Assembly: GCA_027486585.1 (NCBI GenBank)
Contig: JAIXOU010000097.1
Coordinates: forward strand, 1 to 64,000
Direction of reading: 5' to 3'
Origin: Verrucomicrobiaceae bacterium
GTDB lineage: Bacteria; Verrucomicrobiota; Verrucomicrobiia; Verrucomicrobiales; Verrucomicrobiaceae
DNA: 64,000 nucleotides
The notes beneath the pieces are model-generated. The model saw nothing but the letters and a program-made list of their open reading frames with translations. It did no database searches and was not told the origin of the DNA. Position 1 is the stretch's first letter. Each line of letters begins with the position of its first letter. Below are positions 1-64,000 of this stretch, piece by piece. The position numbers and the translations under genes were made by a program.

Positions 1-393
1 CAAACGATGCAAAAGCTGCCTCAGTACGACAACGTGGTTCTTGAAGTGCAGCGTTATTTTGAAGCTCGCCTGCAAAGTTTAAAACAAGCAGGCATTTCTC
101 CAGAAAGAATCGTCTTTGATCCCGGTTTCGGTTTTGGAAAGACGCTGGAGCACAACATCTCCCTGATGCGCTCTCTGCCGGAACTTTGTGTGATAGGCAG
201 GCCTTTGCTCGTAGGCGTATCACGAAAAAGCATGATCGGCCGTTTGCTGGAATCGGAAGAACTTGAAGACCGCGACTGGCCAACCGTAGCACTTACGGCT
301 CATGCCCGTGAATTAGGCGCGCGCTTGGTGCGAGTGCATGACGTGAAACCCAATGTCCAGGCCATGCGCATGACCGAGGCAATCTTAGGCTAA
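1..393 (+). CDS. folP: Dihydropteroate synthase, C-terminal part (5' end outside window)
   Basis: QTMQ..Y.NVV..V..YFE, RIVFDPGFGFGKT..HN, VGVSRKSMIG and RVHDV motifs; frame is open to base 1. Confidence 0.9.
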   Translation, partial: QTMQKLPQYDNVVLEVQRYFEARLQSLKQAGISPERIVFDPGFGFGKTLEHNISLMRSLPELCVIGRPLLVGVSRKSMIGRLLESEELEDRDWPTVALTAHARELGARLVRVHDVKPNVQAMRMTEAILG

Positions 394-1073
394 CCGCGAC
401 CCCCAAAAATAGCGCTACCAACACGGACGATGGTGGCACCTTCTTCAATGGCGACCTCGAAGTCATGGCTCATGCCCATGGAAAGCTGTGGCAAAGGCGC
501 ACCTCCGCGCTTTTCCAAATCATCTCTGAGTTCGCGCAGATTGACGAAGTAAGGACGCACTTTTTCAAGCGCCAGATCAAAGGGTGGGATGCACATCACA
601 CCTTGAATGTAGAGCCGATCCAGCTCGTAGAGTGCCTCCAAGTGTTCGCGAATCTGCTCTGGACTGAAGCCATGTTTGGAAGACTCAGCCGCCACATTGA
701 TCTCGATCAGCACCTTTGGATGCAGCCCAAGCTCTCCTGCGATACGATTGATGTCTTTTGCAATCGCGAGGCTATCGACAGCGTGGATCATCTCCACCAG
801 CGGCAGAACTTTCCGCACCTTATTGGATTGCAACGGACCGATCAGATGCCAGCGCAGCTTGCTGGGTAATTGCGGGTGTTTAAGGAGAATTTCCTGCACC
901 CTATTTTCCCCAAAAGCTAGCTGTCCAGCCTCAACAGCCTCCTGCAAAATTTCAACAGGCTTGGTCTTAGAGACAGCCAATAGCTCCACGTCAGCCGCAG
1001 CACGGCCTGATCGTTTGGCCGCAGCTGAAATACGCTCGCGAATGGCTTCTAAATTTGTCTGAATCTCACTCAT
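390..1073 (-). CDS. YggS/PLPBP family pyridoxal phosphate enzyme
   Basis: LLAVSKTKP, FGENRVQE, WHLIGPLQSNKVR, LSMGMSHDFEVAIEEGATIVRVGSAIFG motifs. Confidence 0.95.
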   Translation of the reverse strand: MSEIQTNLEAIRERISAAAKRSGRAAADVELLAVSKTKPVEILQEAVEAGQLAFGENRVQEILLKHPQLPSKLRWHLIGPLQSNKVRKVLPLVEMIHAVDSLAIAKDINRIAGELGLHPKVLIEINVAAESSKHGFSPEQIREHLEALYELDRLYIQGVMCIPPFDLALEKVRPYFVNLRELRDDLEKRGGAPLPQLSMGMSHDFEVAIEEGATIVRVGSAIFGGRG

Positions 1074-1097
1074 GCTAGCAGTTACGTCTTTCGAATC

Positions 1098-1916
1098 TTA
1101 CTCGAATACAAAAGGCAATCCTTGCGCCTTCATCAGATCCCGTTCCTTGGCCAAGAATTGATCCGCCAGTTTGGCAAAGGTTCCATCTTTCTTCATGCGC
1201 GCCAGCGTTGCATTGACCTTGGCTTTCAAATCATCGTTGCCTTTTTTTAAACCCACAGCCCAGAACTCCTCACGCAGCGGTGCCAATAAAGCCCGAGTGC
1301 GATCAGCGTGTTTGGCATGATAATTCATGACGCTCACCTGATCATAGACCCAGGCATCAACCTTTCCATTAACGACCTCCAGCACACAGGCAGCATCCGT
1401 ATCCAGAGCCACGAGCTTGGCTTCAGGCAGCTCCTTCCGACACCATTGCTCACCCGTGGTCGCAATCCGCACCGCCAGCTTTCGGCCAGGCGCCTTCAAA
1501 TCTGCGGCTGACATGACCGCGGAGTCCTTAGCGGCCAAAATAGACAAGCCCGTCTTCACATACGGGTCTGAAAAATCAATCGACTTACGCCGGACTTCAT
1601 TGGCCGTGAGTGAAGAAATGATGAGATCAATCTGACCGCTTTGCAGGGCAGGGATCAGTCCGTCAAAGTTGATGTTACGAAACTCCACTGGCTTTCCCAG
1701 TTCGACACCGATCTCTTTAGCAATGGCCGCAGTCACCCCTGAGATCTGACCTTTTTCATCCACAAATTCAAAGGGTGGATACGTGGCATCAACCCCAACG
1801 ACGAGCACATCACGCCTTGCGCAACCGAGGATAAGAAGGGAGAAAAAGCAAAAAAGACGCAGCAAGAACATGACCCTTAATTTGCAAGGCGATCCACCAA
1901 AGGAAAGCGTCATCAC
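1098..1916 (-). CDS. Amino-acid ABC transporter substrate-binding protein (SBP family 3)
   Basis: Lipoprotein signal (LLILGC) followed by VGVDATYPPFEFVDEKGQISG and periplasmic binding fold motifs; start overlaps the preceding stop (ATGA-type). Confidence 0.85.
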   Translation of the reverse strand: MMTLSFGGSPCKLRVMFLLRLFCFFSLLILGCARRDVLVVGVDATYPPFEFVDEKGQISGVTAAIAKEIGVELGKPVEFRNINFDGLIPALQSGQIDLIISSLTANEVRRKSIDFSDPYVKTGLSILAAKDSAVMSAADLKAPGRKLAVRIATTGEQWCRKELPEAKLVALDTDAACVLEVVNGKVDAWVYDQVSVMNYHAKHADRTRALLAPLREEFWAVGLKKGNDDLKAKVNATLARMKKDGTFAKLADQFLAKERDLMKAQGLPFVFE

Positions 1917-2848
1917 ACGCTAGCCAGCACTTTCTCCATACGCTTTCTAAAAGCCGCTGCCTTGCGCTCCTCACTCTGATTTTCCAGCAAGGCCACGTAG
2001 TCCAGCCCCACGGCTTCGTAGCTGCGTGCCTCATCTTTGATATGCAATTCCAGAATCCGCAGACTTTGTTCAAAGTCTAACATCGCCGCAGTGTTCTCGC
2101 CGAGCTCATGTTTAGCCGTGGCAATATTGCAAAGCGACTGGGCAACATCAGGATCGTCAGGCCCAAGAATTTTTTGGCGGATGGCCAGACCTTCAGAAAA
2201 CATTTCTTTGGCCTGATCGGGAAAACCGGCCGTGTAGTAGAGGCTGCCGAGATTGTTATAAACACTACCGACCTCCTCTGAATCACGCCCAAGTTCCAGT
2301 TCCATCACTTCCAGACAGCGGAGATAGTGCTGCTCCGCCAGGGCATATTTGCCGAGCCCCTTGTAAATCATGGCCAAGTTATTGCGAAGCTGCGCTGCCG
2401 AAAAATCATCCACTGGGGTCAATGCTTCATAATCCGTGATCGCCTGCTCATACAATGGCACTGCTAGACCTTCACGCTGACTGAAGTCAAACAGTGTGGC
2501 CAACTGCGTGCGCAGACGCGCTTTCTCCACTGGAGCGATGTCACTGTATCCTGCAATCTCCAGAGCCTCGTTGTAGCTGGCTTCAGCAGATGCGACTTCA
2601 CCCGCCTCACGCTGCACGTCTCCCAGGACTTGGAGTGCTGCGAAAAGCTTGATCCCATCCGATTCCTCACGCAGATCCGTGACGATTCGAGTGGCTGTAT
2701 TCAGAGCTTCCTCCAACATTCCTCGGCGAAGAAATGAAAGGGCTGGATTCTCGGGCTGAGAAGCGGGGCTCGGAGGGCTATCGGGCACGTTTGGGAAAGC
2801 AGGGTTGGTTGAGTCTCTAGCTTCACGGCATATCCCTTCTCTCATCAA
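1913..2848 (-). CDS. Tetratricopeptide repeat protein
   Basis: Repeated TPR-like units (A..YNEALEIA, A.LRNNLAMIYKGLGKYALAEQHYLRCLEV, GSVYNNLGSLYY). Confidence 0.85.
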   Translation of the reverse strand: MMREGICREARDSTNPAFPNVPDSPPSPASQPENPALSFLRRGMLEEALNTATRIVTDLREESDGIKLFAALQVLGDVQREAGEVASAEASYNEALEIAGYSDIAPVEKARLRTQLATLFDFSQREGLAVPLYEQAITDYEALTPVDDFSAAQLRNNLAMIYKGLGKYALAEQHYLRCLEVMELELGRDSEEVGSVYNNLGSLYYTAGFPDQAKEMFSEGLAIRQKILGPDDPDVAQSLCNIATAKHELGENTAAMLDFEQSLRILELHIKDEARSYEAVGLDYVALLENQSEERKAAAFRKRMEKVLASV

Positions 2849-2867
2849 GCAAAATCATTGACTGAAT

Positions 2868-3431
2868 TCAGCTCATTTTGCCGTGCTGGCCGATCCAGTC
2901 CAGCACCTGCCGACGCTGCACCGGCAGCCGCCGATGAAAGTTTTCTTCGATCGCGCGGGCAGATTCACCCACGGAAACAGCCTTTTCTCCCACCAAACCC
3001 AGATCCTCGGCCAAGCGTAATTCAAAGCGTTCCACAAAGGCACGACTCGGATCATGATCGTTGAGGTAATCCAGAGCCTTCGTCAAAAGCTCATAAATCG
3101 CCAAGATCGGCGCATGAGGCTCAACCACCAAAGCGATAAGCTTCACCAAATAGGTTGCGGCCAAAACCCGACCGTAGCTTTGCCGCAGGCCCAAACGCGG
3201 ATTCGTCCAGCGTGCCTCAGCCAGCGTGTGCAGATCTCCTGATTTAGCTCGAGTAAAACGTATATCGACCGTGAGAAACAGATCCAAGGTTCCCGCAAAG
3301 GGCGACTTCGGCCGTAGCGCACCTTTAGCAATCGTGCGGAACAATCCCATCTCAGGGCAGCACCAGTGGACGATCAATGTCGTCTCCGAGTATCGACTGC
3401 GCCCGATAATGATGGCTTCTGTTTTGTCCAC
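2868..3431 (-). CDS. recO: DNA repair protein RecO
   Basis: N-terminal OB-like TEAIIIGRSRYSETTLIV, GLFRTIAKGALRPKSPFAGTLDLF. Confidence 0.75.
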   Translation of the reverse strand: MDKTEAIIIGRSRYSETTLIVHWCCPEMGLFRTIAKGALRPKSPFAGTLDLFLTVDIRFTRAKSGDLHTLAEARWTNPRLGLRQSYGRVLAATYLVKLIALVVEPHAPILAIYELLTKALDYLNDHDPSRAFVERFELRLAEDLGLVGEKAVSVGESARAIEENFHRRLPVQRRQVLDWIGQHGKMS

Positions 3432-3461
3432 TCGAGCATCTCGCTTGTAAAAAGGCTCAGC

Positions 3462-6353
3462 TCAAGGCTGGAAGTTCACCTTCTTGGGATCACCTCCAGC
3501 CTCAATGAAAGCTAGCAGATCCAGAATTTGCTCAGCCTTGAGTGAATTTAACAATCCCTGAGGCATGGGCGAAACTTCGGATACACTGCGCTCGACAATC
3601 AGGCTTTTGCCGACCTCGATCGTCTCGGGAGTAAGCGGATTAGGCTTCAAAACGACACGTTCATCATCCTCACTTTCTAGGCTACCCATGACCGTGCTGC
3701 CATCAGCGCGTTTAATCGTCACAAAGCGGAATTTTTCATCAACGACTTTGGACGGGTTCAAGATGTGATCCAATAAATCACGTCGTCCGAAACGCGCTGA
3801 GACCTGCACGAGTTCCGGGCCAAACAACCCCGCGGGCAGGCTGCGATCCGTGCTCATCGTGTGGCAGAACACACACTGCGTGGCAATGGCTGCGGCCTTA
3901 CCCTTTTCAAAGGAGCGACCACGTGCCACCTCGGCCAGTCGAGGCTCGAGATCCTCGATTTTCCAAACCCGATACGTGTGTCCAGGCATCGCATGAGGCG
4001 AGAGTGCGACAGGATTTGGCGGGTGGATGACATCCGCCAGTTTCAACAATTCCTCAGGCTTCAAGGCTGCTGCCAGTTCACTGCGCGTGTCAGACAGGCA
4101 TTTGAAGTAGGTGCTGGCTCCGTTCAGCTTCTCCGCGCGATTAAGTGCATCAAAAACGATGCGACGATCCTCCGACGACCAGCCTTCTTTGAGGTAGCGC
4201 AGATACATGGGGTAAAAGAGCAGGTCCTCGCTGGCCTCTGCCTCACGCAACAGAGCCACGCACTTTGGCAGCACCTCAGTCGAGCCCAGTCGAATGAGTA
4301 AGCGAAAAAGCTCCTGATTCATCTCTCGTGAACTCGCAGGGAAAAGCGGCTGCAGCCAACTTAGCAGCTTGAGCTTTTCCTCAGGCAGAGGATCTCCCAG
4401 CCTAGTCAAGGTTACGCTCAACGTTCTTAAAACCGCGAGGTGCTGCGACTCGGTCAGGTCACGCCAGGAAAGTGAATTCAGCCGCGCCAAGATACCAGAG
4501 CGATCTGCCTCTATTCCTACTCTCGCCAAGGCCAGGCAACCCAGAATGCCTGTCCATCCGCGTGACTCGCCGTCGATTTCCTTTTTCCAATACTGAGTGG
4601 GAATCCGCTCCAGTGCCACGCGCGCGGCAAAACGAATGTGCTCATCCTTATGCGAAAGCTGTGCGAGTACGCCGAAGACTTCCTTGGCATCGCTTGGCTT
4701 CGAAGCTTCCAATTCACGTCGCAGCGCACGCAGATCCTTGGACCGTTGACTCTTTTTCTGTTCCGTCACTTGCATTTCACCACGGTAACTGACGCGATAC
4801 AATCCGCTATGTGTCCCACGACCGCCTGTGATGAACCACAGTGCACCATCTGGTCCCACACTGGCATCGGTCACATTCAGAGGCCGACCTGAGACAAACG
4901 TTTCCTGTTGAGCAACATAACTGGCTCCCTTTGCCTCAAGGGAAACCGCAATGATACGCCCGTAACTCCAATCGAGGATGAATAGGGACTCTTCATATTT
5001 CTTGGGAAACTTAGCTCCATACCCAAAGCAGATCCCCGTGGGTGATGACAGTCCGATATCCAAAACACTGGGCAAGGTATCTGGATACCAAGCCGGAAAA
5101 CGTCCCGTGCCTCTGCGCCAGCCAAAGTCTGCACCCGGCACCACATGCAGCACCCGAGTCGGCATGTACCATGGCGCACCCACATCACGTTCCATATCGG
5201 CATCAAAAGTGAAAAGCTCACCATCGCGATTAAAGGCGATATCGAGCGGATTACGCAACCCACCCGCAATCAGTTCCGTGCGACCATCCTTAGGATCATA
5301 GGCGATCACATGACCTGCCGGCAGCTCGACGTTGCCGTCAAACATGCTGCTATCCCATGGGTTCGGCAGCACCTGATCATTGGCCACATTTTTCAACGGT
5401 GAATCCTCAGCAAGAGGACTTGGCAGAAGCACATTGTTTCCATGCGCAATCCAAATACGCCCGTCTGGGCCCAACTTGATGTGATTTCGCCCATGCCCTA
5501 CACCGCCTTCACTGTGCATCAGCTCCTCTTTTCCCTCAAAGACGCCATCCCCATCTGCATCTCGCAGACGATAGAGACCCTTGCTGTTGTTGGCATTCGA
5601 ATAAAGAACTCCGTGTGCATACAGCAAGCCTCGGCATTCTAGCAGCGAGCCTTCGATCTCGCTCATAGCTCCCGACTCTGAATCATAGCGCAGTAGCCCC
5701 TTCTTCTCCTTGGCCAAGGTGACTCTGCCTTCTGGATCAAAAGCCATCGACACCCAGGAATCTTCTCCAGGCTGAGCCGACCGCAACAGTTCCACTTTAA
5801 ATCCTGGCAACAGGGTAAAAGAGGATGGATCAGTCGCCTGACTCTGCGCCCCAGGTTTGGCCAACTGCCAGGAATTGTAAGCATCAAAAGTCTTCTTCAG
5901 ATCGAAAGGATTCTTAGCCTCATCAAGATCCACCCGCCCAACGACGGCTACCTTCCCTTTTGGCGAGGTCCAGGTCTCATCTGTCGGAATCCAGCGCACC
6001 TGCGCCAAATCCCCATTCAATTCCAACCGCGCCGCGACACGTGGAGAAGCTGAGGTGATCGAGAGCACATTAGCGCCTTGCTTGATCAAAGACGTCAGGT
6101 CTATGCTCGTGGCAATCCCACCGACCATGGGTCCTACCTTTGGCATCGGACGTTCATTCACCCGAACCTCCGCAGAGCCTTCGGCGGCCAATAGAAGGAT
6201 GGCTTTCAAAAGGGCCCCTTTTTGCTCAAATCGCGCCTCCACCGTCTCCTGGGGACCCTCCAATTCAAGCCATTGTGGCACAGGCGGCTGATTAGCCATT
6301 TGTGCATGGCAAAAGCCGACACCAAAGACCCAGAGCATAAAAAAGCGTTTCAT
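3462..6353 (-). CDS. PVC-type membrane-bound dehydrogenase / heme-binding domain protein (beta-propeller + HEAT-like + cytochrome c)
   Basis: Signal peptide; PGFKVELLRSAQPGEDSW propeller; C-terminal CVFCH heme motif with FGPELVQVSARFGRRDLLDHILNPSKVVDEKF. Confidence 0.9.
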   Translation of the reverse strand: MKRFFMLWVFGVGFCHAQMANQPPVPQWLELEGPQETVEARFEQKGALLKAILLLAAEGSAEVRVNERPMPKVGPMVGGIATSIDLTSLIKQGANVLSITSASPRVAARLELNGDLAQVRWIPTDETWTSPKGKVAVVGRVDLDEAKNPFDLKKTFDAYNSWQLAKPGAQSQATDPSSFTLLPGFKVELLRSAQPGEDSWVSMAFDPEGRVTLAKEKKGLLRYDSESGAMSEIEGSLLECRGLLYAHGVLYSNANNSKGLYRLRDADGDGVFEGKEELMHSEGGVGHGRNHIKLGPDGRIWIAHGNNVLLPSPLAEDSPLKNVANDQVLPNPWDSSMFDGNVELPAGHVIAYDPKDGRTELIAGGLRNPLDIAFNRDGELFTFDADMERDVGAPWYMPTRVLHVVPGADFGWRRGTGRFPAWYPDTLPSVLDIGLSSPTGICFGYGAKFPKKYEESLFILDWSYGRIIAVSLEAKGASYVAQQETFVSGRPLNVTDASVGPDGALWFITGGRGTHSGLYRVSYRGEMQVTEQKKSQRSKDLRALRRELEASKPSDAKEVFGVLAQLSHKDEHIRFAARVALERIPTQYWKKEIDGESRGWTGILGCLALARVGIEADRSGILARLNSLSWRDLTESQHLAVLRTLSVTLTRLGDPLPEEKLKLLSWLQPLFPASSREMNQELFRLLIRLGSTEVLPKCVALLREAEASEDLLFYPMYLRYLKEGWSSEDRRIVFDALNRAEKLNGASTYFKCLSDTRSELAAALKPEELLKLADVIHPPNPVALSPHAMPGHTYRVWKIEDLEPRLAEVARGRSFEKGKAAAIATQCVFCHTMSTDRSLPAGLFGPELVQVSARFGRRDLLDHILNPSKVVDEKFRFVTIKRADGSTVMGSLESEDDERVVLKPNPLTPETIEVGKSLIVERSVSEVSPMPQGLLNSLKAEQILDLLAFIEAGGDPKKVNFQP

Positions 6354-6457
6354 ATCTCATAAGATCAGTCCAGCAGCAGCATTCCTTTCAAAACTCAACT
6401 TAGCTTCACCTCCAGACCGAAACTACTTTCGGAAAAGCGCTTGGCGCGCATCTTCCC

Positions 6458-7774
6458 TTGCACATGCTTTCTGCTGTCATTCCCATCATCCAAAAACTCC
6501 GTTCCGCTGGCCATGAAGCCTTGCTCGCCGGAGGCTGTGTTCGCGATCATTTGTTAGGACGCGAGCCCAAAGACTATGATGTCGCCACCAGCGCGACGCC
6601 CCAGCAGGTGATCGCTTTATTTCCTGGGGCACTGACTGTCGGGGCTCATTTTGGCGTCGTGATTGTTCGACAGGGAAGTGAACAGATCGAAGTGGCGACC
6701 TTCCGCACAGACGGAAGTTACAAAGATGGCAGGCACCCAGAGAGCGTGACTTTTTCTACCGCTGAAGAAGATGCTCAACGCCGCGACTTCACCGTGAATG
6801 GCTTGTTCCATGATCCGATCTCGGGTGATATCATCGACTTCGTAGGCGGTCAGAGCGACTTAGAAAAACGCCTCTTGCGCGCCATCGGCGATCCATCAAA
6901 GCGATTCGATGAAGACAAACTGCGCCTGCTGCGCGCCGTCCGTTTTGCCACAACACTCGGTTTTGAGATCGATCCTCTCACCTGGCAGGCGGTTTGCGAG
7001 CACGCGCCTGCCATTCAATCCGTCAGCGCTGAGCGGATCCGTGATGAACTCATCAAAATCTTCCTGCATCCGAACCGTGTGCGTGGCTTTGATCTGCTCG
7101 TGGATAGCGGCCTGATGGCGCAAGTGCTGCCAGAAATCCTAGTGTTGAAAGGAGTGGAGCAGCCGCCGCAATGGCATCCCGAGGGCGATGTATTCATCCA
7201 CACAAGACTCATGCTTAGCCTGCTGCCAGAAGTGGTTTCTGAGCCGCTCGTGCTCAGTGTGCTCCTGCATGATATCGCCAAACCAGCCACCTTTACCGTC
7301 GATGAAACAGGCCGCATCCGATTCAATGGCCACGACAAACTCGGCGCTGAGATGACTGGCGAGATCCTACGCCGCCTGAAATTCCCCAATGATGTCATCG
7401 AGCCTACTCAGGTGGCTGTGGAACATCACATGGTGTTTAAGGACGTTAAAAAAATGAAGAAGAGCACGCTGAAACGCATGATGGCTCGTCCGACTTGGGC
7501 AGATGAGTTGGCGCTGCACCGAATCGATTGTCTGGGCTCAAATGGACTGCTGGACAATTATGAATTCATGCAGGCCAAAGCCGAAGAATTCTCTCACGAA
7601 CCGCTCATTCCACAGCCATTGATCAATGGTCGCGATCTCATGGCCTTGGGCTGGCAGGCAGGCAAACAACTCGGCGCTGTTTTGACGGAGGTGCAAAACG
7701 CCCAACTTGAAGGTATCATCAGCACTAAGGACGAAGCATTGACTTGGCTAAGAACGAACCACGCCCAACCCTGA
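6458..7774 (+). CDS. CCA tRNA nucleotidyltransferase (HD domain)
   Basis: AGGCVRDHLLGREPKDYDVATSA, RRDFTVNGLFHDP, RAVRFATTLGFEI, VLLHDIAKP; an internal start at 6464 is also possible. Confidence 0.92.
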   Translation: MHMLSAVIPIIQKLRSAGHEALLAGGCVRDHLLGREPKDYDVATSATPQQVIALFPGALTVGAHFGVVIVRQGSEQIEVATFRTDGSYKDGRHPESVTFSTAEEDAQRRDFTVNGLFHDPISGDIIDFVGGQSDLEKRLLRAIGDPSKRFDEDKLRLLRAVRFATTLGFEIDPLTWQAVCEHAPAIQSVSAERIRDELIKIFLHPNRVRGFDLLVDSGLMAQVLPEILVLKGVEQPPQWHPEGDVFIHTRLMLSLLPEVVSEPLVLSVLLHDIAKPATFTVDETGRIRFNGHDKLGAEMTGEILRRLKFPNDVIEPTQVAVEHHMVFKDVKKMKKSTLKRMMARPTWADELALHRIDCLGSNGLLDNYEFMQAKAEEFSHEPLIPQPLINGRDLMALGWQAGKQLGAVLTEVQNAQLEGIISTKDEALTWLRTNHAQP

Positions 7775-7783
7775 TGCCACCTC

Positions 7784-8704
7784 ATGCAAGTCGAGCGTGA
7801 AAAGATTCAAATTCCCAGCGGACATTCTTTTCGCTTGTTACGCTGGTCACGCTCAGTCCGTGACGTGGAGTGCGTTGTGGCTCCCGGAAAGATCGAAAAG
7901 ATCGTCGGTGAGGGCACGCGCTGGCATTTCCACGCGGAGATGGAGCTCACGCTATTCGCAGAGGGCAGTGGCTCACGCTTTGTTGGCGACCATATTGGTT
8001 CCTTTGAGGCAGGTGATCTTGTCCTACTTGGAAGCAAATTGCCGCACTACTGGCATACGAAAGGCAACTCCTGCGGCATTTCCGTTCAATGGCATTTCCC
8101 AGAGGGGCACCCCTTCTGGGCTTTCCCCGAAAATTTAGCGCTGCGAGAGCTTTTTGAGCAGGCGGGCCGCGGGCTGAGACTGAGCGGATCAACTGCAGCC
8201 CGCATTTCGATTTTGCTTCATGAAATGAGGCAGACCCAGGGAGTCGAACAACTAGCGCTTTTACTGCGCACCCTGGCCCTGATCGCCTCGGCCCCCGAAA
8301 CAGATCGTTTATTTCTTTCCGTCCGCTCCTTTGCCTTAGCAGCAGAATCCCACTATCAACAGTCGATCTCAAAAGCCATGCGCCACCTGATCGCCCATTT
8401 TCGTGAGGAGGTTAGGCTGGAGGATATTTTAGTTCTCACGGACCTGAGCCGCCCCACGTTTGCACGCCAGTTTAAAAAACACGCCGGCCGCACGATGAGC
8501 GAGTTTCTCAATCATCTGCGCCTCCAAGCAGCCTGCCGCGAGCTTTTGGAAAGCAATCGTAGCGTGCTAGAGATCGCCTTAAGCTGCGGATTCACCCAAA
8601 TCTCCTTCTTCAATCGCCTCTTCCGCCGTCTGCAAAAATGCAGCCCCACCGAGTATCGCGCTCGGCAGGAACGGGCAAACGGACGTCAAAAGGCAGCATT
8701 TTGA
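7784..8704 (+). CDS. AraC family transcriptional regulator with cupin sensor
   Basis: N-terminal cupin-like [20 protein letters not shown]-terminal AraC HTH ([55 protein letters not shown]). Confidence 0.9.
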
Positions 8705-8786
8705 CGACTCCACTCATCAGCCGGAGACGTTGCTTCTTTTTAGCGGCAAGTTTGACAATGCCTGCCGACACTCTTTCATTACCACC

Positions 8787-9437
8787 ATGTCCCAATCTTC
8801 ATCCGATTTCCCCACCATGATTTCTCCGCCCTCTAACTTCATCGTCCCGATGGTGATCGAGAGTGAAGGGCGCATGGAGCGCTCTTACGATATCTATTCC
8901 CGCCTATTGAAGGATCGCATCATCTTCCTCGGCAGCGACGTGAATGATCAAGTGGCCAATGTCATCATCGCCCAGTTCCTATTCCTTCAGATGCAGGACC
9001 CGAAGAAAGACATTCATTTTTACATCAACAGCCCTGGTGGTTCTGTCACTGCTGGCCTAGCCATCTATGACACGATGCAGTTCGTCACCTGTGACGTGAA
9101 CACCTATTGCATCGGTATCTGCGCCAGCATGGGCGCTGTCCTATTAGCCGCAGGCACGAAAGGCAAACGTTTCGCTCTGCCAAACAGCGACATCATGATC
9201 CATCAGGTCTCTGGTGGTGCCCGCGGAACGGCCAGTGATGTGGAGCGCACCGTGGACTTCATGTACAAACTGAAGCGCCGGTTGAACCGCATCCTGGCTC
9301 TTCATTGCGGTAAAACCCCTGAAGTGATCGAAAAAGATGCCGACCGTGACAACTACATGAGCGCCGAAGAAGCCGCCGCCTATGGTCTTGTGGACAAGGT
9401 CTTGGTGAGCAACCGCGATCTGGCTGCGAAAGAGTAG
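8787..9437 (+). CDS. clpP: ATP-dependent Clp protease proteolytic subunit
   Basis: [28 protein letters not shown], catalytic CASMGA Ser, MIHQ His, [18 protein letters not shown]; start placed at the internal [14 protein letters not shown]. Confidence 0.95.
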
Positions 9438-9460
9438 TCCGAAACTTCACCCCATTTGAG

Positions 9461-9490
9461 CAGGCGGGCCGAGAGGTCCGCCTGTTTTGT
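9461..9490 (+). terminator. Rho-independent terminator downstream of clpP
   Basis: CAGGCGGGCC-GAGA-GGTCCGCCTG 10-bp stem (one G-T) followed by TTTTGT. Confidence 0.85.
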
Positions 9491-9513
9491 ATGAGAAAGG
9501 GATTCAAGCCCAG

Positions 9514-10176
9514 TCACTCATCACGGCAACGGCGTATCGCGATGTAGGACTTTGGCAGAAAAGGCAAAAGATACTCCGTGTGAATTTCGCAGTCTGGAAA
9601 AAGGATGTTCATTTCCTTCCGTGTAATCAGTCTTGTCGTTTCGACCATCTCTTCGATTTCCGCTTTGGAAGGGCGAGTCATCCACCCCCAAAACGTAAAA
9701 TGACGAAGCATCTTCCGCTGTACGGACCGTGGCAACCAGTGCACAAAAGGTGTTAAGTAATGAGGCTCAATCGGACACTCAAATGCAGGCGTCTGACACC
9801 AGACTGAGCGACCTACACGGCAGAGTTCTTGCGCGAACTGAATTTGATCTTCCCACGTTCCGACATGCTCAATCACACTATTACTGTAAGCAATGTCGTA
9901 GCTCTGATTGGTAAACGTCAGCTGACAGCCATTGCCAACCAAAGTCCGAATGGAATGCAAAGGAAAGTCCTCCTGTTTGAATGCCACCTCGTGCACATTC
10001 AAAGTATCAATTCGGCCGACGACAGGCTCCTGATTCGTCCATGTGCCAGGGTACCCACCTACGTCTAGTAGCGATGCTGTGCGCAGTGGTTTAAGCCGCT
10101 GAACAAAAAGTTTAAACCGCTTTGCTCTCCAGATTTTAAAGATCTGTTGGTACACCGTGCTGATTTTGAAGGCCAT
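9514..10176 (-). CDS. Class I SAM-dependent methyltransferase
   Basis: SLLDVGGYPGTW, YDIAYSNSVIEHVGTWEDQIQFAQELCRVGR motif I/post-I pattern. Confidence 0.75.
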   Translation of the reverse strand: MAFKISTVYQQIFKIWRAKRFKLFVQRLKPLRTASLLDVGGYPGTWTNQEPVVGRIDTLNVHEVAFKQEDFPLHSIRTLVGNGCQLTFTNQSYDIAYSNSVIEHVGTWEDQIQFAQELCRVGRSVWCQTPAFECPIEPHYLTPFVHWLPRSVQRKMLRHFTFWGWMTRPSKAEIEEMVETTRLITRKEMNILFPDCEIHTEYLLPFLPKSYIAIRRCRDE

Positions 10177-10299
10177 ACCTGGTTAAGTCCTATTTTTGAT
10201 ATCTGTGCGCCAGCTGAATATTGCCTAGCCCTGTGTGAAAACCAGAAGTGCACCACCATCTGCATCAGCCAATTTCAAATCCATCACCGACCAAAAGGT

Positions 10300-10338
10300 C
10301 TATCATAAAAAGGCGAGAGGTCGATTAAACCTCTCGCC
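10300..10338 (-). terminator. Rho-independent terminator downstream of the DUF4410 gene
   Basis: Perfect 10-bp stem GGCGAGAGGT/ACCTCTCGCC (10312-10321, 10329-10338), 7-nt loop; minus-strand transcript continues TTTTTATGATA. Confidence 0.9.
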
Positions 10339-10351
10339 GCGTTTGTTATGA

Positions 10352-10894
10352 TTATTTGATATGTGACCTTGCTGTATCGGCAGTCTTTTTAGCAGCGTCG
10401 GCCATGAATGTATCCACGGTCTGAGAAGCAGCTATTCCGCCTCCAAGGCCCCAGCTATTTTTGTCAGCTTTGAGGGTATGCAGAACTGCACCGCTAGCGC
10501 CGTCTGAGAGGCGGATAGTAGCGTCAAAATAACTGCTGCCCGCACCCATACCCACGAGCAGTCTAAGGGCAGCATTACCTTCCACAAAGCGTGTAACCTC
10601 ACCACCAATCACGAGTGTGTTGGCATCAGCCTTACCTTGACGTGCGATCAGTGTGCCAGGCTTGTTGCTGGTGATTGCAGAGGCAATTATGCCTGCAAAT
10701 TTCGATCCCACAGCAGCATCTGCCCCAGAATCTGGACCTGCCGTGAAGTCTTGGATTAAAACCTTGGAATACGATTTAGAGGCGACTCCAACTGCAGCTG
10801 GACTGACTTTTGGAGATGTATCAGATACTGAACCACACGATGAGAGGGCTAGGCTTAAAAGCAGGAGAGAGGAAGTGCGGACGAGGCGTTTCAT
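10352..10894 (-). CDS. DUF4410-like lipoprotein
   Basis: Lipobox LALSSC; SKVLIQDFTAG...GEVTRFVEGNAALRLLVGMGAGSSYFDATIRLSDGASG. Confidence 0.75.
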   Translation of the reverse strand: MKRLVRTSSLLLLSLALSSCGSVSDTSPKVSPAAVGVASKSYSKVLIQDFTAGPDSGADAAVGSKFAGIIASAITSNKPGTLIARQGKADANTLVIGGEVTRFVEGNAALRLLVGMGAGSSYFDATIRLSDGASGAVLHTLKADKNSWGLGGGIAASQTVDTFMADAAKKTADTARSHIK

Positions 10895-11006
10895 AGCAAG
10901 TAGATAAGATTGATTTAGCGCATGATTTAAGCGTTACTGCTGAATGGCAGCAGCAACTTAGCATCCATCTTAAATAGGTATTGTGATTAACGCAAGGAAA
11001 CAACTA

Positions 11007-12458
11007 TCACGCAAACACATCCATCACAGCTTTCCCTTTCCCATCCTCAGTGACGTAGAAGGGGCGGCCTTCGATGCTGAACTCAGTCTTGGGGCTGATG
11101 CCCAGGGCGGTCATGATGGTGGCATGTAGATCCATGACGCTGACGGGGTTCTTGGTGGCGATGAGGGGACGCTCATCCGCGGTTTCTCCGTAGAGATGGC
11201 CTTTTTTGACACCTCCGCCAAACATGACAACGCTTGTGCCGCCGGTGAAGTGACGGTGCAGGCCGTAGTGCTTCATTTCGGTCAAGGTATCCACTTTAAA
11301 CGTGGTCTGATCATTCGCCGTAGAGCCCGGTTTTCCCTCCATGAGCGCGTCCCGGCTGAACTCGCTAGCGATGACGATGAGCGTGCGATCCAGCAGCCCT
11401 TTGGCCTCAAGGTCACGGACGAGCTGGGCGATGGGTAGATCGATTTCTTTATGGAGCTTATCGACTGTGCTGTGGCCATCCTTATGCGTGTCCCATTGGA
11501 AGAAGGGCACGTACTCTGTGGTCACTTCCACAAAGCGAGTACCAGCCTCGATCAGCCGCCGCGCCAACAAGCAACCGCGTCCAAAGCGGCCCGTGTCATA
11601 TTTGGCGTAGCTCTCTTTCGGCTCCAGGGTGATGTCAAAGGCGTCACGCTCCTTGGCACTTAGCAAGCGGTAGGCATTGTCCATGCTGCGAAGCATGGAT
11701 TGCTGCTGGTAGTCGCTCATGATCTCACGATTCGGGCTTTGATCGACGAGCTTACGAAAGAGCTTATCCCGATTGGCAAAGCGTTGAGCGTCCATGCCTT
11801 TCGGCGGCTTCACGGACTGGGCGGCCTCTTCTGGGTAAGGCAGATTCATCGGCCCGAATTCGCTGCCAAAAAATCCTGCCGTGGTGAAGGCCTTCAATTC
11901 TTCGCTTTCGCCCACCCCTTCAAGCCTCTGGCCGATGTTGACAAAGGGTGGCATCACCGAGTTACGTGGGCCGAGCACTTTCGCCATCCAGGCACCGATG
12001 TGCGGGCAGGCGACCGTCTGTGGCGGTACATAACCCGTATGCCAGTGATACTGATGACGACTGTGCAAAATGCTTCCTAGATCTGGCTGCACGGCGCTGC
12101 GGATGAGTGTTCCGCGATCCATCACTTGGGCGATGTTTTCCAGACCTTGGCAGATTTTGATCCCATCGACCGATGTCTGAATTGCGGGAAATGTGCTGAG
12201 CATCTTTTTCACCTCCAGCCCCTTTTCAAAAGGCAGGTAGCCTTTGGGATCAAAGGTATCTGGTGCAGCCATACCGCCCGCCATCCATAGCAAGATGCAG
12301 GCATCAGCTTTGGCTGGCGGATGCGTGACAGATTCGCCCGTCTTCCCCCAAATGGCACGAGGCTCACCGGTCATCCAAGCAGCTGTGCTGGCAGCTGCGA
12401 GTTTTTTGATAAAGTCGCGACGAACGATGTGCTCAGGCAGTGAAGAATCGATTTCCAT
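11007..12458 (-). CDS. DUF1501 domain protein (Tat-exported, sulfatase-like)
   Basis: RRDFIKKLAAASTAAWM leader; LWMAGGMAAPDTFDPK; RLIEAGTRFVEVTTEYVPFFQWDTH; VVMFGGGVKKGHLYGETAD. Confidence 0.9.
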   Translation of the reverse strand: MEIDSSLPEHIVRRDFIKKLAAASTAAWMTGEPRAIWGKTGESVTHPPAKADACILLWMAGGMAAPDTFDPKGYLPFEKGLEVKKMLSTFPAIQTSVDGIKICQGLENIAQVMDRGTLIRSAVQPDLGSILHSRHQYHWHTGYVPPQTVACPHIGAWMAKVLGPRNSVMPPFVNIGQRLEGVGESEELKAFTTAGFFGSEFGPMNLPYPEEAAQSVKPPKGMDAQRFANRDKLFRKLVDQSPNREIMSDYQQQSMLRSMDNAYRLLSAKERDAFDITLEPKESYAKYDTGRFGRGCLLARRLIEAGTRFVEVTTEYVPFFQWDTHKDGHSTVDKLHKEIDLPIAQLVRDLEAKGLLDRTLIVIASEFSRDALMEGKPGSTANDQTTFKVDTLTEMKHYGLHRHFTGGTSVVMFGGGVKKGHLYGETADERPLIATKNPVSVMDLHATIMTALGISPKTEFSIEGRPFYVTEDGKGKAVMDVFA

Positions 12459-12508
12459 GTCTGAGAAATAACGTGGCGATCCGCCGGAACCTTACTGAAA
12501 GAGAATGT

Positions 12509-13192
12509 TCAGGCACCCAGACTCAGATACTCACGCACGGTGTGATTCATGGCGCGTCGAGCAGGCGGAAAAGCACTGGCCACATGAGTGAGTGTGTCAT
12601 CCAGCGCAAATTCACCCGCCAGTGCATGTCGGCCTGCAGCTTCAAGATGACTGACGACGACTTGCTCATAATACTCCACATCCGGTGCGCCACGACGTTC
12701 TGCGCGATGATGCAAAAAGTCAGGATACAGGCTGGTCAAAACGAGAAACTGATTGGCGCATTGCACATGGATGAAGAAGCGCTCATGAGGGCCTGCATGT
12801 TCCAGTGCTGAGATGTAGTCGATACTGTAAAGACTATCCAAGCGGTGTGCAGGAAGCTTTTGTTCAGCCGTAGCAGGCAGCCCAAAATCGGCGCAGACCA
12901 CCGCCATGTAGTCGGCAACTTCCAGGTCCTCCACACCAGCGCGTTTCAAGGTGTGGCGGACAAGCACGAAGAAAAATAGTTCTGGGGAAAGCATGCCCGC
13001 CTTTCGATTTACAAGCATGGCCTCAAAAAGCTTCGGGTGATCCAGGATCATCTTCACCGCCTCTGGATCGTCGAGCAGTGCGACAATGCCATCACGATCC
13101 TTTTGAGTCAGAGCCAGCGCGTCGCGGATGAACTGCCAATCGGTGGCAGTGAAACGATACCAACAACCAGGCCGAGGAAAACGAGTCATCAT
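12509..13192 (-). CDS. Uncharacterised protein
   Basis: 227-aa ORF with coherent protein-like composition; no family recognised. Confidence 0.65.
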   Translation of the reverse strand: MMTRFPRPGCWYRFTATDWQFIRDALALTQKDRDGIVALLDDPEAVKMILDHPKLFEAMLVNRKAGMLSPELFFFVLVRHTLKRAGVEDLEVADYMAVVCADFGLPATAEQKLPAHRLDSLYSIDYISALEHAGPHERFFIHVQCANQFLVLTSLYPDFLHHRAERRGAPDVEYYEQVVVSHLEAAGRHALAGEFALDDTLTHVASAFPPARRAMNHTVREYLSLGA

Positions 13193-13354
13193 AGTTTTGG
13201 ATTGAGTTACCTATGAGGCTTTAAAGCATGGGTCATGCCAGAAAGCATCACGGTTACTCTGATGCAGAATGGGCCAGCCATGTTCGAATTCATTTTCCAC
13301 CTTTTCCCCAAGGAAAGCCTTCTTTTTAAAAGAGTTTTCTGTTAGTCTCTAGAT

Positions 13355-13846
13355 ATGAAATCCATTTTCATTCTCTTGCCGTCCGCACTTTTAGTGATCA
13401 GCGCCTGTGAAGCCCCGCCTTCGTCGGGTTACAACCCACTCAGGACGAGCAACCGAAAAACTCAGGAGCGCGACACCGGATCAGCAGGCATTTACTCGAT
13501 GGGTGGATCCAGTGCAGCTAATCCACCGATCAAGGCAGGCGAGACATCCAGCGCCTACCGTGAGCGAATGGACCGCCAGCAACGTGATAGTCTGCCAGAT
13601 GCCCAAGTGCTGTATCAACACAGCGCCTCAGATGCCTTTGGTCGCAGCACGCAAACTGGCGTCATTCAGCAAAGCGGCGGCGTGACAAGAGAAGTCTTCA
13701 TTGGTAATCAGCCCGTTTATCCAGGTCAGTCGATCTACCCGCCTAATCAATACAACGGCACACTCCAACCCGGCTACGTCCCATCAGGAACGACCGCTGT
13801 CTATGATCCAGTCACTGGCCGGGTTATCCCTGTGCGCAGGCGATGA
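13355..13846 (+). CDS. Putative lipoprotein of unknown function
   Basis: MKSIFILLPSALLVISAC lipobox; Pro/Gly/Ser/Tyr-rich low-complexity body. Confidence 0.7.
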   Translation: MKSIFILLPSALLVISACEAPPSSGYNPLRTSNRKTQERDTGSAGIYSMGGSSAANPPIKAGETSSAYRERMDRQQRDSLPDAQVLYQHSASDAFGRSTQTGVIQQSGGVTREVFIGNQPVYPGQSIYPPNQYNGTLQPGYVPSGTTAVYDPVTGRVIPVRRR

Positions 13847-13888
13847 ATGGTTCTATTCATTAATCTTTCAAAGTGACCCAGCATTGAC

Positions 13889-13910
13889 AAGCGAGCTCGA
13901 AAGCTCGTTT
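13889..13910 (+). terminator. Possible weak terminator/attenuator hairpin
   Basis: AAGCGAGCT-CGAA-AGCTCGTTT stem-loop between two co-directional genes; only a short T tract. Confidence 0.4.
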
Positions 13911-13918
13911 AAAGACTT

Positions 13919-14704
13919 ATGCCTGAACAACGCGATTGGTACGATACACCGCTCTACTATGACATCATCTTTGATGCCGACACTCCGAAAGAAGGTGCGT
14001 TCCTACAGGCTTTGCATGAGCACTTCGGGCGGTCAGGAAAATCCCGCCAACTTCTTGAGCCTGCCTGTGGCAGCGGTCGGCTGGTTTCGGAAATGACTAG
14101 GCGCGGATGGAAGGTCAGTGGCTTTGATGGCAATACACGGATGCTAGACTTCGCCAAAGAGCGCCTCCAACAGCAAGGTCTAAAGGCGAGGATTTGGGAA
14201 GACTGGATGCAGAGCTTTGAATTGCCGAAGCTCCAGACTTTTGACTTCGCTCACTGCCTAGTCAGCACCTTCAAATACCTGCTCAAAGAACAAGACGCCG
14301 TCGCCTGCCTTCAACGTGTCGCTTCCGTACTTAAACCCGGCGCCATCTTTGTACTGGGCGTGCATCTTACAGATTACAGTTCCATCAAAGAAGAGCATGA
14401 ACGCTGGGTCGCTGAGCGAGACGGCATTAAGGTCACTTGTAACACCCACACCTGGCCTGCTGACCGAAAAAAACGGCTCGAAGACCTGCGCACACGCCTG
14501 ACCATCCTGGACTCGGGCCGCCGACATGTGCAAGAGACCCGCTGGCAGTTCCGCACCTACAATGCCAAACAAATGCGCGCGCTTTTGGCTAAGGTGCCAG
14601 CCTTTGAACTCGTCGCCTGTTACGACTTCACCTATGACCTGCTGTCCCCACGTGAACTGAACGACAGCTACTCAGATGTGGTACTGGTCTTGAAGAAAAA
14701 GTAG
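13919..14704 (+). CDS. Class I SAM-dependent methyltransferase
   Basis: LLEPACGSGRLVSEMTRRGWKVSGFDGN..ML.FA; FDFAHCLVSTFKYL. Confidence 0.85.
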   Translation: MPEQRDWYDTPLYYDIIFDADTPKEGAFLQALHEHFGRSGKSRQLLEPACGSGRLVSEMTRRGWKVSGFDGNTRMLDFAKERLQQQGLKARIWEDWMQSFELPKLQTFDFAHCLVSTFKYLLKEQDAVACLQRVASVLKPGAIFVLGVHLTDYSSIKEEHERWVAERDGIKVTCNTHTWPADRKKRLEDLRTRLTILDSGRRHVQETRWQFRTYNAKQMRALLAKVPAFELVACYDFTYDLLSPRELNDSYSDVVLVLKKK

Positions 14705-14813
14705 TCATCGCTTCAATCGGCATTGTAGAACTTGGCGAAAATGGCTGTTTCATGACCAACTCTAACAATGTCCATGTCAGCCCATGACAACTCGGACTCA
14801 GCCTTTCCATCCC

Positions 14814-16421
14814 ATGAAACAAACCTTATTTTGCTGTCTTCTTGTCCTCGGAATGACATCGGTCCTTTTATCTGCTGAAATCAATGAGGGCGAAATGGCG
14901 GGCTACCTCTTTGGGCCAGCTGAAAAAGTACCGGAGGATTTTAATGGAGGCTTCTCACTGTATGCTGCGGCTTGGCCACTCGTTCAGACATACCCCGGAC
15001 ACAAATTTCAAACAGGCCTGTGCGGCACCTGGATGCATCCGCAGTATAAAGAGGGACAAAAACCGAAGGAGAAATGCTACACAGACATTGAAGGTGGACT
15101 CGGTTGGTGGCGTGACACGCATTTCCCCAGCACAACGCCGAAGTTCATCATGGGGGGTGTTGGGGCAAACTTTAGCCTCATCGCGAACGGCCCAGGCTAT
15201 GGGGCAGGCACTTGGGAAAAACCGCGCGGCCAATATGGCGTGGCGCAACTGAGTCCTTGGCTCTTGTTTCCTCTAGATGGTCTAAATTTAAAGCAAGGCA
15301 CCAGCGGCGAGCTTTTTGGCTATGGCTACCTGCCGCTACCGCTGACCGATTCAAAAACAACCACCGCAAGCAAGAACGTGCCTACGGGCAACCATAGCTG
15401 GACACTCTTTCTCAACACGGCCAATTTCAAAGGGCCCGCCACGTTTTTCACCCCATTCTTCTGGTCGCAGGCTGCTCTCGAACATCCTGAATGGGCAGGC
15501 AAGCTTCTCGATTCACGTCCCGCTGAACCTAACAAAGCCATTCAAATGGAAACGCAGCATGTGCCTGCCATTTTGGCCCGGGATGAAGCAGGCAAAGAAT
15601 TCGCGCGTGTCGCACCGACGAGGTTTCCTATTGGGTCCGATGGCACATCCACCGTACTGCATCGCCTGACCGCCTACAAAAAGGCGGCGTTGTGGGATGA
15701 TGTGGAGAAATGGTTCGCTGGGGGAGCTCTGACGGATGGCGCGATCAAAGCGGATTTTTCAGCAGTGCATACCTTTCGCGAGGGCGGCGGATCAAACTGG
15801 AGCATCTATCCCCCAGGCACCAAGCGCGAACAAAAAGTGCCTTTAGCCTGGAAGTCTTTTGCCACCTCGTTCACCCCAGACCCAATCACCTTCAGCTACA
15901 AATGGAACGAGCAACTCACCAGAATCAGTAATTCTCTGGTAACTCTGCCCGAATACTACACGCTGGACACCGAGGGCAAAAAGCCACTCTGGACAGCCAT
16001 AGAACCAAAGGAAATAGCCGCCAATCTAGGGCTCACGAAGCATCAGTTTGCCACGCCACAAGAAAAGCCACAGGAACCTCGCACCACGCCAGATGAAACA
16101 GACAGCTGCTGGAAAAAACCCGGACCTGTTGCAGGCCCATTTAAAGCCAAGCTCGGCGATGGCAGCACCGTCACCTACTACTGGTATCGTTTTGCTGATC
16201 AGCCCGCCATGCTCAATGCGGATCTGACCACGGAGGAGCGTGAGCAAGTGCAAACCCGAGTCGAAAAACTACATCGCACATGGACCAAAGATCGCAACTA
16301 CCTAACTCCGCCAGATCGCGGCACGCTTGCTAACATTGATCCCGCTTTGATTCTTACTCCACCCAAAGGTTTTGAAATCGGCTATGTTCCCATCGCCACA
16401 CGACAAGAGATCGAAAAGTAA
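14814..16421 (+). CDS. Secreted protein of unknown function
   Basis: Signal peptide MKQTLFCCLLVLGMTSVLLSA; start moved from 14784; no family recognised. Confidence 0.7.
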   Translation: MKQTLFCCLLVLGMTSVLLSAEINEGEMAGYLFGPAEKVPEDFNGGFSLYAAAWPLVQTYPGHKFQTGLCGTWMHPQYKEGQKPKEKCYTDIEGGLGWWRDTHFPSTTPKFIMGGVGANFSLIANGPGYGAGTWEKPRGQYGVAQLSPWLLFPLDGLNLKQGTSGELFGYGYLPLPLTDSKTTTASKNVPTGNHSWTLFLNTANFKGPATFFTPFFWSQAALEHPEWAGKLLDSRPAEPNKAIQMETQHVPAILARDEAGKEFARVAPTRFPIGSDGTSTVLHRLTAYKKAALWDDVEKWFAGGALTDGAIKADFSAVHTFREGGGSNWSIYPPGTKREQKVPLAWKSFATSFTPDPITFSYKWNEQLTRISNSLVTLPEYYTLDTEGKKPLWTAIEPKEIAANLGLTKHQFATPQEKPQEPRTTPDETDSCWKKPGPVAGPFKAKLGDGSTVTYYWYRFADQPAMLNADLTTEEREQVQTRVEKLHRTWTKDRNYLTPPDRGTLANIDPALILTPPKGFEIGYVPIATRQEIEK

Positions 16422-16436
16422 TCACCTCAAAACCTG

Positions 16437-17965
<1,529 letters not shown>

Positions 17966-17969
<4 letters not shown>

Positions 17970-19525
17970 CACCCGTTTCCATCTTCAATGACGTCATCGG
18001 GCCCGTGATGCGCGGCCCTTCCAGTTCCCACTGTGCTGCAGCACTTCGCATCGGAAGACTCGCACGCGATTTGATGGAGGGTGAGATCACCGAGGTGCTC
18101 GTCGAGTTTGATCGTGAAGGCTCACTACCAACCACTCATGATAGTCAGGGCAGCGACATGGGCCTCTTTGGAGGGCTACTTGGCTGGGAAGCTGATGATG
18201 AGAGACTTCCGAACTCCGCTCAAGCACTCACAGCAGCTGGGATTGCCCTGCGTATCGAAACCATTGATGTGAGTGATCCACATCCAAACACCTATCGACT
18301 CACATTGCGTAACAAACGTGAAACACACTCAATCATCGCCATCTCCACCGGCGGCGGCATGATGGAGGTGCTTAGCATCGACGGAGTCTCGATGCACCTG
18401 GATGGAGGCTACCATGAAACACTGATCTCATTACCTAAAGACATCACGGTCCGATTCGAGGCCGATGAAGTCATCCAACACCATCGAGGTGGCACCACTC
18501 TTTGGCAGATCAAATCCAACGCATTCGTTCCGCCCGATGCATTAGCCCTGTTCAGTCCCATCTCAGTCAAGAGGCTCTTCCCGGTCCTTCCCGTGCCCTC
18601 GCGCAAAGACATGCACGTGCCCTTTACGAGCTGTTCAGAAATGCTGCAATCTGACGGCGAAAAAAACACGCCTCTGTGGCAACTAGCCGTCGATTATGAA
18701 ATGGCTCGCGGCAATTTCACGGAACGCGAAGTCATCAACAAGATGATCGCCATCATCCGCATCCTGCGGAAGTCCATCGCCAGCGGCATTGCCGGCACCA
18801 GTTATGAAGATCGTGTGCTAGGTCATCAAAGCGGACGGTTCGCCGAACTCATGAATGCAGGCCGCCTACTCGATGGTGGAGCTCTGAATCGTGTAGTGCT
18901 CTATGTCACCGCCTTGATGGAAGTGAAGAGTAGCATGGGCGTCATCGTCGCTGCGCCTACAGCTGGCGCTTGCGCCGCACTGCCAGGAGCCGTGATCGCC
19001 ATGGGAGAGGTCATGAACCATGATGAAGAAACCATGGCCAAAGCCATGCTCGCGGCGGGACTGATTGGCGTGTTCATTGCCACACGCTGGACCTTTGCCG
19101 CAGAAGTCGGTGGATGTCAGGCCGAGGGCGGCTCAGCAGCCAGCATGGCCGCAGCTGCGCTCATCACTCTCGCTGAGGGCACGCGCGATCAAGGCATCGC
19201 CGCAGCCTCCATGGCCTTCCAGAGTATGCTTGGCCTCATTTGTGATCCTATTGCTAATCGTGTCGAAGCTCCCTGCCTCGGGAAAAATGTCATGGCCGCC
19301 AGCAATGCCCTCTCATGTGCCAACATGGCCCTTGCTAATTTCGACCCGCTCATCCCGCTCGATGAAGTGATCGACGCAGCTAAACACGTCTCGAGCATGA
19401 TGCCCCGAGAGCACCGTTGCACTTCCCTTGGAGGACTAGCCATCACGCCGACATCTCTAGAGATTGAACGCAAACTTGCTGGACTGAAGACCAACGGGTG
19501 TGGCAGCTGCGCCTGTCATACATGA
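17966..19525 (+). CDS. L-serine ammonia-lyase, iron-sulfur dependent (single-chain)
   Basis: IGPVMRGPSSSHCAAALRIGRLAR, TTHDSQGSD, IVAAPTAGACAALPGAV, AEVGGCQAEGGSAASMAAAAL; ATGA overlap with sulfatase stop. Confidence 0.9.
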
Positions 19526-19607
19526 TGAAGCTGCGGCTTAGCTGGATGTGAAATTTCGAAAATAAAAGCTGAATGAACAAGCTAGCAGTCTCTGTTCATG
19601 TCTGCTT

Positions 19608-20846
19608 ATGAAGCACGTTACTGCCTTTCTACTTTCAGTCCTCTACACGCAACTCTATGCCGAACAAGTTGGCCCATGGGATATCGATGCCCTAAAAAAC
19701 AAGGTACCGACAGTGAACTGGATCGACCAAACAAAGCCCATCCATTCGCTCACCTATGGAGGAGAAAAGTACAAGGATCAAGATACGGAGGTCTTTGCCT
19801 TTTACGCTTCACCGATCACACTCGGAGTCGCCAAGCCTGGCACCAAGTTTCCAGGCATCGTTTGTATCCATGGGGGCGGAGGGACAGCCTTTGCGGAATG
19901 GGTCCAACTTTGGGCGAAGCGTCGTTACGCCGCCATTGCGATGGACTTGAATGGATCGCGGCCACCCGAACCCGATTTTGACGCCAACGGAATAGCGAGA
20001 GGCAATGGGCACAGAGGTGTCCGCGTCCGTTTAACCAAGGGTGGCCCTGCTCATGGCCCTGTCGAAAAATTTGATAGCATCGGTGGCGATACCAGCGACG
20101 ACTGGCCTTTTCATGCCGCCGCCAGCGTGATGCGCGCCCACACTTTGCTACGCTCCTTCCCAGAAGTGGATGCAGAACATACAGCCGTCACAGGCATCAG
20201 CTGGGGCGGCTACACGTCTTGTTTGGTGGCATCCCTTGATGATCGTTTTAAGGCTGCTGTGCCCGTGTATGGTTGCGGCTTCCTGCATGAAGGCGAGTCC
20301 GTGCAAAAACCCAGCATCGACAAGCTCCGCGACCGCAAAGCAGCCTGGGTTAAAGAGTACGATCCAGGCAGTCTGCTGCCGCGCTGCCATGTACCGATCT
20401 TTTTTGTGAACGGAACCAATGACATTCATTACGTTCTCGACAGCTACATGAAAAGCTATGCCGTGGTTCCCGGCGAGAAGCAGATGCGTATCCAGGTGAA
20501 CATGCCACACGGTCATCAACCAGGCTGGGCACCGAACGAGATCGGTCTTTTCATCGACTCCAAATGCCGAGGAGGAAAAGCGCTGCCAGTTCCTGGCGAG
20601 CCCGTGATTAAAGGTGATCAAGTCGAAGTCATCTGTAAAACCGTCACTGCACTCAAATCAGCCGCCATGAACTACACGACCGACTCGGGGCCGCGCTCCA
20701 AACGCAAATGGAACACTGTCGCAGCGACCGTTAGCGGAGATGTCGTAACAGCCTCAAAACCACCCGTAGAAGCTAACACATGGTTTATCAGCATCACCGA
20801 TGAGCGCGGTGCAATGGTGACAACACCTGTAAAAATTCTTCCCTGA
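19608..20846 (+). CDS. Acetylxylan esterase / dienelactone-hydrolase-like alpha/beta hydrolase
   Basis: Signal peptide; FPGIVCIHGGGGTAFAEWVQLWAKRRYAAIAMDL; nucleophile motif TGISWGGYTS. Confidence 0.8.
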   Translation: MKHVTAFLLSVLYTQLYAEQVGPWDIDALKNKVPTVNWIDQTKPIHSLTYGGEKYKDQDTEVFAFYASPITLGVAKPGTKFPGIVCIHGGGGTAFAEWVQLWAKRRYAAIAMDLNGSRPPEPDFDANGIARGNGHRGVRVRLTKGGPAHGPVEKFDSIGGDTSDDWPFHAAASVMRAHTLLRSFPEVDAEHTAVTGISWGGYTSCLVASLDDRFKAAVPVYGCGFLHEGESVQKPSIDKLRDRKAAWVKEYDPGSLLPRCHVPIFFVNGTNDIHYVLDSYMKSYAVVPGEKQMRIQVNMPHGHQPGWAPNEIGLFIDSKCRGGKALPVPGEPVIKGDQVEVICKTVTALKSAAMNYTTDSGPRSKRKWNTVAATVSGDVVTASKPPVEANTWFISITDERGAMVTTPVKILP

Positions 20847-20847
20847 T

Positions 20848-21636
20848 TCATCTCTTCTCCAGGGACATCAGCTCGATCTTTCTGAACCACACCGGTTGTC
20901 CTTCTGCCTGTAAGGCAATGTGGCCGTAGCTGAGCATGAGATTGCCACCTGCTTCGATTTGATCGGTTGCAGGGGCATTGTTGTTCGTTGGGTCAAGTTG
21001 TGGGCGTTGGTAGCGCAGCACCTCGATGCCATTGATGCGGTGGATGATCTCCTCATTTCCTCTGACTTCGACTTCTGCTCGCACCCATTCATCGGCTGGA
21101 ATGGTAGGCGCACTGGATTTGACGATGTGCTTCGTCACCAGCAAGCCACCCATTTCCACATGCGTGCCTGGCGTGCAGAGATTCCCCGTAGAACGCGCGC
21201 CCTTACCTTCATCGGCCAAAAATTGCATCTCCAAGCTTGCGGGAAATCCCTGATCAAATCGCATGCTCTGTGGCGGCTGTGCATGCAGCATGACACCGCT
21301 GTTTAAATTCACATAATTTGGTGCATCAGCCATCATCGTGCCTGTGAGACGATACTCCATACGCAGGATGTAGTGTGAGTAAGCTAGGTTAGTGAACAGA
21401 TGACCATACTGCTGGTCAAACTTGTCGTAACCCGCATAACTCACTTTTAAGATGCCGTCCTCGACACGGAATGTATCCGCAAAGTTCTCTCCCAGTGGAC
21501 GCTTGGCGATCTTGATCGTCCATCCACTTAAATCTTTACCATTGAACAAGGACACCCATTTGGATTCCTCTGCCTGCACCAAAGTGGCTAGGCTGCAAAT
21601 AAAACCAACGGTGATGAGGCGAATGTAATAGAACAT
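20848..21636 (-). CDS. DUF1080 (3-keto-disaccharide hydrolase-like) secreted protein
   Basis: WVSLFNGKDLSGWTIK...F.VEDGILKVSY; start moved to MFYYIRLITVGFICSLATLVQA (signal peptide); ORF track extends to 21729. Confidence 0.85.
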   Translation of the reverse strand: MFYYIRLITVGFICSLATLVQAEESKWVSLFNGKDLSGWTIKIAKRPLGENFADTFRVEDGILKVSYAGYDKFDQQYGHLFTNLAYSHYILRMEYRLTGTMMADAPNYVNLNSGVMLHAQPPQSMRFDQGFPASLEMQFLADEGKGARSTGNLCTPGTHVEMGGLLVTKHIVKSSAPTIPADEWVRAEVEVRGNEEIIHRINGIEVLRYQRPQLDPTNNNAPATDQIEAGGNLMLSYGHIALQAEGQPVWFRKIELMSLEKR

Positions 21637-21743
21637 AAAATGAGTCTTATGTAGATCATGACTGATTCCAAGATCGAAACGCATCTGGACGACAACAAAA
21701 CGAACTTTCCTGTTCTGCACCAAATTCATTTAGCACAATCTTC

Positions 21744-22841
21744 ATGAAAATAACCACCAACCCTCTCCCAAAGCGCACCTCTTTAGCAGTAGATGCAGCG
21801 ATATGCCTGCGAGAACGTATACACCGTGGAGATTGGGCACAGTATTTGCCAGGGGAGATGAGCCTTGCGCGGGATCTTCAAGTCGGACGGAATACGATTC
21901 GTGCAGCGTTAGCAATTTTAGAGAAGGAGGGCTTAATTCATACAGTCATGGGTCGGAGGCGGGAGCTGATTGGACCAGTGAAGATGGCGGAAGACCCCTT
22001 GAAAAAGGTTGCGGTGATACTGATGCCAGCGCCATGGCACACTCTGACTCCCTCCACCTTGCTTTGGATGGATGCGTTGCGGTCTAGATTAACCAGTGCT
22101 GGATGGCATTTGCAGATGCTGGTAGATCCATCTGCATTTCGTCGAACTCCCACTGGCGCGCTAGATTCATTATTAGCTCAGCATCCAGCTACGGTGTGGA
22201 TCCTTTTTAGGTCCACCAAGGCCATGCAAAGTTGGTTTGAGAAGCAGGACGTTTCCACTGTGGTAGCAGGCTCCTGCCATGCTGGTGTTAGACTTCCGCA
22301 GATCGATACTGACTTCCGAGCGACTTCGCGTCATGCAGCAGCGAGGTTCTTGGGTTTGGGGCATCGGCATTTGGCGGTCTTAGCTCCTGCGGTGTCCTTT
22401 GCCGGCGATAACGAAAGTCTCGCGGGGTTTCGGGAAGGTGCGGGTGATGCAAACTTTAGGGTACATCTTTGCCATGATTCGAAGATCAGCGTGATCAAGA
22501 CCATGCGAACCCTCCTGTCCGCCACACAACGTCCCACGGCACTCTTTGTGCTCCAAGCCGGTCATGCTGCGACAGCGCTGACGTATCTGTCTCAGCAGGG
22601 CGTGCATGTGCCTGCGCAGATGTCGCTCCTATCGCGTGATCATGAGCCTTTCCTCACGCACCTCGTGCCTGAACTTGCCCGATACGAGCGCCAGCCGGAG
22701 TTTTTCGCCAAGAAGCTTGCCCATCTCGTCACTGCGCTTGGAGATAATGCGCCACCCAAGAAAGCACAGCAACTACTCATGCCTACTTTTGTGCGCGGCG
22801 AGACATTGGGAACTGCACCTGTTCTCAAAAAGAACAGGTAG
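21744..22841 (+). CDS. GntR-type HTH regulator with LacI-like ligand-binding domain
   Basis: Winged HTH LPGEMSLARDLQVGRNTIRAALAILEKEGLIHTVMGRR; C-terminal periplasmic-binding-like domain (ATSRHAAARFLGLGHRHLAVLAP). Confidence 0.85.
   Translation: MKITTNPLPKRTSLAVDAAICLRERIHRGDWAQYLPGEMSLARDLQVGRNTIRAALAILEKEGLIHTVMGRRRELIGPVKMAEDPLKKVAVILMPAPWHTLTPSTLLWMDALRSRLTSAGWHLQMLVDPSAFRRTPTGALDSLLAQHPATVWILFRSTKAMQSWFEKQDVSTVVAGSCHAGVRLPQIDTDFRATSRHAAARFLGLGHRHLAVLAPAVSFAGDNESLAGFREGAGDANFRVHLCHDSKISVIKTMRTLLSATQRPTALFVLQAGHAATALTYLSQQGVHVPAQMSLLSRDHEPFLTHLVPELARYERQPEFFAKKLAHLVTALGDNAPPKKAQQLLMPTFVRGETLGTAPVLKKNR
22817..22839. promoter_or_regulatory. Perfect 9-bp inverted repeat upstream of the aldolase gene; candidate operator
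   Basis: ACCTGTTCT-CAAAA-AGAACAGGT spanning the regulator stop codon, about 50 bp before the next start; no T tract follows. Confidence 0.45.
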
Positions 22842-22886
22842 ATCGTTGGCATGGTTTCATCAGGTTCGGCGTTAATGTCATGAAGC

Positions 22887-23804
22887 ATGACTACAAAACG
22901 CATCCAAGGCCTCGTCGCCGCCACTCATACACCGTTTCACGCAGACGGATCACTCAATCTCGCCATCGTCGAAAAACAGGCGGAGCATCTGCAGGCAACT
23001 GGCGTTAGCCACGCTTTCATCGGAGGCACGACAGGTGAGTGCAGTTCGCTCACGCTTGAAGAGCGGCGGGCGCTCTCAGTGCGGTGGTTTGAAGTCACAC
23101 GCGGAGCCGCGCTCAAGGTCATCGTGCATGTCGGCTCTAACTGCCTCGCTGACTCGCGCAACCTCGCCGCACAGGCACAGGAACTCAGCGCGGTGGCAGT
23201 CAGTGCGCTGGCACCTTCGTATTTCAAACCCGGCAATACCGCCACTCTGGTCGAGAGCATGGCACAGATCGCCAACGCTTCGCCGGAACTGCCGTTCTAC
23301 TATTACGAGATCCCGACGATGACGGGCATCTCCCTATCTCCGTCTGAGTTCTTGGCTCAAGCAGCGGATCGGATCCCGAACCTCGCAGGCATCAAGTTCA
23401 CTAGCAGCAATCTGATGGAGTATCAGCTCTGCCGTGCCTCGCATGATGGACGGTTCGACATCCCATTCGGCTTTGATGAGATGATGCTCGGGGCTCTAGC
23501 TCTCGGAGCCACCGGGGCAGTCGGCAGCTCGTTCAACTTCGCCGCTCCGATCTATAATCGCCTCATCGCCGCCTTCCAACGTGGCGATCTCATCGCGGCA
23601 CGCGAACAGCAAATGCGATCGGTCCGCACGATTCAAAAGCTAGCGGCACGCGGCTACATGGGCGCGGCAAAGGCGACCATGGCGATGCTCGGTGTCGATG
23701 TTGGTCCGCCGCGATTGCCTTGTGCGGCCCTAGATTCGAATCAAACCAAGGCTCTGCGTTCAGAGTTGGAGCAAATCGGTTTCTTTGAATGGGTAAAACC
23801 TTAA
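22887..23804 (+). CDS. Dihydrodipicolinate synthase / N-acetylneuraminate lyase family protein
   Basis: GLVAATHTPFHADGSLN, IGGTTGECSSLTLEER, FYYYEIPTMTGI, LAGIKFTSSNL (Schiff-base Lys). Confidence 0.9.
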   Translation: MTTKRIQGLVAATHTPFHADGSLNLAIVEKQAEHLQATGVSHAFIGGTTGECSSLTLEERRALSVRWFEVTRGAALKVIVHVGSNCLADSRNLAAQAQELSAVAVSALAPSYFKPGNTATLVESMAQIANASPELPFYYYEIPTMTGISLSPSEFLAQAADRIPNLAGIKFTSSNLMEYQLCRASHDGRFDIPFGFDEMMLGALALGATGAVGSSFNFAAPIYNRLIAAFQRGDLIAAREQQMRSVRTIQKLAARGYMGAAKATMAMLGVDVGPPRLPCAALDSNQTKALRSELEQIGFFEWVKP

Positions 23805-23816
23805 CCATTACAGACC

Positions 23817-24560
23817 ATGCTACCCCACTCCGACCTCCTTCAGCTCAAACGCTGGAATACGCCCACCATCTACAATGGCTGGGAACAGATCACCAAGCTT
23901 GATCCCGCTGCTGATGCCTTCAATCTCGAAGAAACTCGCGATTTCATGCCGCAGATAGGACCAATGGTGGGTTATGCAGTCACCGTCGTCATCGAGCCAA
24001 GCAACAAGGCGCATCGAGAGTCCAATGCGAATGCCTGGAATGAGTACCGCCACTACGTGGCCAGTATACCAGGGCCGAAGATCGTGTGTGTTCAGGATCT
24101 TGATAAGCCGCGCACGATTGGTTCCTTTTGGGGTGAGGTGAACAGCAACATGCATCGTGCTCTTGGCTGCGTCGGCACCATCGTTGATGGCGCGATTCGC
24201 GATGTCGATGAAATGACCAATGCTGGGTTTAAGGCCCTAGCTCGTCGTTTCTGCGTCGGTCATGCGCATGTGCATCCGGTGCGTTGGAATTGCGAAATAG
24301 AGGTCTTTGGGCGCAAGGTAAACCCAGGTGATCTCATTCATGCAGACAAGCATGGATTCATCGTGATCGAACCGAAAGCGCAGCCGCATATCCTAGAAGC
24401 CGCACGCTTTATGGATGCCAATGAATGCCAAACGGTCATCCCTGCCGCGCGAGGCAGTGCTGGTCTCAGCGCGGATCAAATCCTCGCCAATCTCGCCGAA
24501 GCTGGCGCTCAGTTCGGCAAAAATGCTAAAGCCAAATTTCAGCGCCAAGGAGAATGGTAA
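23817..24560 (+). CDS. RraA family protein
   Basis: GSFWGEVNSNMHRALGCVGTIVDGAIRDVDEM...VFGRKVNPGDLIHADKHGFIVI. Confidence 0.9.
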   Translation: MLPHSDLLQLKRWNTPTIYNGWEQITKLDPAADAFNLEETRDFMPQIGPMVGYAVTVVIEPSNKAHRESNANAWNEYRHYVASIPGPKIVCVQDLDKPRTIGSFWGEVNSNMHRALGCVGTIVDGAIRDVDEMTNAGFKALARRFCVGHAHVHPVRWNCEIEVFGRKVNPGDLIHADKHGFIVIEPKAQPHILEAARFMDANECQTVIPAARGSAGLSADQILANLAEAGAQFGKNAKAKFQRQGEW

Positions 24561-25765
24561 TCATGAAACACATCCCCATTCTCATTTTAGCCCTCTGCGG
24601 TTTCATTCAAGCTGCTGAGCCTTTCATGGAGAAACAAGACCTCTTCATCGTCGGGGAAGATCCCGCCTATGCGCTCTACCACATCCCCGGCGTCGTCGTG
24701 ACGGCCAAGGGCACCGTACTCGCGTGGTGCGAGGCGAGAAAGCGTGCAGCAGGCGTCAGCGACTGGGACGACATCCGTATTTTACTCCGCCGCAGCACTG
24801 ACGAGGGCAAAACGTGGAGCACTCCAAAAAGCATTGCAAACGTGGAAGGACCGAAGGTAAAGAACCCCTTCGCCCTCAAGATGAAGAACGTCGATCCCAA
24901 TGACGTGACCTATAACAACCCCGTGCTCATCGCTGACAAAGACGGCACCGTCCACATGCTCTTCTGCCTGGAATACGAACGCGTTTTTTATCAGCGCAGC
25001 GATGATGATGGACTCACTTTCAGCCAGCCCACCGAGATCACCATCGCGTTTAAAGACTTCAAAAAAGACTACGACTGGAAGGTGCTAGCAACAGGCCCGA
25101 ACCACAGCATCCAGCTCAAAACGGGCCGCCTCGTCGTGCCCGTCTGGCTTTCCACTGGTGAAGGCGGTAATGCACATCGGCCCAGTGTCACCGCCACTAT
25201 CTATAGCGATGACCAAGGCAAGACCTGGAAGGCTGGAGACATCGCCGTGCCCTGCACCGACGATTGGATCAATCCCAATGAAACCGTGGCCATAGAGCTC
25301 AATGATGGACGCGTCATGCTAAACGTCCGCAGCGAATCCAAAGCCCACCGTCGGCTCATCGTCACCAGTCCAAATGGGGCCACAGGCTGGAGCACTCCTC
25401 GGTTTGATGAAGCCCTGCTCGAACCCATCTGCATGGGCGGCATCGTCCGCTACAACCACGAAGGGAAAAGCCTCATTCTCTTTTCCAATCCGCACAATCT
25501 GGATAAGGCCAAAGGCAAGGCAGAACCTGGTAAAAATCGAGATCGCAAGAACGTCAGCGTGAAGATCAGCCGTGATGAAGCTAAAACCTGGCCGGTCAAC
25601 AAACTCATCGAAGACGGCCCCAGCATGTACTCCGACATTGCCGTGACACCCAAAGGCACCATCCTTTGCTTCTACGGTCGCAGTGGCGACAGCCAAGGCG
25701 TCGCCGCCTTTGCCGGAGGACGGCTCACGGTAGCACGGTTTAACCTGGAGTGGTTGGAGCAGTAG
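24554..25765 (+). CDS. Exo-alpha-sialidase-like BNR-repeat protein
   Basis: YHIPGVVVTAKGTVLAWCEAR; Asp-box STDEGKTWS, SDDQGKTWK, SRDEAKTWP; signal peptide. Confidence 0.9.
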   Translation: MVIMKHIPILILALCGFIQAAEPFMEKQDLFIVGEDPAYALYHIPGVVVTAKGTVLAWCEARKRAAGVSDWDDIRILLRRSTDEGKTWSTPKSIANVEGPKVKNPFALKMKNVDPNDVTYNNPVLIADKDGTVHMLFCLEYERVFYQRSDDDGLTFSQPTEITIAFKDFKKDYDWKVLATGPNHSIQLKTGRLVVPVWLSTGEGGNAHRPSVTATIYSDDQGKTWKAGDIAVPCTDDWINPNETVAIELNDGRVMLNVRSESKAHRRLIVTSPNGATGWSTPRFDEALLEPICMGGIVRYNHEGKSLILFSNPHNLDKAKGKAEPGKNRDRKNVSVKISRDEAKTWPVNKLIEDGPSMYSDIAVTPKGTILCFYGRSGDSQGVAAFAGGRLTVARFNLEWLEQ

Positions 25766-25791
25766 CTGATGAGGCTTTGCCGGATTCGGTG

Positions 25792-25825
25792 CATTCCTGC
25801 CCCATCAAGAGAGGGGCCAGGAATG
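25792..25825. terminator. Putative hairpin terminator between convergent genes
   Basis: CATTCCTG-CCCC / GGGGC-CAGGAATG stem with one bulge, 9-nt loop, midway between two convergent stop codons; no strong T tract. Confidence 0.5.
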
Positions 25826-25836
25826 ACCCTGATAAT

Positions 25837-27288
25837 TCAATTCCCGCCGCCCATCGCTTTGTGGATGCGGACCCAAGCGGCGGTGGCGCGGGTGCGGCTG
25901 AGGACGATGTCGTTTTGGGCGTTGAGAGCGACCCGTTCGGAGTCAAGAACAGTGAGGAAGTCAGCAGCACCGTCTTGATAGCCTTGGCGTGCCAGCGTTG
26001 CAGCTTCTCGGGCACTGGCGGCGCTGGCTTCAAGGTGGCGGAGGCGTTGGCGCTCGCGGTCGTAGCTGGTGAGTGCGTTTTCAACTTCTTCGAGGGCAAG
26101 GAGCACCGTTTGCTCATAGGTCGAGAGCGCGGCATCGGCGCGATGTCCGGCGGCTTTGATCTGCTGCCGCACACGACCAAGGCTCAGAAAAGCCCAACTG
26201 ATACGCGGACCAAAGTTATAAGCATTCGAGCCGTATTGGCTGAGGCTTGCAAGGCTTTGGCCTTCGAGGTTGAGACGCCCGCCGAAGGTAACACGTGGGA
26301 AGAGATCGGCGGTGGCGATGCCAATTCGCGCAGTGGCGGCAGCGAGGGCGTTTTCGGCGATGCGGATGTCGGGGCGGAGACGGAGCAACTCAGCGGGTTT
26401 GGCAATGGCGATGCTGGCGGGCACCGCTGGCTGTTTGAGAGCCTTTTGGAGCTGTGCGCGTAGTTCAGAGGGATTGCGACCGCAAAGCACGGCGATGCGA
26501 TGAATGGCTTTGACGACGCTTTCCTCGTAAGTGGGGATTTGGGCCTGCGTGGCATTCAAGAGAGCGTTGGCACGGGCAACGTCGAGCTGCGTGCCTCGTC
26601 CGCCCTTCAGCGAGGCTTCGGCGATACGTAGGGCTTCGGATTGATTACCGGCGTTTTCATGCGCGACATTGAGTTGAGCCTGGGCACCGCGAAGTTCGAG
26701 GTAGTTGATGGTGACCTCGGCCTGGAGCGTGATGAGTATATCCTGCACGTTGGCCTCAGCGGCGGCGCTGGTGGCTTTGGCAGCCTTCACGGAACTCCGC
26801 ACGCGTCCAAAAAGGTCGAGTTCGTAATCAGCATCAAAGCCAGTGCGCCAGGTTTCGACGGTGCGGCCGCGGAAGGCCGCATTCATGGAGCTACCCAGTA
26901 AGGCCGTGTCATAAGTGCCACTGGCGGTGACGGTCGGCGCGAAGTCGAACTGCGCCTCGCGCCACAGCGCTCGGGCTTCAAGCAGTCGCGATTTGGCGAC
27001 GGCGAGGTCTTTATTTTGCTCGGTGGATTGAGCAATGAGGTTGTTCAGCGTGTTATCGTTGAGCCTGCGCCACCAGGTGGGTGAGGCAGCGGTGGCGGTG
27101 GAAGATTTGGAAGCGTAGTCCGCAGGCATCTTCGGCTGTGGCTTGAGGAATTTTGGGCCGACGGTGCAACTGGACACGGCGCACACGAGAAGCGCGAGTA
27201 GCATAGGCTTTCTAGCCTGTGCGGAATGGCGAAGAGCACAGCCTAGAAAGGCTATGCTACTCGGCGTCGTTGAACTATTGAGCTGCAT
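25837..27288 (-). CDS. RND efflux system outer membrane lipoprotein (NodT/OprM family)
   Basis: VGPKFLKPQPKMPADY, RTVETWRTGFDADYELDLFGRVRSSVKAA, LRPDIRIAENALAAATARIGIATADLFPRVT; start ambiguous (27288, or 27204 inside a REP-like hairpin). Confidence 0.88.
   Translation of the reverse strand: MQLNSSTTPSSIAFLGCALRHSAQARKPMLLALLVCAVSSCTVGPKFLKPQPKMPADYASKSSTATAASPTWWRRLNDNTLNNLIAQSTEQNKDLAVAKSRLLEARALWREAQFDFAPTVTASGTYDTALLGSSMNAAFRGRTVETWRTGFDADYELDLFGRVRSSVKAAKATSAAAEANVQDILITLQAEVTINYLELRGAQAQLNVAHENAGNQSEALRIAEASLKGGRGTQLDVARANALLNATQAQIPTYEESVVKAIHRIAVLCGRNPSELRAQLQKALKQPAVPASIAIAKPAELLRLRPDIRIAENALAAATARIGIATADLFPRVTFGGRLNLEGQSLASLSQYGSNAYNFGPRISWAFLSLGRVRQQIKAAGHRADAALSTYEQTVLLALEEVENALTSYDRERQRLRHLEASAASAREAATLARQGYQDGAADFLTVLDSERVALNAQNDIVLSRTRATAAWVRIHKAMGGGN
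27195..27263. repeat. REPIN-like inverted doublet of two REP-like hairpins
   Basis: 28-nt arms CGAGTAGCATAGGCTTTCTAGCCTGTGC (27195-27222) and the inverted copy (27236-27263), two differences; each arm also folds into its own hairpin. Confidence 0.7.
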
Positions 27289-30200
27289 GAGCGGTAGAAG
27301 GAAGGGTTTTGGCCTGTCGCCGTTCGACGATAGCGCGGAGAATGACGTAGAAGACGGGTGTGAAGAGCAAACCAAAGACGGTGACGCCGATCATGCCGTA
27401 AAACACAGCCGTCCCAAGAGCCTGGCGCATCTCGGCTCCAGCGCCATTGGCGAGCACGAGCGGAAGCACGCCGAGGATGAAGGCGAAGCTAGTCATCAAA
27501 ATGGGGCGCAAACGAAGGCGGCTGGCTTCGACGGCGGCTTTTACGCGGTCCATGCCATCGTCCTGAAGCTGCTTGGCGAATTCGACGATGAGGATGGCGT
27601 TTTTGGCCGCGAGACCGACGAGCACGACGAGACCGATCTGCGTGAAGATGTTGTTATCCAGCCCGCGCAGCCACACGCCGCCGATGGCGGAAAGCAGGCA
27701 CATGGGCACGATCAAAATGATGGCGATGGGCATGCTCCAGCTTTCATACTGCGCGGCGAGCACGAGGAAGACGAAGATGACGCACAGCGGGAAAATGTAC
27801 ATGAGCGTGTCACCCGAGAGAATCTGCTGGTAGGTGAGATCGGTCCACTCGATGGCGAAACCGGTGGGCAGATGATCTTTGGCGAGGCGCTCGATTTTTT
27901 CAATCATCTGACTGGAGCTGATGCCAGGCAGCGTGTTGCCATTGATATCGGCGGAGTAGTAAAGGTTGTAGCGCTGCACGCGGTCGGCTCCGCCAGTCTT
28001 GATGACTTTGACCAAGGCACCCAGCGGCACCATGTCGCCGTTTTGATTACGGATCTTGATGCGGGACACGTCGGCGGGGTCTTTGCGGAATTCGTGATCG
28101 GCCTGCGCAGTGACCTGATAGGTGCGGCCGAACAAATTGAAGTCGTTCACATAGACGGAGCCCAGATAGACTTGCAGCGCTTCATTCAAATCAGCTAGCG
28201 AGACGCCCATGGTCTTCGCTTGGGCGCGGTTGATTTCGAGTTTGAACTGCGGTGTGCGGGCGCGAAAGCCGGTGACGAGCGAAATGAGGCCGGGTTCGTT
28301 TTGCGCAGCGGCGAGGAGCTTCTGCGTGGCGGCTTCGAGGGCGTCGAGTCCGGCGTTGTTGAGGTCCTGCACCTGGATTTTGAAGCCACCAGCATTACCG
28401 AGACCACGCAGTGGCGGCGGTGGCAGCACGAGCACGCGGCCTTCTTGAATCGTGGCGAATTTTTCGCGGATGCTGGCGAGCAGGCGGTCGCCTTTCATCT
28501 CGGGCGAGGTGCGCTTGGCGAAGTCATCGAAGACGAGGAAGGCCGCGCCGACGTTGGGCTGATTCGCCTGCAAAACGGAGGAGTAACCGGAGATGGCGAA
28601 GGTGTGCGCGATGCCGGGGATTTGCTGCGCCATGCGGTCCATCTTGCGCACGACAGCATCGGTGCGGTCAAAGGCGGAAGCATCGGGGAGCTGCACGAGC
28701 ACGATGGCGTAACCCATGTCCTGCGCTGGGATGTAGCCGCCGGGCACAGTATTGAAGACCTTTTGCGTGAGGAAGAGCAGCCCGACGTAGCCAAAGATCA
28801 CCAGAAGCGCGAGGCGGATGAGCTTGCGTACGAGCCCAGCATAGAGGTTGGAGCTGAAGTCGAAGACCTTGTTAAACAAACGGAAGAACCAGCCGAAGAA
28901 GAGATTGATGAGCTTCGTGAGCCAGTCGGTCTTGGCACCGTGCGGTTGCAGCAGGATGGCACAGAGCGCGGGGCTGAGCGTGAGCGAATTGAAGGCCGAA
29001 ATGACCGTGGAGACGGCGATGGTGAGCGCGAACTGCTTATAAAACTGCCCGGTGATGCCGCTGACGAAAGCGGTGGGCACAAACACGGCGCAAAGCACGA
29101 GCGCGACGGCGATGACGGCCCCGCTGACTTCCTTCATGGCTTGGATGGCGGCCTCACGCGGCGCGAGACCTTTGGCGATGTTTCGCTCGACGTTTTCGAC
29201 CACGACGATGGCGTCATCGACGACGATGCCGATGGCGAGCACAAGACCAAAGAGAGACAAATTGTTCAGCGAGAATCCAAAGGCCTGCATGACGGCCAGC
29301 GTGCCAATGAGCGACACCGGAACGGCGAGCAGCGGGATGATGGAGGCACGCCAGCTTTGCAGGAAAAGAATGACCACGAAGACGACGAGCAACACGGCCT
29401 CGATGAGCGTGGTGAGCACGGATTTGATCGAGGCTCGGACAAACTTGGTGGTGTCGTAATTGATGCGGTAGTCGATGCCCGGCGGGAAGCGCTCCTTCAG
29501 CTCGGCGAGGCGTGCATACACGGCGTCGGCGGTCTTGATGGCGTTGCTGCCAGGGAGCTGGAACACGCGGAGCGAGACGGCGTTGTAACCGTCCATGTAG
29601 GTCTTGCTGGAGTAGTCGCGGGAGCCAAGCTCGATGCGGGCGACATCGCGCAAACGCACGACATCGCCGAGGGTGCCTGTTTTAAGGACGATGTCGCCAA
29701 ACTCCTCAGCCTTCTTCAAACGGCCCGGCGCGGTGAGCGTGTATTGAAACTCCAATCCTTCCGCCGCGGGCGGCTGACCGAGTGATCCTGCGGCGACTTG
29801 CACATTTTGTTCGCGAATGGCGCGCACGACATCGCCAGCGGTGAGTCCGACTCCAGCGATTTTTTCAGGATCGAGCCACACACGCATCGAGTAGTCCAAA
29901 CCGCCGAGTGAGGAAGCTTCGGCGACGCCTGGCAAGCGGGCGATTTCATTCTGAATCTGAAGCGTGACGTAGTTGCTCAGGTAACCGACCTCGCGTGAGC
30001 CATCGGGGCTGTAAAACTGCGCGGCGAGCGTGAGATCGGGCGAGCGTTTGTTCACGATGACGCCGAGACGACGTACTTCTTCGGGAAGACGTGCCACAGC
30101 GGCGTTCACGCGGTTTTGCACAAGCACCTGGGCTTTGTCCAAATCCGTGCCGAGACGGAAGGTGACGGTGATTTGCACGCGGCCATCGCTGGTCGAGGAC

Positions 30201-30445
30201 GACGAGAGATAGATCATGTCCTCGACGCCATTGATCTCCTGCTCCAGCGGCGTGGAGACGGTCTCGGCGAGTGTACGGGCATCCGCACCGGGATAGATCG
30301 CGGAAACGACGACGGTGGGCGGGATGACCTCAGGATACTGCGCCACGGGCAATGAAAAGTAGGCCAAAGCGCCGAGCAGCGTGATGACGATGCTGAGCAC
30401 GCCCGCGAAGATAGGGCGGTCCACGAAGATGCGGGCGAAGTTCAT
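27275..30445 (-). CDS. RND efflux pump, hydrophobe/amphiphile efflux-1 (AcrB-like) permease
   Basis: MNFARIFVDRPIFAGVLSIVITLLGALAYFSLPVAQYPEVIPPTVVVSAIYPGA; VVDDAIVVVENVER; LAAKNAILIVEFAKQL. Confidence 0.97.
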   Translation of the reverse strand: MNFARIFVDRPIFAGVLSIVITLLGALAYFSLPVAQYPEVIPPTVVVSAIYPGADARTLAETVSTPLEQEINGVEDMIYLSSSSTSDGRVQITVTFRLGTDLDKAQVLVQNRVNAAVARLPEEVRRLGVIVNKRSPDLTLAAQFYSPDGSREVGYLSNYVTLQIQNEIARLPGVAEASSLGGLDYSMRVWLDPEKIAGVGLTAGDVVRAIREQNVQVAAGSLGQPPAAEGLEFQYTLTAPGRLKKAEEFGDIVLKTGTLGDVVRLRDVARIELGSRDYSSKTYMDGYNAVSLRVFQLPGSNAIKTADAVYARLAELKERFPPGIDYRINYDTTKFVRASIKSVLTTLIEAVLLVVFVVILFLQSWRASIIPLLAVPVSLIGTLAVMQAFGFSLNNLSLFGLVLAIGIVVDDAIVVVENVERNIAKGLAPREAAIQAMKEVSGAVIAVALVLCAVFVPTAFVSGITGQFYKQFALTIAVSTVISAFNSLTLSPALCAILLQPHGAKTDWLTKLINLFFGWFFRLFNKVFDFSSNLYAGLVRKLIRLALLVIFGYVGLLFLTQKVFNTVPGGYIPAQDMGYAIVLVQLPDASAFDRTDAVVRKMDRMAQQIPGIAHTFAISGYSSVLQANQPNVGAAFLVFDDFAKRTSPEMKGDRLLASIREKFATIQEGRVLVLPPPPLRGLGNAGGFKIQVQDLNNAGLDALEAATQKLLAAAQNEPGLISLVTGFRARTPQFKLEINRAQAKTMGVSLADLNEALQVYLGSVYVNDFNLFGRTYQVTAQADHEFRKDPADVSRIKIRNQNGDMVPLGALVKVIKTGGADRVQRYNLYYSADINGNTLPGISSSQMIEKIERLAKDHLPTGFAIEWTDLTYQQILSGDTLMYIFPLCVIFVFLVLAAQYESWSMPIAIILIVPMCLLSAIGGVWLRGLDNNIFTQIGLVVLVGLAAKNAILIVEFAKQLQDDGMDRVKAAVEASRLRLRPILMTSFAFILGVLPLVLANGAGAEMRQALGTAVFYGMIGVTVFGLLFTPVFYVILRAIVERRQAKTLPSTAHAAQ

Positions 30446-31626
30446 GGCTTGTCTTTCGTGGGTGCAGTGAGTGCCATGTCCACGAGCGAGGGCTTCACCT
30501 GGTTGCCATTCCGCACGCTCATGAGGCCGAGAATGACGACGCGTTCATCGGCCTTGAGGCCCTCACGCACGACACGCAGTCCATCGACGAGCGGGCCGAG
30601 TTTGATGGGGCGATACACGGCCTTGTCCTCGGCGTCGATGACCCACACATAACTGCTGCCTTGATCATCACCGACGGCTGCATCGCGAATGAGCAGGCCG
30701 TCGTATTCGCCACTGCCGGGGATACGCACTTTGGCAAAGAAGCCGGGCGACATGAGGCGGTCTTTGTTCGGAAATAGGCCACGTGCGCGAATGGTGCCGG
30801 TCTCGGGGTTAATCTGGTTATCCACGAAATCGATCTCACCTTTGTGTGGCCAGCCCTCCTGATTCACGAGCGCCATTTCCGCCGGAATGCGCTGAAACAG
30901 GGCGCTCTCTCGTTCGCCCGTTTTGTGCATCTCGCGGTATTTGAGCGCGGAACGCTCATCGACCTCAATGTCGCAGTAGATTGGGTCGAGCGCGACGATG
31001 GTAGTAAGCAAGGTTGCATCTCTGGTGCCACCGGTGACGAGATTGCCTTCCGTTACTCGCGCATCGCTGATACGGCCACGGATCGGCGCACGAATCTGAG
31101 CAAATTCGAGATCGAGCTTGGCTGAGCTGACCATGGCCTCAGCGGCGCGTACGGCGGCTTGCTCACCAGTTGCGCTTTTCAGACGGCGCTCGGATTCCTC
31201 CGTCGAAATGACCTGCCCCTGACGCAACGTGGTGGCGTTCTTGGCCTCGATGTTCGCGAGATCGGCATTCGTTTTCGCCTGGGCCAGCACGGCCTCGGCA
31301 CGCTGCACGATGGCCTCATAGGGACGCGGGTCGATGGTGAAAAGCAGGTCACCTTCCTTCACCTCCGTACCTTCTTTGAAATGCACTTTCGTGAGGTAGC
31401 CAGAGACACGGGCGCGGATTTCGACCTTGTCCCGGGCGATGAGGCGGCCGGTAAACTCATCCCAGTCGGTAAGGCGTCTGGCGATCGGTTTGGCGACGGT
31501 GACCTGAGGCACGCCAGCCTGCGGCGGACCTGCAGGGCTTTTGGCGGCCGGTTTGCAGCCGGAAACAACGAGCGCCATCGCTAACAAAGGCAGGGCGTAG
31601 CGTGAAAAGCGAGAAAGAGAACTCAT
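30442..31626 (-). CDS. RND efflux periplasmic adaptor (AcrA/MexA-like) lipoprotein
   Basis: MSSLSRFSRYALPLLAMALVVSGC lipobox; DEFTGRLIARDKVEIRARVSGYLTKVHFKEGTEVKEGDLLFTIDPRPY; ATGA-type overlap with permease; start moved from 31896. Confidence 0.93.
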   Translation of the reverse strand: MSSLSRFSRYALPLLAMALVVSGCKPAAKSPAGPPQAGVPQVTVAKPIARRLTDWDEFTGRLIARDKVEIRARVSGYLTKVHFKEGTEVKEGDLLFTIDPRPYEAIVQRAEAVLAQAKTNADLANIEAKNATTLRQGQVISTEESERRLKSATGEQAAVRAAEAMVSSAKLDLEFAQIRAPIRGRISDARVTEGNLVTGGTRDATLLTTIVALDPIYCDIEVDERSALKYREMHKTGERESALFQRIPAEMALVNQEGWPHKGEIDFVDNQINPETGTIRARGLFPNKDRLMSPGFFAKVRIPGSGEYDGLLIRDAAVGDDQGSSYVWVIDAEDKAVYRPIKLGPLVDGLRVVREGLKADERVVILGLMSVRNGNQVKPSLVDMALTAPTKDKP

Positions 31627-31696
31627 GGTGGTAAGTACGGGCCAAAGAGGCCACTTCAATAGTGCAGATTTAACATAGCGCTTATACACTCGCTGC

Positions 31697-31784
31697 ATGA
31701 CAAATCTGAATGATCTCCAACAAATCCGCGAGTTCGTGCAAATCACCGAATCGGGCAGCATTTCGGCCGCCGCAAAGATTATAA
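31697..31784 (+). pseudogene. Truncated N-terminus of a LysR-type regulator, divergent to the RND operon
   Basis: MTNLNDLQQIREFVQITESGSISAAAKI matches the start of LysR HTH domains, then homology is lost. Confidence 0.65.
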
Positions 31785-31944
31785 GCATGGGGCCAGTGCT
31801 CATGGCTCTACAAATCAGTTTCTGGACTTGTGTGCCTCCCTTAACCTCTGTTACAAAGCAGGATGGAAGGCAGATCTGCCGTAGTTTCGATGGCAATCAA
31901 AGCCGAACGTCCACAAACCATTCGATTGCCAATCGAATCACCTC

Positions 31945-33516
31945 ATGAACCGCCGCCACTTCATTGCACTCACCGCCGCCGCGCCGCTTGCGGCAGCGGA
32001 ACCACGTCGCAAAGCGCCGTTTCGGGTGATCTACAGCAATGATCTCACGAACATCACCTCGTGTGCGAGTCCTTTTCATGCCGCACGCGAACCGTTTCGG
32101 CCGAAGATGCTCGATGCCACCGTAGATGAAGTCACGGGCTTAGTGGATGCGCACTTTTTGCAGCCTGGTCTTGGTGTGGTACCGATGTGGCCAAGCAGGG
32201 TGATCGATCTGAAGGAGCACTTCGCGTGGATCAAGCAGCGCTACGGGCAGAAGCCGGATTCGTTTAGCCAGTTCGTGCTCAACGGCGGCGACATCGTGCA
32301 GCGTTTCATCGACCGCTGCCGTGCGAAAGGTCAGGCGGCCTTCATCTCGCTGCGCATGAACGACGCGCATCACAAAGAGTTCGTCGATCCCAAGCCCGGT
32401 GACAAGCCGGGCAGCAGCATCGGCGTGAGCGTCACCCGCTGGTATGCCGAGCATCCCGAGCACCGCATCAAACCCGGCTCGCTGCGAGGTGCCGACCTCG
32501 TTTTGAACTGGGCGGAAACCGAAGTGCGTGCGCAGAAACTCGCCATGCTCCGCGAGCTCATCGAGAACTACGACTTCGACGGCCTTGAACTCGATTTCCT
32601 GCGCTTCTACAGCTACTTCCGCCCCGAAACGCCGCTGGAGCAACGCCGTGCCATCATGACGAACTTTGTCCAAGACGTGAGAAATCTCCTTGGGCCGAAA
32701 AAATGGCTCTGCGCCCGCGTGCCGTGCTATTTGACCACTTTGGACGAACTCGGCCTCGACTTGAAAGCGCTCGTCGCTGCGGGTCTCGACATGGTGAATG
32801 CCTCCGCGCATTATTTCACGACCCAGCAGCACGACCTCGCCACTATTCGCCAATTGACGACCGGTGCCACGCTCTACTTCGAGCTCTGTCACACCATCTG
32901 GAAAGGCGACAAAGTGCAGCCCGGTTACGACGTCTTCCCCTTCCGTCGCGCCACCCGCGAGCATCTGCACACCTCCGCTCATCTCGCCTATGCAAGCGGC
33001 GCGGACGGCATCAGCCTCTTTAACTTCGCCTACTACCGCCAGCACGGCCAGGGCGAAGGTCGCGGCGAATTCGGCGAACCACCGTTTGAGGCACTCAATG
33101 CGCTGCGTGATCCACAGACACTCGCGAAAGAGCCGCAGCATTGGTTCATCGCGAACGGCTGGCGCGCACCGGGCATGAAGTCACTGCCAGTACCGAAAAA
33201 GATCAAGCGGAACAATCCTGCGAAGTTCACCTTCGACCTCGCATCACCCCGAGGCGATGCACGCATCCGCATCCAAGCCGACACGAGTCTTGTGAACTCC
33301 GAATGGACGGTATCCTTCAACGGAGAAACCGTTTTGACCACGGTGAATGTCTCTGAGCCATTCGCGGTGCCGTTTCCATCTATGCTAGCCAAGCCCGAAG
33401 AACTGCGTGCGTGGTGCGTTCCAGCTCGTTTGCTCCGCGAAGGCATAAACAACTTCGAAGTCATGCTAAAGTCGGACGAGTCATGCACCGTTCTCTTTGT
33501 TGATCTAACCTGCTAA
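31945..33516 (+). CDS. Secreted TIM-barrel protein, family-10-like glycosyl hydrolase
   Basis: MNRRHFIALTAAAPLAAA leader; YDFDGLELDFLRF barrel motif; VRNLLGPKKWLCARVP. Confidence 0.65.
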   Translation: MNRRHFIALTAAAPLAAAEPRRKAPFRVIYSNDLTNITSCASPFHAAREPFRPKMLDATVDEVTGLVDAHFLQPGLGVVPMWPSRVIDLKEHFAWIKQRYGQKPDSFSQFVLNGGDIVQRFIDRCRAKGQAAFISLRMNDAHHKEFVDPKPGDKPGSSIGVSVTRWYAEHPEHRIKPGSLRGADLVLNWAETEVRAQKLAMLRELIENYDFDGLELDFLRFYSYFRPETPLEQRRAIMTNFVQDVRNLLGPKKWLCARVPCYLTTLDELGLDLKALVAAGLDMVNASAHYFTTQQHDLATIRQLTTGATLYFELCHTIWKGDKVQPGYDVFPFRRATREHLHTSAHLAYASGADGISLFNFAYYRQHGQGEGRGEFGEPPFEALNALRDPQTLAKEPQHWFIANGWRAPGMKSLPVPKKIKRNNPAKFTFDLASPRGDARIRIQADTSLVNSEWTVSFNGETVLTTVNVSEPFAVPFPSMLAKPEELRAWCVPARLLREGINNFEVMLKSDESCTVLFVDLTC

Positions 33517-33518
33517 TT

Positions 33519-34676
33519 ATGAAACGACTCCTCTGCCTACTCCTAACAGCCACGAGCTTGGCAGCGGCCCCAGACGGCCTGCTTCTTGATCTCGTCGTGC
33601 CGCCGATTGAGAAGGATCGCTTCCAACATGCGGAGTTTTCCTGCTGGATCGCAGATGCGTCAAAGCCTATCAAAGCAGTCATCATTCATCAGCATGGTTG
33701 TACGAATGCATCGCCGGACAAGCATCCGCCCATCACGAGTGACTGGCATTGGCGAGCGCTGGCGCGGAAGCATGACGCGGCACTCCTTGTGCCGATGTAT
33801 CAAGTGAGCGGCAACTGCTCCGATTGGAACGATCCTGAAAGCGGCTCCGAAGGTGCTTTGTTTACAGCTTTGGATGATTTCTCGCGCCGCTCAGGTCGTG
33901 CGGAGATGAAGGATGCGCCATGGGTGCTGTGGGGGCACTCCGGAGGCTCCAGTTGGTCCGCGCAGATGATCACGCGGCATCCGAAACGAGTGCTTGCGGC
34001 TTCGTTTCGCGGGGGCTGTCACAAACAGTTCGGTAACCCGGAGTTCCGAGCGAAGTTTGGTCCCATCGCACGCGAGCTACCACTGCTGTTTGTTTGGGGA
34101 AAACGCGAATCTGTTCCCACCTCCAGCCACTTCGTTTCATGGGAGCCGATGAACACGATGTTCCGAGAATTGCGCAGCATAGGAGGCAAGGTTTGTCGTA
34201 TCATCGATCCGCGTTCTGAGCATGGTTGCGATGATTCGAGGCTAATGAGCATTCCGTTCTTTGATGCCGTGCTTTCGGGCAAGGCCACAACTCAGGCAGT
34301 CATGGATATGGAGAAATCCTGGCTTCCCAACGAGTCGTTTGCAGCGCACTGGCGCGAGTTTTCCGAGCATGGAACGCTGAAGCCAATCCATCCCAATCTC
34401 ACGGCGCCGAAACTCACCGTCACGCAGGATTCAATGGGACACACCAGACTGAGTTGGTGCGTCATTCCTGAATTAACAGGCGGCCTACGGGCTCTGCGAT
34501 TTTATCGCGATGGAAAACTCTGGAAAGAACTTGGCCTGAAGCCGACTGACTTCCTCGCTACCAGTCGCGACTCCGCGCCTGAAGTTTTGCGGCTTCAGGA
34601 GCTCATTGATGACTCACCAGACCCGCACTCCTACAAACTCACCTTTCTTGACACAGCAGGTAACGAATCCCCGTAA
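33519..34676 (+). CDS. Secreted alpha/beta hydrolase-like protein
   Basis: Signal peptide; KAVIIHQHGC; nucleophile-elbow-like WGHSGGSSW. Confidence 0.7.
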   Translation: MKRLLCLLLTATSLAAAPDGLLLDLVVPPIEKDRFQHAEFSCWIADASKPIKAVIIHQHGCTNASPDKHPPITSDWHWRALARKHDAALLVPMYQVSGNCSDWNDPESGSEGALFTALDDFSRRSGRAEMKDAPWVLWGHSGGSSWSAQMITRHPKRVLAASFRGGCHKQFGNPEFRAKFGPIARELPLLFVWGKRESVPTSSHFVSWEPMNTMFRELRSIGGKVCRIIDPRSEHGCDDSRLMSIPFFDAVLSGKATTQAVMDMEKSWLPNESFAAHWREFSEHGTLKPIHPNLTAPKLTVTQDSMGHTRLSWCVIPELTGGLRALRFYRDGKLWKELGLKPTDFLATSRDSAPEVLRLQELIDDSPDPHSYKLTFLDTAGNESP

Positions 34677-34688
34677 CATCCCATTCCT

Positions 34689-35864
34689 ATGATCCGCCTC
34701 TTCACGTCTTTGCTTCTCTTTTCTCTCTGCGGCAGTCTCGCCGCCGCCGATCCGCTATTTGAAAAAACCGATGTCTTCCCGCCAGGCCTGAACGGAATCG
34801 CCAGGTATCGCATTCCCGGCATCGTCGTGACACAAAAAGGCACTGTGCTTGCCTACGCCGAAGCACGGAAGAACAGCAGCTCCGACTGGGGCGAGATCGA
34901 GATTCACATGCGCCGCTCGACGGACGGTGGAAAGACTTGGGAGGCAGGCAAACACATCGCGCATCTCGGAACACGCTTGGAAGGCAATCCCCACAAAAAA
35001 GAAGGCGGGGAAAAGGAACAAACGGTGAACAATCCGGTCGCCATCGTGGATCGGGACACGGGAACCATCGAGTTTCTCTACTGCATCAATTACGCCCGCT
35101 GCTATGCCATGCGCAGCATTGACGATGGTCTCACGTGGAGTGCCCCCGTGGACATCACGGCGACATTTGAGCCGTTTCGGAAGCGCTACGATTGGAAAGT
35201 CATCGCCACAGGTCCAGGACACGGCATTCAAATCAAGAGCGGCCGACTCGTGGTGCCGATCTGGCTTGCCTATGGAAAAGAAGGTGATCATGGCCCCTCT
35301 GCGGCCGCTACGATCTTCAGCGATGACCATGGCAAGACCTGGCAAGCCGGAGATCTTTGCCTACCGAACGAAGGCGACTTTGCTAACCCCAACGAAACCA
35401 TGATCACCGAGCTGTCCGATGGCCGCGTGATGCTCGTTGCACGCAGCGTATCGAAAGCCAATCGAAAGATTGTCACCACCAGTCATGATGGCGCAGGTAA
35501 CTGGACCAAGCCCGCCTTCCATGATCAACTCTGGGAACCCGTCTGCATGGCTAGCATCGTTTCACATCCATCGAAACCCGGCACCTTGATCTTCTCCAAT
35601 CCGCACACGCTCAAGCTCGACAAAGATGGCAAAGAAGTCCCTGCCGGCAGAGGCAAGCGCGAGAATCTTAGCATCAAATTGAGCCACGACGACGGTCAAA
35701 CTTGGCCAGTGAACAAGACACTCGATGCGGGACCCAGCGCTTACTCTGATCTCGCCGTTCTGCCAGATGGAACCGTGTTGTGTTTGTATGAAGGAAAGGC
35801 AAACATCCAAGTCGCTCGCTTTAATCTTGAATGGATCGCTGATGATCAAGCTAGTTCACGATGA
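34689..35864 (+). CDS. Exo-alpha-sialidase-like BNR-repeat protein (paralogue of 24554-25765)
   Basis: YRIPGIVVTQKGTVLAYAEARK; STDGGKTWE, SDDHGKTWQ, SHDDGQTWP. Confidence 0.9.
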   Translation: MIRLFTSLLLFSLCGSLAAADPLFEKTDVFPPGLNGIARYRIPGIVVTQKGTVLAYAEARKNSSSDWGEIEIHMRRSTDGGKTWEAGKHIAHLGTRLEGNPHKKEGGEKEQTVNNPVAIVDRDTGTIEFLYCINYARCYAMRSIDDGLTWSAPVDITATFEPFRKRYDWKVIATGPGHGIQIKSGRLVVPIWLAYGKEGDHGPSAAATIFSDDHGKTWQAGDLCLPNEGDFANPNETMITELSDGRVMLVARSVSKANRKIVTTSHDGAGNWTKPAFHDQLWEPVCMASIVSHPSKPGTLIFSNPHTLKLDKDGKEVPAGRGKRENLSIKLSHDDGQTWPVNKTLDAGPSAYSDLAVLPDGTVLCLYEGKANIQVARFNLEWIADDQASSR

Positions 35865-35916
35865 AGTCCTCTTGTGTATGACTTGGCAAACGCAGACTGC
35901 GCGCTAAGGATGGTGG

Positions 35917-37257
35917 ATGTTCGATATTCGTGAAAAAGCTGAACAAGTTCAGCGCGCCTTCCTTGTGGGAGCTTATTTTAATCGCCGCCATGCGGATGAA
36001 GCTAGAGAGCTGCTCATTGAGCTCAAGGATCTTGTAGAGACACTGGGCATCACTGTGGTAAGCACGGACCTTGTTTTTGCCAGAGAACACACAGCTCGGC
36101 ACCTGATTGGAAAAGGCAAGGCAGCGGAGCTCATAGCAAAGGCCAAGGAAATGGAAGCTGACTGCATCATTTTTGACAATCAGCTCTCCCCTGGGCAGCA
36201 GCGCGCTTGGGAAGGCGATGCGAATCTCAGCGTCATTGATCGTCATGAGGTCATTCTCGACATCTTCAATCTACGCGCCAAAACACGTGAAGCCCGCCTT
36301 CAGGTGGAGCTTGCTCGCTTGGCCTATTCCATTCCAAGATTGACGCGAATGTGGGCCCATTTGGACCGTCAAGGAGGTGGTTCAGGAGGCAGCACAGGCG
36401 GCGGCAGTGGAGCTGGCGGTGGTGGCGGCGCTGCGCGAGGTGAGGGTGAAACCCAGCTCGAAGTGGACCGCCGACTGGTGGACAAGCGCGTGGATAAGCT
36501 GAAAGCCGATTTAGAAGAAGTCAAAAAACAACGTGAGACCATGCGTAAAGAGCGCGGGCGCGTGGACCTCCCCCATTCAGCGATTGTTGGTTATACCAAT
36601 TCCGGCAAATCTTCCCTGCTCAACAAGCTGGCCAATTCAGATGTGCTGGCTGAAGACAAACTCTTTGCGACCTTGGATACCACCACGCGCAAGCTCGACC
36701 TTCCTGATGGCACCTCCATGCTGCTCACAGACACCGTCGGCTTCATCCGCAACCTGCCCCATGATTTGGTGCAGAGTTTCCGCGCGACCCTGGAAGAGTC
36801 TGTGCTGGCTGATTTCCTCATTCACGTCATTGATGCCAGTTCATCTCAGGCTTTGGAGTTTTATCAAACAACGACCAAAGTCTTAGCGGAGCTTGGTGCA
36901 GGAGAAAAGCGAGCTCTGCTGGTCTTAAACAAAACGGACCTTATTGATGACACACGTCAGCTAGAACTCAGACGCGAGTTCCCTGATGCCATCTTCATTT
37001 CCGTTAAAACCGGTCTGGGCATTGAAGAACTACTCCACCGGATGCATGACATGCTGATTGACCGCGTGGTGCGTTTGGATCTCAGCATCCCGATGCATCG
37101 CATGGACCTTGTGGCACTGGCTCATGAGAATGGAAAGGTTCTGAGTGAAGATTACCAGCGCGGCGTGGCCGACATCACCATCGTCATCCCCAAAAGAATC
37201 GAATCGCGTTTCATTGAGTTTCTAGTGCCCCAAAAAGGGAAAAAAGTGAAGAAATAG
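35917..37257 (+). CDS. hflX: GTPase HflX
   Basis: DNQLSPGQQRAWE, RGEGETQLEVDRR, AIVGYTNSGKSSLLNKL, LLTDTVGFIRNLPHDLVQSFRATLEE. Confidence 0.96.
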   Translation: MFDIREKAEQVQRAFLVGAYFNRRHADEARELLIELKDLVETLGITVVSTDLVFAREHTARHLIGKGKAAELIAKAKEMEADCIIFDNQLSPGQQRAWEGDANLSVIDRHEVILDIFNLRAKTREARLQVELARLAYSIPRLTRMWAHLDRQGGGSGGSTGGGSGAGGGGGAARGEGETQLEVDRRLVDKRVDKLKADLEEVKKQRETMRKERGRVDLPHSAIVGYTNSGKSSLLNKLANSDVLAEDKLFATLDTTTRKLDLPDGTSMLLTDTVGFIRNLPHDLVQSFRATLEESVLADFLIHVIDASSSQALEFYQTTTKVLAELGAGEKRALLVLNKTDLIDDTRQLELRREFPDAIFISVKTGLGIEELLHRMHDMLIDRVVRLDLSIPMHRMDLVALAHENGKVLSEDYQRGVADITIVIPKRIESRFIEFLVPQKGKKVKK

Positions 37258-37272
37258 AATTCCACCATCAAA

Positions 37273-37644
37273 ATGACACTCTCTACCATTCTGACCTGCC
37301 TTGGCATTGGCATCATCTCGGGCATTGTAGCCTCGCTTTGTGGCGTCGGCGGCGGAGTGATCATGGTGCCAGCGTTTGTGTTCTTTCTGGCCATGCCCCA
37401 GAAGATGGCTGTGGCGACTAGCCTCGCCATCATCATTCCCACCGCACTGATGGCGACGACGCAGAATGCCCGCAATGATCTGGTAAACTGGAAGGTCGCA
37501 GCCATAACTGCCTTATCGGCTTCCATCCTGGCCTATTACGGCGCGGGTTGGTTGAAGAGTCTGAGTGATCAATCACTGACACGGATCTTTGGCACAGTCC
37601 TGATTATCTTTGGCTTGAAGATGCTGCTTCAAGGCAAGACTTGA
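37273..37644 (+). CDS. Half-size TauE/SafE family membrane protein
   Basis: GIISGIVASLCGVGGGVIMVPAFVFF..MPQKMAVATSLAIIIPTALMAT; about 123 aa, one TauE repeat. Confidence 0.85.
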   Translation: MTLSTILTCLGIGIISGIVASLCGVGGGVIMVPAFVFFLAMPQKMAVATSLAIIIPTALMATTQNARNDLVNWKVAAITALSASILAYYGAGWLKSLSDQSLTRIFGTVLIIFGLKMLLQGKT

Positions 37645-37648
37645 GATC

Positions 37649-40600
37649 TCAGAGACTGCGCAGCATGGTCAGCGTTTCGGCGAGCTGTTTGTAACCTGCT
37701 TTTTCAGTGAGGCGGGGGAATTTGCCTTGGATCATGACGAATTTGCCGTTTCGACTGAGCATGAGTTTGCGGTCCTTGATCTCGATGTCCGTGATGCCGG
37801 CATGAGAGGCTGCAAGACGCAGACCTGCACAGGCGAGCAGATTCATCACAGGGTTGGGTAGCTTATCCCCAAACTGATCCCGCCACTGCGCTTCGAGTTC
37901 ATCGAGCTCTTTACGCGTCATGACCTCCCCAAGTTGGCGATAGGCGGTGATGCGCAGGCGGGTATCCTCCATGAAATGGCTCGGCAGAAAGGCTGGCGTG
38001 GCCCCTGGCAAGGCTTGCACCATGAGTGCCTCAGTTTGCACGAGGAAGTCAGCGCGCAGACTGACATCGATGGGCCGTGCGACACGGCGACCCTGCATCC
38101 GATTCACGCTTTGCTTCAGCATCTGGCAATACATGTCAAAACCCACGGCGGCGATATGGCCGCTCTGCTCGGTGCCGAGCAGATTGCCAGCGCCGCGAAT
38201 CTCTAGATCACGGAGGGCGATCTTAAAGCCACTGCCGAGTCCGGTGTATTGCTTGATGGCGTTCACCCGCTTGCGGGCATCTCCAGCCGTGACGGCATCT
38301 CGGGGCAGCATCAGATAGGCGTGCGCCTGCGTGCCGCCTCGCCCGACTCGACCGCGCAACTGATAGAGATCGGCCAAGCCAAAGCGGTCGGCGCGGTCGA
38401 TGATGATGGTGTTGGCATTCGGGATATCGACTCCGCTTTCGATGATGGTGGTGCAGACGAGCACGTCGGCCTCTCCATCGACAAATTTGTGCATCACGTC
38501 TTCGAGCAATTCTTCATCCATCTGACCGTGGCCGATGATGACGCGCGCCTTTGGACAAAGCTCGCGGATGCGGCTAGCGACATGTTCGATGGAAATGACG
38601 CGATTGTGGAGAAAGAAGACCTGGCCGCCACGCTCGACCTCAGCATCCACGGCCTGCTTGATGATTTTCTCATCATAGGGGCAGATCTGTGTCACAACCG
38701 ATTGTTTGTTCGGCGGTGGTGTCTCGATGGTGCTCATGTCTCTCATACCCATGAGGGCAAGATAGAGCGTGCGCGGGATGGGAGTGGCGCTGAGTGTGAG
38801 CACGTCCACGAGCCTGAAGATCTCTTTGAATTTCTCCTTATGCTTCACGCCGAAACGCTGCTCTTCATCGATCACGGCTAGGCCTAGATCTTTAAAGCGC
38901 ACGTCTTTGGAGATGACCCGGTGCGTACCGACGACGATGTCCACGGTGCCATCACGGACTCCCTGAATAATCTTTTTCTCACGATTCTTGGGCGTGAGTC
39001 GGCAGAGCATTTCCACGGTGACGGGGAACTCGCTCATGCGCTCGCGGATGTTCTGCCAATGCTGTCTGGCCAGCACCGTGGTGGGCACGAGGATGGCCAC
39101 TTGTTTGCCGCCCATGACAGCCTTGAAGGCAGCGCGAATAGCGACCTCTGTTTTACCAAAACCGACATCGGCACAAAGCAGTCGATCCATGGGCTTAGCG
39201 GTCTCCATGTCACGCTTGATCTCTTCCACGCAGCGGAGCTGATCTGGAGTCTCACGATAGAGAAAGGACTGCTCAAACTCGACCTGCCATTTGGTATCAG
39301 GCGGATGAGCGAATCCGCTGACTGTTTGACGCTCAGCACTGACGCTTAGCATCTTGGCAGCAAATTCTTCCACGCTCTTTTCAGCGCTCTTACGGATCTT
39401 TTGCCAGGAGGCACCACCGAGCTTACTGAGGGATGGTGCACGTCCACCGACTCCGACATAGCGAGTGACCATGTGAGCCTGCACGACGGGTACAAAGAGT
39501 TTGGCCTCGTCAGCATAATTGAGGACAAGCACTTCTTCCTTTTTACCACTTGGCGTGGTGCGCGTCTGAATGCCAGCAAAGCGGGCGATGCCGTGGTCAT
39601 TATGAACAACAAGATCGCCATCTCGTAATTCGCGGAGGACATCACGGGCTTTTCTCAGCGTCTCAGGATCGTCCAGCTTTGATCCCCGGACCCGACGCGT
39701 GTGCTGATGACGTCCAAAAATTTCTGCCCCAGTTAAAACGGCCAGCTTAGCCGCAGGCACGGTGAAGCCGCGATAAAGCAGGCCAAGCTGTGTCTCGATA
39801 CCGCTTGCATCAGCATCCGCGCGTAGCTCGGCAAACCTCGTCTGCTCAGCTTCATTGTGGAAAAAGACGACGGTCTTCCAACCGAGCTTTTTCCACTCAT
39901 GAATCTGCATTTCAAACTGCTTCCGCCGAGCTTCATGCAGCACGAAGTCAGAGGCATCAAAGACGCCGAGCGGGTTTTCATGAATGGCTGCGGTGAAGTC
40001 TTCGATTTCATCTGCCACCTTTGCACCGGCAATTATACGTGCGTGGCATGGTAGATCAGCTTCTCCGATCACGAGCACCAGGTCATCGGAGGTGAGGTAG
40101 TCTCTCACGCATCCCATCTCGGTGGCCGAATCGGAAATTTGCAAGATCACGCCTGCACGATCCATGCGCTTGATGGAGGACTGATTGTGCAGATCAAAGG
40201 CACGGATGGACTCGATCTCATCATCGAACCACTCGACACGCAGAGGCTCCTCCGATTGCCAAGAAAAGAAGTCCACGATGCCACCACGCCGAGCAAACTG
40301 GCCGCGCTCCATGACGACAGGAGTGCGTTCGTAACCAGCGCTGCTGAGGTCAGAGATGAAGGCTTCGACATCAAGCTTCAGGCCAACTTCAAGCATTCGA
40401 CGCTGGCTTTCGAGCTCGCTCGCAGCAGGCACAGCCTCCTCCAGGCTATCGGCACAAAGCAATAAGGAAGCGGGACAATCTGCCCCTGCTTGCCGCCAGC
40501 GCCCAAGCACGGAGACACGTTCTGCGACGACATCTGGATCTTGCAGCGCCTCACCGACCTGCTGAATCGCTCGTGGGAAATACAAGGCGGCGCATTGCCA

Positions 40601-40921
40601 AACCATGAGTTCAGAATGGATCTGATCCTGCATGCGCACATCTGGGCAGAGCACCCAGAGTCGCCGCCCCAGGCGCTGGGTCTGCGCCAGGATCAGTGCT
40701 GTGGCAAAGGCTGTGGCCTCAGGAGTGACATGATCTAAAGTGACGACACCAGTGCTGCCGAGAGCGCTTAATTTAGAGGCAAACTCGGCAGTTGTCAGAG
40801 CCTGATTGACAAGGGCATGAGTATCCACCTGCAAGCCTTTGACGGCAGACAGTTTGTTTTTCCCGACGGGCAACACCTTGCTGCGACGCGTGAGAGTTTT
40901 TTTGGCGGGGACTTTCTCCAA
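37649..40921 (-). CDS. mfd: Transcription-repair coupling factor
   Basis: RID-like [19 protein letters not shown], helicase motifs ([45 protein letters not shown]), TRG domain; probable non-ATG start near 40921 because the 41086 start overlaps the upstream gene. Confidence 0.95.
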
Positions 40922-40970
40922 AACGAGGGTAGTCAAACTCAACGTAGCAGCGGAAAAAAAAGATGCAGTG

Positions 40971-42239
40971 TTAGTCGATGCGCACTGCAGCGCAGACCAT
41001 CTCAAGCACGCGCCAGAGAGCCTGACCGCCGAGTGTGCCTTCGTGGAATCCACTGGCGGGGATCGGCTGCCAGCCGTCACGATCATGCTTTTGATCAGGT
41101 TGCGGGATGCGTGTCAGCGATGGATCATATTGGCCATCTTTACCGCCGAGTTTGTAGATGACCAGATCCATGGATGGCACGACGTAGAGGCAGAATCCAC
41201 CCGCGCCACTTTTCCAAAAAGCATCTTTCGGTGCTCCGGCGACGTGACCATCAGCATTATGCTCCCATTGCAGGCTAAAGGGCGTGTGATCATTGTAAGG
41301 GCTCCAGGTCTGACATTTTTTGATGTACTCGGAGGGCACCAGCCGCTGGCCTTTCCACATGCCCTTTTGCGCCAGGCAATAGCCAAAGCGCATGACATCC
41401 GTGGCATGAAGCGCGGTGCTACCTGCGCCATTGGCATGAGGCATCACAAAATCACCCCGATGCAGGCAGTAGTCCCAGGCACCCCATCCTTGCGGCTTAG
41501 CCAAGCGCTCATGGATGTAATCTTTAAGCTCCATGCCGCTAACATTCCGCAGCACTATACTGGCGATGTGAGGTGAGGGTGATGAGTAGGAGTAGCCTGC
41601 ACCTGGATCACACCAGAGCGGCACATTAAGCGAAGAGTTGTCTAGATCACGGATGTCTTGGCCTTTCACGGGCTTCAACGCCTGTGCTTTCTGGCCTTTT
41701 TGGGTTCCGCTTGGAGCTTGCCCTTCCCCCCAATAACCTGCGGTCATGCAGAGTAGCTGCCCGAGCGTGATGTCTGCCTTTCGCGGATCATTGATGGGCA
41801 TGGCTTGTGGTAAAAACGTCTCACTGAAGACCTTCGTATCCAGCCCCTGAGGGATCTTGTCTTTAAACTCTTCCAGCATGATACCGCAGGCGATGCTGCA
41901 AAACCCCTTGCCAGTGGAGGCCATGTCTGGATTCGCATTCCGGCTGGCGCGACCAAAGTAACGCTCAAAAACAAGGTAGCCTTTGTGGACGACTAGAAGC
42001 CCGCCATTGCCTGTAGAGCGCTCCGTGATGGTGTAGGCAGGCTCCAGTTTAGAGAGATCCATACCAGCCTGCTCTTTAGCCGACTTCTCCGTCTTTGCCT
42101 CGCGCCAGCCGCCCTCAGCATCAGGCGGCGGAAAGTAAGGATCAGCGCTGTAAACTATTGTAGCAGCAAAAAAGAGGGCCAAGCCAGAGTAACCTGAAAT
42201 CATAGAGGTCAAACTAGAATGCCCTAAACCTATGCGCAA
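40971..42239 (-). CDS. Serine hydrolase, beta-lactamase class C-like
   Basis: MASTGKGFCSIACGIM (SxxK-type), YSYSSPSPHIAS, LLCMTAGYWG. Confidence 0.85.
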   Translation of the reverse strand: MRIGLGHSSLTSMISGYSGLALFFAATIVYSADPYFPPPDAEGGWREAKTEKSAKEQAGMDLSKLEPAYTITERSTGNGGLLVVHKGYLVFERYFGRASRNANPDMASTGKGFCSIACGIMLEEFKDKIPQGLDTKVFSETFLPQAMPINDPRKADITLGQLLCMTAGYWGEGQAPSGTQKGQKAQALKPVKGQDIRDLDNSSLNVPLWCDPGAGYSYSSPSPHIASIVLRNVSGMELKDYIHERLAKPQGWGAWDYCLHRGDFVMPHANGAGSTALHATDVMRFGYCLAQKGMWKGQRLVPSEYIKKCQTWSPYNDHTPFSLQWEHNADGHVAGAPKDAFWKSGAGGFCLYVVPSMDLVIYKLGGKDGQYDPSLTRIPQPDQKHDRDGWQPIPASGFHEGTLGGQALWRVLEMVCAAVRID

Positions 42240-42272
42240 GCGCGCCTGTGCATTGACAGGCTCAAGTCTCGC

Positions 42273-42668
42273 TTAGGCCATCTTCAGGGTCTTGTCGCCT
42301 TCGTCGATGAGTTGCCAGAAATTCTTGGATTGGCTCAGCGCTTCGTCTTCGCCGCCACCGGGCAGGTTACTGCGGTAAAGAAAGTCGGCAAAAGTGTTTT
42401 TATTCAGGACGCGGTGAACGCGAACATTACCATCCTGAACACCAAAGTAGATGCGATGATCACCGGCACGGCAACGGTAAAGCTTCCGCCCCCCAGAGCG
42501 CTCCAAGACGCCGAACTTCTTTTCCAGGAGAGCTTCCTCCAAATCGCCTGGCTTGATGTCCATGGCTTCAAAGAGTTGAAACTGGATTTTTGTCGGCAAA
42601 GTGGAGAGCTCAGCGGCGCTGATGTCATTGAATACAATCTGAAGCATGAACTCCAGACTAAAGGCCAT
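42273..42668 (-). CDS. RelE/ParE-like toxin-family protein
   Basis: IQFQLFEAMDIKPGDLEEALLEKKFGVLERSGGRKLYRCRAGDHRIYFGVQDGNVRVHRVLNKNTFADFLYRSNLP; ORF track 5' extension rejected. Confidence 0.7.
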   Translation of the reverse strand: MAFSLEFMLQIVFNDISAAELSTLPTKIQFQLFEAMDIKPGDLEEALLEKKFGVLERSGGRKLYRCRAGDHRIYFGVQDGNVRVHRVLNKNTFADFLYRSNLPGGGEDEALSQSKNFWQLIDEGDKTLKMA

Positions 42669-42703
42669 CTGCAAAAAGCGCAAAGGAAGAAACAGGGCAG
42701 ACT

Positions 42704-42859
42704 TTAAGGCTGCTTCTCCAACTTTGCAGCCGCCTTGGCCTTCACCGCCTGCTTTAGCTCTGGAGAAGTAAGCGCCATAAACATCCACCCGACCAGGATG
42801 AATAAAAGGAGCAGCAAAATGACCAGAATGTAGGGTCCAGAGCGTTTTGGCAGAATCAT
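42704..42859 (-). CDS. 51-aa putative single-span membrane protein (absent from ORF track)
   Basis: MILPKRSGPYILVILLLLLFILVGWMFMALTSPELKQAVKAKAAAKLEKQP; N-terminus resembles MTLSKRSGLYLLLLLVLALLLAWML of 57315-57917. Confidence 0.6.
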   Translation of the reverse strand: MILPKRSGPYILVILLLLLFILVGWMFMALTSPELKQAVKAKAAAKLEKQP

Positions 42860-42953
42860 AAGAGGGTGTTTGACTATTAACAGCGGCGACCAAATTAGCT
42901 GAAAATGTGCGTGTAGCCAATCAGCAGCGTAGATATGTTGTCACCTCTGCCAG

Positions 42954-44747
42954 ATGAAGTCTCCGAAGATAGCATTTAAACTCCTGCAAGTCGTTGCACT
43001 AACGGCGGGTGTTTTGTGGCCAAGCCTTTCGACCCAAGCAAGTGCCGCAAGCATCCAGCTCATTTTCAATCACTATGCTGGAGCTAATCCGGTTATTTAT
43101 GATTCCTTAAGATACCAGAACAAAGCTGGAGAAGAATGGTCTGTTACGCGATTAAGTTACCTTGTCAGTGGCCTTTCCCTTCAGCGTGAAGATGGCACAT
43201 GGATTAGCGGTTCAGATTCCGTGGCTTGGATGAATGCGACCACCAGAAGGCAAACTCTAAGTCAGTCGGGAGTCCCAGCAGGTAAATATCAGGCACTACG
43301 TTTCCACGTTGGCATCGACCCCAAAGATAATGCTAGCGACCCGTCCACACGTGCAGCCGATCATCCGCTGAATCCCAATTTATGCGGCCTGCACTGGAGC
43401 TGGCAGGGCGGGTACATTTTCATGGCACTCGAAGGTTTATATCGCACCCAAAATGGCCAACCGGAAGGTTACGCCCTTCATTTGGCTCGTGATCCCTACC
43501 GCACAGAAATCACGCTCAGACTGGAACTAGACCTTCAGAATGAAACGACGATCCCTTTGGTTTTCGATGTTTCAGCCTTGGTTGATGGAGTGAAGAACAT
43601 CTCCTTTACAAAAGACGGTGCCACCACTCACTCGAAAGACGGCGATCCTTTAGCCATCGCTTTGAAGGAAAATCTTCCTCGAGCTTTTAGCAGCGTCAAA
43701 AATCAGGATCAAGCTCCTGACCAGGCTTCTGAACAACCAAAACTAAAGCCGCTGTACTTGCCCAAAAAGTTCACCCCTTTCAAATTCACCATGGGAGCGC
43801 AGTTTCCCATGCCTGCCCTTCCAAATGACAACCCGCTCATCGAAGAGCGCGTGCAATTAGGAACTCTGCTCTTTCACGAAACAGCACTCTCCCGAGATAA
43901 CACGATTTCATGTGCCTCATGCCATGATCAATCCGCAGCTCTGACTGACCCGCGGCGTTTCAGCATCGGTGTTGCTGGCGGCATCGGAAACAGGAATGCC
44001 ATGCCTTTGTTTAACCTAGCATGGAAGCAAGCCTTCTTCTGGGATGGCCGTGCGCCGAGCCTGCGTGCTCAGGCGCTCATGCCGATCACAGATCATCTGG
44101 AGATGGATGAATCTTTAGATCAGGTGGCCAAAAAACTATCTGCGATCGAAACGTATGCTGACGCTTTCGAGCGTGCGTTTGGTTCCCCTGAAATCACCGC
44201 CGAAAAGATCGGTCTAGCCGTCGAAAACTTTCTTCTCACGATTACCTCTCACGATTCTAAATTTGACCGTGCCACTCGTGGCGAAGAAACGCTTAGTGAC
44301 GAGGAAAAGCGCGGCTTTGAACTCTTCATGACTGAGCGTGAACCACGCATGGGCAGCATGGGCGGTGACTGCTTTCACTGCCATGGTGGTGCGCTCTTTA
44401 CAGATCATCAGTTCCGTAACAACGGCCTAGCTATCTCGACCGAAGATCTAGGACGATACAAAGTGACCAAAGCGAGCATTGACCGAGGTGCTTTCTCCAC
44501 CCCCAGCTTGCGTAACATTGCAATCACGGCACCCTACATGCACGATGGTCGCTTCGGCAGCCTTGAAGAAGTACTGGATCACTACAGCGAAGGCGTTCAA
44601 CGCACGGAAACGCTGGACCCCAATTTAGCCAAGCATCCAAACGGAGGTCTGCACCTAACCAAGGACGAAAAAAAGGACCTTATTTCATTCTTAAAGACTC
44701 TGACAGATACACGATTTACATCGACATCCGCGTCCACAAAGAAGTAG
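42954..44747 (+). CDS. MbnP-like domain fused to di-heme cytochrome c peroxidase (MbnH-like)
   Basis: N-terminal FNHYAG...GLHWSWQGGYIFMALEG (MbnP-like); C-terminal heme motifs CASCH and CFHCH with LSRDNTISCASCHDQ, FFWDGRAPSLRAQALMPI. Confidence 0.88.
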   Translation: MKSPKIAFKLLQVVALTAGVLWPSLSTQASAASIQLIFNHYAGANPVIYDSLRYQNKAGEEWSVTRLSYLVSGLSLQREDGTWISGSDSVAWMNATTRRQTLSQSGVPAGKYQALRFHVGIDPKDNASDPSTRAADHPLNPNLCGLHWSWQGGYIFMALEGLYRTQNGQPEGYALHLARDPYRTEITLRLELDLQNETTIPLVFDVSALVDGVKNISFTKDGATTHSKDGDPLAIALKENLPRAFSSVKNQDQAPDQASEQPKLKPLYLPKKFTPFKFTMGAQFPMPALPNDNPLIEERVQLGTLLFHETALSRDNTISCASCHDQSAALTDPRRFSIGVAGGIGNRNAMPLFNLAWKQAFFWDGRAPSLRAQALMPITDHLEMDESLDQVAKKLSAIETYADAFERAFGSPEITAEKIGLAVENFLLTITSHDSKFDRATRGEETLSDEEKRGFELFMTEREPRMGSMGGDCFHCHGGALFTDHQFRNNGLAISTEDLGRYKVTKASIDRGAFSTPSLRNIAITAPYMHDGRFGSLEEVLDHYSEGVQRTETLDPNLAKHPNGGLHLTKDEKKDLISFLKTLTDTRFTSTSASTKK

Positions 44748-44774
44748 TCTAAGACGACCCACCGCCACCCTATC

Positions 44775-47339
44775 ATGCAGCTCGGCACCTTAACTCTACT
44801 TGGACTTTGTTTACTAGGGCTCAATATCCCAAAGGTAGAAGCTGCTTTTCCAACACTGCATTTACAGCCTGTGATTCTGGATCAGATCCACTCTCCCACG
44901 GCTATTGTGTCAGCCAGAGATGCCAGCGATCGACTTTTCATCTGTGATCAGCCCGGCAGAATCTTCATCGTGAAAGACGGCATGCTGTTGCCGACTCCCT
45001 TTTTAGATATCTCAAACACGGCTACAAATGTGGCTCATCGAAAGGTGCTGGGACTGACTTCAAGTTATGATGAGCGTGGTCTTTTGGGCCTTGCCTTTCA
45101 CAGTGGTTTCTCAAATCCAGCTTCGCCGGGTTATCGGAAGTTTTATGTCAACTACAACAAAACCTATCAGGCAGGCATAGATCCACCACCTCCTATCGCA
45201 GACCACATACCTAACTGCACCACGGTCATTGCAGAGTTTCAAACATCACTTACAAATTCGAATATCGCAGATCCTCTCTCTGAGCGCAAACTCCTACTCT
45301 ACACTCAACCTCAATCCAATCATAACGGTGGCGGCCTGGTGTGCGCAACGGATGGGACTCTCTACATCGCGAGTGGCGACGGCGGAAGCAGCAATGATAA
45401 CAACGTGGGCCACACAGGTGGCAGCGCAGCACGACCCACTGGTGGACTGGGCAATAGCCAAGATAAAACCCGCTTGCTCGGCAAGATACTGCGCATCTCA
45501 CCACTGGACCCAGATGGTGCAGGTCCACTCACGTATGGAATTCCTGGATCGAATCCATTCGTTGGAAGTGGCGGCGGAGTACGTGAGGAAATTTTCGCCT
45601 ATGGCATTCGAAACCCCTGGGGGCTCTGCTTTGATGATCGGGCCGGTGGTACAGGCAGACTTTTCTGCGCGGACGTTGGGCAGTTACGTGTGGAGGAAAT
45701 CAATATCATCACGTCTGGCGGGAACTATGGCTGGCGTTATCTCGAGGGCACTGAGCGTCCATCTTTCTCTACAAGTATGGCTCATCCCGGTGGGACGCTC
45801 ATTGCCCCAATCGCCCAATACGCGCATCCTGGCTCTAATGTAAGTGATCCAGCAAAACCCGGCTTCTTTCTCCCAGAACTAGGTCTCTCTGTAACCGGTG
45901 GCTTTGTCTATCGTGGGTCCGCGTTCCCGGCCATGCAGGGCAAATACATCTTTGCTGATTATGGTGCCACAAGTGGCGCGGCCAGCGGACGCTTCATGGG
46001 GTTGGAAGAAAGCTCGCCCGGCGTCTTTACGCTCACCAACACTCTGCCCCTCATTGGGCCTAATCCGACATCACTGCGCGTCCTTTGCCTCGGTGAAGAT
46101 GATAGCGGCGAAATTTATGTCGGAGGTAAAGTCACCGCCGGCGTCTTAGCCCTGCAAACGGGTCTACCAAATGGTGCGCTCTATAAGATTGTACCTGCAC
46201 CGGCGGTGGTGAATACAACCCAGCTTGAGCCCGTGAAAGATAACTCCATCTTTTCTGAACTTGGGCCTTTGGGAGAAGAACTGAGCAATGGCACAGGCAA
46301 TCTCTTCGCGGGCCGTACGGGCGCAGGGGAGAACAGGCGATCGCTCTTGAAGTTTGACGTTTCCAGTATTCCTGCAGGCTCTGCTGTAATCTCGGCAACA
46401 TTACAAATGAACGTCAATGCCACAGATGCAGCCAATCTAGGCGCGAGCAGTTTTGATCTTTTCAAGCTGCGACAGGATTGGGGAGAAGCCGCCTCCTTCA
46501 GCGCAACCGGACCCGCTTTTGCCCTGAACAATGACGCCACCTGGGACAATCGCTTTTACTCCGCTACGTCTCCCGTCGAATGGACTTTTGACATCGACCA
46601 ACCCTACTGGACCTCCACCTCCGCGACCGCCAGTCTGAATGCGCCGGGTAGCTACACCTGGACGAACTCCCTTTTTACAGATGTGCGTTCTTGGTTAGCC
46701 AATCCAGCTTTGAATCAGGGCTGGATACTCATCGGCAATGAGGCAACTAATGGAACAGCTAAGCAATTGCATAGCCGAGAAAGCGCAGCATCTATGCGAC
46801 CTAAACTCACCGTGACACATGTGTCACCTTCATCCTACGCACGTTGGATTGCCAATTATTTTCCGTCTTTGCCCGAAGGCGGCTTCCTCAGTCCAGATGG
46901 GGAGAATGATGTGAGCATCGACTATGATCGCAATGGCACGACAGACCTGTTTATCCCGACAGACAAAGATGGTTTCAATCATCTGATCGAGTACGCATAC
47001 GGCTTCAGCCCACTAAGCACCAACCCCGCTGGCAGTGATCAGTTTACGGTGGCTCTGTCGCCAGGAGTAAGTGGAAGCTCAAATTTAGCGGTCACTTTTC
47101 GCCGTGACAGCTCGGCTACAGATTTGATCTATCAATTGCAGATCAGTTCAGATTTAGTGCAATGGACCACGATGGCACAAAGCACGGCGGGCTCTGCGAC
47201 AGTGGGTGAGAACGGCAGCAGCGTGCAGTCTGATGTCCTGCTCAGCGGAACCGCACGTCTAGTAACAGTAATAAAAACCCTGACAACAGGAGCAAATGAG
47301 AAACAATTCGTCCGCCTGCGGGTGACAAGACTACGCTAG
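44775..47339 (+). CDS. PQQ-dependent sugar-dehydrogenase-like protein with DNRLRE-type domain
   Basis: ERGLLGLAFHSGF, QSNHNGGGLVCATDGTLYIASGDGG, AYGIRNPWGLCFD, GGNYGWRYLEG; downstream LEPVKDNSIFSE..LFAGRTGAGENRRSLLKFDVSSIPAGS. Confidence 0.88.
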   Translation: MQLGTLTLLGLCLLGLNIPKVEAAFPTLHLQPVILDQIHSPTAIVSARDASDRLFICDQPGRIFIVKDGMLLPTPFLDISNTATNVAHRKVLGLTSSYDERGLLGLAFHSGFSNPASPGYRKFYVNYNKTYQAGIDPPPPIADHIPNCTTVIAEFQTSLTNSNIADPLSERKLLLYTQPQSNHNGGGLVCATDGTLYIASGDGGSSNDNNVGHTGGSAARPTGGLGNSQDKTRLLGKILRISPLDPDGAGPLTYGIPGSNPFVGSGGGVREEIFAYGIRNPWGLCFDDRAGGTGRLFCADVGQLRVEEINIITSGGNYGWRYLEGTERPSFSTSMAHPGGTLIAPIAQYAHPGSNVSDPAKPGFFLPELGLSVTGGFVYRGSAFPAMQGKYIFADYGATSGAASGRFMGLEESSPGVFTLTNTLPLIGPNPTSLRVLCLGEDDSGEIYVGGKVTAGVLALQTGLPNGALYKIVPAPAVVNTTQLEPVKDNSIFSELGPLGEELSNGTGNLFAGRTGAGENRRSLLKFDVSSIPAGSAVISATLQMNVNATDAANLGASSFDLFKLRQDWGEAASFSATGPAFALNNDATWDNRFYSATSPVEWTFDIDQPYWTSTSATASLNAPGSYTWTNSLFTDVRSWLANPALNQGWILIGNEATNGTAKQLHSRESAASMRPKLTVTHVSPSSYARWIANYFPSLPEGGFLSPDGENDVSIDYDRNGTTDLFIPTDKDGFNHLIEYAYGFSPLSTNPAGSDQFTVALSPGVSGSSNLAVTFRRDSSATDLIYQLQISSDLVQWTTMAQSTAGSATVGENGSSVQSDVLLSGTARLVTVIKTLTTGANEKQFVRLRVTRLR

Positions 47340-47351
47340 TTAAAGGCACCA

Positions 47352-48116
47352 CTAATAGGGAGTCACCATCAATGCCACGGCGAAGAAACCAGTTGTGCCT
47401 GTAGCATCCACAAAGACGGTGCGCGTTCCGCTATTTCCTGCGATTTGAGAGATTGGGTTAGTCCCCACTGCTGATGTAAAGAATTGCGCGAATGTGGGAG
47501 CGTCCGTAAGTGTCTGCTGATATTGCACGCGATAAGTAAAGCTACTATTTAACGTCCGAAACTGTAAGCGCAGACGAATCGTGGTGGCTGTCGTGGACTG
47601 CACACTCACCGTGGAGATGCTGGTATAAAGTGCTGGCACCTCGACGGAGATGACACCGGTGCTGCTGTTGAAAGATGTCGCGTAGCAGGCGAGATCGCTT
47701 GTCGCTGCTTGGTCAGGTTTGACTTTACCTGCAATGTCGAACTGGGAAAAATGATTGGGGCATTCCATGAAGCCGCTGCTACCTCCCGAATAGGGGCCGA
47801 CCACGGTTCCTTCATGCGTGCATCTCGTATCTACGGCGTGAAAAACATCGCCAGGCGCTCTTGTGAGAGTGAAGGGATAATAAGTACCGACAGTCCCATT
47901 GTTAAACTTAAACTGCACAGAACCATAGTCACTTTGAAGGGCTGGGTAGTCGCTGAGCTTGATTTTGATAACCCCTGCATTTCCACCTGTGCCAATGGAG
48001 GCTAGGACACGTCCAGTCCAGAGCTTACCACCGATGATAGAGGCAGCGGTGCAAAGGGAAAACTGCTTGATGACTCTTCTACGAGTCAGTTCCGCGATTG
48101 GTTGAGTTGTACTCAT
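47352..48116 (-). CDS. Exported Rieske [2Fe-2S] domain protein
   Basis: RRRVIKQFSLCTAASIIGG leader; Rieske ligands CTH (TRCTHEGT) and CPNH (MECPNHFSQFD). Confidence 0.82.
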   Translation of the reverse strand: MSTTQPIAELTRRRVIKQFSLCTAASIIGGKLWTGRVLASIGTGGNAGVIKIKLSDYPALQSDYGSVQFKFNNGTVGTYYPFTLTRAPGDVFHAVDTRCTHEGTVVGPYSGGSSGFMECPNHFSQFDIAGKVKPDQAATSDLACYATSFNSSTGVISVEVPALYTSISTVSVQSTTATTIRLRLQFRTLNSSFTYRVQYQQTLTDAPTFAQFFTSAVGTNPISQIAGNSGTRTVFVDATGTTGFFAVALMVTPY

Positions 48117-48145
48117 GGTGTCAGACTCTCACAAAGCAGTCTGCT

Positions 48146-49945
48146 TTAAACAGTAAAATCAATGAAATCCAAATTTTTGGACACCAAAGTCGCGGCGCTA
48201 AAATCGGGCTGGAAACGGAAGATGTTTGGGAACACCGTGGAAAGTTGGTCATCTGAGAGACCAAACCATTTGGCGATCATGGCAGCTTTTTGATCTACCG
48301 CCGTGGTGGGAATCCAGAGCCCGCGATTGGAAGTCGTGGCATCAATCCCGCCGCCGACCGTGAGATCGGGAAAGGTTCCCAAGATTTGACCACCCTTCAC
48401 CGCACCGCCGCAAACAAAGCTGTTACCACCCCAAGCATGATCAGACCCCCCAGTGGCATCATTTTTGTTCGGTGTGAAAGTACGATTGAAATCAGAAGCA
48501 GAAAAAAGCATGACTTTATCCCACATACCGATGGCCTTCATGCAGTCAGAGAAGGCTTTCACACTACGACTCAGGTTATTGATCAGGTTATATTGCCCTG
48601 CATTGACGTTGGCGTTGGGGATCTGGGATGTGTGTGTGTCCCAGCCTCCGACTTGCACAAAGAAAATCTGACGTGAGTTGCTCAGCAAACTGCGGCCCTG
48701 AATAAGCCTAGCGACGACTTTCAACTGATTCGATAAGTCTGTCTGACCAAAACCCGCAGGGAACCAATTGCTAAAATGCGTGTCAATCACGGCATTGTTA
48801 GGAGACGCTGTTTGAGCCAGCGCATTTCCGACGAGACCTTCTGTGTTGCGCGCAGTTTTTGGTACGTTCACATAGTTTTCATCAAAGAGGCTATCATGGC
48901 TAGCTGCGAGCACCTGCTCCAAGGCACGAAGACGCCAGCCGGCACTGGTATTTTGATAGTTTGTGCCTGTCAGTGGATCCACGCTGCCTGTTAGAGAGCC
49001 GATGCCCGCCAATGGGTTGTATTTCGTCGCGCCCAAGGCAGCAGGATTCGTGTAATCGGGATTCCGAGCTACATCACGTAAAGCAGCACCATAGTTTGTA
49101 GAGGGACTGCCACCAGAGAACCCAGAAAGCGGCGTAACGGCACCCGAGGAGTTCATGAAATAGGGCTGCTCTGAAAGACCCACCTGAAAACTATTGGCGC
49201 CAGCAATAGAAACACTGACACCTAATTCACCGGAATTCATTCCTGCAACGATGTCTGCGACGCGCCCGCCCCAGCCATTTCGGAAGGGTTTATCAGGAAT
49301 GGATGACTGCCACTGCACCTGCTGATCGCTATGTGAGAATAGCTGAGGCGGCTTGGAGGTCGTGCTGAGATTAAAGTTAGCACGAGTGACCCCTGGACGA
49401 GTCAGGGTACCAATGTTCGTAAAGAATGAGAGGTCGCCACTGTCGAAGAGTGTCTTCAGCGGATACGCGCCGGGATGAACAGCTAGGTCGTTTTTAGTGT
49501 AGCTGTTCCCCAGCGTGGATCGGCTTGCTGGATCATAGGCCGTACTGCCTGCGGTACCATTGATCGGCGTGATGCGGGATGTCACAGCATCCGTGACGAT
49601 GGCTGTGCCATTGAAGTAACCATTGTTCACTGGAGGTGTGAAGTCATATTGCGCATTCGGGATGGCTAAAACTCCGCGACCTGTTTCATAATTAGTGCGA
49701 GCAGCCGATCCAGCTGTGCCTCCTGGCATAAGGAGATTGTTGGAATCATTACCACCATTGAGGAATAGGCAGATCAATGCTTTATAGTCACCCGCCCCCT
49801 GAGCAGCAGCTGAGCCGACCAGCTTGAGTTGAGCCAGCGTATTGACCATGCTTGTGATTCCAAGGCCTGCACAAGTTGTCTGGAGTAAGAAGTCACGGCG
49901 GTTTGGTTTGCTACGGTCTTCTGATTTACGGATAAAGATATTCAT
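48146..49945 (-). CDS. DUF1501 domain protein (Tat-exported)
   Basis: SKPNRRDFLLQTTCAGLGITS; CLFLNGGNDSNNLLMP; SDHAWGGNSFVCGGAVKGGQILGTFPDL. Confidence 0.93.
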   Translation of the reverse strand: MNIFIRKSEDRSKPNRRDFLLQTTCAGLGITSMVNTLAQLKLVGSAAAQGAGDYKALICLFLNGGNDSNNLLMPGGTAGSAARTNYETGRGVLAIPNAQYDFTPPVNNGYFNGTAIVTDAVTSRITPINGTAGSTAYDPASRSTLGNSYTKNDLAVHPGAYPLKTLFDSGDLSFFTNIGTLTRPGVTRANFNLSTTSKPPQLFSHSDQQVQWQSSIPDKPFRNGWGGRVADIVAGMNSGELGVSVSIAGANSFQVGLSEQPYFMNSSGAVTPLSGFSGGSPSTNYGAALRDVARNPDYTNPAALGATKYNPLAGIGSLTGSVDPLTGTNYQNTSAGWRLRALEQVLAASHDSLFDENYVNVPKTARNTEGLVGNALAQTASPNNAVIDTHFSNWFPAGFGQTDLSNQLKVVARLIQGRSLLSNSRQIFFVQVGGWDTHTSQIPNANVNAGQYNLINNLSRSVKAFSDCMKAIGMWDKVMLFSASDFNRTFTPNKNDATGGSDHAWGGNSFVCGGAVKGGQILGTFPDLTVGGGIDATTSNRGLWIPTTAVDQKAAMIAKWFGLSDDQLSTVFPNIFRFQPDFSAATLVSKNLDFIDFTV

Positions 49946-49987
49946 AACTTAGATGATGCGAAATTTTGATCTTCGAGTTTAGATTTC

Positions 49988-52900
49988 TCAATGAGTTACT
50001 AGTCCTGGTGCCCCAACTGTCATGAGATAGCCTGCCCATCGGCAGCGATCACGCACATCATTGGCGAAGGTGTCTGTTGGCGGAGATTTCGGATTAAAGG
50101 TAACCTCTGGCGTGTAACGCGTCGTTGCAGTCAAGCTATTGCCCCCACTGTGAACATAGATAGCTTCCATGATTGCCTGTCTAGCATTGATCGAAGGAAG
50201 CGGAACGGGCGCAGGTTGGTTTGGCTCGATCAAAATGGGGTTGCGGGCCTTCATGCTGCCTCCGCTAAACCACAGATCCATTTTGTCGATCATCACCTTG
50301 GTGGCCGCCCAATGGGCATTTTGCACTCGCGTATTATCAGTGGCTGATGGAGTCGTCGGGAAAGGATTTGGAATGACGCCACCATAAGCAGCACGCAGGT
50401 TTGAATAGAACGTATCGCGATAAAGCTGAATGCTTTCACTGTAGTCGATGACGATGTTATCCTTCTGATTGCTGGTACCTTGATCATTGACGAAGTAGCC
50501 ATTCGTTTTGCCAATCTGTGGCGGTGGCACATAGAATGCGGGCGGGTAGAGCGACAGGGTCACACTTGTGCCAGCAGCAGGCTGTGTGTTGAGTCTGATG
50601 ATGACGCTATCCCCAGTCGTGCTGCCCTCATTAATGATGGTGCTACCACCAGTATGAGCGATGTCGATGCTAGGCGTGTCATTGTCCCAGATCTGTGCCG
50701 TATGGGTCGGCACGCTCAGATTGCTGTAGAGTGGATCCGTGCTACTGACGCTGTGTGTGACGATGCCATTATGCGTCACCGTTTCGATCGTGGTATCATT
50801 CACTGCCGTCAAAGTAACCACCTGTGGCACATTCCAAGGATTGGCCCCAGCACTGGTCGTGAAAGTCAGTGAGGGTACACTCGCAGTGATTTGCGCGTCG
50901 GGCGTGATAAAGACGGTCACGTCCGCAGTAGGTTCAGCACTCAGCGTGATTGTGTAACTGTCTGTGACTCCATTTTCTGTTAGCACCGTACTGCCTTCTG
51001 TCGGCTGCACAGACACACTTGGACCGTCATTGTCATAGATGGCGCTGACCAGTGTGTTCACAGGCTTTGCATTAAAGAATGCATCTGCACTAGCGACTGT
51101 GGCGGTCACCTGCCCCCAATGAAGAATGGGTTCCATCAATTTATCATCCGCAGAACGGACAGTCACAGTCTGGGCAACATTGAAGGTGCCAGTGCCTGTA
51201 GCTCCTGGAATAAAGGTCACTACATTGGGGGTGACTGTCAGCTGGCTATCTGGCACAAAGGTGATCGTGACATTGGAGGTCGGCGCCTGACTCAATACCA
51301 CGGTGAAGGTATCTGCATTAGATGTCACTCCGTTTACGGTGGCACCACTTTCTGTCACGCTGGTTGATCCGCTACTTTCAGTAATGCGCACGACATTGTT
51401 GGCCACGGTCAGGTCATTGTCTGTGATAATCCCAGTGACTGACGGAAGACTGCTGAGCGCACTGTATTCAGCGGCACTTGTGGGACTAATGCTATGGGTG
51501 ATCGGAGAAAGATGACGTAGCTCTGAGATGGCATCATTCACTGGCAGCACTGTCACCGTCTGCGCTGTGCTCCAATTAGCAGGCGTGAAATTTAAGGTAA
51601 CAGTCGCAACTGTCGGTGTACCAGATTTGCTAACAAAGAGTTGGCTACCACCGTTAACAATGACGTCCACATTCCCAGTGGGTAACTTTGTGAGAACTAC
51701 TGTGTAACTGTCTGTGGTGGAGCTGCCTTCCGTTACTGCTGTCGTGCCACTGCTTTCGACCACGCTGATTCCTGGGCTATCATTGTCTGTTACTTGCACC
51801 ATCACAGGCGGCGCGGATAGGCCATTGAAATAACTATCCGTGCTGGCGACATTGAAGCTGACTGAACCCATGTGCAGTGCGGCCTCTACATTTGTATCAT
51901 CGACTGCTGTAACGGTGACTGTTTGAGCTATTGTATATGCACCTGTGCCTGTAGTAGCCGAGTTAAAACTCAGGCTGGCAGGAGAAACAGTGACCTGACT
52001 GCTTGGATTCAGTGTCACCGTGACTGTCGTTCCTGTGGCTGGAGCGCGCGGCAATAGAACGGTAAAGGTATCACTCAGATTCGGTGTCCCACCTGTTCCT
52101 ACAGTGCCACCTTCTCTGACTTGAGTGAAGATGTTTGTTTGGGCAATGGTCAATGGCGGATCATTGTCGTCCACCGTAACTAAAACGACAGGTGAAGAGC
52201 TGCGATCATAGACAGGATCAGAACTCACAATCGTGTGCGAAATCGTGGCAGTTCCTCTGGTTTCCGCTGTGCCATCATTAGTGGTAGAGACAGTAACGGT
52301 GACGGCAGTGTTCCAGTTCGTTTCATCAAAAGTAAAGGGCCCCGCAGGCGTAACTTGAACTCCCGTGGAGGAAGAAGTCAGGGAGACCGTGGCCGTCGTT
52401 CCAGCCTTGAGTTTACGGGCGAGGGAAAGAGTGTACGTATCATTGTTTCCGTCTTCATTCACAAGCGTACTACCACCACTTTCCGTAATGACGAGACGTG
52501 CGTCATCATTGTCGATGATGACGGCAGAAAGATTGTTGCCACTGCTGCTACCATTGTAATTCGTGCCAGCACTTTGTGAGTAGGCGGCAAAGCCGACAGT
52601 ATGCAGGCCTTCATTGCTATAGTCGTCTAGGGCTGACACTGTGACTGTTTGATCAACACTCCAAAGGTTAGAAGTGCCACTGGGTTCAAAGGTCAACTGA
52701 GCTGGAGTGAAGCGCAGTCCATTACCGCCGAGAGTCACACTGACTTGGGCATTCGGAACACTACGCAAACGCACCGTTACGGTGTCTGTTAGATCCCCAT
52801 TTTCAGTGACGCGTGTCTCACCACCAGTGTGAGACAAGATAATGCTGTTATCGTCATCCAAAATGCTACCGATCACAGGTTGAATAGGCAGAGTTGTGAT

Positions 52901-55900
52901 ATAGCCACCGGTTGCCGAGGAGACAGTGTGAGTGATGGTTCCTGTATGGTTACCTTCACTGGTTGTATCATTATTGCCACGGACGACGACGCCCTGCGGC
53001 ACATTCCAATTCGTCGTGGTGAAGGTTCTAGTTGTGGTGCCCGTAGTGAAGGTAGTGCTGATCGTTGTGTTGTTCGTGCCTGAAGGGGCCCCATTGATTC
53101 CGAGTTGACCATTCGAGGCACAATTGATGACAACATTCGCTGTGGGTGGCTTGGTCAGGACGATGGTATAAGAGTCTATTCCAGCCTGGCCGGCCGTGGT
53201 GTTATTCGTTTCAGAGACATCGGTCGTGCCTCCAGTTTGAGTAATCAGCACACCTAGAGCATTATCATTATCGACGACATTAACGGTCTGCATTGGCGTA
53301 ACAATGGCGTGGTAGTTTGCAGCAGTGCTTGTGGTCGTCAGAGTCACGGCATCATTGCCACTTCCAGTGTCTTCCACATCAGCATCATCGACTGCGGTGA
53401 TGGTGACAGCTTTGGCAATGCTCCAATCAGCATCAGTGTAGGTTAGGGTTGCTGGGCTGATCGTTATTTCCGAGTTAGCCGCTGTTAAATCCACTGTCAC
53501 CGTCGAACCAGCCGCGGGTGGGCAGCTCAGCATGACCGTAAAGCCATCCGTAGTGCCGCCTTCTTGAACCCAATTGTTACCGCCAGTCTGGGTGATCACC
53601 AGTTGCTCATTTTTGAGTTCATTGTCGACAAAAGTCAAAGGCACAGTCGGCGTGGCAACCCCCGCGTATCCAGCCGCGGTTCCACTCACCGCGAAGCGCA
53701 CATTGCTAGCGGCCATCTGGGCGATCCGCTGATCATTGACTCCTACCATTGTCAGCGTGATCCCAGTATTCCAATTGTTGGCATCGAGAGTGATAGAGGC
53801 TGGCCAGCCCATGAGTGTGGTCCCACCGTTGGTGGAGAAGCGTGCCGCTGGAGTTGCCCAACCATTACGGAAGATGAAGTCTGCGCCACTGACGCCTGGC
53901 TGCGCTGTCATCCCTGCCAATTGCATCCAGGTATAGTTATAAATCAGATTTAACTTGGAAACCTCCGCAGCCTCTGTGGCGATCTGTAACTCTGGCGCAA
54001 AGAGACCGGCCTGCGCCATATTGCCAGGAACAATGTAGTCGGGTAAGAACCAGTTAAACACACTCGGCGCATCCTGCGGAGACTGTCCCAGCGTGGAGCG
54101 CAGACTATCAATACGAATGCGGAAAGGTCCATCTGGCCAACCCAGAGGCTTTGAAGGTGGGTTGGCGTTTGCCAGACTGAACTTGGCATGTTCAGCTGCC
54201 GAATAACCACCTGTCATAGGAGCATCTAAATCAGAGAAACCCGTTTTCATGTCCCTAAGCAGGCTTACAGGAGCACCTGAAAAGGCCCGGAACTGCCGCA
54301 AAATAGAGGCAAAGTGCACAAGTGGCTCTTTCACTTTACCAAAGGAGATGGAGGTATCCGCAAGCTTGAGTGAGCGTGCCTCCCAGTCCAGCAAGATGGC
54401 TTTGATCACCGGCCCTAGAAGCCCGTTATTTTCACGATACACTTTCTGAACACGGTAAATGTAGCCCGCACTGGGATTGGAGGTAACAAGGCGTTGGATA
54501 AGCCAGCGTGAAATATTCACTGGGGTATTAGTATGGCCGGGGCTACCCTGTGAACCGTCACCATAAGTCGAAGCTGAGGCCACACCTGCAAGAACGTCAT
54601 GCGCCTCTCTGATCTCCGCAGCAGCTAGGTCATGCACCGCAGCATCAGATGTCGGTGACGTGGTCGTCACAGTTTTGGGGGTGATGAAGTACTCACCATG
54701 TTTTCCTGAGAGGAGTGTTTTGGCATTAAAATCATGGTAAATCGTGGTGCCAATGCGTCCTATCGTTTTCATCGGATAGACCCAGGCTGCTTGCCAGTAG
54801 AGATGCCCATTGTCTCGGCCAAACCAAGTGTTATTGGGCGTGCCATTCATGTAAATAGTCGGGGAGATGCGCTGCGTCGTATTCGTCAAACTCCCATACT
54901 GTCCAAGCACTTGAGTTGTTGCATTGCCATGACGTGCGCCGAAGGAAAAACCTGTGAATACTCGCGCCAGGGAGGAGATGTCATTGTTATCATACGTCGC
55001 AATTGGCAGCCCTTCGGAGTCTAGCTGTAAGCTACCATCTGGGTGGCGCAGCACGAGCCCGATGGAAAAGAGCTGCATGATTTCACGCGCATAGTTTTCA
55101 TCAGGACTAATGATCAAGCCGCCGCCAGCGTCATAAGAGGCGCGGTTAGCCACGCTGGTCAGATAAACACCCATCATTGGATTAAGAGAGACGTTTTCCA
55201 ACAACGTGCGGTATTTACCAAAAGCACCGCTTGCCAGCATATCCCAGTAGTTCGCAGTTCCATAGCCCCAGGAGTTTACGGTGGCATCACGTTCTGAAAT
55301 AACGCAGATTTCATGCAGAGCCTGAGCTACCCGTTGACGCACATGATCTTTACTCTGCAAAATCAGAGTCCACCATTCGCGCCGACGATTCGGTGAATCG
55401 CCGTTACCACCGCTGGGATTGTTATTGCCTGGTGCATTGGTATCTGGATTACCAGCGTTTGCCATCGGCATCCCATTCACATAAGTCACACCAATGCTAC
55501 CGCCATTGAGCTGCGGGTCACTGCTGAAAGTGATCGGTTTATTGCCGCGCAGAGCAAATTCCTCCATATCTGCGGCTACCATCAACTCTCGCAGACTGAG
55601 CTGCGGCGTCTGGCTGATGTCCATTTGCCGATCCAGCCAATTGGACAATCCATTAATGTATGTCCCGCCACTGGCGATTGCAGTATCACATTCGGTCCTG
55701 ATTTCATTGTACAGAGCTGTCGTGCCGCCAAATGTAGCCTGACCCATGAAGCGCCAGATCTCCCGCTCCAGAGCGTCTCCGACGGGTGCCTGCCAAGCTG
55801 CGCTACCGAGTGCTGGGGACAAAAGATCGTCATTATTGGGATCAAAACTGACAGAGCCGACGACCTTGTTAAAGAACCCAAAAAGCTCCTTATCTGGGTA

Positions 55901-57223
55901 GTCAGCGCTACTGACAGCACAGCCTAAGCTACCATTCCCCAAAGCCGCGAGAAACGCCTGATCTGAATATAGAAAACCAGGCTTGTATTCGACATTGTAA
56001 TTGAATCCTGAGACCTGTCCATTTGGTAGTGCTGGGGCTAGGTCATTGTTTGGGCCATACCTAATATAGGCTGTGTTTTGATCAGAACTAAGGTTGTTAA
56101 ACACGATTGAGATAGAGGCTTTCGTGTTGTCACCATTCACAAGTGCTGTGGCATAACCACTGGCAGTTGAGATGGCTCCAGACTCACGACCAAGATAGGC
56201 TACATATAGCGTGCGGTTATTCGAGTCTGCTGGATTGGCATCACTGATCTTCACCACAGCTGAGGCACAGGTTACATCAGCGGTTTGACCTGGTGCATTC
56301 ACGCAAACGGTGAGCATTTCAGGCACTTCGGCTTGATTGTCTAAAACAGGCACTACTTTCGCGACCTCGACTGGCGTTGTAATGCCTTGATTAGCTGGCA
56401 AAGTAACGGTGTTAGTAGACACGTTAGCCATGTTTTTGAAAACAAAATCCACCGTATCCGCATTGCTCTTTGCCGGATCAGCCGACCCTATCGTTGAACT
56501 TAAGGTCAACTTCAAAGGCATACTGCCAACACTTCGCTGAAGCCTCACCGTCGCTGCTGTGCCTTCTTTTTCCAGTGCTATATTCACACCCGCTGAAGCT
56601 TTGAGTGAAAGTAGAGATTTGAGTGTATCCAAGTCATTAGCGACACCACCTGAGGCATTATTTGTGCTGTTACCTGTCTGCGGATCACTACCTGTTTTGA
56701 ACTCGCTCCAGTCAGAAATTCCGTCCCCATCTGTGTCACGATCCTTGGACTCCAAGCGGTAGAATTTGCGTGAGCTGGCTGGCTTTGTGAAGATGATGGA
56801 ATCATTGCCATCAGCAGTGGCTAATTTGCTAGCGCCACTGACCCTTGTCCAGGCTGTCCCAGGTTCGCTCGGCGAGGGCCCGCCTGGCGTGCTGGATTCC
56901 CAGACTTGATATTCTTTTCCTTTCTTAGCTTGGAAGTTCATCACCACACCACCAGGTGAGATAGTCATGTCTCCGACTTTCAGGCAATCATTCGGATTGC
57001 GAGGGTTTGATCCGATGACGCTTTCAATATAATTAGAGCATCCGTCATTATCCTCATCACCCGAAGGGCTCAAGCCCCAGGCATTATAAAGAGACTGCCA
57101 GACATCATCCAGTTGATCAGCTGTGCCTTGAGACGGACCGGTAGAATAGTCATCTATGATGGCCTGCGCGGTATTTACAGCCAAGAAAAAAATACAGAGA
57201 TGAACGAAAATGAAGTAGCGCAT
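49988..57223 (-). CDS. Giant secreted DUF1800 protein with TSP3-like Ca motifs and an internal Calx-beta-like repeat array (2411 aa)
   Basis: Signal peptide; DRDTDGDGISDWSEFKTGSDP; NYAREIMQLFSIGLV...DISSLARVFTGFSFG and APSVFNWFLPDYIVPG (DUF1800); about 9-10 repeats with DNDxP.I...GG.T.V.E...D.Y.V.L. Confidence 0.92.
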   Translation of the reverse strand: MRYFIFVHLCIFFLAVNTAQAIIDDYSTGPSQGTADQLDDVWQSLYNAWGLSPSGDEDNDGCSNYIESVIGSNPRNPNDCLKVGDMTISPGGVVMNFQAKKGKEYQVWESSTPGGPSPSEPGTAWTRVSGASKLATADGNDSIIFTKPASSRKFYRLESKDRDTDGDGISDWSEFKTGSDPQTGNSTNNASGGVANDLDTLKSLLSLKASAGVNIALEKEGTAATVRLQRSVGSMPLKLTLSSTIGSADPAKSNADTVDFVFKNMANVSTNTVTLPANQGITTPVEVAKVVPVLDNQAEVPEMLTVCVNAPGQTADVTCASAVVKISDANPADSNNRTLYVAYLGRESGAISTASGYATALVNGDNTKASISIVFNNLSSDQNTAYIRYGPNNDLAPALPNGQVSGFNYNVEYKPGFLYSDQAFLAALGNGSLGCAVSSADYPDKELFGFFNKVVGSVSFDPNNDDLLSPALGSAAWQAPVGDALEREIWRFMGQATFGGTTALYNEIRTECDTAIASGGTYINGLSNWLDRQMDISQTPQLSLRELMVAADMEEFALRGNKPITFSSDPQLNGGSIGVTYVNGMPMANAGNPDTNAPGNNNPSGGNGDSPNRRREWWTLILQSKDHVRQRVAQALHEICVISERDATVNSWGYGTANYWDMLASGAFGKYRTLLENVSLNPMMGVYLTSVANRASYDAGGGLIISPDENYAREIMQLFSIGLVLRHPDGSLQLDSEGLPIATYDNNDISSLARVFTGFSFGARHGNATTQVLGQYGSLTNTTQRISPTIYMNGTPNNTWFGRDNGHLYWQAAWVYPMKTIGRIGTTIYHDFNAKTLLSGKHGEYFITPKTVTTTSPTSDAAVHDLAAAEIREAHDVLAGVASASTYGDGSQGSPGHTNTPVNISRWLIQRLVTSNPSAGYIYRVQKVYRENNGLLGPVIKAILLDWEARSLKLADTSISFGKVKEPLVHFASILRQFRAFSGAPVSLLRDMKTGFSDLDAPMTGGYSAAEHAKFSLANANPPSKPLGWPDGPFRIRIDSLRSTLGQSPQDAPSVFNWFLPDYIVPGNMAQAGLFAPELQIATEAAEVSKLNLIYNYTWMQLAGMTAQPGVSGADFIFRNGWATPAARFSTNGGTTLMGWPASITLDANNWNTGITLTMVGVNDQRIAQMAASNVRFAVSGTAAGYAGVATPTVPLTFVDNELKNEQLVITQTGGNNWVQEGGTTDGFTVMLSCPPAAGSTVTVDLTAANSEITISPATLTYTDADWSIAKAVTITAVDDADVEDTGSGNDAVTLTTTSTAANYHAIVTPMQTVNVVDNDNALGVLITQTGGTTDVSETNNTTAGQAGIDSYTIVLTKPPTANVVINCASNGQLGINGAPSGTNNTTISTTFTTGTTTRTFTTTNWNVPQGVVVRGNNDTTSEGNHTGTITHTVSSATGGYITTLPIQPVIGSILDDDNSIILSHTGGETRVTENGDLTDTVTVRLRSVPNAQVSVTLGGNGLRFTPAQLTFEPSGTSNLWSVDQTVTVSALDDYSNEGLHTVGFAAYSQSAGTNYNGSSSGNNLSAVIIDNDDARLVITESGGSTLVNEDGNNDTYTLSLARKLKAGTTATVSLTSSSTGVQVTPAGPFTFDETNWNTAVTVTVSTTNDGTAETRGTATISHTIVSSDPVYDRSSSPVVLVTVDDNDPPLTIAQTNIFTQVREGGTVGTGGTPNLSDTFTVLLPRAPATGTTVTVTLNPSSQVTVSPASLSFNSATTGTGAYTIAQTVTVTAVDDTNVEAALHMGSVSFNVASTDSYFNGLSAPPVMVQVTDNDSPGISVVESSGTTAVTEGSSTTDSYTVVLTKLPTGNVDVIVNGGSQLFVSKSGTPTVATVTLNFTPANWSTAQTVTVLPVNDAISELRHLSPITHSISPTSAAEYSALSSLPSVTGIITDNDLTVANNVVRITESSGSTSVTESGATVNGVTSNADTFTVVLSQAPTSNVTITFVPDSQLTVTPNVVTFIPGATGTGTFNVAQTVTVRSADDKLMEPILHWGQVTATVASADAFFNAKPVNTLVSAIYDNDGPSVSVQPTEGSTVLTENGVTDSYTITLSAEPTADVTVFITPDAQITASVPSLTFTTSAGANPWNVPQVVTLTAVNDTTIETVTHNGIVTHSVSSTDPLYSNLSVPTHTAQIWDNDTPSIDIAHTGGSTIINEGSTTGDSVIIRLNTQPAAGTSVTLSLYPPAFYVPPPQIGKTNGYFVNDQGTSNQKDNIVIDYSESIQLYRDTFYSNLRAAYGGVIPNPFPTTPSATDNTRVQNAHWAATKVMIDKMDLWFSGGSMKARNPILIEPNQPAPVPLPSINARQAIMEAIYVHSGGNSLTATTRYTPEVTFNPKSPPTDTFANDVRDRCRWAGYLMTVGAPGLVTH
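50515..53870 (-). repeat. Tandem Calx-beta-like repeat array within the DUF1800 protein
   Basis: About 100-aa units sharing VTEGG..D.YTV.L...P...VTVT, L.FT..NWN..QTVTV.A.DD, ITDND; boundaries approximate. Confidence 0.85.
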
Positions 57224-57314
57224 AGAAGATTGGTCGAAGCAGCTTGGTTGGACCTGCCTCGAATATTTCCCCTTAAACTACTGAAAACCAGCCTCATTGG
57301 GAAGGATAAAATCT

Positions 57315-57917
57315 CTAATCTCCACCATTAGCTGGTGCCGTAGCACCAAAACCCGCCGGACTTGGATTCAAAATCAAATCATCCTGCGTAAACATTTGCT
57401 TGTCAGGGCCAGCGGAGCGAATCTCCATTTGGCTGCTAGAATTCGGATGAAACCAAAACGGCGTGCCCCAGCGGTCGATGAGCTGCCCATCTCGGATGGC
57501 CCGGTGATTCCTTGGGAATAGCTGACCTGGCCGCGTGGCATCTGCCACTCCAATCAAGGCCGCAGTGATGTCTCCATTGCCACCGATGGGCATGCCCTCT
57601 TTAAAAGCCTTTCCATAAAGCGTGAGGAACTGCTGCACGATTTCAAGATCACGTTCAGGCGGGTTTTCCTGGTTGTGCAGTTCATCCGCCATTTTTTGAT
57701 GCTCAATATCCACCGGCGCAGCGGCTGAGCCCCTGATGGCCTGAGAAGGCAGAGTAGCCGAGGGGATCGGTTGTTGGATCCCCACTTCCTTTTTTTTCAC
57801 ACCGTTTGTCTCCGCCTGGGTTTCTACCCTGCTCCTAGAACTAAGCATCCAGGCTAAGAGCAAAGCCAGAACCAATAATAGCAGAAGATAGAGTCCTGAG
57901 CGCTTGGAAAGAGTCAC
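57315..57917 (-). CDS. Membrane-anchored protein with pseudopilin-like (GspG-like) C-terminal motif
   Basis: N-terminal TM LLLLLVLALLLAWML; C-terminal DRWGTPFWFHPNSSSQMEIRSAGPDKQMFTQDDLI. Confidence 0.65.
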   Translation of the reverse strand: MTLSKRSGLYLLLLLVLALLLAWMLSSRSRVETQAETNGVKKKEVGIQQPIPSATLPSQAIRGSAAAPVDIEHQKMADELHNQENPPERDLEIVQQFLTLYGKAFKEGMPIGGNGDITAALIGVADATRPGQLFPRNHRAIRDGQLIDRWGTPFWFHPNSSSQMEIRSAGPDKQMFTQDDLILNPSPAGFGATAPANGGD

Positions 57918-57947
57918 GGGGCCACTTATGGAGAAAGGTGCTTCACG

Positions 57948-59717
57948 TCAAATGGCGTAGTCAATGAAGTCGAGATTCGTCCCAGTGCCAAAGCGGGAGA
58001 GATTGGGGAAAATAACGTCGATACCACTCGATCCGGAAGGCACCCCCATCCATTGGGCGATCTTTGCAGCGTATTGATCGACCGAAGTGCTGGGAATCCA
58101 GCGTCCGCGATTGCCCGTACAATCGATACCTCCATTGGTCGTGAGGAGAGGAAAGGTGCCGTAGATTTTTTTACCTTTGATAGCACCACCGATCACAAAA
58201 GCGTGGCCACCCCAGCCATGGTCAGAGCCACCGGTACTGTCTGTTTTATTAGGTGTTAGAGTGCGGGTGAAGTCAGAAGCACTGAAGCCCAACACATCAT
58301 TCCAAAGTGCCGCTCCACCAAACTGATGTCCGTTGATCGCATCGTGGAAGGCTTTGACAGATTTGCTCAAGGTATCCAGCAAGGCATGATGACCTGCGGC
58401 CGTGTTTACACCCGTATTCGTATTGTTTGTAGCGATCTGTGAAACATGGGTATCATAACCGCCCTGCTGAGAGAAAAACACCATCCGGTCATTGCCCGGC
58501 TTGCCATCTGCGAGCAGTTTTTTATTTCCAATGATGAGTCGGGCAATCATCTTGAGCTGATTAGCAAAGTCATTATTGGCAGCCGTCGCGGAGTTATTAA
58601 AAGCAGCCGTGAAATAGCTATCTAACGATGCGCCAGTAGTGCCATCCGTATAAACGAGCGCATCAGAAATCAGTCCCTCGGTCAGACGAGCCGATTTGGA
58701 AACAGCCTGATGTTCTCCATCCAGCAGGTTAGCATGATTCATGGCCATAAGCTGCTCTAATGCACGCAACCTCCAGCCTGCGGCCGTATTGGTGGCTGAG
58801 CCAATGGTACCAGTGGTGAGGTAATTATTGGTGCCAGAGAGAGGGTCATACCCGGCAGTACCGCTCACAAAGGGTTTCTTGGAGACATCCACTAAGGCAC
58901 CGCCATAGTTGCTGCTCGGGGAGCCCCCCGTGAATCCGCTGAAAGGCGTAGCTCCACCCGTGCCGACCACATAAGGCTGCTCCCCCACACCGACCTGGAA
59001 GCTATTCACTCCAGATAGTGACACGCCAATAGCTAAGCCTGCAGATGTGGCATTGTATCCAGCACTCGGATTCACCAAGAAATCAGAAACACGCCCACCC
59101 CAGCCTGTGGTAAAAGGCTTATCTGGCACGGAGGACTGCCACTGCGTCTGCTGATCTGAGTGGGAGAAGAGCTGCGGCGGCTTGGCGCTTGGCGGTAGTG
59201 AATTAAAGTTGGCACGCGTGACACCTGGCTGAGTGAGGGTGCCAACATTGCAAACGAAGCCGAGTTTACCTGCATCAAAAAGAGTCTTCAAAGGACCACA
59301 GGCGGGATGCAGGGCAAAGTTGTTATTCGTGTAGCCAGGAGATGGATCAAAGGCACCGGCATTATCTGGTGTGATACCTGTGGCAGAGAGTGAACTCAGA
59401 GACAGTCCCAGACCACCGAGACCTCCTTGATACGTTGGCGTGCCACGTCCCAAGACGTAGTCCGCGCGCGCTTGGGCACCAGTTGGAATGAGGAAGTTAT
59501 TGGAGTCATTCCCACCATTGAGGAAGAGACAGACCAGCGCTTTAAAGTCACTAGCACCGCCAGCGGCATTCGCCTTGGAAGCGGCCCCAATTAGGGTCAG
59601 TTGAGAAAGTGTATTCACCACGCTGGTGATCCCGAGACTGGCACAGGTACTCTGCACCATGAAGTCACGGCGGTTCGGCTTGCTGCGATCAAGAGTTTTG
59701 CGGAGGAAGATGTTCAT
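57948..59717 (-). CDS. DUF1501 domain protein (Tat-exported), paralogue of 48146-49945
   Basis: SKPNRRDFMVQSTCASLGITS; CLFLNGGNDSNNFLIP; SDHGWGGHAFVIGGAIKGKKIYGTFPLL. Confidence 0.93.
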   Translation of the reverse strand: MNIFLRKTLDRSKPNRRDFMVQSTCASLGITSVVNTLSQLTLIGAASKANAAGGASDFKALVCLFLNGGNDSNNFLIPTGAQARADYVLGRGTPTYQGGLGGLGLSLSSLSATGITPDNAGAFDPSPGYTNNNFALHPACGPLKTLFDAGKLGFVCNVGTLTQPGVTRANFNSLPPSAKPPQLFSHSDQQTQWQSSVPDKPFTTGWGGRVSDFLVNPSAGYNATSAGLAIGVSLSGVNSFQVGVGEQPYVVGTGGATPFSGFTGGSPSSNYGGALVDVSKKPFVSGTAGYDPLSGTNNYLTTGTIGSATNTAAGWRLRALEQLMAMNHANLLDGEHQAVSKSARLTEGLISDALVYTDGTTGASLDSYFTAAFNNSATAANNDFANQLKMIARLIIGNKKLLADGKPGNDRMVFFSQQGGYDTHVSQIATNNTNTGVNTAAGHHALLDTLSKSVKAFHDAINGHQFGGAALWNDVLGFSASDFTRTLTPNKTDSTGGSDHGWGGHAFVIGGAIKGKKIYGTFPLLTTNGGIDCTGNRGRWIPSTSVDQYAAKIAQWMGVPSGSSGIDVIFPNLSRFGTGTNLDFIDYAI

Positions 59718-59735
59718 AGCAGTGAAAGGTAGAAA

Positions 59736-62700
59736 TTAATGGGCTGTAATCGCCGCAGGAGCCACGGAGACCAGGAAGGCTGCAAAGCGGCAACGATCAC
59801 GCACTTGGTCAGTAAAGGTCGTGCCTGCACTAGATAAGGTGGTAGTAGCGTAGGCGTTTAAGATAGCGTCAATGATCGGCTGTCTCTGATTCGTCGGTGG
59901 AACCGTAGCTGCCGTTCCGTCAGGCCATTTCGCTTTCATTCGCCCACCACACCACCAAAGATCCAGCTGATCGATCACCGCCTTAGTCCCAGCTAGATGG
60001 AATGTAGGCGCATTCGTGGTCGTCTCAGTCGCAGCACCTCTCGCCGCCTGATAAGCAGTCGTATAAGTAGCACTCAGCTCCGTCCAATCAAAGAGCATGT
60101 TGTCACGCTGCTGAGTACTGTTGGGCAGATCATTGGCAAAGTAACCGAACTGCTGCGCCAGATAACCATTGGGCCGCGCATGTTTTTGCGTCACAATAGT
60201 CACTGTCACATCTGCTGTCGGTGCCCCACTCAGAGCGACGGTATATGTCGCCGTGCCACCTTCGGAAACAGAAGTCGTCGGCTGAGAAATCACAAGCCGA
60301 CTGCTGACGTCGTAAATGCTGATGCCTGCCAGCGCACCTGTATTGGCCGCGCCATAGCCGCCAGCCACATTCGGAGTACAAGTCAGTGTATAGGTCGCTG
60401 GGATGCCTTCGACGACAGCGTCATTGACAGCAGTGACGGTGAGTAGCTGTGGTAGATTCCAGTCTGTCGTGGTGAACGACAAGTTGGCTGGTGAGAAGGT
60501 CACTTGTGAAGCAGTGTTTAGCGTCGGCGTCACTGTCACGGTGGCCGTCGGCTTCTTGCGCAGCATCACATAGACCTGATCACTATTCGGAGCACCGGAC
60601 TCATACATCACCGTACTGCCGCCTGTATTGAGGACATAAATCGCATTCGTGCTTTCGTCATCGTCACCAATGATGGCGTTGACACTGGGAACACTGAAGG
60701 TCGCGTAATTTGTATCCGTCGTCGAGATCCTGTGCCCGATAAAAACAAAGCGGTTGTTGTTATTGGTGGTATCATTGGCCAGCGTGACGGTCACAGTTTG
60801 AGGCGTATTCCAATTCACTGGAGTAAAGACCAGCGGCGCGGAGAAAGTGACCAGATTTGTTCCTGTGATTCCCGTTAGCGGATTGTGGGCTTGCGGGGTG
60901 ATTGTCACATTCGCTGTGGGCTTAAAGCCGAGCGCGATGGTGTATGTATCTGTATTCGTCGAGCCTTCTCCGAGTCGAGTGAAGCCACCGCTTTCCACGA
61001 CATTCACCATGGCCGTGCCCTTCACATCATTGTCACCGATCGCCACAGTCACCGATGCTAGATCCGTGAGCAAATAACCACCCGCCGAGCTAGACACATA
61101 GTTGATGGCAGAAGTGTGCACATTTTCGATATCGCTATCATCCACTGCCGTCACCGTGATGACTTGGGGCACATTCCAGTTCGCTGGGGTAAAGGTCAGG
61201 TCAGTTGCTGATAGCGTGATTTGTGATGGATTGTAGCTGGCGGAAAGCACCACATTCGCACTCGGCGCACGGCGCAAAATGACGCTATAACTATCGGTGA
61301 ACCCGCCTTCCACGACTTTGGTCACATTCCCTGATTGATAAACTGAAATCAGTGAACGGGCCTGATCGTCATTGTCGATGATCCGCACTGGAATGGCTGT
61401 ACTCAGACTAGTGTAGGGTGCTGGCTGGGAAGCATTCGTCGTAATGTTAATCGTGTCTGTATGCACTCCCTCAACCGTTGTATCGGCCGCCGACATAATG
61501 GTGAGCGTCTGAGGCACGGTATGGTTGGTATCAGTAAAGGTCAGCGTCTGCGCAGAGGTGCTCGTGCTACCATCAGCAAAGGCAAACTGCACCTGCGCAC
61601 CTGCACGCGCCACGGAGACCGTAACCGGAGATCCAGCCGCCGGCGCGGGCCCTGTGAGCCTGACTTGCAAGGTATCTGTGCCTGCATCCTCCGCCACGAC
61701 GACATAGTTCGTGCCAAACAGTTGCCCCGTTGTAGTCCCAACGAGTCGTGAGGTTTCGTTGTCGTTCACGGCCAAAGCAATGTCTGGCGCGATGGTGCCA
61801 TTGTAGCGCGCATCTGTGCCCGCTTGAATGGTCACTGTATTTGCCACGATCATATTCATGATTGCTTCTGCCGTTGTGTCATCCGTAGCTGTCACAGTGA
61901 TCGTATTGCTTGTCGTACGATTCCATACCGTTGCACCAGCAGCCTGACTAAAGTCTAGACTGGTTGGGTTAAAGCTGATCTGACCAGTGCTGGTCGCATT
62001 GTTAAAGAAGGCAGAAGGAGTCACCCGCACCGTTGCTCCCGTGAGCGGGCTCGCGGCCAAACCAACAGTATAAATAAAGGTGCTTCCACCTTCCGTGACA
62101 CTGCCACTCACAGGTGTGATGGTAACAGCTGGATTTGCGGCTTCATTATCACCGATAGAGATGGTGAAAGCCGTGGAAATATCTGTATTCACATAACCAC
62201 TTCCACTAGCACTGTAGAACAGATTGGAGGAATGAGCTCCTTCAATGACTGCATCATCAGTAGCGGTCACTGTCACGACTTTCGGCGTCGCCCAATCATT
62301 CGCATTAAAGGTAAGCGTATTCGGAGAAAGCGTAATCTGACCTGCATTGGTGAAGTTCGGAGTCAGCGTGACCGTGCCGGTTGGTTGACGGCGCAAATGA
62401 ACCTCAATGGTGTCAGTCATGCCGCCTTCGATGACGCGCGTGTTGGTATTGGTCTGAGCAACCGTAATAGCATTGGTAATGATGTCATCATTATCCAGGA
62501 TTCGCAGTACTTGCGTCATGCTCAAGCTTACAAATCCAGCTGCAGCTGAACTAGGAGTGGTCAGCGTGATCGTATCCGTCGTGACACCCTCCGTGAGGAA
62601 ATCAGCCACTGGCGTGAGCGTGATCGTCTGTGCAGCATTGACAGCCGTGAAGCTCAATGTGAGTGAAGCCGAAGGTGCGCCGCCATTACTGAACAGCGTC

Positions 62701-64000
62701 TGACCCGTAGAAGTCAGTGTCACACTGACCGCAGAGGCTGGATTGCTCGGTCCGACGAGAGAGACGTCAATCGTATCCGTGCCGGCATCTTCCGTGATAA
62801 CCGTGTTTGATCCAGACTCCGTCACCGCGATTCGATTCGCCGTGCTATCATCATCATTCACCGTCACGGTGATGTCTGGGGCAACCATGCCATTGTAATT
62901 GATATCCGCTGTCCCAGAAACCGTCGTTGCATTTTGCACCGTCAGAACCTGCGTGGGCTCTGCCGCAGTATTGCTCGTGCCTGTGATTGTGATGGCCTTC
63001 AAAGTGCCCGCTACATCGGCATTCGTGAATGTCACCGTAGTTGGAGTAAAGGTGAGCTGCGTCGTATTCGTGACCCCATTGAGCACATTTAAGAAAGCCG
63101 ACGGCGTAACCACGACTGAGGTGCCTACAGGCGGAGTCGTGCCCAGGGAAACATTGTAGACGAGGCCGGCGCCACCTTCCGTGATCGTCCCGTTCGTGGC
63201 ACTCACATAGACGGCTGGCCTGCTGGCTTCATTGTCACCAATACTGCAGGTGACATTGGCTGTATCACTCGCGCTAAAATTCCCGGAAACATTCGAAGTA
63301 TAAACAACCGTGCTCGAATGTGCACCCTCGGAGATTGCATCATCAACAGGCGTGACGACCACCGTTTGCGGTATGTTCCAGTTGCTCGGAGTGAAGATCA
63401 GTGTCGGTTTATCCACCGTCAGCTGGTTTGCCGAGCCAAAGGTCGCCGTTAGGGTGACATCCGCGATAGGCGCACGACGCAGAGCTACTTCAATGCTGTC
63501 TGTCATACCACCTTCAATAACACGCGTGGCATTGTTAGAGGCCACGATCTGCACGCCAACACCAGGCGCTCCATTATTCATGTCATCATTATCGAGGATG
63601 ACCACTGGCAGGCTGGCATTCAGATTGGTAAAACCTGCCGCAGATCCAGCAGCCGTGGCTGCCAGGACGCTGTCGTTCGTGATCGGCTCAGGCCACGTGT
63701 CATTCACCGCCGTGACCGTCACCGAAACAGGTGTATTCCAATTCGCAGTCGTAAAGGTAATCGTCGCTGGGCTGTAGCTCAGCTGCGCCGAGCCGATCAA
63801 ATTCACCACCACATTCGAAACCGGTGCCGCAGGTCCAGCTAAAGAAACATTGATCGTATCTGTAGCACCACCTTCCGTCACTGTCGTATTACCGCCAGTC
63901 GCAGCTAGCACGATAGCAGGTCCAGTATCATTATCCGTGATCGCCACCACCACATCCGCCACAGGTGAGTTAGTATAACGTGTATCTGTGCTAACGGCTG
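59736..64000 (-). CDS. Giant Calx-beta-repeat protein, C-terminal part (5' end outside window), paralogue of 49988-57223
   Basis: Frame open through 64000 (AVSTDTRYTNSPVADVVVAITDND); C-terminus FTDQVRDRCRFAAFLVSVAPAAITAH matches the paralogue's NDVRDRCRWAGYLMTVGAPGLVTH. Confidence 0.9.
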   Translation of the reverse strand, partial: AVSTDTRYTNSPVADVVVAITDNDTGPAIVLAATGGNTTVTEGGATDTINVSLAGPAAPVSNVVVNLIGSAQLSYSPATITFTTANWNTPVSVTVTAVNDTWPEPITNDSVLAATAAGSAAGFTNLNASLPVVILDNDDMNNGAPGVGVQIVASNNATRVIEGGMTDSIEVALRRAPIADVTLTATFGSANQLTVDKPTLIFTPSNWNIPQTVVVTPVDDAISEGAHSSTVVYTSNVSGNFSASDTANVTCSIGDNEASRPAVYVSATNGTITEGGAGLVYNVSLGTTPPVGTSVVVTPSAFLNVLNGVTNTTQLTFTPTTVTFTNADVAGTLKAITITGTSNTAAEPTQVLTVQNATTVSGTADINYNGMVAPDITVTVNDDDSTANRIAVTESGSNTVITEDAGTDTIDVSLVGPSNPASAVSVTLTSTGQTLFSNGGAPSASLTLSFTAVNAAQTITLTPVADFLTEGVTTDTITLTTPSSAAAGFVSLSMTQVLRILDNDDIITNAITVAQTNTNTRVIEGGMTDTIEVHLRRQPTGTVTLTPNFTNAGQITLSPNTLTFNANDWATPKVVTVTATDDAVIEGAHSSNLFYSASGSGYVNTDISTAFTISIGDNEAANPAVTITPVSGSVTEGGSTFIYTVGLAASPLTGATVRVTPSAFFNNATSTGQISFNPTSLDFSQAAGATVWNRTTSNTITVTATDDTTAEAIMNMIVANTVTIQAGTDARYNGTIAPDIALAVNDNETSRLVGTTTGQLFGTNYVVVAEDAGTDTLQVRLTGPAPAAGSPVTVSVARAGAQVQFAFADGSTSTSAQTLTFTDTNHTVPQTLTIMSAADTTVEGVHTDTINITTNASQPAPYTSLSTAIPVRIIDNDDQARSLISVYQSGNVTKVVEGGFTDSYSVILRRAPSANVVLSASYNPSQITLSATDLTFTPANWNVPQVITVTAVDDSDIENVHTSAINYVSSSAGGYLLTDLASVTVAIGDNDVKGTAMVNVVESGGFTRLGEGSTNTDTYTIALGFKPTANVTITPQAHNPLTGITGTNLVTFSAPLVFTPVNWNTPQTVTVTLANDTTNNNNRFVFIGHRISTTDTNYATFSVPSVNAIIGDDDESTNAIYVLNTGGSTVMYESGAPNSDQVYVMLRKKPTATVTVTPTLNTASQVTFSPANLSFTTTDWNLPQLLTVTAVNDAVVEGIPATYTLTCTPNVAGGYGAANTGALAGISIYDVSSRLVISQPTTSVSEGGTATYTVALSGAPTADVTVTIVTQKHARPNGYLAQQFGYFANDLPNSTQQRDNMLFDWTELSATYTTAYQAARGAATETTTNAPTFHLAGTKAVIDQLDLWWCGGRMKAKWPDGTAATVPPTNQRQPIIDAILNAYATTTLSSAGTTFTDQVRDRCRFAAFLVSVAPAAITAH
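60290..64000 (-). repeat. Calx-beta-like repeat array with higher-order three-unit periodicity
   Basis: Units ordered C-A-B-C-A-B-C-A-B-D-E; recurring RVIEGGMTD / KVVEGGFTD, IGDNE, VND(D/N)(D/E) and ILDNDD/IIDNDD signatures at about 1.1-kb spacing. Confidence 0.75.

Follow-up and report, generated by a model that had tools for sequence, protein, structure and literature searches.

An uninterrupted gene in the window, the 64,000-nucleotide stretch of Verrucomicrobiaceae DNA analysed here, joins an MbnP-like domain and an MbnH-like di-heme domain in one polypeptide. From its sequence features, the product is probably a periplasmic, self-maturing Cu(I)-binding protein that supplies or buffers copper for neighbouring metalloproteins. 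In methanobactin operons, MbnP and MbnH are separate proteins, and MbnH oxidises a Trp of MbnP to kynurenine.

One reading frame encodes both domains

The gene starts with ATG at 42954 and continues in frame to a stop codon at 44745-44747. Its 597-aa product consists of a Sec-like leader, the MbnP domain, a linker (about residues 250-290) and the MauG/MbnH-type di-heme domain, in that order.

42954-44747, + strand: fused MbnP-like/MbnH-like gene, a continuous open reading frame of 597 aa, stop included, with PF20243 and PF03150; the fusion is kept in relatives
42954-43049, + strand: putative Sec signal peptide, residues 1-32, read from the sequence as a hydrophobic stretch to ...LSTQASAAS, with a predicted helix at residues 5-25
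43050-43616, + strand: MbnP domain, residues 33-221 (PF20243, 3.8e-33; fold match to MbnP 7l6g)
43806-44723, + strand: di-heme MauG/MbnH-like domain, residues 285-590 (PF03150; TIGR04039; MbnH 6e1c)

Pfam assigned the N-terminal half to MbnP (PF20243, 115.4 bits against a gathering score of 27, 3.8e-33) and the C-terminal half to CCP_MauG (PF03150, 181 bits against a cut-off of 25.6, 3.3e-53, Pfam match at residues 297-445). With both halves above cut-off, these results bear out the preliminary description of the gene as an MbnP-like and MbnH-like di-heme fusion in one open reading frame; its coordinates, strand, length of 597 aa and heme motifs (CASCH at 320-324 and CFHCH at 473-477) were all exact, and the MbnP homology on which it depended is present in the N-terminus.

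The NCBIfam models were more restrictive. The MbnP half scored 46.8 bits against the equivalog cut-off of 140 for TIGR04052 (MbnP_like_WxW). The best match of the di-heme half was TIGR04039 (MbnH family di-heme enzyme; 4e-70, 236.5 bits), under the cut-off of 362.85, and this half also missed the cut-off of MauG TIGR03791 (209.6 bits vs 443.85). Because both halves fall under the NCBI equivalog cut-offs, we use the words "MbnP-like" and "MbnH-like"; by these scores, the halves are placed within the named superfamilies but outside the curated equivalogs. No mau gene was recognised among the genes of the window.

The predicted kynurenine precursor and copper ligands are conserved

Conservation was assessed in an alignment of 95 fused proteins; an earlier set contained 52 fused rows. 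Trp148 was followed in a wider census of 165 rows, some of which are one gene fetched twice. The relevant residues of the MbnP half are as follows.

43362-43364, + strand: His137, nearly invariant candidate copper ligand (52/52 rows; at least 90% of 95 rows)
43392-43394, + strand: His147, immediately N-terminal to WxW (invariant in 95 rows)
43395-43397, + strand: Trp148, first Trp of WxW, predicted kynurenine precursor (invariant in 95 rows and in all census rows; aligns with the WxW of methanobactin-operon MbnP)
43401-43403, + strand: Trp150, second Trp of WxW (50/52 rows)
43479-43481, + strand: His176 of the HL[GA] motif, candidate copper ligand (invariant in 95 rows; aligned in 17/17 sequences, including methanobactin MbnP)
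43629-43631, + strand: His226 of the THS motif, candidate copper ligand (invariant in 95 rows; Met in methanobactin-type MbnP)

The results showed that R66, G120, H147, W148, E160, G161, H176 and H226 were invariant in the 95 fused rows, as were all heme-binding Cys and His residues, W363 and Y544. The WxW motif of the window protein is W148-S-W150. The preliminary description had hinged on conservation of the modified Trp, and W148 was found in 95/95 aligned fused proteins. The second Trp gives way to Pro in one protein (L022) and to Leu in another (L048); this pattern, with W148 invariant, is what one would predict for an essential first Trp. Manesis et al. (PNAS 2021) are said to have found that the first WxW Trp of MbnP is oxidised to kynurenine via MbnH and that this is required for Cu(I) binding.

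The first motif Trp and the His of HL[GA] align throughout the fused proteins and the MbnPs of Methylocystis parvus, Trichormus, Paracoccus and two Deinococcus. In the alignment, the GCM Met of canonical MbnP falls at the THS His226 of the fused proteins, and the four-Cys motif behind the older name of TIGR04052 has no Cys counterpart in the fused MbnP domains aligned with canonical MbnPs.

The fusion is widespread in Verrucomicrobiota

The preliminary description had treated the fusion as a property of the window gene alone. This did not hold: the fused architecture is spread across the phylum and falls into two old paralogous clades. MbnP was detected in 22 of 388 genomes sampled across the phylum, and a fused frame was present at 52 loci when 37 close relatives were added to this sample. 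A second collection was obtained by a contig scan, from which the best 80 of 425 loci were taken. Both heme motifs lay in one frame at 77 of these 80 loci, and the other 3 leave the contig end. The best 80 of 425 loci belonged to Verrucomicrobiota wherever the title names a group, and the groups named among them were Prosthecobacter, Chthoniobacter flavus, Haloferula rosea, Akkermansiaceae, Limisphaerales and Opitutales. All Verrucomicrobiota MbnP genes found in the 22 of 388 genomes and the best 80 of 425 loci were fused, remnants of a broken fusion, or truncated at a contig end.

The source genome (6.5 Mb, 97% complete) contains two fused genes, the second (L002) on contig 68. This second copy, along with over 90 distinct relatives that share the fusion, ruled out a sequencing or assembly artefact, and the phylum-wide occurrence ruled out a single oddity of the source genome.

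Two apparently unfused MbnP genes were rejected: one (L170) is a fused gene with a probable frameshift, and the other (L177) is a fused gene split by transposase genes. The latter, from a more distant genome in the phylum, lies in a region (5944-11543) where a frame-broken YHYH gene stands upstream, so that the whole appears as a decaying YHYH-mbnPH unit. At two other loci (L039 and L055, within the larger regions L188 and L199), the open fused frames exceed 1,050 aa, with several hundred residues N-terminal to the MbnP domain; this extra sequence may be a third fused domain or merely open frame.

Neighbouring genes point to candidate copper clients

We surveyed 109 distinct loci for the immediate same-strand gene within 150 bp. 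YHYH proteins (PF14240) were the neighbour at 41 of the 109, mostly upstream and often overlapping. A galactose-oxidase-type gene lay downstream at 16 loci, with a 4-bp overlap with the fused gene in 13. These 16 downstream proteins are 2,200-2,900 aa long with an N-terminal galactose oxidase (PDB 4.3e-101; PF09118), and all 16 have two heme c motifs and a complete C/Y/Y/H/H copper radical site (C122, Y167, Y381, H382 and H465). A GSDH+DNRLRE gene was the neighbour at 9 loci, the window included, one of which (L077) also has YHYH. A CusA/CzcA exporter was found at 3 loci (TIGR00914 over cut-off in both tested) and a sensor kinase related to heavy-metal sensors at 2 (TIGR01386 under cut-off in the one tested). 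The presence of copper radical oxidase and CusA-type exporter genes beside fused relatives agrees with the copper context suggested in the preliminary description.

The partner type tracks the tree of fused proteins, with 6 changes vs 26.8 when labels were shuffled. A deep split places the galactose-oxidase group on one side and nearly all of the YHYH group on the other; the window copy, with its GSDH neighbour, is nested among YHYH-type genes. Across the 388 genomes, PF09118 occurred in 8, one gene each, all of them MbnP genomes (Fisher p 2.7e-11, uncorrected for shared ancestry), and 8/8 of these genes lay at most about 3 kb from the MbnP match of a fused gene. PF14240 occurred in 48 of the 388, including 22/22 MbnP genomes (p 6e-23, likewise uncorrected for shared ancestry). 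In some close relatives, a galactose-oxidase gene is also found elsewhere in the genome. A metal site of three His and one Asp has been predicted for YHYH (PMC7824862); no PDB relative of YHYH was found by sequence.

In the source genome, the sole PF09118 gene lies on contig 68, where it overlaps the second fused copy. It encodes a 2892-aa protein (region L152, 4275-12950; contig 68, 18274-26949, - strand) whose start overlaps the stop of the second fused gene, and the chain comprises a galactose-oxidase-type oxidase, Ig/PKD/PA14 domains, a beta-propeller and a di-heme cytochrome. Such an oxidase-cytochrome fusion could permit direct electron transfer to heme. Contig 130 (82357-115388) has four YHYH matches in 33 kb that adjoin neither fused gene; two lie in reading frames about 3,000 aa long or longer.

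These arrangements also bear on another reading, in which the di-heme domain is mainly a MauG-like maturase of the neighbour's protein (copper radical oxidase, YHYH or GSDH) and the MbnP domain serves only as copper donor or docking site. MauG itself acts on a separate protein, partner genes overlap the fused gene and follow its tree, and in Streptomyces both DtpA and Sco are required for GlxA maturation (PMC4736821). However, W148 does not vary, while the partners are entirely different from one clade to the other, and for many fused genes no partner was recognised; we regard this reading as rather unlikely.

The genes around the window copy are as follows.

44775-47339, + strand: GSDH (glucose/sorbosone dehydrogenase-like) and DNRLRE repeat protein, 854 aa, 27 bp past the fused stop (Pfam/NCBIfam)
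47355-48116, - strand: Rieske-domain protein
48149-49945, - strand: DUF1501-type protein
49991-57223, - strand: very large repeat protein, 2411 aa
57951-59717, - strand: DUF1501-type protein, judged by an N-terminus similar to that of the first
59739-63581, - strand: very large repeat protein, 1281 aa

The GSDH+DNRLRE gene is the probable operon partner of the fused gene, and a minus-strand run of large exported proteins occupies 47355-63581. Reading of the open reading frames recognised no copper gene near the window copy within 64 kb, which leaves its client the most uncertain element of the proposal. The MbnB family (PF05114) had no match in the whole source genome, which rules out a methanobactin system and extends to the entire genome the absence of methanobactin biosynthesis that the preliminary description had noted nearby.

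The di-heme half is of the MauG/MbnH type

The heme sites and associated residues of the C-terminal half were located as follows.

43911-43925, + strand: first heme c site CASCH, residues 320-324 (Cys and His invariant in 95 rows)
44040-44042, + strand: Trp363, aligned with a Trp of MbnH 6e1c and presumably the inter-heme Trp (invariant in 95 rows)
44370-44384, + strand: second heme c site CFHCH, residues 473-477 (invariant in 95 rows)
44583-44585, + strand: Tyr544, at the position of the axial heme ligand Tyr294 of MauG (invariant in 95 rows; ungapped alignment onto MauG chain residue 294)

The ordinary di-heme peroxidases aligned here have Met at the Tyr544 position. In a tree of di-heme domains, all fused rows formed one clade (100/100), which in the small, plasmid-based outgroup sample used stood nearest to the enzymes paired with a separate MbnP (87/83 support). 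The axial Tyr544 in place of Met, together with the placement in this small tree, speaks against an ordinary bacterial di-heme cytochrome c peroxidase.

A role in peroxide scavenging without Trp modification, with the copper-binding part as a structural or sensory extension of a di-heme peroxidase, is in our judgement improbable. The protein does share its superfamily with bacterial di-heme peroxidases, and a galactose-oxidase partner would make H2O2. Against this stand the axial Tyr of MauG/MbnH type, invariant in 95 rows where a peroxidase would have Met, and the retention of the first WxW Trp in all census rows.

The predicted structure supports both family assignments

An AlphaFold2 model of the fused protein, built from the 95-row alignment, had a mean pLDDT of 89.5 and a pTM of 0.86; the MbnP domain modelled alone reached a mean pLDDT of 94.7. 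In Foldseek searches of the PDB, the MbnP-domain model matched all six chains of 7l6g, the MbnP of Methylosinus trichosporium (best E 2.7e-9, probability 1.00, TM 0.64-0.66 by query), and no other protein under E 0.001. The fused model matched MbnH 6e1c first, followed by MauG and peroxidases, with the Y294H MauG variant among the matches. The 6e1c entry, entitled "MauG-like protein associated with microbial copper homeostasis", was the top PDB match of the di-heme half both by sequence and by fold.

The high pTM for a two-domain chain suggests that the modelled domains have a defined arrangement. Cleavage of the domains after export, so that they act as an ordinary separate pair and the fusion only fixes stoichiometry, is very improbable: one block of the linker is modelled with low confidence (pLDDT 58), but the overall pTM suggests a defined two-domain arrangement, and the phylum yielded no split copy other than genes broken by frameshift or insertion.

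Proposed function and significance

In the self-maturing Cu(I)-binding protein that we favour, the di-heme domain would, after export and heme attachment, use peroxide or O2 plus electrons to convert Trp148 of its own MbnP domain to kynurenine, either within one chain or between the two chains of a dimer, by analogy with MbnH/MbnP chemistry. The kynurenine would complete a predicted Cu(I) site in which His176 and His226 take part and to which His137 or His147 may also contribute. Gene linkage suggests that the copper-loaded protein may then supply or buffer neighbouring exported metalloproteins, the candidate clients being the galactose-oxidase-type copper radical oxidase in one clade and, in the other, the YHYH protein with its predicted metal site. 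Descended from the YHYH clade, the window copy now stands beside a sugar-dehydrogenase-like gene. Counting against this reading are the scores of both halves under the equivalog cut-offs, the missing four Cys of the MbnP domain and the lack of a recognised copper gene near the window copy.

More tentatively, the protein may be a self-activating copper-delivery enzyme that makes its own kynurenine copper site and loads the co-encoded radical oxidase or YHYH metalloprotein, with H2O2 from the oxidase feeding Trp oxidation. If true, copper radical oxidases would have a route to copper maturation that bypasses Sco-type chaperones, and MbnP/MbnH would gain a defined client outside methanobactin.

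A natural fusion of an enzyme with its substrate sets both their pairing and their 1:1 stoichiometry; it needs only one gene for expression and opens Trp-to-kynurenine oxidation to single-turnover study. The gene order also points to candidate clients, namely the copper radical oxidase and YHYH, a family without functional characterisation. To our knowledge, work later than the genome-mining paper describes the role of MbnP/MbnH outside methanobactin operons as unclear. The mining paper itself left this role open (PMC3621798). No report of the fusion or its partners was found in the open-access papers searched, a set that lacks the main MbnP/MbnH papers, and priority is not established.

Comparison with known systems

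The MbnP/MbnH pair (TIGR04052/TIGR04039; 7l6g and 6e1c) is conserved far beyond methanobactin producers (PMC3621798), and in methanobactin operons, Deinococcus and cyanobacteria its two members are encoded separately, side by side. Like the pair, the window protein has an MbnP fold with WxW and the common His, and a MauG-like di-heme partner with an axial Tyr. Unlike the pair, it is one polypeptide, lacks the four-Cys motif and has both halves under the equivalog cut-offs; fused proteins have His for Met at the THS/GCM position and an extra His before WxW. A further difference from the methanobactin-operon pair is that the source genome has no MbnB.

The methanobactin operon of Methylocystis parvus (L212) has the order TonB-dependent receptor, mbnP, mbnH, mbnA, mbnB, mbnC. 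There (3884-5044), and at L137 (5874-7025) and L138 (5570-6739), a di-heme MbnH beside MbnP is named in the plasmid annotation as "methanobactin export MATE transporter MbnM", yet each of these proteins has two CxxCH motifs and the axial Tyr, and on L212 a gene labelled mbnM, its product called hypothetical, sits further downstream. The "MbnM" product names on L212, L137 and L138 seem misassigned.

The nearest unfused arrangement seen here is a plasmid cluster of Deinococcus radiodurans (L136, 4914-8427) with the order MbnP, cytochrome c peroxidase, hypothetical, CopC and CopD. It has a clear copper context and, like the fused proteins, falls under the TIGR cut-offs (85 and 264 bits), but its MbnP and peroxidase are two genes, and it has YWAW/FWAW in place of HWxW.

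MopE/SACCP and CorA/CorB of methanotrophs resemble the proposed system as surface or periplasmic copper proteins with a Trp-derived kynurenine beside two His, encoded together with a di-heme peroxidase-like protein (PMC3912023). They are separate proteins, however, and MopE and CorA have no marked sequence similarity to MbnP (PMC3621798).

In Streptomyces, the copper radical oxidase GlxA depends on both the Sco chaperone and the heme peroxidase DtpA to mature at low copper (PMC4736821). By analogy only, this system combines, as does the clade of the second copy, a copper chaperone, a heme peroxidase and a galactose-oxidase-type oxidase; neither its chaperone nor its heme peroxidase belongs to a family related to MbnP or MbnH, and its components are separate proteins.
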